A stretch of 28,516 nt of DNA from the IMG/VR virus record IMGVR_UViG_3300010155_000058, positions 1 through 28,516 of that record. The stretch is one strand, 5' to 3'. The position numbers and the translations under genes were made by a program. The notes under the pieces are model-generated. The model was given only the letters and a program-made list of their open reading frames with translations. It made no database searches and had not been told where the DNA came from. This document shows positions 1 to 28,516 of the stretch, in pieces (the first letter of the stretch is position 1; each line of letters begins with the position of its first letter). This DNA comes from a virus.

Positions 1-336
1 CTCGGAATGCAGTTCACTGAGGCGGCAGGGGTGATGTCACCCGTGTGGCCTGCTGGTGCGCCGCAGGCGTCGAGCGGCGGCGGTGGTGGAGGTGGTGGCG
101 GAGGCCAGCAGTTCTCCAAGCCGTTGGTGGCGAAGTCGGAGAAGCCGATCGTCGTGATCAACGGCGTACAGCACTACGACAACCGTCCGTTCAAGGTGAG
201 CGGCCAGTACAAGCCTGGTGCTGCGGACTTCGCTTCGGTGCAGGGCAACGATCCGCTGTGGTTGCGGGACCAGCAGGGAAATCTGAATGCCGAGACGACC
301 GCTGCCCTGGATGCGAGCGGGATCGCCTGGGAATAG
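1..336 (+). CDS. C-terminal part of an unidentified phage protein (5' end outside window)
   Basis: The reading frame is open from the left edge, so the first ATG (position 7) need not be the true start. The visible tail is about 111 residues: a Pro/Ala/Ser-rich stretch, a run of ten glycines at about residues 24-33 of the part after that ATG, then a compact mixed segment ending in Trp-Glu and a TAG stop. A poly-Gly run normally acts as a flexible linker, so the last 75 residues may form a small separate domain joined to a larger upstream one. I do not recognise the family. A noncoding structured stretch follows it, and it may close an upstream gene group. Confidence 0.6.
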   Translation, partial: LGMQFTEAAGVMSPVWPAGAPQASSGGGGGGGGGGQQFSKPLVAKSEKPIVVINGVQHYDNRPFKVSGQYKPGAADFASVQGNDPLWLRDQQGNLNAETTAALDASGIAWE

Positions 337-396
337 GGATCGGTCGGGAAGCTGCACACTAAGGTCGACTTCACCAGCACAGGTGGGGTGCAGCGG

Positions 397-419
397 GTTG
401 GTAGTCGGGTTCTGCCAAC
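397..419 (+). other. 8-bp hairpin with 7-nt loop in noncoding stretch
   Basis: GTTGGTAG pairs with CTGCCAAC across a TCGGGTT loop (seven Watson-Crick pairs and one G-T). No T-run follows, so it is not a textbook intrinsic terminator. It lies 60 nt after the stop of the first gene and just before the first tRNA-like fold. It could be a transcript 3' structure or part of a decayed tRNA. Confidence 0.35.
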
Positions 420-424
420 AGCAA

Positions 425-493
425 GGTCAGCTCAGGTGAGGTCGGGCGTTAACTCCTTTCCACCTTCTGCGGGTTCGAGTCCTGCTCTGGCCA
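425..493 (+). tRNA. Degenerate tRNA-like fold 1 (no clear anticodon arm)
   Basis: The T-arm is excellent: GCGGG, loop TTCGAGT, CCTGC (469-485). It is followed by TCTGGCC, which pairs six of seven with GGTCAGC at 425-431, and by an A in the discriminator position. A compact D-like hairpin, CTC-AGGT-GAG, sits at 431-440. The length (69 nt) matches the tRNA-Trp in this window (68 nt). The 28 nt where the anticodon arm should be (441-468) give no convincing 5-bp stem, so I cannot assign an amino acid. The 3' end is CGA, not CCA, as in the Trp gene. It is either a decayed tRNA or an unusual one. Confidence 0.35.
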
Positions 494-511
494 CGACTGG
501 CAGATGCGTCG

Positions 512-570
512 GTGGCTGTCTGCGAGGTAGCAGATGATCGGACTCGGGGTTCAACTCCCCCCACAGCCAC
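512..570 (+). tRNA. Truncated tRNA-like fold 2 (acceptor, D-like and T arms, no anticodon arm)
   Basis: GTGGCTGT (512-519) pairs perfectly with ACAGCCAC (563-570). Inside are a CTGC-GAGGTA-GCAG hairpin (520-533) and a T-arm-like GGGG-TTCAACT-CCCC (546-560). The result is a 59-nt three-way junction with a consensus T-loop, but the 12 nt between the two hairpins are too few for an anticodon arm. It lies 18 nt after tRNA-like fold 1 and 21 nt before the next start codon. A deleted tRNA, a tRNA mimic or a structured leader are all possible. Confidence 0.35.
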
Positions 571-591
571 GAGAACAGAGAAAGGAATTTC

Positions 592-801
592 ATGGCAACA
601 GTCACCCACTCCCCCCAAGGAGACCGAGGCGACCTGGAGCGCATCTACGACACGCTCCGCAAACGCAGCCTCCGTCAACTCAGGCGCACCAGGTGTTCCT
701 CTCCCCACTGCCCGATCTGCAAAGGCAGGGACGGCAGGCAGCATGCTGAGTACGTCCGTGGCGTGCGTGAGGCACTCAACACAGTAAAGGTGACCAGGTG
801 A
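592..801 (+). CDS. Small Cys/His-rich (zinc-finger-like) protein, 69 aa
   Basis: The ATG at 592 has a good ribosome binding site (AAAGGAA, about 5 nt upstream). The N-terminal half is charged and helical (Arg/Lys/Leu rich). The centre holds Cys35, His39, Cys40, Cys43 and His51, a spacing that suggests a small zinc site, followed by another helix. Proteins of this kind in phages are often nucleic-acid or host-protein binders, but I cannot name this one. The stop codon overlaps a GTG that opens the next tiny gene, indicating translational coupling. The noncoding structured patch directly precedes it, so that patch may also be its leader. Confidence 0.7.
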   Translation: MATVTHSPQGDRGDLERIYDTLRKRSLRQLRRTRCSSPHCPICKGRDGRQHAEYVRGVREALNTVKVTR

Positions 802-890
802 GCTGCTGGGAGCTGGTTGGTCAGCCCCTGCTCGGGGCCATCGCCCTGGGGTTCCTGTTCTTGGTCGTCGTCGGATGGTATTACCGATGA
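798..890 (+). CDS. Tiny single-pass membrane peptide, 30 aa
   Basis: A GTG start overlaps the previous stop (GTGA) and runs 30 codons to TGA. Residues about 10-26 are continuously hydrophobic (Leu/Gly/Ala then Phe-Leu-Phe-Leu-Val-Val-Val) and end with Trp-Tyr-Tyr-Arg, a typical membrane-interface border. It has no recognisable family. Tight overlap on both sides (its TGA overlaps the next ATG) and the clean transmembrane pattern favour a real gene. Possible roles include host-membrane interference or anchoring a replication factor; both are inference. Confidence 0.55.
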   Translation: MSCWELVGQPLLGAIALGFLFLVVVGWYYR

Positions 891-997
891 GCGCAGTCGA
901 GTTCGCTGACGCCATCACCATCGGCGACGCTATCACCTTCAGCCTCGTCGCCCTGGTGACCATCCTGATCCTGTCTACTGGCTGGTGGCGACGTTGA
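887..997 (+). CDS. Tiny single-pass membrane peptide, 36 aa
   Basis: The ATG overlaps the preceding TGA (ATGA). The peptide has an acidic N-terminus, then a hydrophobic segment at about residues 17-31 (Phe-Ser-Leu-Val-Ala-Leu-Val-Thr-Ile-Leu-Ile-Leu), and ends Gly-Trp-Trp-Arg-Arg. The positive, aromatic C-terminus predicts an N-out/C-in orientation. It follows another peptide of the same design, and the pair may act together. Its 3' end overlaps the GTG proposed for the helicase gene. No family recognised. Confidence 0.55.
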   Translation: MSAVEFADAITIGDAITFSLVALVTILILSTGWWRR

Positions 998-1869
998 TCG
1001 GGGAGGAACCAGATGTCGGCCTGCCACTCATGCCCGACCTGGTCGCCGACCTCCGCAAATTCTCCGAGAACCCACTGCAGCGAATCCCCTGGGGGATCCC
1101 GTCACTCGACCTCATCACCGAAGGGCCAGCGCCAGGTGAAGTTCACCTGACGCTCGGCCGTTCCTTCTCGGGCAAGAGCCTGGTGATGCACAACATCATG
1201 GTGAACAACAGGGACAAGGGCTGCATCTTCTTCAGTCTGGAAATGCCAGCCCGACAGGCGCTCTCAAGAATGTTCGCCACCTACGCAAACCTCGACCACC
1301 ATGCGGTGCAGGGCATGACGGCAGGCAACACCCTGCCGCAGGCGTTGGAGGAAATGGCGGTGGCTATGCAGCGTCAGGTCATCATCGATGAGGGTGATCT
1401 GGGGTTGGGGGACATGTCGGCGTACGTTTCTGCGTATGACCGCACGTTCGGGAGGCGTCCCGATTTTGTGCTGGTCGATTACATCGAGCTGCTCGGTGGT
1501 GGCATGACAGGTGAGGGGTGGCAGCGTACGGAGGCTATTGCCCGAGGGTTGAAGCAGTGGGCGAAGCGTGAGCTGATGCCCGTGTTCGCTGTGCATCAGA
1601 TGAATATGACGGTGGAGGTGTGGAAGCCGCCGACACAGTCGTCGTCTCGTGGTGCTGGGTACACGGAGGCCGACGTGGTGGTCGGCATCTGGAAACCTTG
1701 GGAGGATCCTGAGCTGGGGTCGATGGAGGCCCGCAATTTGGAGCATGTCTACCACATGAATGTGTTGAAGAATCGGGTGACGGGTCGCACGACCCGGGCA
1801 CCGATCAGGTGTAAGCTGATGAACACGCTGCGTCTGCAGGATCTGAGCATATTGGATGTGACCGCATGA
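985..1869 (+). CDS. DnaB/RecA-type helicase ATPase core
   Basis: This is a P-loop ATPase resembling the C-terminal domain of DnaB-type replicative helicases. Walker A is GRSFSGKS (residues 58-65). The DnaB signature FFSLEMPARQALSRMF follows at about 82-97. Walker B is FVLVDYIELL with Asp165, and an AVHQMN segment takes the place of the usual DnaB SQLNR motif. At 294 aa it lacks the DnaB N-terminal domain, so it is a bare motor. It probably unwinds phage DNA with the CHC2 primase-like protein two genes downstream. The start is uncertain: GTG 985 and TTG 994 lack clear Shine-Dalgarno sites, while a good GGGAGGAA at 1001-1008 precedes only an out-of-frame ATG (1013). ATG 1030 is an alternative start. 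Confidence 0.8.
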   Translation: MATLIGEEPDVGLPLMPDLVADLRKFSENPLQRIPWGIPSLDLITEGPAPGEVHLTLGRSFSGKSLVMHNIMVNNRDKGCIFFSLEMPARQALSRMFATYANLDHHAVQGMTAGNTLPQALEEMAVAMQRQVIIDEGDLGLGDMSAYVSAYDRTFGRRPDFVLVDYIELLGGGMTGEGWQRTEAIARGLKQWAKRELMPVFAVHQMNMTVEVWKPPTQSSSRGAGYTEADVVVGIWKPWEDPELGSMEARNLEHVYHMNVLKNRVTGRTTRAPIRCKLMNTLRLQDLSILDVTA

Positions 1870-1885
1870 GGCATGGAGACACCGA

Positions 1886-2194
1886 ATGAAACGAACAGAG
1901 TTCCCAACCGTCGAACCAAGACCATGGGCCAAACACGCAGCCTGCGACCCCCGCAACAACGGGGGACGCGACATGTCCCACCTGTTCTTCCCCACCACCA
2001 CGGTCGGCCGCGCCGACCCCGAGGCGATAGGCATCTGTGAACGCTGTCCCACCATCAAAGAATGTCGCACCTTCGCCGACGGTCTCGGCATGAAGCGTGA
2101 GGTCGGGGTGTGGGGCGGTGTTGACCGTGGTATTAATGCGGCGATGCAGCAGCGTGACAAGATGCGCCGATACCGTGAGGGGATCAATGGCTGA
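1886..2194 (+). CDS. WhiB-family iron-sulfur transcriptional regulator
   Basis: The protein is 102 aa with the diagnostic WhiB cysteine pattern: Cys20, Cys51, Cys54 and Cys60 (C-x30-C-x2-C-x5-C), which binds a 4Fe-4S cluster. The GVWGG turn (residues 74-78) and a basic C-terminal tail (RDKMRRYREG) complete the family architecture. WhiB proteins bind the primary sigma factor and change promoter choice. Phage copies (e.g. TM4 WhiBTM4) are known to interfere with host WhiB function. It is the strongest evidence for an actinobacterial host. The RBS is GGAG 8 nt before the ATG, and the stop overlaps the next gene by 8 nt. Confidence 0.93.
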   Translation: MKRTEFPTVEPRPWAKHAACDPRNNGGRDMSHLFFPTTTVGRADPEAIGICERCPTIKECRTFADGLGMKREVGVWGGVDRGINAAMQQRDKMRRYREGING

Positions 2195-2774
2195 TCGGCC
2201 TCTCACCATGTTCGAAGCTCTCGAAATCTGTGAGCTTCGGTGGCCCCGATCTGGGAAGATCAACTGCCCCTCCCATTCGGATAGTTCCCCCTCTCTCCAT
2301 GTGTACTCGGATGAGAGGGGGTTCTACTGTTTCTCCTGCGGTGCCACAGGCGACGCCTACGGCCTTCTCTCTCTCCTCCAAGGTGTTCATGTCAATACGG
2401 TGCTGCGGCGCTATGGCGGGGCCAGGGAGGCCCGCCCGAAGAAGGAGACCATCCAGCGTGTCGGCGTCCAGGCACTCGAAGCCAGGCTTCGGACTACCTG
2501 GTCGGCGATGAACAAACGAGTGTTCGAACGCCTGCATGAGGTGTTCGGGAAATACGAGGATGATTTCCTTGTTGACCAAATAGTGGAGATGGGTGAGTTC
2601 CTAGATGATACGCTTGACCAGATTCTTGGTCACGGCGAGTACGCTGACGTAGGTCCGCTGCCTATTATCGAAGCGCAGCAGCTGATCCAAGACACAGAAG
2701 AGGAACAGATGACCTGGCTGTGGAACCGAAAATTCCGACTGACGACTGGCCGAGCCTGGAAGGAATTCGCATGA
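2187..2774 (+). CDS. CHC2 zinc-finger primase-like protein without a TOPRIM domain
   Basis: I chose ATG 2187 because the DnaG-like domain begins there and the gene overlaps the WhiB stop; an in-frame ATG at 2097 would run far into whiB. Cys27, His30, Cys48 and Cys51 form the CHC2 zinc ribbon of bacterial and phage primases, with the usual Pro-Ser-Leu-His-Val and Gly-Phe-Tyr-Cys-Phe-Ser-Cys-Gly context and a Gly-Asp-Ala turn. The remaining ~130 residues are helical and acidic, and I see no TOPRIM catalytic motif. It therefore probably recognises template or helps a separate polymerase domain outside the window. The neighbouring helicase supports a replication role. Confidence 0.8.
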   Translation: MADRPLTMFEALEICELRWPRSGKINCPSHSDSSPSLHVYSDERGFYCFSCGATGDAYGLLSLLQGVHVNTVLRRYGGAREARPKKETIQRVGVQALEARLRTTWSAMNKRVFERLHEVFGKYEDDFLVDQIVEMGEFLDDTLDQILGHGEYADVGPLPIIEAQQLIQDTEEEQMTWLWNRKFRLTTGRAWKEFA

Positions 2775-2968
2775 AGATGACACTCGAAGAATACGAATCG
2801 GCGATGATGTGCATCTCGGTAGCGCGGAACAATCTGCTGCTGCTGAGCAACCGTCTGACACACACCGAGATCGGGGATGAGCCATCTGAATGCAGTATGG
2901 GCATTCTCAATAGTGTCACCAACGGCATTCCCACTCGAGCATTCTTCGACACTCAGAACACAGCATGA
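2771..2968 (+). CDS. Small hypothetical protein, 65 aa
   Basis: ATG 2771 overlaps the previous stop (ATGA), with AAGGAA about 6 nt upstream. An in-frame ATG at 2720 is less likely because it has no better RBS and adds overlap. The N-terminal half (Met-Thr-Leu-Glu-Glu-Tyr-Glu-Ser onward) is predicted helical. I recognise no motif. It overlaps the start of the PAPS-reductase-like gene, so it is co-translated with it. Confidence 0.65.
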   Translation: MKMTLEEYESAMMCISVARNNLLLLSNRLTHTEIGDEPSECSMGILNSVTNGIPTRAFFDTQNTA

Positions 2969-3774
2969 CCACAGAACGGAATCTTGTGTGGTTCTCATGC
3001 GGTGCAGCGAGCGCTGTTGCCGCTCATCTCACCACAGAACAGCTTCAGAACGTTGAAGTCATTTACTGCGATGTGATGAGTGATGAGCATCCAGACAATC
3101 AAAGGTTCTTCGCTGATGTGCAGAACTGGATTGATCAAGAGATCCGCATCATCAGATCAGAGCACTTCGCCAGCATCGATGACATCTTCAACACGAAACG
3201 ATATATGGCGAACATCTATGGTGCCCCCTGCACTGTTGAGATGAAGAAGATCCCACGGTTCGCCTATCAGCGCAATGATGACACTCACATCTTCGGCTTC
3301 ACAGCAGATGAACATCACCGCATTGAACGATTCGAGCAGCAGAACCCTGGACTGAGCACCAACTGGATACTCGCTGACAACAGCATCACTAAGAGCGACT
3401 GTCTTGAGATGCTTCAGCTCGCTGGCATCACTCTGCCGATCATGTACGAACTCGGCTACAACAACAACAACTGCCTGGGATGCGTCAAAGCCTCCAGTGC
3501 ACGATACTGGAATTCAATTCGCCGAGACTTTCCAGATGTCTTCAAGAAACGCGCCACTCAGTCTCGAGACTACGGGGCGAAGCTGACACGAGTTCGCAAT
3601 GTGAGAGTGTTTCTCGATGAACTGCCTCCAGACTATCTACCTGCTGAACCTCTGGAGAACATCTCATGCGGTCCAGACTGTGGAGATGACACTCAACTTT
3701 CACTGATCGCTCTAGCTGCAACAGAAGCAACAGCAACCCAAATCTGCAGCCCCCTCGACTACGACGATGCATGA
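2965..3774 (+). CDS. PAPS-reductase-family (PP-loop ATP pyrophosphatase) protein
   Basis: The protein is 269 aa. The N-terminal strand and loop VWFSCGAASAVAA (residues 8-20) is the variant PP-loop of phage PAPS-reductase-like proteins; the canonical SGGKDS is replaced by SCGAAS. Later come Cys89 after Tyr-Gly-Ala-Pro, and an Asn-rich NNNNCLGC motif with Cys170 and Cys173. Family members are N-type ATP pyrophosphatases that adenylate or sulfur-modify substrates, and phage copies are often suspected in nucleic-acid modification or sulfur metabolism. The substrate is unknown here. The gene looks visibly less GC-rich than its neighbours (many CAG/GAT/ACT and A/T-ending codons), which suggests a different origin. 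It starts with ATGA coupling and ends inside the next start. Confidence 0.8.
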   Translation: MTTERNLVWFSCGAASAVAAHLTTEQLQNVEVIYCDVMSDEHPDNQRFFADVQNWIDQEIRIIRSEHFASIDDIFNTKRYMANIYGAPCTVEMKKIPRFAYQRNDDTHIFGFTADEHHRIERFEQQNPGLSTNWILADNSITKSDCLEMLQLAGITLPIMYELGYNNNNCLGCVKASSARYWNSIRRDFPDVFKKRATQSRDYGAKLTRVRNVRVFLDELPPDYLPAEPLENISCGPDCGDDTQLSLIALAATEATATQICSPLDYDDA

Positions 3775-4241
3775 CAGGGACATTCAAAGATCAACCATGG
3801 GCAGCCCGCTTCGTAGCGATGGGCGACACAGCCGAAGAGGTCTTCGAGGAGGTGGCCCCGTTCGGGAACCTCATCAGACTCGGATGGAACCGCCCCAACA
3901 TCTACATGGGGGACATGAGCATCGTCTTGAAACACATGCCCGACTACTACAGCGGCGGCTACCTGATCGAAGTGATGGGCATGGGCCGAGACGGAATCCT
4001 CAAATTGAAGCTCGACAAATGGAAGGCACTCAAGTTCTGGAATGGGACAGGCAACGAGGTCGCTTTGTTCGTGTGGAACTCAAGCCTGAAAGAGTATGCG
4101 CTCATCCAATGGGTTCACCTCCGCCGCCTGGTGGCTCGGGGACGAAGTGCTGGTATTGCGGTCTTCTCGTCGGATGGCAATGAGTACTACCCGATCCAGT
4201 GGAACTGGATCGTCGATCTCTGCAGGGCAGAAGCCCGATGA
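3771..4241 (+). CDS. Hypothetical protein, 156 aa
   Basis: It starts by ATGA overlap with the PP-loop gene. Rich in Trp and aromatic residues, it seems to alternate strands and helices. A central segment, Pro-Asp-Tyr-Tyr followed by Tyr-Leu-Ile-Glu-Val and a Lys-rich helix, loosely recalls a PD-(D/E)XK nuclease core, but the spacing is not convincing and I do not assert it. Codon use returns to the GC-rich style of the early genes. The stop overlaps the next ATG. Confidence 0.6.
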   Translation: MTGTFKDQPWAARFVAMGDTAEEVFEEVAPFGNLIRLGWNRPNIYMGDMSIVLKHMPDYYSGGYLIEVMGMGRDGILKLKLDKWKALKFWNGTGNEVALFVWNSSLKEYALIQWVHLRRLVARGRSAGIAVFSSDGNEYYPIQWNWIVDLCRAEAR

Positions 4242-4582
4242 TGCCGAAACTATTCGGCGCACTGCCACGGCAGGAGACGATCACAGGCAGCGGGTGGCTC
4301 ATCGATAAGCGAGGCCCACTGTGGGGGCTGCGGCAGCTCGGAGCAACAGAAGACGAGATCCGTCAGGCGATCGACAACATGAGCTGTCACCCAAGAAAAG
4401 ACCCGATGGGTGTAAAGTACCGAGCGATATTGGAAATGAGGTTTTACGGACGATGGACACATCAGCAGATAGCGGAAAAGATGGGATGGAAGGATCGCAG
4501 GTGGGCGGGGGTGTACATGAGGAGGGCGCTGAACAGGTTGCAGACGGAGCTGGGGCCCAGGACACCCGACCGTCCTCAGTAG
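4238..4582 (+). CDS. Sigma-region-4-like helix-turn-helix protein
   Basis: The ATG at 4238 overlaps the previous TGA; an in-frame ATG at 4199 lies inside that gene and is less likely. The 114-aa product ends in a helix-turn-helix resembling sigma-70 region 4: Ala-Ile-Leu-Glu-Met-Arg-Phe-Tyr-Gly, then Thr-His-Gln-Gln-Ile-Ala-Glu-Lys-Met-Gly-Trp, then a basic recognition helix and Ala-Leu-Asn-Arg-Leu. No region 2 is present, so it is not a full sigma factor. In a phage early region such a protein is a candidate middle/late regulator. The 3' third overlaps another reading frame (next gene). Confidence 0.65.
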   Translation: MMPKLFGALPRQETITGSGWLIDKRGPLWGLRQLGATEDEIRQAIDNMSCHPRKDPMGVKYRAILEMRFYGRWTHQQIAEKMGWKDRRWAGVYMRRALNRLQTELGPRTPDRPQ

Positions 4583-4926
4583 CGATCGAGCAGCTTCTCG
4601 CTGAGGGCCACATCGCCAACCCGGGCGGGGTTGTCGATGTCAACGATTTCAATGCGATGCTGCTCCAGCGGCTGGCCGGCCACGGCACGCTCGATCCGAG
4701 CGTGGTCTTTGGCGGGATCACCATGGCCTTCGAAGATTCTCTGCTGTTCCTGGCCGACCTGATTCTGCGTCCCCTTTCAGAAGCAGGGATGCTTGAGCAG
4801 CCCTACGACACCATCATGATGCGTGTCATCGCTGGCCTCGACCACATCAGGCTTCGTGGCCTTTACGACGCCATGGTGATGTTTGAACAAGACGCTGCGA
4901 AGGCAGCAGAAACGGAGGAAACATGA
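4453..4926 (+). CDS. Hypothetical acidic helical protein; start uncertain
   Basis: The C-terminal ~115 residues (after 4582) are the only coding frame there, with strong hydrophobic helices (Phe-Glu-Asp-Ser-Leu-Leu-Phe-Leu-Ala-Asp-Leu) and an acidic end. The start is unclear: ATG 4453 or 4486, or GTG codons near 4503, all lie inside the upstream HTH gene, so up to 130 nt would be read in two frames. The Gly/Ser/Glu-rich N-terminus predicted from 4453 looks like low-complexity tail or shadow sequence. The stop overlaps the next ATG. Function unknown. Confidence 0.55.
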   Translation: MDTSADSGKDGMEGSQVGGGVHEEGAEQVADGAGAQDTRPSSVAIEQLLAEGHIANPGGVVDVNDFNAMLLQRLAGHGTLDPSVVFGGITMAFEDSLLFLADLILRPLSEAGMLEQPYDTIMMRVIAGLDHIRLRGLYDAMVMFEQDAAKAAETEET

Positions 4927-5144
4927 AGGACTGGATGATCATCTTCACCAATGATGGAGACATGAGGATGTCGACCACCAAGGCGACGAACAAGCAGTCT
5001 GCGCTCGACAATTTCCTGTCGGTGCGACCGAATGTGCAGCCGCTGTACATCGCACGAAGTGACACCCTGATCTCGGAAGCGCACACGACAAACGTGTTCG
5101 GCATCTCGGCCCTGGAGCCGCGTTGGCAGATCGAGGACGTGTAG
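4923..5144 (+). CDS. Small hypothetical protein, 73 aa
   Basis: It has a strong RBS (GGAGGAAAC before the ATG) and ATGA coupling to the upstream gene. The first 14 residues form a strand (Trp-Met-Ile-Ile-Phe-Thr-Asn-Asp-Gly), followed by a Thr/Lys/Ala helix and a second strand ending Leu-Tyr-Ile-Ala-Arg. The size and alpha/beta pattern suit a small single-domain protein. No family recognised. Confidence 0.7.
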   Translation: MKDWMIIFTNDGDMRMSTTKATNKQSALDNFLSVRPNVQPLYIARSDTLISEAHTTNVFGISALEPRWQIEDV

Positions 5145-5154
5145 GTGCGTCGGC

Positions 5155-5640
5155 GTGAGCTGGCCGCAAGATTTCACTCACTTGATGGGATGCTGGCGAC
5201 CCTCGCATCAAGCATTGGAAGAATCGATATCGCAACCACTCGAATATGGAGTCTTCTACAGGATGCCTCTGTACCGCAAGAGCCACATGCTGGCTCCGCC
5301 ACCGAATCGGCCATTCGGGCAGCCGACGGATACCTCTCTATGTGGCCGTCCGATGCTGATCGACGAAGTGTGGTGGCAGGAGTCGGGGTGGGAAGAGACT
5401 CTCGGGGTCGATTCGTATTTCATCGAAGAGACTCGGACCCAGAAGGGGAAATCCTGTGGGGAGTGCAACTCGCGCTATTCGAAGCTCCAAGACCTGAGGA
5501 AGAATCTGAGGCCGAGTCCGTACGATCAGGATCTGAGGGCGAAAGCGAAGCTGATCGGAGATCAGGAGAGGAGGGGGCACGAAGCGATGGCGAAGTGGTT
5601 TACTCATATGTGGGGTGCCGAAGTGGAGCTGATTCTATAA
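5155..5640 (+). CDS. Hypothetical protein with possible CxxC metal site; overlaps a second open frame
   Basis: A GTG at 5155 starts a 161-codon frame, with ATG 5263 as an alternative. Codon use from 5263 onward is strongly GC-biased at third positions (CTG, GAG, GGG, CGG, AAG), which favours this frame over the overlapping one from 5145. A lone Cys in LCGRP and a CGEC pair about 50 residues later, followed by a Lys/Arg-rich helix, resemble the zinc scaffold of HNH-like or recombination-endonuclease proteins. I do not see the catalytic His pattern, so no function is assigned. Upstream of 5263 neither frame has clear codon bias. Confidence 0.55.
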   Translation: MSWPQDFTHLMGCWRPSHQALEESISQPLEYGVFYRMPLYRKSHMLAPPPNRPFGQPTDTSLCGRPMLIDEVWWQESGWEETLGVDSYFIEETRTQKGKSCGECNSRYSKLQDLRKNLRPSPYDQDLRAKAKLIGDQERRGHEAMAKWFTHMWGAEVELIL

Positions 5641-5780
5641 AGGATCAGCTGATCGACCTGGAGGTGTCGATCGGCAATGCGTTCGCCGAGCTGGCCATTG
5701 AGAGGATGAGTGGTGAGTACCCTGACCAGCGCATTTTATCCGACTCGTCAGCCCAGCCGCAGCGACAGATGGAAGCATGA
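5595..5780 (+). CDS. Short hypothetical protein; start uncertain, frame open back to 5145
   Basis: After 5640 this is the only frame without stops. It encodes a helix (Gln-Leu-Ile-Asp-Leu-Glu-Val-Ser-Ile-Gly-Asn-Ala-Phe-Ala-Glu-Leu) and a polar tail, and ends in an ATGA overlap with the nuclease gene. GTG codons at 5595 and 5610 are possible starts inside the upstream gene. The same frame stays open to a GTG at 5145, giving a possible 211-aa product whose middle is very acidic (Glu/Ser-rich). I annotate only the short version because the longer part has poorer codon use. Confidence 0.45.
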   Translation: MVYSYVGCRSGADSIKDQLIDLEVSIGNAFAELAIERMSGEYPDQRILSDSSAQPQRQMEA

Positions 5781-6217
5781 GTAGGGAGCGCCAGAAAGGC
5801 ACAGGCTTCGAAGTCGAACTGCTCTACGATTTGAAGCGGGTGTGGCCCGACGTGGCCCGGGCAGGGACCACGCTCGGAGCCAACGACAAGGGTGACTTCA
5901 TCAACGTGGAGGGTTGGGTCGTCGAGGCGAAGAAGCACGACAGGTGGCGGATCATGGAATGGATCCGCACCGCCATGAAGAAGGCTCCTGGCGGGGGGTG
6001 GATCATCGTGTCAGCTGCTGATCGGCGGAAGCTGCCGATGACTGTGGCGACGTTGCCATTCCGTATGCTGATGAGCCTGTTCAGGCAAATCAACCGTCTC
6101 AAATTCCAGCAGAGGTTCAGCGACAATCAGATCATGTGGTTGCGGGACCATGTCAGCACACAAGATTTGGATCGGTTTGAGAGGTTCTGTTCGGACTGGC
6201 TGATTGGAGAACAGTAG
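5777..6217 (+). CDS. PD-(D/E)XK nuclease, Holliday-junction-resolvase-like
   Basis: The 146-aa protein begins with a basic segment (Arg-Gln-Lys-Gly-Thr-Gly-Phe-Glu12), then a helix, then Asp40 in Lys-Gly-Asp-Phe, and Glu50-Ala-Lys52 in Val-Val-Glu-Ala-Lys-Lys. The E...GD...ExK order and spacing match the catalytic core of archaeal-Hjc/RecB-like nucleases and many phage resolvases. Such enzymes cut branched DNA during replication or packaging. A C-terminal helical extension (about residues 85-146) is specific to this protein. Start by ATGA overlap with the preceding gene. Confidence 0.75.
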   Translation: MSRERQKGTGFEVELLYDLKRVWPDVARAGTTLGANDKGDFINVEGWVVEAKKHDRWRIMEWIRTAMKKAPGGGWIIVSAADRRKLPMTVATLPFRMLMSLFRQINRLKFQQRFSDNQIMWLRDHVSTQDLDRFERFCSDWLIGEQ

Positions 6218-6231
6218 TGAGGGAGCATTCG

Positions 6232-6453
6232 ATGCGGATGCATGGGGCGAACACCATCTACTGCACTGTCGACGGGTGGGTGTACCACTACCGCAGGCAG
6301 CCCATCAGGGATGCGGCAGCGTCTAAAGAGACTGGGACCAACGTGATTCTGCCCACCGAGAATCCGACTGTCGTCTGGGAAGGCCACTGCCTGGGTCTGG
6401 TGTCTGAGACACCAGCCGACAAGAAAGATGCTGCCTCGCTGGGGAAGCCATGA
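6232..6453 (+). CDS. Small hypothetical protein, 73 aa
   Basis: I chose ATG 6232 because AGGGAG lies 6 nt upstream; the GTG at 6217 would be part of that RBS region. The protein starts with a strand-rich section (Thr-Ile-Tyr-Cys-Thr-Val-Asp-Gly-Trp-Val-Tyr-His-Tyr) and a later Val-Val-Trp-Glu-Gly-His strand, suggesting a small beta fold. No family recognised. Its stop overlaps the next ATG. Confidence 0.6.
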   Translation: MRMHGANTIYCTVDGWVYHYRRQPIRDAAASKETGTNVILPTENPTVVWEGHCLGLVSETPADKKDAASLGKP

Positions 6454-6722
6454 AGAAGGATCGGTACGGCTACCTAGAGCCACAGACTATCGAAGAATTC
6501 CTTGAAGCGATGGAGGCCGAAAAGAACGACCCTGAGACGATCGGAGTGAAGCTCACTCGAGAGTGGGGAATCAATATGAGCCATCGCATCCTCGACCTGG
6601 AGGCCGATATGCTCGGCCTGGCCCAGGGGGTCACCAACTTTCAATGGCGGGCAACTGAGAGCTTCAACAGTCTCGAAGAGCAGCTTCTCCTGATCCAGGG
6701 GGAACCCCGTCCCAGTAGTTAG
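6450..6722 (+). CDS. Small helical hypothetical protein, last rightward gene
   Basis: It overlaps the previous stop by ATGA, with GGGGAA upstream. The 90 residues are mostly amphipathic helix with heptad-like leucines (Leu-Asp-Leu-Glu-Ala-Asp-Met-Leu-Gly-Leu and Leu-Glu-Glu-Gln-Leu-Leu-Leu), so a small coiled-coil protein is likely. Its last 59 bases overlap, tail to tail, the lysozyme-like gene on the other strand, so the two transcription units meet inside coding sequence. Confidence 0.65.
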   Translation: MKKDRYGYLEPQTIEEFLEAMEAEKNDPETIGVKLTREWGINMSHRILDLEADMLGLAQGVTNFQWRATESFNSLEEQLLLIQGEPRPSS

Positions 6723-7284
6723 GTTCGGGGCAGTACCACTGCTCTGGTGCCCATATCCCAAGGGCAGTGGCGACACCTCCATACACATGCCCACAGCTCC
6801 ACCAATGCCACCAATTGCGTCCGTAGGCCGATCCGAGTCCTGTCTCGTAGACCAGCACGGATGCCATGTAACCCGCGTCATGGGTGTTGAGCATGTCGAG
6901 GTACGGGGCAAGTGTTGGACGCAGACGAGCGGGATGATCTATGTGCGTCATAAAAGAAAGCAGCCCCTCTGGCCTGCCGCCCCGAAGATGGCCCCAACGA
7001 TCATCGTTAGCGAACGTCAGAAAGCCGCTCTCGCATTGTGCTACCAACAAGATATGTTTCTTGTCCTCCGTGGTGTGGAAGTACCTGATGAGATCGGGGC
7101 AATGTTCGAAGAATCCCTGTGGGTTGCTGAAGTACCAACGTTGGCCTGCATCCACGATCTCTTCCCAGATGCGGCCACACTCAGTTATGGGGTACGTTTC
7201 AATCTGAGGGCCGTTCCAGTGACCCTGGAACGGTATTGAAAGTGAAACAGCCAGCGCAATGCTGGCAAGGAAAGAGGGGATCAT
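6664..7284 (-). CDS. Secreted lysozyme / transglycosylase-like lysis protein
   Basis: An N-terminal hydrophobic segment (about residues 4-20, Phe-Leu-Ala-Ser-Ile-Ala-Leu-Ala-Val) reads as a signal peptide. Then come a Cys-containing helical region and the motif ILLVAQCESGF with Glu85, the usual position of the catalytic glutamate in lytic-transglycosylase/lysozyme-like folds (QCESGF resembles the family's ESGF/ESG), followed by Asp/Gly/Leu and Tyr-Glu-Thr-Gly-Leu-Gly-Ser. At 206 aa the size fits a single catalytic domain. It would act on peptidoglycan outside the membrane. The start is fixed by an in-frame TGA just upstream of the ATG. It ends the lysis cassette (M23 endolysin, holin, 96-aa membrane protein, this gene). 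Confidence 0.6.
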   Translation of the reverse strand: MIPSFLASIALAVSLSIPFQGHWNGPQIETYPITECGRIWEEIVDAGQRWYFSNPQGFFEHCPDLIRYFHTTEDKKHILLVAQCESGFLTFANDDRWGHLRGGRPEGLLSFMTHIDHPARLRPTLAPYLDMLNTHDAGYMASVLVYETGLGSAYGRNWWHWWSCGHVYGGVATALGIWAPEQWYCPEPNYWDGVPPGSGEAALRDC

Positions 7285-7314
7285 TCAGTCATCGAAGTAT
7301 GGCAGCCGCAGTGG

Positions 7315-7605
7315 TCATCCGAGCAGGGTCCGTATCCCGAGCATGAGACCGCCGCTACTGAGACCAGCACCGATACCTGCGCCCAGTGCGGTCCACTTGA
7401 TCCGAACGAGAACCTCCCGAAGATCCTGATACTCGTCGCGGTTCTTGACAATCGACTCCTCAACGTCAGCCAGCCTGGCGATGATTCCCCGTGATGCTCC
7501 GAGGCCATTGCCGAGCAGCGCCGTCTTGATATCTCGAACGTCCTGTGGGCATTCTCGACAGTGAAGCATCCCCTGCGCGGCAGCTACGGTCGCGGGATCA
7601 GCCAT
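7315..7605 (-). CDS. Small membrane protein of the lysis cassette (holin/antiholin or spanin-like)
   Basis: The 96-aa protein has an N-terminal Ala-rich helix, Cys16-x2-Cys19, a charged helical middle (Ile-Val-Lys-Asn-Arg-Asp-Glu-Tyr-Gln-Asp-Leu), and one C-terminal hydrophobic segment rich in Gly and Leu (about residues 72-92). Cytoplasmic coil plus single membrane segment is common among class III holins, antiholins and anchors in phage lysis cassettes. The ATG overlaps the stop of the upstream holin gene. I cannot say which of these roles applies. Confidence 0.6.
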   Translation of the reverse strand: MADPATVAAAQGMLHCRECPQDVRDIKTALLGNGLGASRGIIARLADVEESIVKNRDEYQDLREVLVRIKWTALGAGIGAGLSSGGLMLGIRTLLG

Positions 7606-7796
7606 CAGAGTTCGGCATCCACCTTCTTGATGATGGTCCGTGCCAACGTGTAGATGGCAGGCACCACCACCGCAGCGAAAGCTGCGACGGCCCTCACCAG
7701 CTCGTCGGCCCCTCCGAGGCCGAGAGCGATGAAGAGTGCGGACGCTGTCGCTCCGAGCGATATCCAGAACTCCGACGTGTATACGCCTCTGGTCAT
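7605..7796 (-). CDS. Holin-like protein, 63 aa
   Basis: Two hydrophobic segments (about residues 8-29 and 33-53, Ala/Leu/Val/Gly rich) are separated by a short charged turn (Gly-Gly-Ala-Asp-Glu-Leu-Val-Arg), and the C-terminus is basic (Ile-Ile-Lys-Lys-Val). Size, two membrane segments and position directly downstream of an endolysin gene fit a class II holin that opens the membrane to release lytic enzymes. The RBS is AGGAAGGAAA just before ATG 7796. Confidence 0.72.
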   Translation of the reverse strand: MTRGVYTSEFWISLGATASALFIALGLGGADELVRAVAAFAAVVVPAIYTLARTIIKKVDAEL

Positions 7797-7808
7797 TTCA
7801 TTTCCTTC

Positions 7809-8537
7809 CTATCCGAGGAGAGCGAACCATGTGTCCGTCCCCACAATCCCATCAGCCTCGACGGCGATGGAAGCCTGATAATTCTTGACGGCCCGTTCGG
7901 TCTGGGGGCCGAACTGGCCATCGACATCCTTGAACTTCAGATGGCCACGATTGACCAGCAGCACCTGCAGATCTTCCACGTCCAATGTGGCAGGCTCGTT
8001 GCTCACACGGTGGAGCACGGGCTTGAGCAGCGGGCCGATCTTCACATAGACCACAGGCAGCGGCTCTTTGACCATCACCCCGAACTTCGCAGGGTCGTAC
8101 CTCTTGCCCCAGCCCGACCCGTACATCGTCCACTGGTCGGCCTGCATGTTGTCGGTGAAGCGAATTTCGAAGTGGTTATGCTCTGCGTTCGCGTTCCCTG
8201 TTTTTCCAACCCGACCTAGGAGCTGCCCTTGCACCACCTGCTGGCCTGTCACCACCAGGGGACGGGACTGCATGTGCATGTACCTGGTCAGGTACCAGCC
8301 CATCGGCGACCAGTGCAGAATCTCCACCAGCCAGCCAGCATCCTTCGAACCCTTGCCAGCGAATCGCACCACACCATCAGCCGAAGCACCGATGCCTGAC
8401 CCTGGCGAGGAGTAGAGGTCGAGGCCGCCGTGGCGTGGCCGCAGCCAGGCGTGGAAGATGTCGTACCTCCTACGGAGCTTCCTGGGCCACTCCATGTTGG
8501 GCATCTTGAATCCGAAGGCGTAGTTTGGTTTGGCCAT
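7809..8537 (-). CDS. Endolysin: M23 metallopeptidase plus peptidoglycan-binding domain
   Basis: Residues about 30-135 form an LytM/M23 zinc peptidase: His36-x3-Asp40 (HGGLD), a YMHM segment with His88, Gly-Gln-x-Val-x-x-Gly-Gln, and the HxH motif His120-Asn-His122. These are the zinc ligands and catalytic His of peptidases that cut peptide cross-bridges. Residues about 185-242 match PG_binding_1 (Leu-Gln-x-Leu-Leu, Asp-Gly-Gln-Phe-Gly-Pro-Gln-Thr-Glu-x-Ala-Val, Asp-Gly-Ile-Val-Gly). The order (catalytic then binding) is usual for endolysins. No signal peptide is visible, so it needs the downstream holin. It starts 3 nt after the stop of the giant ejection gene. Confidence 0.88.
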   Translation of the reverse strand: MAKPNYAFGFKMPNMEWPRKLRRRYDIFHAWLRPRHGGLDLYSSPGSGIGASADGVVRFAGKGSKDAGWLVEILHWSPMGWYLTRYMHMQSRPLVVTGQQVVQGQLLGRVGKTGNANAEHNHFEIRFTDNMQADQWTMYGSGWGKRYDPAKFGVMVKEPLPVVYVKIGPLLKPVLHRVSNEPATLDVEDLQVLLVNRGHLKFKDVDGQFGPQTERAVKNYQASIAVEADGIVGTDTWFALLG

Positions 8538-8539
8538 AG

Positions 8540-11500
8540 TTACTCCTGAGGGAATCCCCTCTCGACAATGTCTCGCCGTTGCTCGGCCTGTTCAGCCTGG
8601 AGAGCAGCGTTGATCCTAGCTCGAATATCCGCATTTGGGCCTGTCACGGAGGGGGGTTCGAATCCCCCCTGCTGGGATCTGAGAACCTGCTCACGGAGAG
8701 CGTCGGCCCTCACTGTCTGCAAATCGGCAGCGTCGGCCCACACCCCTCCAGCTTCCAGGCCACCTGTGATCTTGGCGAGTTCCTCTTCTTGGCGGAACGT
8801 GTTGGCACGCTGATCGGCTGGGGTCTGGACTCGGAACCCGAGTCCTGGCCCCTGAGCTACAGCCAGAGCACGGAGCCTTGCCAGGAGATCCCCTTCGTTT
8901 GCTGGGGTGAGACCCAGACGTTGTGCCCTGCCAGGATCTGTTGGTCCCATCAGAGGCTCCACGATCCCCTTCCACCAGGGGAACATCGTGTTGAACGTCT
9001 CGGTGAAGAAGCTGTTGCTCTCGGTCACTCCGTCCTGGTAGGTCTGGGCGTCGTACAGGGAACCGAAGGCGAAGTCGGCGGCCTGCTGGGCGAGCCCCAG
9101 CGGGTACGGCGACACTGTGTCGTGGACCGCATCAGGGTTTAGGGTGTGGCCGAGGATGTCCCAACCTGGCCCGAGCATCGACCCGAAGTAGTTCGCTGTC
9201 GAAGCAAACCCGAATCCCTCCTTGTCAAACAGGGGGATGTCGATCAGGTCTGATGGTGGGAGGTCGAAATCGAAAAAGGTGCGTGCCCAGTACGGGGTGT
9301 CCTTGTTCATGTAGTAGTCGGTGCTGGCAGCGAACGGTCCCCACCAGTCGGGGACTCCTGCCCAGCCACGGCCCGTCTCATCATCCGACCCTCCGAAGTT
9401 CTCGGAGGCGGCCCGATGGAGCTTGTGATACCGCATGATCATCTCGGGGCGCTCGTAAGCGACCCGCAGCTGCAGCTCCAGGTTCCGCTTCGTCCACACA
9501 TAGAACGGCACCTTGTTTCGGATCTTCTCTTCAAGGAGTGTCAGGTCGGAGTAGTCGAAGTGGACCCCGACGGCCATGTCCCTGGCAGTCAGCGCCGTGG
9601 CATGATTGTTTGGGTCGTAGTGCTTCACGAAGGCGGCCATCCGCCCGAAGTCCTCGATCGACTCCATGGCCCGCGACCCCATGCGGTTCAGCATGAATCC
9701 TCGAGAGAAGGGATTCATCATCTGGCGCACATATGCCCCCTTGTCCCCGACACCCTTCACCCCACGAACCAGGTTGTGCAGTTCGTTGACAGCGAAGGTT
9801 TCGAGGACGCCGCCCACTTCGTGGGCCGCCTTGAAGTACGGCTGTACCCTGGCGGGGAGAACCTTGATGGCCTCCTCCACGCTATTCGTGCGACGCAGCG
9901 CCTGACGGAACAGGATCCCGTTACGCCCAACCAGGGCGTAAGCGGGGTCGAGTGGGTTGAGTCCGATGATCATGTTGCTCCACACGATCGACATCGCATT
10001 GCGAAGGTGGAAGGTGGGGCGCTGAATCGTGTTGGCCGCCTTCCAATAGTTCACCAGCTTGCTGGTGGTCTCCTCGACCACTCGCAGGGCGAGGGGGTCG
10101 AACATGCCACGAGTGGTGTCGACATAGTTGGCAAACATCTCGACGATAGACGGTGCAGCACCCGCATTCTCCAACGGCCCAGTTCCCAGATTGACCTCCT
10201 CGAACATGCGGAACGGCTGGCCAGGATTCAGATCGACAGTGGTCATGTTCCGCTTCGGGAACCCCTCCTCGTTCAGTTCAAACATCCGTTCGGCGTCCTT
10301 CTTGGCACGAGACAGACCCTTGGCCTGCTTGCGAGCCTCGCCCTTCAGGGAGCTGATGTCGCCGATCTCAACCTGTCGCCACAGCTCGTCGAGCTTGGCG
10401 ACCCCTGCAGCGAATTCCTGCTGGCCCTCATCACTGAAGAGACGAGATCCCGACTTGATATCGATGAAGCGAGGATCATGCTGTCCCGTGAGGAACCGTT
10501 GCAGGTTGATGACCTCGTCGACGATCTGACGCAGAACCTTCGCCTGGCCCGAGGTGACGCCTGCCCGCATGCTGATCTCGCTGGTAGCCCAAGCGGTCAG
10601 ATTGGAGAGGGCACGGTCAGGGTCGAGATTCTCAGCCCACTGGTTCTGGAAGTCCTTAGCCGCTCGCACTGCGGCACGCACCTGGTTCTTGCCGACCTGT
10701 CGCCATGATTTCGCTTCTGGCAGCTCGCCGAGAACCTGGAGGTACTCGGCTATGTTCCGCAGTCGGAGCCACTGGGATTCGGGGAGGAACTTCTCGAGCA
10801 GGGCAGCATCGGCGGTCAGTTCGCCCTCCTTCCAGAGCGCCCTCATCAGCGACCCTCTGCCCTTGCGGACTGCCTGGTGGGTACCAGAGGCGCTGAGGGA
10901 CTCCAAGAGTCGCTCAGAGAGCCTCTCATGGGCCTCTACGATGCTTCTGGCCTCATCAGCCACCCGTGTTGCACGCCCAACATCACCCTTGAGCATCTTC
11001 TTCGCATCCTTGGCCGCCTCCGTGTACGCACGGCCCATCCGCTTAAACTCGGCCAGCAAATCCAGCGACTCCCCCAGCTCAGAATGAACGTACCTGTTGT
11101 GCAGGTGGTAATCCTTGACTCGCTGCACCATCTCATCAGAAACTTCCGCTGGTCGGACCAGCCCGTCCATCGAAGAACCGTTCAGGTCGGCTTCGCGGAA
11201 TCGGTCGACCCAGCGGGCGACGTCGTCCCGCAGCACCCAGTTGTTGTTGGCGGCTCGATAAAACCCTGCTGCCTTCAAAGCCTCAACGCCTGGCGTTGAA
11301 TCACCGATGTCAGCTGACATTCTGCGGGCACCCCTGAGGATCATGTCAGCCACCAGATCACCCATCGTCGCAGCCCCTCTCTTGCTTACAGGGCGCACAG
11401 CGACCATCACCTCATCACCATTCAGAAGGAACCCGTAGCGCTTCTGGCCGTCCATGAACACATCACCAATGAGTCCTTCCCTGCCCATGTGCCCCATGAC

Positions 11501-14500
11501 CTCCAGCGTCTCTTCAGAAATATCTCCCGCCTTGAGCAGATCATCGATCCCGTCTACCCCCCAGGCTCCCCGAACGGGTGACCCCGCATCGAGCAGCTGG
11601 CTGGACTCCCAGGCCAGCCGATCACGGACCTCCGCCAGGCGGCGGATCGTTGTCGGCACAGGCAGTCCCTCCAGGGCATCAGATTCGACCAGCCCCAGCA
11701 CCCAGCCCTCGCTGGGATGCTTGATCTTGCGAACCTCCAGGCGGGGGTCGATCAGCCCGAGGCGGCCCAGCTCCGCCGAGTAGAACTGCAACGACTTCGG
11801 GTCCAGCCCTTCGATGAACAGATGGGGATCGAGCTTGCCATCTGCCGATCGGGCTGCGTACACCCCGAACGGGTTCAGCTGATCAGCCAGAAACTCTGAG
11901 GGGCTTCCCCTGTGCTTCGAGCTGAAAGCAAAGTTCACATGGTCGGCGACCACACGGTCGATCATGGCGAGCTGGCGGCGGGCCACCCCTCGCCACAGAT
12001 CGGACGGGTTCACCAGATCAGGATCACCCACCTCAAGGAGCCCCTTTTCAATAGCGGCGTTCCTCTCAGCGAACTTCTCCAAGTTCCGCAAACGACCAGC
12101 CCCTTCCGCGTCTGCCAGCACATCGTCGAATGTTCTGCGGCCAGCAATGGAGACCTCTTCCAGGTCACGGTGAGTGGGCTTCTGCAGCCGCTGGATAGCG
12201 GGATGCTCCACGAATGCTCGGTACGCAGGGGTGTCGAATCCGTCGATCTCTTCGTAGAGACTGCCGAGGACGACACGGTCCTCGTCGGTCATCGTCGCCG
12301 AAGGGACGAACCCCTCGGGAGACCTCTTGCGAATCCTCATCTTGGTATTGATCTCACCGTTGATGTTCTCCAGCTGGCGCAGCCAGCGCTCAGGTTTCCG
12401 CAGCATGCCTGCCTCCCACGCAGCCTCCGAGGCGAACTTGGATAGATCGACATTCCCAGCCCTACCTGCAGTCAGCGTCGCACTGCCGTTCAGTATCTCC
12501 TCCACCATCTGCCGCATCACGGTGCTTAGTTCATCTCCTTCGGGGGTGGCCTGGGTCCGAACGATCTTGTTCATCAACTCGATGGCCCTGTTAGCGACAT
12601 GCGTGTACTCGTCTGCGATCTTTCCAGCGTCGAGAGGTTTCTGCAGTCTGGTGATCCACCGCCTCACCTCCCTCGAAATCTCAGGAGTGAGAAGAAGTTC
12701 TGGGTCTGCACCAGCCTGTGCCCCAGATCGGAGATCCGAGATCTGGCGCTCGACTTTGCTGATCTGAGACAGGAGAGCACGCTGCTCTTTACTAGCGAGA
12801 AGATCCAGAGTGGCGACCCGATACTGCCTCTTTAGATCCTGAACCAGCTTGCGCTTCTTGGTGATCCGATTACGGATCTTCAGAGATAGAGCCTCGCCCA
12901 TGCGGTTGACCCACCCTTCTTCCATCAAGACCCCAGAGATGAAATTCTGAGTTGCAGAGTCCGAACGGCCGTACCCCCTGGTGATCCCCTGATCCACCGT
13001 GTACGGGCCGATCACATCCTTCCCCTTCAAGTCGGTGATCGTGACTTCGAAGCCACCAGCGGCACCCTTCTGCTGGATCTCCACAGGGCGACCACCGATG
13101 ACGATCGAACCTGTGCGGCTGCCGTCCTCAGCGTCTGGACCCCACTGCACAGTCAGGTGCGTCTGCGGCGGTGCCGCATCCACCCCCAAGCCAGGATCTG
13201 TTGCGGCCGCAGCAGCCCGTTCCCCACTGAGGTCGAGAAGCGCCTCAGCGTTCTCCAGGCGGCTCCGAGCATCCAGCTGGGCGTAGTACTTGTCGACCTC
13301 GTCGAAGACGGCCTTCCTCTCAGCCAGAGCTGCCTCCATGTTGTTACCTTCGAGCGCCTTACGGATACGAAGCTCAGCTTCCTTCAGGCGGAGCACCACA
13401 CCTTCCTTCGTGAGGGCACCATCAGCAGTCTGGAAGGAACGGCCGCCACCGTCGGCCGCCCGATACATCTCCTCGATCGTGCCCTCCAACTTCGTGATAC
13501 GCCTCAGATTGTCCTCGCCCTTCGCTGTTTCCAGAAGCTCACCGAGGCCACGCACATCCTTCTCAGTCAACTCTCGAGAGATCCCCTGCCCCAGCTCCTG
13601 GCCGCCGATGCGGGCACGCTCAGCCTTGATCCCGTCGGCCAGCTCAATCATCGTTTCGGTCAGGCGGGCATCCAACTCACGTCGCTGCTCAGCGACCTGG
13701 GCTTCAATCCTTCTCATCCCGCCCTCGAAGTCGGGGATCTCATTCCCGAGGCGGGCCTTGAACTCGTCGACGAAATGCAACACCTCATCCATGATCTCGT
13801 CACTCAACTCGACCAGCTCCTTGGCCTCCATGCGGACCTGGCCGATCTTGCCGAAGACAAGAGCATCAGCCAGGTGGCTTGAGAAGCCGTACTGCCTCAT
13901 CAACAGATCCTTCGTCGCCACCTGCTGCTGAGCGAACTCCGCCTTGCGAGCCTTGGCCTCGTTGTACTGCTTGGTCAGACGTCCCTTGATCTGCTTGAAA
14001 TCGGGATGCTCCGTGATCGCCTTCGGGAGCTTGACAGTGCTGCCCCCCAGGGTCACCTCCTCGACAGCCCCCTTCATTGGGTTGCCCTCACCGACAGCGA
14101 TGATCTGCTGCACCAGGTCGGCCAGCGGCCGCCCTGCGTACTTCTTGTGCCACAGCGACCCTGTGATCTCATCGACATAGTCTTTGATGTCGATGTTGAA
14201 TCCGTTCCCAGGCTTGCGGTGCCACAGCACCCCTGCCTTCTCGTAAGCATCGGCCAGGGCGAACAGCTCGATGGAGCGTGACATGTCGGAAATGTAGCGG
14301 TCGATGATGATCGAGGCGTCAGATTCGAACAGGCCGAACTCGGGGTCGTCCAGGTACTTGCCCAGGCCCAGCCCAGGGTTTTCCTCGTGGATCACTTCGA
14401 GAGCTTCCCGCATCACACGGTTGATCGCCTCCACGTTCCCGTACTCGACCTCGCCGACGAGGTCGGTGCCGAGCAACATCATTGCGTTGGTGTCGTCTGC

Positions 14501-16612
14501 GTCCCGTGCCAGCGACATCGCATTCGTCCCCGACACCACACGGCCGCGACCGACCGTCCGCTCCTTCACGAAAGCTGCAGCTCCCACATCCGAGGACCGT
14601 CCCTTCGGCCTGCGGCCAGACAGCACCTCCTGCAAGAACCCGAACAGGACATCCTCTTCTCCTGACAGGGGGCGTTTGCCTGCCATGACAATGGCGGCGA
14701 CCTCACCGCCATCGACCGACAGCATGTGGGGCACATAGTTGATCCCCAGATCCTCAATCCGCCTGTTGTACTTCTTGTACTGGGAGAAGAGATCGTGATA
14801 GATCTCCCGCTTGTCCTTTGCGTAGTCGATCAACGCCCGCAGCACCGTGTCGTCGCCAGTCAGCTCGACAGGCGAGTCGGCGAACAGCGCACGGACATGC
14901 GCCAAATCCCAATTGTCCTGCACAGTCTCGACCAGGGCAGTCACCTGGCGGTTGGCCTGCTGAATCGTGATATCTGTGACTGAGTCGTTGACCGCCTCAG
15001 ACACGTTGACGACATGGGCCATCAGGGTGTTGTCGATCTGGCGGAAAGGTTCGCCGATGGCGATGACAGTATCCCGCTCGATCATCGCCGCAGCGATGCC
15101 CTGATTCCTCACCACCTTCTTGAACAAGTGGTCACCGCCGAGCTTGCTCAACCCCTTCCCCTCAACACCCCACTTCGCCACACGGGCAGCGAACTTCGGA
15201 CCACCGAGACGCTTCGCAGCCTCCCACCCTGGGCGGAGGAGAGGCTCCGTAATCGTCTTGCGGAGAAGTCCCCGAGTGCCAGGAATGGTGAACCCTCGCC
15301 CACCGAAGATCGATCCGACACGGACACCTCCGACGGCGTAGCCAGGCAGCATCTTTTTGGTACCAACCCTTGAGCGCTTCCCGAGCAACTCGGGGCGCTT
15401 CACTGTGCGGAGAGCAGCGAAATCAGCATCGATCGTGTGGTAGCGCCGCAGGGAGGCGTCGCCAGCCGTACGGTCATACAGGGTGGCAACCCGCTCTTTG
15501 CCCTGAGCCTCAGAGACGGGAACGAATCGTCCGAACATCTTCTCATCAGGGGTGTGGATCCCTTTTCGGGTTGCGGCCTCCCACACCTCCCGAGAGAAAG
15601 CCTCACTGTCGATGATCGCGCCCTGGATCGAGAAATGTTCATCGTCGGGCATCTTGCTTCTTGCGAGAAGATCATCGATGTTGTCAAACAGCTTCGTGTC
15701 TGTCATCACCTCTTCGACGGCATCGTCGTAGTTGCGCTCGGCGAGGATGGTGAGCTTCTTACCGATCGCCTCGTCTGCCAAGGAGGACACCTCCTTGGTG
15801 GCGGTGGTGCCGAACTCCCGAGCCACCTGCTTCTCCACAACATGAGAAGCAACATCGTCCAGAGCGCCCCTCGCCACATTCGCCTTGGTGGTGGCATTCA
15901 TACCAGCTCCACCGAACGACAAAGCAGTGATCGGGTCAGTAGCCACATCCCCACCGAACGACAGCAGGCCACGGCTGACACGGTTGATCAACCCAGCTCC
16001 AGGTTTCCAACCCGCCAGATCGAGGAGGCTCGACGTGGAGATCACGCCGTGCTCCCCAACGACCTCAGGGCCGAGGCGTTCAAGGAGTGCAGCAGTGTCC
16101 CCAGAGAGAGCAGATCCGTAGTCGGCCATGGTGATCTCTGGGCGATCGTCCTTCCCGAAAAGAGAGTTCTTATCAAAGAAGACGTCGGCGATTCCGAGCT
16201 GGACGGTCTGGCGTCCACGGTCGAGGAACATCAGCACGTTGCCCAGAGCGCCGAGGAACCCGCTGGCGGTTCCTGGCGAGTCGCTCTCCTGCAGAGCATC
16301 CTCTTTCATCTTCAGAATGACCTCTCTGGATTCGTCCGACAGCCCTGGCTGGTTGAGCGCAGCGTCATACTTCCTCATCTGGGTGTTGAACTGGTCCCTG
16401 GCTCGTTGATCGTCTGTGAAGTTGCGACCGAAATTGAGGTCGTTCGGGAGGCCCGTGAGACCCGGGCCGATGGCATCGTCGGACGGCCCGCTTGGCGGCC
16501 GAGGGGTGCTGAAGCTCAAGCCACGGCCAGCTGCCCGACGGCGACGTGACCCACGGGCAATGTCGCCCAAGGGGCCGTCACCGAAAGCGCGATCTACTGA
16601 AGGGAACGTCAT
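8540..16612 (-). CDS. Giant (2690 aa) virion ejection / internal protein
   Basis: This is the largest gene of the window. The product has a basic, Pro/Gly-rich N-terminus (Arg-Arg-Arg-Arg at 23-26), long helical and coiled-coil blocks, an Asn-Tyr-Val-Pro-His-Met loop, and a C-terminal region with Thr-Phe-His-Leu-Arg-Asn-Ala and later Val-Pro-Phe-Tyr-Val-Trp-Thr-Lys-Arg-Asn. Those motifs recur in very large phage internal proteins. The C-terminus is Gln/Ala-rich. Position after two other internal-type proteins and before lysis genes suggests a role like T7 gp16: packed in the virion and injected to build the DNA channel. I do not see polymerase motifs. The start overlaps the upstream stop (ATGA). 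The last ~40 codons carry an antisense tRNA-like palindrome (see 8612-8679). Confidence 0.7.
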   Translation of the reverse strand: MTFPSVDRAFGDGPLGDIARGSRRRRAAGRGLSFSTPRPPSGPSDDAIGPGLTGLPNDLNFGRNFTDDQRARDQFNTQMRKYDAALNQPGLSDESREVILKMKEDALQESDSPGTASGFLGALGNVLMFLDRGRQTVQLGIADVFFDKNSLFGKDDRPEITMADYGSALSGDTAALLERLGPEVVGEHGVISTSSLLDLAGWKPGAGLINRVSRGLLSFGGDVATDPITALSFGGAGMNATTKANVARGALDDVASHVVEKQVAREFGTTATKEVSSLADEAIGKKLTILAERNYDDAVEEVMTDTKLFDNIDDLLARSKMPDDEHFSIQGAIIDSEAFSREVWEAATRKGIHTPDEKMFGRFVPVSEAQGKERVATLYDRTAGDASLRRYHTIDADFAALRTVKRPELLGKRSRVGTKKMLPGYAVGGVRVGSIFGGRGFTIPGTRGLLRKTITEPLLRPGWEAAKRLGGPKFAARVAKWGVEGKGLSKLGGDHLFKKVVRNQGIAAAMIERDTVIAIGEPFRQIDNTLMAHVVNVSEAVNDSVTDITIQQANRQVTALVETVQDNWDLAHVRALFADSPVELTGDDTVLRALIDYAKDKREIYHDLFSQYKKYNRRIEDLGINYVPHMLSVDGGEVAAIVMAGKRPLSGEEDVLFGFLQEVLSGRRPKGRSSDVGAAAFVKERTVGRGRVVSGTNAMSLARDADDTNAMMLLGTDLVGEVEYGNVEAINRVMREALEVIHEENPGLGLGKYLDDPEFGLFESDASIIIDRYISDMSRSIELFALADAYEKAGVLWHRKPGNGFNIDIKDYVDEITGSLWHKKYAGRPLADLVQQIIAVGEGNPMKGAVEEVTLGGSTVKLPKAITEHPDFKQIKGRLTKQYNEAKARKAEFAQQQVATKDLLMRQYGFSSHLADALVFGKIGQVRMEAKELVELSDEIMDEVLHFVDEFKARLGNEIPDFEGGMRRIEAQVAEQRRELDARLTETMIELADGIKAERARIGGQELGQGISRELTEKDVRGLGELLETAKGEDNLRRITKLEGTIEEMYRAADGGGRSFQTADGALTKEGVVLRLKEAELRIRKALEGNNMEAALAERKAVFDEVDKYYAQLDARSRLENAEALLDLSGERAAAAATDPGLGVDAAPPQTHLTVQWGPDAEDGSRTGSIVIGGRPVEIQQKGAAGGFEVTITDLKGKDVIGPYTVDQGITRGYGRSDSATQNFISGVLMEEGWVNRMGEALSLKIRNRITKKRKLVQDLKRQYRVATLDLLASKEQRALLSQISKVERQISDLRSGAQAGADPELLLTPEISREVRRWITRLQKPLDAGKIADEYTHVANRAIELMNKIVRTQATPEGDELSTVMRQMVEEILNGSATLTAGRAGNVDLSKFASEAAWEAGMLRKPERWLRQLENINGEINTKMRIRKRSPEGFVPSATMTDEDRVVLGSLYEEIDGFDTPAYRAFVEHPAIQRLQKPTHRDLEEVSIAGRRTFDDVLADAEGAGRLRNLEKFAERNAAIEKGLLEVGDPDLVNPSDLWRGVARRQLAMIDRVVADHVNFAFSSKHRGSPSEFLADQLNPFGVYAARSADGKLDPHLFIEGLDPKSLQFYSAELGRLGLIDPRLEVRKIKHPSEGWVLGLVESDALEGLPVPTTIRRLAEVRDRLAWESSQLLDAGSPVRGAWGVDGIDDLLKAGDISEETLEVMGHMGREGLIGDVFMDGQKRYGFLLNGDEVMVAVRPVSKRGAATMGDLVADMILRGARRMSADIGDSTPGVEALKAAGFYRAANNNWVLRDDVARWVDRFREADLNGSSMDGLVRPAEVSDEMVQRVKDYHLHNRYVHSELGESLDLLAEFKRMGRAYTEAAKDAKKMLKGDVGRATRVADEARSIVEAHERLSERLLESLSASGTHQAVRKGRGSLMRALWKEGELTADAALLEKFLPESQWLRLRNIAEYLQVLGELPEAKSWRQVGKNQVRAAVRAAKDFQNQWAENLDPDRALSNLTAWATSEISMRAGVTSGQAKVLRQIVDEVINLQRFLTGQHDPRFIDIKSGSRLFSDEGQQEFAAGVAKLDELWRQVEIGDISSLKGEARKQAKGLSRAKKDAERMFELNEEGFPKRNMTTVDLNPGQPFRMFEEVNLGTGPLENAGAAPSIVEMFANYVDTTRGMFDPLALRVVEETTSKLVNYWKAANTIQRPTFHLRNAMSIVWSNMIIGLNPLDPAYALVGRNGILFRQALRRTNSVEEAIKVLPARVQPYFKAAHEVGGVLETFAVNELHNLVRGVKGVGDKGAYVRQMMNPFSRGFMLNRMGSRAMESIEDFGRMAAFVKHYDPNNHATALTARDMAVGVHFDYSDLTLLEEKIRNKVPFYVWTKRNLELQLRVAYERPEMIMRYHKLHRAASENFGGSDDETGRGWAGVPDWWGPFAASTDYYMNKDTPYWARTFFDFDLPPSDLIDIPLFDKEGFGFASTANYFGSMLGPGWDILGHTLNPDAVHDTVSPYPLGLAQQAADFAFGSLYDAQTYQDGVTESNSFFTETFNTMFPWWKGIVEPLMGPTDPGRAQRLGLTPANEGDLLARLRALAVAQGPGLGFRVQTPADQRANTFRQEEELAKITGGLEAGGVWADAADLQTVRADALREQVLRSQQGGFEPPSVTGPNADIRARINAALQAEQAEQRRDIVERGFPQE
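8612..8679 (+). other. tRNA-like fold antisense to the end of the giant ejection gene
   Basis: On the plus strand GATCCTAGC (8612-8620) pairs over 9 bp with GCTGGGATC (8671-8679). Between them is a perfect T-arm-like hairpin, six G, TTCGAAT, six C (8651-8669), and a TCCG...CGGA stem (8628-8631 with 8647-8650, 15-nt loop). No canonical D/anticodon geometry is present, so it is not a normal tRNA. On the minus strand it encodes Gln-Gln-Gly-Gly-Phe-Glu-Pro-Pro in a disordered tail. Confidence 0.35.
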
Positions 16613-19026
16613 CCTAAGAGGTACCTCGCTGGATTGGTGTCATCACTGCCGTCGGGGCGGAGAACCTCGAAGTGGAGGTGGGGAGGCATGACTCCTCCCC
16701 CATGGAGCTTCCCTGAGTTTCCAGAGGCAGCGATGCGCTGGCCAGCCCGCACCGTCTGGGGCTTGATGCTCCCAGCCAGATGCAAGTACTTGAACACATA
16801 TCCGTCAGGGGTGGTAACCCTGACGGAGATGCCGCCAGTATCCGTCCTGTAAGTGGTCAGCTCTCCTGCCTGGACGGCAAAGAGCGGGGTGTTCATCGGG
16901 GTGTCGATATCGATCCCGTGGTGGATTCCTTCGAGGCCAGGATCGGCCCGAGGCGCACCGTACTGCGAGATGATGTTGTAGCTTCCCTCGAAGGGACGAT
17001 ATCCGAAGCTGGTCTGCTGGTCGGTGCCCCCGCCGAACTGCCAGGCAGGAGCATCGTCATCACTCGAGTTTGCCTGATCTTCAGCGAATTTCTTCTCACC
17101 CGTCAAGTACGCCTGCAACCCGTTTCTGACGAACCCACCAGTGAAGGCCCAGTCGTTATGCGCGTAGGCAGAATCGAAGTTGATGCCTCTATCTGCTTCG
17201 TATGTCTCGACTTCCTTACTGTCGGTCATCTCGGCCATGAGCATCTGGGCTTCCGCATACGCATCCACCTCTTCTGTGGTGTCGAACTGGCCTGAGGCCA
17301 GCCCGTCAAGGATGATCCCCGCCACGATCGCCTGCTGGTTGGGGGTGATGTCCTGCTCTGACAGCCAGTTCTCCATGAACCCTGTAGCGATATCAGCCGA
17401 GTTGAAGTCGGCAGCACCACTGTCAGACAGGAGCTGCTCCAGCTGCAGACGGTTCCCAGTGGTCGAAGCTGCTGTCTGCACCCCCACATACCTGTCGATC
17501 AGATCCTGCAGCGACGAACTCAGCTCGAACGCCATGTCCTCTTCGGCACGAGCAGACTCCTCCCTCGTCTCTCTGCGGAACTGATCCAGATCGTTGAGCC
17601 TGGCCTTCTCGTCGGCATCCACCTGAACCATCGTCTGGGCTCGACTCAGACCCGACTCTTCCAGAATAGCATCCAGCTGAGCATTCGAAGCAGTGACCAG
17701 CGTGTGCCGCTGCCTCGCAGCATCGTTGATCGTGGACACCCGCTCCTGCTCATTCTGTCTCATCGCCGAAGCCAGCCCGTGCTGCGCTGCAGCTCGGGCG
17801 ACGTTGCCAGCCATGATCTGAATCTGAGCCTGGCCGACCTCTTCGGTGCCGACCCTGTCGAGGGCGAACTGGGCGTCCTCCCTCAGGTCGGCAAGTAGCT
17901 CGTCTGCCAGGGCAGGATTGTCGGCACGGATGCGATCCATTTCCTGCTGGAACAGATCGGTGGATGCCACCACCTGCCCCTCGATCGAATCCCGAGCGTC
18001 CTGTGCGTTCTTCGTGATGGCCCCCAGGGCGAGCCTGTCGCCCCGCTGCACAGCATCAATCGCTGGCTGCCAGATACCTGGCAGGTCGTCTTGGAAATCC
18101 TGATAGGACTTCTGGGTGATGTCCATGTACCCCTGGATCAGGTTGCGGACCTCAGCTTCGTACTCACCGAATCTCGATTCTACAAGGGCGTCGTAATCGC
18201 TGTAGCCCTGGTTGAGCAGATCGACGTAGGTGGCGTAGGCGGCCTGCGTGTCCTCAACCGTCTTGATGATGCCGTCCTGGGCACCTTGCTCCCACTGTGC
18301 CCACACACCAGCACTGTTCGCCTGCGCCGTCTGGACTTCCCCGATCTTGCGTTCGAGGATCGCAAGCTCGGCATCGTAGGCAGCGGTCGCGTAATACGCT
18401 TCGAGTTCGAGCGCCTGCTGGCGCTGCTGCTCCACACCAGCTATCTGCTGGTCGAGGTCATCCATCCAGAAATCGAAGCTGGACAGCGTGGGTGGCGGGG
18501 GGTACCCCGATCCGCCTCGCCATGATTGACCTGTCGGCTCGGGGGACATGCCAGGTATCCAAGAGAAGATGTAGTCCTTGACGAAGTCTATCCCCTGCTG
18601 GGTGGGCTGAGGTGCCTGAAACCTTGACTGGAGCCCAGACGCTGCCCCTATGTCAGTCTCTGAGGCGAATCTGGGCCTCTGGTCCCCATAGAGGAAGCTG
18701 TAATTGTCCTGGGCGGATCGCATACTCCGCAGCCAGTCCTCCTGCGTTTGGCCTGCTTGCGAGGGGGAAACACCAGGAGTGATCGGTTGCGGTGTGGGCA
18801 TCCACCGTGTACCCATACCCCCGACGCCACCGACGCCACCACCCAGATTGGGATCATAAAGCTGGGGGAGCTGCGTGGTCTGCTCCAGTGCCTGAGCTGC
18901 CCTGACAGCATTCAGACCACTCACCAGCGCATCGGATGTCCGCTGGAGGAGAGTTGGATCTGTGGCGTCTACGGTCATCTGCCGTGAGCGCTGTTGCCCT
19001 CGACGTGGCCGATCGCGGTCGCCCAT
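16609..19026 (-). CDS. Virion ejection protein with C-terminal M23 peptidase (805 aa)
   Basis: Residues 1-~640 are Gln/Ala/Glu-rich helices and coiled coils with a Gly-rich patch near 55-70. The last ~130 residues form an M23 peptidase: His702-x3-Asp706, Tyr-Leu-His749, and Pro-His-Leu-His (His783, His785), with the beta-rich context of LytM domains. A long rod plus wall-cutting domain inside a structural operon points to a virion-carried lysin that opens peptidoglycan during DNA entry, comparable in role to the T7 gp16 transglycosylase or mycobacteriophage tape-measure peptidases. It overlaps its neighbours at both ends (TAATG and ATGA). The domain differs clearly from the endolysin M23, so the two are not recent duplicates. 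Confidence 0.82.
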   Translation of the reverse strand: MGDRDRPRRGQQRSRQMTVDATDPTLLQRTSDALVSGLNAVRAAQALEQTTQLPQLYDPNLGGGVGGVGGMGTRWMPTPQPITPGVSPSQAGQTQEDWLRSMRSAQDNYSFLYGDQRPRFASETDIGAASGLQSRFQAPQPTQQGIDFVKDYIFSWIPGMSPEPTGQSWRGGSGYPPPPTLSSFDFWMDDLDQQIAGVEQQRQQALELEAYYATAAYDAELAILERKIGEVQTAQANSAGVWAQWEQGAQDGIIKTVEDTQAAYATYVDLLNQGYSDYDALVESRFGEYEAEVRNLIQGYMDITQKSYQDFQDDLPGIWQPAIDAVQRGDRLALGAITKNAQDARDSIEGQVVASTDLFQQEMDRIRADNPALADELLADLREDAQFALDRVGTEEVGQAQIQIMAGNVARAAAQHGLASAMRQNEQERVSTINDAARQRHTLVTASNAQLDAILEESGLSRAQTMVQVDADEKARLNDLDQFRRETREESARAEEDMAFELSSSLQDLIDRYVGVQTAASTTGNRLQLEQLLSDSGAADFNSADIATGFMENWLSEQDITPNQQAIVAGIILDGLASGQFDTTEEVDAYAEAQMLMAEMTDSKEVETYEADRGINFDSAYAHNDWAFTGGFVRNGLQAYLTGEKKFAEDQANSSDDDAPAWQFGGGTDQQTSFGYRPFEGSYNIISQYGAPRADPGLEGIHHGIDIDTPMNTPLFAVQAGELTTYRTDTGGISVRVTTPDGYVFKYLHLAGSIKPQTVRAGQRIAASGNSGKLHGGGVMPPHLHFEVLRPDGSDDTNPARYLLG

Positions 19027-20549
19027 TACTGGATCCCGCCGCCACCTAGAAGCTTGACCGCCTCCGCCAAAGCCGCCTGCTGTTGCTGGCGCTGCCGTTC
19101 CGCATACTCCGCAGCCAGCTGCTCCTCCTGCGTTCGGTTCTGACGACCACCCTCATTCGGATCAGTATCGAAGAAGTCGTCCTGGTCGTCAGCATCCTGA
19201 ACCGTCTGCCCACCAGGTGTGGGAATCCACGAACCGATACCCCCGATGCTACCACCGAAGTAGGACGGCGAACCTGGCCCGCCCTGGAACTGGGCGTACC
19301 CAGGTGCCTGCGGGATGAACGGATTCTGCAAATACGGGGACGCTGGCATCAGCGGCCCCGACGGCACACGCACAGGCGGCGGCAGCAACGCCAGCAGATC
19401 CTGAATGGTCTGATCCCCCTCGAACTGAATCAGGCCAGCTGCAGCCTGGGAACGGGCCGTAGCAATCTCCGACTGCTTCTGCTCCTCCAACCGAGCCGCC
19501 GTCGTATCGAGTTGAGTGAGACCAGTCTGGAGCTGGCCTGTCAGCTGATTGCGCTGCTCGGCCACCTGGGTGTCGATGCCCCCAACCTTCTTTGCATGGA
19601 TACCTGAACGGAGCAGACCCCGTTCGAGGCTGCCTCGCTGGGCCTGGCCGAGCGCAGCTTCCCGCTGGCGGTCCAGCTGCGTACTCAGCTGACGGGCGTA
19701 GTCCCCGAGCTGGTTCCTTTGCAACATCAGCTCGGCCCCTGTCATGCCGTACCTTGCAGCGATCCCATCGATCAGCATCTGTAGCTCCTGGGCGGTCAGA
19801 TCACGGAGCTGGGCAGTGTTCTGGAGTCCCTCGATGGTGGTTTGAGCCTCTCGGAAGGCATCCGCTTCGGCGGTTGGCCCTGTGCCTGGGAAGGACTGGC
19901 CTGGACCCGAAACGTCAGTGGTGGTTCCACCTCCAGTTACAGCGTCACCACCTGTGGTGCCGTCATCGACGGAAGGTGGAAATCTTTCTGGTTCATCAAA
20001 AATGATCGGCGGCGTCGATGGCGGCGGATCCCGCCATTCTTCCTCGTCGGTCACTTCTGTCGACACACCCCCGCCCGTAGCTGCAGCAGCACTCTTCTGC
20101 TGCGACGCATACCAATCAGCAAGCCCCTGCAAACGCGCAGTCTCCGCCTGGCGGCGACGCTGCTCCTTAGCCTCCTGCAACGCATACCAATCAGCAAGCC
20201 CCTGCAAACGCGCAGTCTCCGCCTGGCGGCGACGCTGCTCCTTAGCCTCCCGATTAGCCTCCCGACGCTTGATGTCGTCGGCCTGAGCCTGCATGCGAGC
20301 AGCTGTAGCCTGCTGGGCAGAAGACAATGAGGCGGGGTAGCCCCATTGGTCGGTTTTCGGAACCTTCACATAGGTTTTGGAGGGTCGGAGTATCGGCCCC
20401 GCAGCAGCCCTGCGGGCAAGGTCGTCGGCCTGGGCCTGCATGCGAGCAGCTGTAGCCTGCTGGGCAGAAGACAATGTCCTGGCACCACCACCTCCAGCAG
20501 ACTTCATCGGAACCTTCACATAGGTTTTGGAGGGTCGGAGTAATGACAT
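19026..20549 (-). CDS. Repeat-containing ejection / internal virion protein (about 507 aa)
   Basis: I prefer ATG 20549 over the TTG at 20558 because it keeps the 18-nt distance to the GTTGACAT element seen before two other genes. The N-terminal 150 residues are built of repeats: two copies of Leu-Arg-Pro-Ser-Lys-Thr-Tyr-Val-Lys-Val-Pro plus an Ala/Gln helix, then two nearly identical 25-residue helices (Glu-Ala-Lys-Glu-Gln-Arg-Arg-Arg-Gln... Asp-Trp-Tyr-Ala). A disordered Thr/Gly/Pro stretch follows, then a coiled coil (about 225-370), and a Gly/Pro-rich end. It is the first of three large ejection-type genes in one operon. Function is inferred from position only. Confidence 0.65.
   Translation of the reverse strand: MSLLRPSKTYVKVPMKSAGGGGARTLSSAQQATAARMQAQADDLARRAAAGPILRPSKTYVKVPKTDQWGYPASLSSAQQATAARMQAQADDIKRREANREAKEQRRRQAETARLQGLADWYALQEAKEQRRRQAETARLQGLADWYASQQKSAAAATGGGVSTEVTDEEEWRDPPPSTPPIIFDEPERFPPSVDDGTTGGDAVTGGGTTTDVSGPGQSFPGTGPTAEADAFREAQTTIEGLQNTAQLRDLTAQELQMLIDGIAARYGMTGAELMLQRNQLGDYARQLSTQLDRQREAALGQAQRGSLERGLLRSGIHAKKVGGIDTQVAEQRNQLTGQLQTGLTQLDTTAARLEEQKQSEIATARSQAAAGLIQFEGDQTIQDLLALLPPPVRVPSGPLMPASPYLQNPFIPQAPGYAQFQGGPGSPSYFGGSIGGIGSWIPTPGGQTVQDADDQDDFFDTDPNEGGRQNRTQEEQLAAEYAERQRQQQQAALAEAVKLLGGGGIQ
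20106..20250 (-). repeat. 75-bp direct repeat (2 copies) coding a 25-aa helix
   Basis: Positions 20106-20175 and 20181-20250 are identical over 70 nt, with a 75-nt period (25 codons), so the reading frame is kept. The unit encodes a basic Arg/Gln helix ending Leu-Ala-Asp-Trp-Tyr-Ala. Nucleotide identity, including silent positions, indicates a recent duplication or ongoing homogenisation. Confidence 0.92.
20274..20542 (-). repeat. About 150-bp imperfect duplication coding two 50-aa units
   Basis: Two blocks recur. One, at 20274-about 20330 and 20421-about 20477, codes the Leu-Ser-Ser-Ala-Gln-Gln-Ala-Thr-Ala-Ala-Arg helix. The other, at about 20357-20392 and 20507-20542, codes Leu-Arg-Pro-Ser-Lys-Thr-Tyr-Val-Lys-Val-Pro. 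Offsets are 147 and 150 nt. The DNA between the blocks differs, so the duplication is older or the linkers diverge faster than the blocks. Confidence 0.88.
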
Positions 20550-20567
20550 CTCATCCAATGGGGGCGG

Positions 20568-20575
20568 ATGTCAAC
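20568..20575 (-). promoter_or_regulatory. GTTGACAT element before the 507-aa ejection gene
   Basis: The octamer lies 3 nt after the TAA of the upstream gene and exactly 18 nt before ATG 20549. The same octamer has the same 18-nt distance before the genes starting at 22100 and 22805. It resembles a sigma-70 -35 box, but there is no room for a normal -10 before the start codon. Confidence 0.55.
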
Positions 20576-20577
20576 AG

Positions 20578-21447
20578 TTACGGGATTGTCGCCCACACCT
20601 TGCAAGTCATGTCCTCGATGTAGGCAGGAGTGTTCGCATAGTGGATATCGACCCACATGCCATCTGTTGCCCCCTCCAGAACAGTATTGAGATTCCCCCG
20701 TCTCAACCTGTAGTACCTGTTTGCCAAAGCGGTTGATCCGACAGCTCCGACATGCAACCCCGCAAGGTTGGTCACAGTGCATTTATCCCCCTTGGCTGTC
20801 ACCGCATACAGGTAGGCGTCGAACTCTGCTGCCACATGGGTGGCCAGCAGGTTCACATCGAAAGTGCGGATTGTGAAGTTCGCCTGATCGTTCCACTGCT
20901 CGAACGACACATGATAGGTATCCACATCGGTGAGGGTGAGGTTTGTGGTGGATAGGACGACCGTCCCAGTGAACCACTTCGTGGTGTAGTAAGCGTCCGT
21001 AAAGACATGCACCACATTCCCATTCGCATCAGTGGTGGAGTCGTCAGTAGTCACCGCATCGATGGTGAGCACGTCTGTATCTGATCCCGTTTCTACACCG
21101 CTGACACGGTCCACAGTGGTGCCCGTCACCGTGATCGTTCCCGCAAGGTCCGACCCTGCGTTGACGACGATCATCAGCTTCCCAATCCCCACAGTCACAG
21201 TGATATCGGTTGGCGCAGAATCGAGAGCTGACCCTGTGTCGAGAGACAGGATCCCACCATGCATGTTCGACTCAGAGGAACGTGAAGGTGCTGGGTCGTA
21301 GATGTCCATCGCCATGTGATCTGCCGAGATGACCGACGTGTTGAGATGCTCTTCGAGTGCAATGTTGTTGCGGGAGAGGGCCGTCACGAGTCTCTCGAGA
21401 GAGGAGGCGACCATCTTGATCGGGAAGTAGAACTTGCGCTGAGCCAT
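20578..21447 (-). CDS. Tail appendage / structural protein, 289 aa
   Basis: The start ATG overlaps the stop of the preceding gene (TAATG). The N-terminal 45 residues are helical (Lys-Met-Val-Ala-Ser-Ser-Leu-Glu-Arg-Leu-Val), and the rest is beta-rich with many Thr/Val/Asp repeats (Thr-Ile-Thr-Val-Thr-Gly-Thr). That is a common pattern in fibre or decoration proteins, with Trp/Tyr-rich strands near the end. I find no named family. It belongs with the two fibre-like proteins transcribed just before it. Confidence 0.55.
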   Translation of the reverse strand: MAQRKFYFPIKMVASSLERLVTALSRNNIALEEHLNTSVISADHMAMDIYDPAPSRSSESNMHGGILSLDTGSALDSAPTDITVTVGIGKLMIVVNAGSDLAGTITVTGTTVDRVSGVETGSDTDVLTIDAVTTDDSTTDANGNVVHVFTDAYYTTKWFTGTVVLSTTNLTLTDVDTYHVSFEQWNDQANFTIRTFDVNLLATHVAAEFDAYLYAVTAKGDKCTVTNLAGLHVGAVGSTALANRYYRLRRGNLNTVLEGATDGMWVDIHYANTPAYIEDMTCKVWATIP

Positions 21448-22100
21448 TAGGCGAAGTTGAAGACGGTCAGTTCCTGGCGGTTGAGGGTCGAGGTACCCGA
21501 ACCTCCCGTTCGGGTGTGAATGGTGAACACATTAGTTCCCTCAGTCAACCCCGTGAACCAGTGGTATGCCGTGATCCGTGCGGCGTCGTTGGCCGCACCC
21601 GACTCGTACCACAGCGGATAGTCGTCCGAGGGGGCGACGGTAGTGTCTCCCGAGACGTCGATGGAGGAAAGCGTTTCTCCCCCTGTGGTGTCGCTGCTCA
21701 TCTGCTGCGCCCAGAGGACTAGACAAGTGGTGCCTGTGGCAATAGACACCGAAGGTGCGTTGGTCAATTCAGCGTATGACCCTGACGCTGTGGAGTCGGC
21801 ACCGCCAGTATCCGTCCCTGTTGTCACGGTGGTGCCGCCACCATGATTCTGACCGTCCACATACGCTTTGATCGACTGCTGGGTGGCCAGATCAGTGGCC
21901 GAATCCGAAACCAAATTATCCTCGTCGAGGACAGGCACGACCAGGTCGATCGTCCCGTCACCATCCTGGTAGGTCGCAGCGATGAATGTCTCAGTGTTGT
22001 CCGAGAACATCGCCCCAACCTGATCCTGGGTCAGCTCCGAAGTGTCGAGGGATCCACCGACTACCCGTCTGCGAGATTGGTTACTGTTACCGAGAGTCAT
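21447..22100 (-). CDS. Tail fibre-like protein B (paralogue of the next gene upstream)
   Basis: The 217-aa protein shares with the 225-aa protein at 22128-22805 a central Leu-Asp-Glu-Asp-x-Leu-x-Ser-Asp-Ser-Ala-Thr-x-x-Ala-Thr-Gln-Gln-Ser-Ile-Lys-Ala-Tyr-Val-Asp block, and a C-terminal beta domain with Tyr-x-x-Trp-Tyr-Glu-Ser, Gly-Leu-Thr-x-Gly-x-Asn-Val-Phe-Thr-Ile and Thr-Ser-Thr-Leu-x-Arg-Gln. The Ala-Thr-Gln-Gln-Ser-Ile-Lys-Ala-Tyr-Val-Asp segment is frequent in phage fibres. The N-terminus differs from the paralogue, so the two probably attach differently but share a binding head. A GTTGACAT element precedes it, and the RBS AGAGG lies 5 nt upstream. Confidence 0.65.
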   Translation of the reverse strand: MTLGNSNQSRRRVVGGSLDTSELTQDQVGAMFSDNTETFIAATYQDGDGTIDLVVPVLDEDNLVSDSATDLATQQSIKAYVDGQNHGGGTTVTTGTDTGGADSTASGSYAELTNAPSVSIATGTTCLVLWAQQMSSDTTGGETLSSIDVSGDTTVAPSDDYPLWYESGAANDAARITAYHWFTGLTEGTNVFTIHTRTGGSGTSTLNRQELTVFNFA

Positions 22101-22118
22101 ATCGCCTCTTAAGCGAGA

Positions 22119-22126
22119 ATGTCAAC
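22119..22126 (-). promoter_or_regulatory. GTTGACAT element before fibre gene B
   Basis: The octamer sits 1 nt after the TAG of the upstream gene and 18 nt before ATG 22100. It is part of the recurring GTTGACAT set. Confidence 0.55.
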
Positions 22127-22127
22127 A

Positions 22128-22805
22128 CTATGCGGACCACTGAACCACATACAGGTTCTGACGTTTTAATGTAGAAGTGCCAGCAGCGTTTCCCCTGCGA
22201 GAATTGATTGTGAACACATTCGATCCACCCGTCAGCCCCTCAAAGAGATGTGCGTGGAACTGGTGGGTAGCATCACTTGCCGCCGAAGATTCATACCAGG
22301 TGGCGTACTGATCAGTCGCCGCCACCGTAGTAGCACTTGAAACGGCAGGGCACTGGTGAGTTGAAGACCCTGCCGTGTCATTCGACATCTCGGCGCTCCA
22401 CATTGCCAGTGCCGTAGTGCCCGTCGTGATCGTCACTGCAGGTGCCCCTGTCAGCGCAACATAGGCATCAGAAGTGGTGGTTCGGGTAGAGGTGTCAGTG
22501 TCTGAACCTATGGTGATGGCCGCTGCTGCCGCATCGACATACGCCTTAATCGACTGCTGGGTGGCTACAGCAGTCGCAGAATCCGACGACAAGGTGTCCT
22601 CATCCAAAGCATCCACAATCGTCAAAGACGGGAAAGTGATGCCCGAAGCATGCAGCACCAGCGCAGCCGTCATCGCCCTCGCACCATCCACATGCACCAC
22701 GCTGTTGGTGAGGAATGTCACCAGGTCAGCGAAGTTGGCATTGACCTCAGTGGCGTCGGCCGTAGTCGAGTTTGCAAACGTGTTCGTTACTGAAGGGGTT
22801 GCCAT
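22128..22805 (-). CDS. Tail fibre-like protein A, 225 aa
   Basis: The N-terminus is Ser/Thr/Ala-rich, with Val-Asn-Ala-Asn-Phe-Ala-Asp-Leu, a motif common in the N-terminal parts of phage fibre proteins. The shared Ser-Asp-Ser-Ala-Thr...Ala-Tyr-Val-Asp block and a beta-rich C-terminal domain follow, ending Leu-Tyr-Val-Val-Gln-Trp. It is a paralogue of the 217-aa gene directly downstream, with conserved motifs in the same order, so gene duplication followed by N-terminal divergence is likely. It would be a receptor-binding or appendage protein at the tail. The GTTGACAT element begins inside the stop codon of the tail-tube gene. Confidence 0.65.
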   Translation of the reverse strand: MATPSVTNTFANSTTADATEVNANFADLVTFLTNSVVHVDGARAMTAALVLHASGITFPSLTIVDALDEDTLSSDSATAVATQQSIKAYVDAAAAAITIGSDTDTSTRTTTSDAYVALTGAPAVTITTGTTALAMWSAEMSNDTAGSSTHQCPAVSSATTVAATDQYATWYESSAASDATHQFHAHLFEGLTGGSNVFTINSRRGNAAGTSTLKRQNLYVVQWSA

Positions 22806-22823
22806 TTCATCTCATAGTCGACA

Positions 22824-22831
22824 ATGTCAAC
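22824..22831 (-). promoter_or_regulatory. GTTGACAT element before fibre gene A
   Basis: The first G of the octamer is the last base of the upstream TAG stop. ATG 22805 lies 18 nt further on. It is part of the recurring GTTGACAT set. Confidence 0.55.
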
Positions 22832-24369
22832 TACGCCTCCCCCCTCACACGACCCAGCGAGCTGTAGATGATCGTGAAGCCATTCAGCCGCCAGTCGGCG
22901 GCTACCGCTGTCGAACGAGCCTCGAACTGCACTGACTGCCAACGAGAATTTCCCCAACCCGTCGTCTTCGAATAGACCTCCGACTTAGGAGCGCCCCACA
23001 GCATCGAACCCCACTCCCCGACCCCCCAGCCTGCAGCCCCAGGATCAGTGTCGATCTCCTGGGTGTACAGGGCCGACGAGTTCGACCAGTCGCGGAACAT
23101 GTTCACCGTGATGTCGTGGTCCCCGATTGACTTCCATATCGAATCGAGCCGCATCAGCCGATGCTTCGCCGAAGGCGAATCATCAGGACTCATCCAGGCC
23201 GTCTTGAAGTAAGCGACGATCGCTGCAGCGTCATCGTTGAGACCCGACTGCAAGGTGTAGATGCCCGAGGCGTCCCTTGGGCCGCCACCCAGCAGGGCGT
23301 TGCCGAACACCGCCGAGGCGTACACCCCGTAGTCGTACTCGCCCCAAGCCCCCGTCTCCAGATTGAGGATGAAGGTGCGGGACGGGAACGCATCGGACCC
23401 CCAGCAGATGTTCAAGTAGTAGCGCCCCTCATGGATATAGGCGTAGTTCTTGTGGGTGTAGTCACGGTTCTGGCCATCAAGGATGTAGAGATTGAGCTGG
23501 GCATCGATCGGGTGGATCGACGCCCCGTCGAACCGATGAACCCCCGTGGATGGATCGAAGAAGTACAGCATTGTGGAGTACGGCACCACTGTGCCTGGGC
23601 TGGTAGTACCAATCTCCGAGTCCAGGTTGTACCTGGCGAACGAATCCTCTGACTTGCCCGTGAGGAGTTGCAGGCGGTGGTCTTTGAAGATGACCAGATG
23701 CTCCCCGAAGGGGTGCATCGCTGTGATCTGCTGCCCATCATCAGGATCAAAATCGATGTACGAGGATGCCGTCCAGGTCTCAGCGTCAAGAGCGTCCGAC
23801 CAATGGACCCTGGAGGCGTATCTGGTGCCCCCTGAGGCTTTGACGTTGCCAGCGAAAATGCGGTCATGGTGCAGCACGAGGTGCTGCGCTTTCGGGAACC
23901 TGGCAGAGGTGCCGTCAAACGCTGTGGCGGTGATTGCCGACCAGGAGGAACCGTCGTAGGCGGGGATGCTGGTCGTGCCCAGAGCAGTGAAATAGACCAC
24001 GTCGTTCAGGGAGGCGATCCCCACCCTGTACTCCTCGTTCAGCGACCAGGAACCGACATCCTGGGTGGAGTCGGTCAGCGGGGCGGAAGTTCCGCCCAGC
24101 ACCGTGCCGTCATCGGCGACATAGAAGAGATGCTCATTTCCAAGGACGGTCTTCCAGCGGAGCATCGCCCGTGGCGAGTCGACCAGACCAGCATCTTCAG
24201 ACCAGGCGGCATAGCCTTTGCGCTTCTTGACCGACCCCCGATATCCAAAATCGACATTGAGAGCATCAGGGGACTCCTCTGCTTCGAGAAGAAACGGGTC
24301 GGCATCACGGTTGAGGCCCAGCGCCCAGCCTGGGAGGGGGATGCGCCCGATTGGCGTCTTTACAGCCAT
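22831..24369 (-). CDS. Tail tube / nozzle protein (T7 gp12-like position)
   Basis: The 512-aa protein begins with Gly-Trp-Ala-Leu-Gly-Leu-Asn-Arg-Asp-Ala-Asp and Ala-Leu-Asn-Val-Asp-Phe-Gly, which resembles the start of podovirus tail tubular B proteins (a pattern of 'N.D......S.N..'). It continues with repeated beta strands (Val-Tyr-Phe-Thr-Ala, Leu-Val-Ile-Phe-Lys-Asp, Leu-Tyr-Phe-Phe-Asp) consistent with a beta-propeller-like fold. It lies directly after the tail-adaptor gene and before fibres, as in T7-like modules. Length is shorter than T7 gp12 (about 790 aa). Start by TAATG overlap with the upstream gene. Confidence 0.6.
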   Translation of the reverse strand: MAVKTPIGRIPLPGWALGLNRDADPFLLEAEESPDALNVDFGYRGSVKKRKGYAAWSEDAGLVDSPRAMLRWKTVLGNEHLFYVADDGTVLGGTSAPLTDSTQDVGSWSLNEEYRVGIASLNDVVYFTALGTTSIPAYDGSSWSAITATAFDGTSARFPKAQHLVLHHDRIFAGNVKASGGTRYASRVHWSDALDAETWTASSYIDFDPDDGQQITAMHPFGEHLVIFKDHRLQLLTGKSEDSFARYNLDSEIGTTSPGTVVPYSTMLYFFDPSTGVHRFDGASIHPIDAQLNLYILDGQNRDYTHKNYAYIHEGRYYLNICWGSDAFPSRTFILNLETGAWGEYDYGVYASAVFGNALLGGGPRDASGIYTLQSGLNDDAAAIVAYFKTAWMSPDDSPSAKHRLMRLDSIWKSIGDHDITVNMFRDWSNSSALYTQEIDTDPGAAGWGVGEWGSMLWGAPKSEVYSKTTGWGNSRWQSVQFEARSTAVAADWRLNGFTIIYSSLGRVRGEA

Positions 24370-25049
24370 TAGGTGGCGTCGTCAAGGAACGGCATGTTGT
24401 TGTTGGCGAACATGCTGGGACGGATCCCGTCACCGAAGATCAGCGGACTGAGGTCAGCTCGCTGGTGGTAGTACCGCGCCATCCTCTCAGCAGCAGCAAT
24501 GAACTTCTGGTCCGCAGAATCCGACTTCGGGAAATCCTCCTGATGTTCCCACACTCGAGCGATGGCGTAGTGAGCCGAGATGAGGTGGAACTCGGATGCA
24601 AATTCGGGGATGTCGGCATCCGATGCCAGCTCAGTGATGCCCTTCTGGTAGTACAGGCGGTACTCGGCCGACTCCGCATCCGACGGGATTGGAACCAGGC
24701 AGATGTCATCGTTCCACAGGTAGTACCAGGAGGCGTCCCCTCCTGTCGGCGGATCTCCACCCCAGCGGTTCAGTGCCTGCTGGAAGGTGAGGCGGGTCAG
24801 GGTGGCCCGCCTATCCTCGTCACGGACAACGAACATCTTGCGAAAGTTGGATGGCAGGGAGTAGTTGATCTGGCCGGCCACGGTGGTCACCGTGCCCTCT
24901 GCCTGCAGGAATGGCCAGTCAAACATGAGGCTCAGTTCGTTGAGGCCGCCATTGATCATCGTGTTGAGGTTCGCATCCGACACATCGTCGCTCTCGACCA
25001 GAGTCTGGTTGCGAACGAAGGTGCGGAGAGCGCTAAGAGCTGTCGTCAT
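24369..25049 (-). CDS. Head-tail adaptor / tail tubular A-like protein
   Basis: The 226-aa protein starts with a helical region (Ala-Leu-Ser-Ala-Leu-Arg-Thr-Phe-Val-Arg), then Met-Ile-Asn-Gly-Gly-Leu-Asn-Glu-Leu, and Tyr-Ser-Leu-Pro-Ser-Asn-Phe-Arg-Lys, a motif typical of podovirus gatekeeper/adaptor proteins (T7 gp11 relatives). A strand-rich middle (Ile-Cys-Leu-Val-Pro-Ile-Pro) and a C-terminal helix pair follow. Size (T7 gp11 is 196 aa) and gene order support the assignment. The start lies 17 nt inside the preceding small gene, and no clear RBS is visible, so coupling is expected. Confidence 0.65.
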   Translation of the reverse strand: MTTALSALRTFVRNQTLVESDDVSDANLNTMINGGLNELSLMFDWPFLQAEGTVTTVAGQINYSLPSNFRKMFVVRDEDRRATLTRLTFQQALNRWGGDPPTGGDASWYYLWNDDICLVPIPSDAESAEYRLYYQKGITELASDADIPEFASEFHLISAHYAIARVWEHQEDFPKSDSADQKFIAAAERMARYYHQRADLSPLIFGDGIRPSMFANNNMPFLDDAT

Positions 25050-25260
25050 CAGGGTGGTGGACGCAGGAGTTGAAACCCCTCTTGAGCGGGGCGCTGCAGC
25101 TTTCCCCCTTCTTCGTCAGATTCATGCACACGGTCGGGGCGAACTCCCGTACGGGGGTGACCGCCCGGGTGCGGTCCCCACCAGTGCCAGCAGCCCGCTT
25201 GCCGCCGTCGGCAAGGCGGGTGCCAGGGTGGCCTGAATGCGCTCGTCTTGTTTCTCTCAT
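25033..25260 (-). CDS. Small zinc-site protein directly after tRNA-Trp, 75 aa
   Basis: ATG 25260 lies 2 nt after the tRNA-Trp end. An SD-like GGGGA at 7-nt spacing falls inside the tRNA acceptor stem. The N-terminal 40 residues are basic and disordered (Arg/Gly/Ala). The C-terminus holds Cys45, Cys55, Cys66, His68 and His69 in a C-x9-C-x10-C-x-H spacing, with a Gly-Glu-Ser-Cys-Ser-Ala-Pro-Leu and Asn-Ser-Cys-Val-His-His pattern found in many small phage zinc proteins. The frame stays open upstream through the tRNA, but that part is unlikely to be coding. The 3' end overlaps the tail-adaptor gene. Confidence 0.6.
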   Translation of the reverse strand: MRETRRAHSGHPGTRLADGGKRAAGTGGDRTRAVTPVREFAPTVCMNLTKKGESCSAPLKRGFNSCVHHPDDDSS

Positions 25261-25262
25261 CG

Positions 25263-25330
25263 CACATCCCCAAGGAGTCGAACCCTGTCTTACAGCTTTG
25301 GAGGCTGCTACGTTCCCCAACGTGGGATGT
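25263..25330 (-). tRNA. tRNA-Trp (anticodon CCA)
   Basis: All arms fold. The acceptor is ACATCCC/GGGATGT (7 bp), with a short D-arm of CGTT-GGGG-AACG. The anticodon arm is GCAGC-CTCCAAA-GCTGT, with CCA after U33 and A37. The variable loop is AAGA, and the T-arm is CAGGG-TTCGACT-CCTTG. The discriminator is G, as usual in bacterial tRNA-Trp. CCA is not encoded (the next bases are CGA). At 68 nt it is compact. It lies on the same strand as the capsid operon, so it should be cut out of the structural transcript. Confidence 0.88.
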
Positions 25331-25343
25331 ATGTGGCGGAATA

Positions 25344-25376
25344 CGACCCTAGGTCGCCCATCGGCTCCGCCGAGCC
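25344..25376 (-). terminator. Two small hairpins between capsid gene and tRNA-Trp (possible terminator or processing site)
   Basis: Read leftward after the capsid stop, GGCTC-GGCG-GAGCC (25376-25363) is followed by CGACC-TAG-GGTCG (25356-25344). Both are perfect 5-bp stems with tight loops. No T-tract follows, so strong intrinsic termination is doubtful. They could protect the capsid mRNA 3' end once the tRNA is excised. Confidence 0.35.
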
Positions 25377-25382
25377 TGTGTC

Positions 25383-26336
25383 TTAGGTTGCTCCAGTGAT
25401 CTTCCCCTGACGGGCGCAGTTCGTCGCATTCAGGTTCCCGTAGCACAGCAAGTGCTGGTAGAACACATCCTGGTTCGTGGGCTGCTGCAACTCCGACGGT
25501 GAGAACCACACGTTGGAGAGCTTCGTCAGCTTGATGTATTGCATGTTGAGGAAGTAGACGTCCCCGTCTGGACAGTTCGCAGAGAACGCGATTGGCGCAC
25601 CCTTGAACATGAGATTCTGGAAACCAGCATCTCCCATCTTGGTGTCTTCTACCTGCAACTTCGCCGCAACGAGCGCCTCGTAGGCTTCGTACTCGTCTTG
25701 ATCCGTGAGGATGTTCGACGGGTGGTCATTCCCTTCCGAGACGTTGTTGTACATCGTGGACATGGCTGCGAGCGTCAGAGCGCCGCCGAGGGCGGTCTCC
25801 TTCGCACGCCAGTATGCGCCAGTCGAGGCAGTTCGATCGATTCCTCCGAAATCCCCCCAAGAGGGGTCGGAGGAATCAACGATGGTCTGAAGTCCGTAGA
25901 AGTCCTTCTGACCGTTGCCAGAACCGTCGCCCCACAGCATGGTCTCCATCTGCTCGGAGATGGTCATCTCCAGTTGCATCAGACGGGTTTGGAGCAGCTT
26001 GAGCAGGGCAGGTTTGCCCTGGTTCTTCGCACGCTCTAGCCCCTCGATCGAGAACAGGCCGTAGTACTGTCGCCATGGGAACTCAGCAGCCGAGATACCC
26101 GTATTGTCCGCAGTTGAGAACACGTCGGATCCTGAATAAGAACCCTTGTTGGGTGCCTGGGCGTACATGAGTGGCTGAACGATCTTGTCGCCTCCGTCCT
26201 GGTTCTCGATAGAACCAGCGGCGTTCAAGATCCAAAGCAGGATCTTGGACGTGAAGATGTTGTCCGCAAGCGTCGTACGGTACGCCTTCAGCGTCGTGGC
26301 CAGAAGACCGTCAGTGCCAAAAGTTGAGTTCGGCAT
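25383..26336 (-). CDS. Major capsid protein
   Basis: The 317-aa protein follows the scaffold gene and precedes tail genes, the universal place of the capsid protein. It has an N-terminal Thr/Leu helix, Tyr-Ser-Gly-Ser-Asp-Val-Phe and Trp-Arg-Gln-Tyr-Tyr-Gly-Leu-Phe-Ser-Ile segments, a long helix (Leu-Leu-Lys-Leu-Leu-Gln-Thr-Arg-Leu-Met-Gln-Leu-Glu) like the HK97-fold spine helix, then Tyr-Gly-Leu-Gln and a C-terminal Asp-Val-Tyr-Phe-Leu-Asn strand. Similar sequences occur in podovirus and siphovirus capsids with separate scaffolds. The upstream SD GGGAGG is 13 nt from the ATG, longer than usual. Confidence 0.82.
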   Translation of the reverse strand: MPNSTFGTDGLLATTLKAYRTTLADNIFTSKILLWILNAAGSIENQDGGDKIVQPLMYAQAPNKGSYSGSDVFSTADNTGISAAEFPWRQYYGLFSIEGLERAKNQGKPALLKLLQTRLMQLEMTISEQMETMLWGDGSGNGQKDFYGLQTIVDSSDPSWGDFGGIDRTASTGAYWRAKETALGGALTLAAMSTMYNNVSEGNDHPSNILTDQDEYEAYEALVAAKLQVEDTKMGDAGFQNLMFKGAPIAFSANCPDGDVYFLNMQYIKLTKLSNVWFSPSELQQPTNQDVFYQHLLCYGNLNATNCARQGKITGAT

Positions 26337-26378
26337 GTAGGTTGTTTCACCTCCCGCACGCTGTCTTAGATTCCACCA

Positions 26379-27293
26379 CTAGGAGCCGACAGGAGCCTCT
26401 AGTGTTCTGAGGGCGAAATTGAAAGCGTCCTCGACAGACTCGATCCGTTCCTCGAAGGGTGTCTCCCCAGTCGGGGATCCTCCCTGTTTGGTGGTCGAGG
26501 TCTTGGCCGCCTCTGCCCTCATCTGAGCTTGCTGACTGGCACGGAGTAGCAGCGATTCGAATGCGACCTCAACGTCTGTGGTCCCAGTCTTCTTCGCATG
26601 CTGGAGCACGAGGTTGCGGTTCTCGTCGCTGAGACGACTCCCGTACTTCTGCTCCAGGTCGGCGAAGACCCTGGTGACCGCATTGGCCGAGTCACTCTTC
26701 CTTGCTGCTACCACATCAGGGTGCTTGTCGAGAGCTTCTTCTAAACGCGACTGGACACGTTCCTCCACGTCCGCTTCCGTAAAGAGCTTCAGCCCTTTGT
26801 CGGGGATCGTCCCATCCTGGGGGATGATCTCCGCCTTCGCAGCCAGGTACTTCGAAAACCCCAGAGGGTCTTCTCGGAATTCGGTGTAGAAGGTGGCAGC
26901 TTCCGTGTTCAGTTGTCGCTCTCGGGCGAGTTCCTGAGTCTTTCTCGTGTAGTCGGCACGCATCATTGTGCCGTCCCGCATCTCCTTCAAAGAGATGTCG
27001 GTGGTGACACCATCGACGAGAATCTCAACCTGCTGGTCCCACCACTCGGCAGAGCCGAGTTCGAGACCAGCGGACTGCTCACCACCATCAAGGTTGGTGA
27101 GGAGATCGTCGAGTTCACTGGCTGGCGCTTGTTCATCCCGATCGGATGAGGCTGCTTGTTCACCGTCCGTCTGGGCTTCTGATCCCGCAGATGACATGTC
27201 TGCGTTCACTTCGGGGGAGCTTGTCTGGCCCCCCTCCGCTTCAACGGCCTGGGCGAAGGCATCCTCTAGTGACAGAGCTGAGTCGTCTGGCAA
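26379..27293 (-). CDS. Scaffolding protein (TTG start)
   Basis: TTG 27293 is the start because AAGGAGG lies 7 nt upstream and no ATG fits. The 304-aa product is acidic (Ser/Glu/Asp/Gln-rich) for the first ~80 residues, then has an alpha-helical middle with Lys/Arg/Glu heptads, and a short C-terminal helix (Phe-Asn-Phe-Ala-Leu-Arg). Acidic disordered head, helical body, and position between portal and capsid genes match phage scaffolds, which direct capsid assembly and then leave. No protease motif is visible. Confidence 0.78.
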   Translation of the reverse strand: MPDDSALSLEDAFAQAVEAEGGQTSSPEVNADMSSAGSEAQTDGEQAASSDRDEQAPASELDDLLTNLDGGEQSAGLELGSAEWWDQQVEILVDGVTTDISLKEMRDGTMMRADYTRKTQELARERQLNTEAATFYTEFREDPLGFSKYLAAKAEIIPQDGTIPDKGLKLFTEADVEERVQSRLEEALDKHPDVVAARKSDSANAVTRVFADLEQKYGSRLSDENRNLVLQHAKKTGTTDVEVAFESLLLRASQQAQMRAEAAKTSTTKQGGSPTGETPFEERIESVEDAFNFALRTLEAPVGS

Positions 27294-27307
27294 TGTTGTA
27301 CCTCCTT

Positions 27308-27326
27308 GGAACCCGATCTGGGTTCC
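27308..27326 (-). promoter_or_regulatory. 7-bp hairpin immediately upstream of scaffold SD
   Basis: GGAACCC and GGGTTCC form a perfect 7-bp stem with a 5-nt loop (27308-27326). On the minus strand the stem ends right before AAGGAGG, the SD of the scaffold gene. It could set scaffold expression or mark an mRNA processing point. There is no T-tract. Confidence 0.5.
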
Positions 27327-27344
27327 TCATTACAGAAGGAGGGA

Positions 27345-27352
27345 ATGTCAAC
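27345..27352 (-). promoter_or_regulatory. GTTGACAT element at the portal / scaffold junction
   Basis: The octamer overlaps the portal stop TGA. It is 51 nt before the scaffold TTG, unlike the 18-nt spacing at the other three sites, with the 27308-27326 hairpin between. It shows the octamer is not tied only to the 18-nt distance. Confidence 0.4.
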
Positions 27353-28516
27353 TGGGAACGGATGGCAGAGCACCCGTATTCTCAGCGGTGAGCAGATCGC
27401 TCGGAGCGCCGATTGCATCCAGGTTGGGAAGCCCTGGCCCCTGCAGGACACCTGGCTGCTCGACAGGCCCGGGCTGGGCCTGCGCTGGGAACCCTGCCGC
27501 TGGATTCTGAGCTGGTGAGAACATGTCGTCCACGTCTTGGATGCCTGCAGCTTCGAACCACAGCTCGTACGCCTTCTGGAGATTGATGGTGACGCCCAGC
27601 TCCATAAGCTGCGGCACAGCAGCGGTGAGCTGCTGAGCCATCTCGCGGTACTTCTGCTCCTTGAAGATGGGGTTCCGTAGCTCGGTCGAGTTCTGCACGA
27701 CCTCGACCTGGTAGACGCCACCGAACATCGCACTGACGTTCACCGTGGCATCCCCGTAGATGTCCGACCCCTGCACTTCCTTGGAAACGATGTCTGAGAG
27801 CTGAGCGGGTTCCACTTCACCGATACCCCTCTCAGCAATGCCCTTGACACGATCGGCCTGCTCGGCCTTGTTCAGCACCTCAGCGTCCTTGCCTGTAATG
27901 AACAGCTCCTCCTCGTTGGCTGCGGTGATCGGGAACATGTCGGCCCCGACGGCGAGGACTGTGGTTCCCAGATCCCGAACGAAGGTCTCAACCCGAGCCA
28001 GCTTGTGAGCAGCCTTGATATTCGAAGCCCCCTCGATGATTGATGCCTCTGTGGCCGTCTTGCGTATCTGCGGGGCTACGCCACGCAGATACTCGTTCAC
28101 GCCAGTGATGGCATTCACATCCCGTTCAATCAGATCGGACACGTTGTAGGCGTCGGCTGACAGCCCTGACGGGGCGATGGTGGCAAAGATTGATCCCAGC
28201 GGTTCGCTGGACTTGATCTTGGCCACCTCACCGATAACCTCAGAGGTGAGGGCCGCCTCCGCTTGAGCGTTCCAAGCATCCTCACGGATGACGAACTTCG
28301 TGATGTTGCGCCGACGATGGGTGATCATCTGGGAACGGGACTTGTTGAGTTCCATCTGGAGCGAGTAGATCTGTTCGAGGTCGCCCATGTGGTACGGGCT
28401 GTTGGGCAGCAGATTGTTCTCAAGAGTCACAATCGGGCATTTCGTTTCTGAGATGACCTTCAGCGGCAAATCTGCAGAAGTCGAGAAGACGATCATTTCG
28501 TTGCTGACCAGATCCC
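27348..28516 (-). CDS. Portal protein, C-terminal part (5' end outside window)
   Basis: The frame is open across the right edge: residues Asp-Leu-Val-Ser-Asn-Glu precede the first Met at 28496. The visible ~388 residues include Pro-Asn-Ser-Pro-Tyr-His-Met-Gly-Asp, a long helical section (Gln-Met-Glu-Leu-Asn-Lys-Ser-Arg-Ser-Gln-Met) and a Lys-Thr-Ala-Thr-Glu-Ala motif near the middle, all typical of podovirus portals (head-tail connectors of the P22/N4-like type). A Pro/Gln/Gly-rich tail ends the protein. It is the first gene of the capsid operon visible here. The stop overlaps the GTTGACAT element. Confidence 0.75.
   Translation of the reverse strand, partial: DLVSNEMIVFSTSADLPLKVISETKCPIVTLENNLLPNSPYHMGDLEQIYSLQMELNKSRSQMITHRRRNITKFVIREDAWNAQAEAALTSEVIGEVAKIKSSEPLGSIFATIAPSGLSADAYNVSDLIERDVNAITGVNEYLRGVAPQIRKTATEASIIEGASNIKAAHKLARVETFVRDLGTTVLAVGADMFPITAANEEELFITGKDAEVLNKAEQADRVKGIAERGIGEVEPAQLSDIVSKEVQGSDIYGDATVNVSAMFGGVYQVEVVQNSTELRNPIFKEQKYREMAQQLTAAVPQLMELGVTINLQKAYELWFEAAGIQDVDDMFSPAQNPAAGFPAQAQPGPVEQPGVLQGPGLPNLDAIGAPSDLLTAENTGALPSVPS

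Follow-up and report, generated by a model that had tools for sequence, protein, structure and literature searches.

We describe here a two-box element that recurs at late gene junctions of a group of uncultured podoviruses, which probably infect actinobacteria. Its unit is GTTGACA (box 1) followed after 14-18 nt, mostly 15, by T-RR-G, that is, TGAG or TAGG (box 2). It is oriented in the sense direction only, with a near-constant spacing within each lineage and with conserved positions at the start of the late operon, after the terminase gene, between the portal and scaffold genes, and at tail genes. With a probability of roughly 0.6, we read it as a dispersed promoter-like element of the late genes that places the start of the mRNA at the conserved T or immediately downstream of it; both the promoter identity and the 5' end at T|R we infer from sequence patterns. 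So read, the motif would provide a readable code of late expression for these viruses, predicting start codons, transcript units, and the mode of translation.

The element in the window and in related viruses

The window, the whole 28,516-nt stretch of virus record IMGVR_UViG_3300010155_000058 analyzed here, carries on its minus strand an operon of structural genes encoding portal, scaffold, major capsid, tail, tail-fibre-like, and M23 peptidase-domain proteins. The octamer GTTGACAT occurs in the window five times against 0.68 expected, a count reached by none of 100 dinucleotide shuffles of the window, and all five copies are on the strand of the structural genes. Four of them are located at gene junctions of the operon, and the fifth, which is missing from an earlier note on this DNA, is probably due to chance. 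The features concerned are the following.

1886..2194, plus: WhiB-family regulator, beside the DnaB helicase gene
4637-4644, minus: fifth copy of GTTGACAT, opposite a plus-strand ORF, without box 2
19026..20549, minus: 507-aa repeat-rich protein, start ATG 20549, downstream of tail site t3
20550..20553, minus: box 2 TGAG of t3, 15 nt after box 1, abutting ATG 20549; no Shine-Dalgarno (SD) sequence
20568-20575, minus: GTTGACAT of t3, with box 1 at 20569..20575
21447..22100, minus: tail-fibre-like protein of 217 aa, paralogous to that of 225 aa
22101..22104, minus: box 2 position of tail site t2, degenerate (CGAT), abutting ATG 22100; no SD
22119-22126, minus: GTTGACAT of t2, with box 1 at 22120..22126
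22128..22805, minus: tail-fibre-like protein of 225 aa, downstream of tail site t1
22806..22809, minus: box 2 variant TGAA of t1, 15 nt after box 1, abutting ATG 22805; no SD
22824-22831, minus: GTTGACAT of t1, with box 1 at 22825..22831, one base common with the upstream TAG
26379..27293, minus: scaffold protein (phrog_3927, E 4.6e-8), downstream of the portal-to-scaffold element
27301-27307, minus: SD AAGGAGG after the leader hairpin, followed by the scaffold start TTG 27293
27308..27326, minus: leader hairpin GGAACCC-AGATC-GGGTTCC, beginning 3 nt after the T of box 2
27326..27329, minus: box 2 TGAG of the portal-to-scaffold element, 16 nt after box 1
27345-27352, minus: GTTGACAT of the portal-to-scaffold element, with box 1 at 27346..27352, overlapping the portal stop TGA

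The distance of 18 nt between three copies and the ATG codons at 20549, 22100, and 22805, reported in the earlier note, proved exact on recount, as did the 51 nt from the fourth copy to the scaffold TTG and its overlap with the portal stop. The copies also touch or nearly touch stop codons as had been described: TAG and the octamer share the G at 22831, 1 nt separates TAG from the copy ending at 22126, and 2 nt separate TAA from that ending at 20575, while the portal stop (27348-27350) is inside the fourth octamer. The three tail genes do not form an unbroken series: between the second and the third there is a 289-aa gene (20578-21447) without a copy. ATG 20549, preferred in the earlier note, was judged a better start than the alternative. 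The 225-aa and 217-aa proteins are 49% identical over 164 aa, and thus their two copies of the octamer may be partly non-independent.

Relatives were collected by capsid, portal, and terminase searches. Contigs L009, L065, and L066 of the same species extend the late operon upstream, and a related group (L062, L067, L070, L071, L206, L207, L069, L208, L209, and others) has a portal 41-51% or a capsid 49-69% identical to that of the window. In this group GTTGACA again appears at gene junctions, with no antisense copy in the intergenic gaps scored. In L209, one copy of the element is also found where the early operon starts. Box 1 is TCGACA or CTGACA in some lineages, having drifted at the same junctions to GTCGAC[A/G/T] in L206 and L207 and to CTGACA in L208 and L069. 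The sense enrichment of the full pattern is limited to the portal-close group, where 43 sense and 7 antisense matches, with some redundancy, were found; more distant capsid or portal relatives showed no such enrichment (15 versus 11 and 19 versus 22), and the search by terminase alignment yielded only relatives at 25-29%, with no excess of the element at their junctions. The element is shared by about ten lineages that have diverged in sequence, and it stands before unrelated genes.

The octamer alone, taken as the unit in the earlier note, should be replaced by GTTGACA-N15-TRRG. In the alignment of sites, box 2 is T[GA][AG]G, located 14-18 nt downstream of box 1. It is present in 36 of the 43 curated sites (shuffle mean 3.9, maximum 11, in 2000 shuffles), and the spacer is 15 nt in 21 of these 36. 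Because box 2 was part of the pattern by which some of the curated sites had been gathered, an unbiased test free of gene models was run with spacers of 14-18 nt: box 2 follows 19 of 26 sense copies of GTTGACA, with 2.7 expected, compared to 1 of 10 antisense copies and to 2 of 25 copies of [ACT]TTGACA, with 2.3 expected. Since TTGACA without the preceding G is at the background level, this G belongs to box 1; GTCGAC alone was weakly informative (17 of 84). The spacer is 14-16 nt in the window species, L062, L206, L207, and L209, and 16-18 nt in L067, L070, L071, L069, and L208.

Several other observations were made on these sequences. A 75-bp tandem duplication (98% match) occupies window positions 20100-20250 within the gene of the 507-aa protein, and more repeated blocks are found in this gene at about 20280-20540. 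The structural operon includes a tRNA-Trp (CCA) gene (25262-25330, minus) that separates the capsid gene from the tail gene following it, and no such gene was found in the nine relatives tested. A PAPS-reductase-like auxiliary gene is located at 2965-3774 on the plus strand (phrog_424, E 1e-43). At L066:1800-1925, two tandem long inverted repeats (AACCCTCTTCTCAGACTC...GAGTCTGAGAAGAGGTTT) separated by TTCCTATAGCTATA look like paired bidirectional terminators; they are located some 130 nt before the gene that opens the late operon.

Leader classes downstream of the conserved T

By the sequence 3' of the box-2 T, the sites sort into three classes, a few of their start codons (for example, in L067 and L206 a) having been picked mechanically and thus possibly being off. 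In class 1, the T is followed by exactly 3 nt (GAG, GAA, GAT, AGG, or AGC) and then by ATG, with no SD. This class comprises 10 sites in 4 lineages, among them t1, t2, and t3 of the window and the site of the first late-operon gene of the window species (L066:2049). The 18-nt spacing of the earlier note is the class-1 layout GTTGACAT-N14-T-RRR-ATG; the same spacing recurs in three other lineages, and the distance to the start codon is kept at all 10 sites.

In class 2, AGGAGG is located 0-2 nt after the T, and the start codon 10-16 nt after it. Class 3, found mostly at the portal-to-scaffold junction, has a leader of 30-54 nt with an SD near its end and a stem-loop starting 0-6 nt downstream of the T; in the portal-to-scaffold leaders of L067, L206, and L207 the stem starts at the very first base. 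All 12 leaders tested fold better than their shuffles (z from -1.6 to -5.5, mean -2.7), and the folded class-3 leaders are unrelated in sequence. The window copy between portal and scaffold, singled out in the earlier note as the odd one, is a regular member of the set with a long hairpin leader (-12.7 kcal/mol, z -3.1), and the mRNA 5' end predicted for it is at 27328. In all three classes, a 5' end no further downstream than T|R is required for the ATG, the SD, or the hairpin to remain intact.

A candidate late promoter and the rival explanations

We propose a late promoter with the octamer as its upstream half, GTTGACA-N14-18-T|RRGRR, in which GTTGACA would be bound by a phage-modified host transcription complex and the first base of the mRNA would be the conserved T or one shortly downstream of it. 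In the window species, near-leaderless mRNAs (GAG-AUG) would then be made from the tail genes and from the gene that opens the late operon; other genes would yield mRNAs with the SD as their first bases, and the scaffold-capsid mRNA would have a stabilizing hairpin at its 5' end. Box 1 would be positioned at approximately -22 to -17, unlike the -35 box of sigma-70. This unusual geometry, with box 1 about 17-22 nt before the start, is the main weakness of the promoter reading, as the distance fits neither sigma-70 nor T7-type polymerases, the spacer being too variable for the latter. If the 5' ends are indeed at T|R, the element would represent a promoter of the bacterial type that lacks the -10 box, with a bearing on both the redirection of actinobacterial RNA polymerase by phages and the leaderless translation of virion genes. 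We further suggest, tentatively and with the odds rather against it, a new type of promoter in actinobacterial phages, composed of GTTGACA as the sole recognition box, near -22 to -17, and of T-1/R+1, with no -10 box, and used by a host RNA polymerase that is remodelled by a phage factor, possibly WhiB, with a 5' end precise enough for leaderless, SD-first, or hairpin-first mRNAs.

WhiB proteins, invoked in the earlier note as possible directors of the RNA polymerase, are a family of actinobacterial regulators, and therefore the WhiB gene of the window points to an actinobacterial host. The 44-kb relative L207 also encodes a WhiB protein near its replication helicase (G001:7672-7884). It is a matter of speculation that the phage WhiB acts as a co-regulator remodelling sigma-A. 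A prophage search of genome contigs with the portal alignment, aimed at the host, gave no relative. No gene for a sigma factor or an RNA polymerase, the T7 type included, was found in the window or in the 44-kb relative, the PF00940 search having had no positive control and the contigs being possibly incomplete. An N4-type virion polymerase using hairpin promoters was also considered and rejected: the 2690-aa protein of the window (8540-16612, minus) has neither RNA polymerase motifs nor convincing structural relatives, is unmatched in Pfam and PHROG, and has no convincing match in the PDB. In L207, the equivalent end of the structural operon encodes a 1375-aa protein with no PHROG match.

The main rival to a promoter is a signal for RNA processing or translation, where a factor or nuclease acting on GUUGACA in a polycistronic late mRNA would cut it 15-18 nt downstream at U|RRG and produce the same 5' ends. 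It would account for the strand specificity of GTTGACA, for the location of most sites inside one operon next to stop codons, where read-through could transcribe them, and for the fixed relation to the ATG, SD, or hairpin, which is an RNA-level feature. However, a back-to-back pair of elements exists in L209 (L263:61 minus, 75 plus) with 11 bp between the boxes, copies occur right after terminator-like hairpins with T-runs at L062:4796 and in L069, and the window species has a copy that opens its late operon, about 130 nt downstream of two terminator-like hairpins in tandem. Each of these would require an extra, unseen promoter under the processing hypothesis, and together they favor a promoter over an RNA element. 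Moreover, a hairpin in the spacer, rejected as a general signal, is striking in L062 and only marginal over the 43 sites, its level being reached by 4 of 300 shuffles and by 24-26 of 300 when the order of purines and pyrimidines is kept. We regard processing as improbable, though it deserves to be taken seriously.

An ordinary host sigma-A promoter would combine TTGACA, which corresponds to the consensus -35 hexamer, with a weakly conserved -10 box 15-18 nt further on and with a start in or after the start codon; the 14-18 nt resemble a -35/-10 spacer that varies by lineage. Yet the match to TATAAT at spacers of 15-19 nt over the 43 sites is the same as in shuffles (2.70 versus 2.67), TANNNT is at the -10 distance in 1 of 43 sites, a consensus promoter scanner gave no matches at element sites, and the G before TTGACA is required. 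With a start 6-8 nt further down, moreover, class-1 mRNAs would begin past the ATG, class-2 mRNAs would have no SD, and the class-3 hairpin would be truncated, which makes this explanation quite unlikely. The statement of the earlier note that the element is unlike a normal promoter thus holds for the -10 box, absent at the normal distance, and leaves room for a promoter with unusual geometry. Repressor sites similar to stoperators, asymmetric, intergenic, and containing TTGACA, at which a repressor would halt elongation, were suggested by the single orientation with transcription and the dispersed distribution that the element has in common with stoperators of cluster A mycobacteriophages (PMC6550527). 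We consider them very unlikely, as stoperators are not characterized by a box 2 at constant spacing, by a link to start codons and leaders, or by confinement to late junctions, and neither a repressor nor an integrase was identified among the proteins scanned. Finally, the paralogy of the two tail-fibre-like proteins could mean that chance and duplication of neighboring tail genes together with their upstream regions created the pattern. This is hardly credible, given the same layout before unrelated genes in some ten diverged lineages, and the gene-model-free test refutes duplication as the sole explanation.

Relation to known systems

The nearest described kinds of elements are the SAS and ESAS of cluster K and the stoperators of cluster A. 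Like the element described here, SAS and ESAS are short repeats in one orientation, a few nucleotides before some start codons, and contain AGGAG; ESAS are thought to hold promoters. With GTTGACA-N15-TRRG as its unit, the element is found among structural genes, lacks a -10 box, and does not generally have an inverted repeat. SAS, in contrast, is an uninterrupted 13-mer, GGGATAGGAGCCC, confined to the non-structural half, and ESAS combines SigA-like -35 and -10 hexamers 17-18 bp apart with inverted repeats of 15-17 bp. The TAGGAG core is all that the element and SAS have in common. Inverted repeats within the element are just marginally above shuffles, and 17-bp repeats of the SAS/ESAS type were not seen. 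Stoperators are contiguous asymmetric repressor sites of 13-14 bp, oriented with transcription, dispersed over the genome, and mostly not associated with promoters, and no second box or fixed distance to a start codon has been described for them (PMC6550527). Since the element departs from SAS/ESAS in sequence, location, and inverted repeats, and from stoperators in its second box and its fixed distance to the start, it is set apart among the dispersed junction elements of phages. An Rfam scan of the window gave only a tRNA above the gathering score and no match to the element.

T7 late promoters are uninterrupted sequences of constant length, strongly conserved and read by a phage-encoded polymerase. 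The element is similar to them in having several strand-specific copies distributed over the late operon, ahead of the scaffold/capsid genes and of tail genes, with a predicted purine start after T/A and with leader hairpins; it differs by its spacer of 14-18 nt, variable in sequence and length. In Actinobacteria, leaderless mRNAs of genes without an SD start at or near the AUG, and the host promoters of such mRNAs have a -10 box TANNNT just upstream. Class-1 sites resemble actinobacterial leaderless genes in the absence of an SD and in the predicted mRNA start near the AUG, whereas, unlike in host leaderless promoters, TANNNT is absent just upstream of the start at 7 of the 10 sites.

The element is absent from the junctions of the closest named phage genome, ct52p938 (MW202803). 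The late operon of this phage has a different repeat, a 17-bp near-palindrome CGTTTCYGAYGGAAACG at positions 606, 2824, 5187, and 11990, with three of the four exact copies at gene junctions; when up to two mismatches are allowed, it has nine matches versus 0.01 expected.
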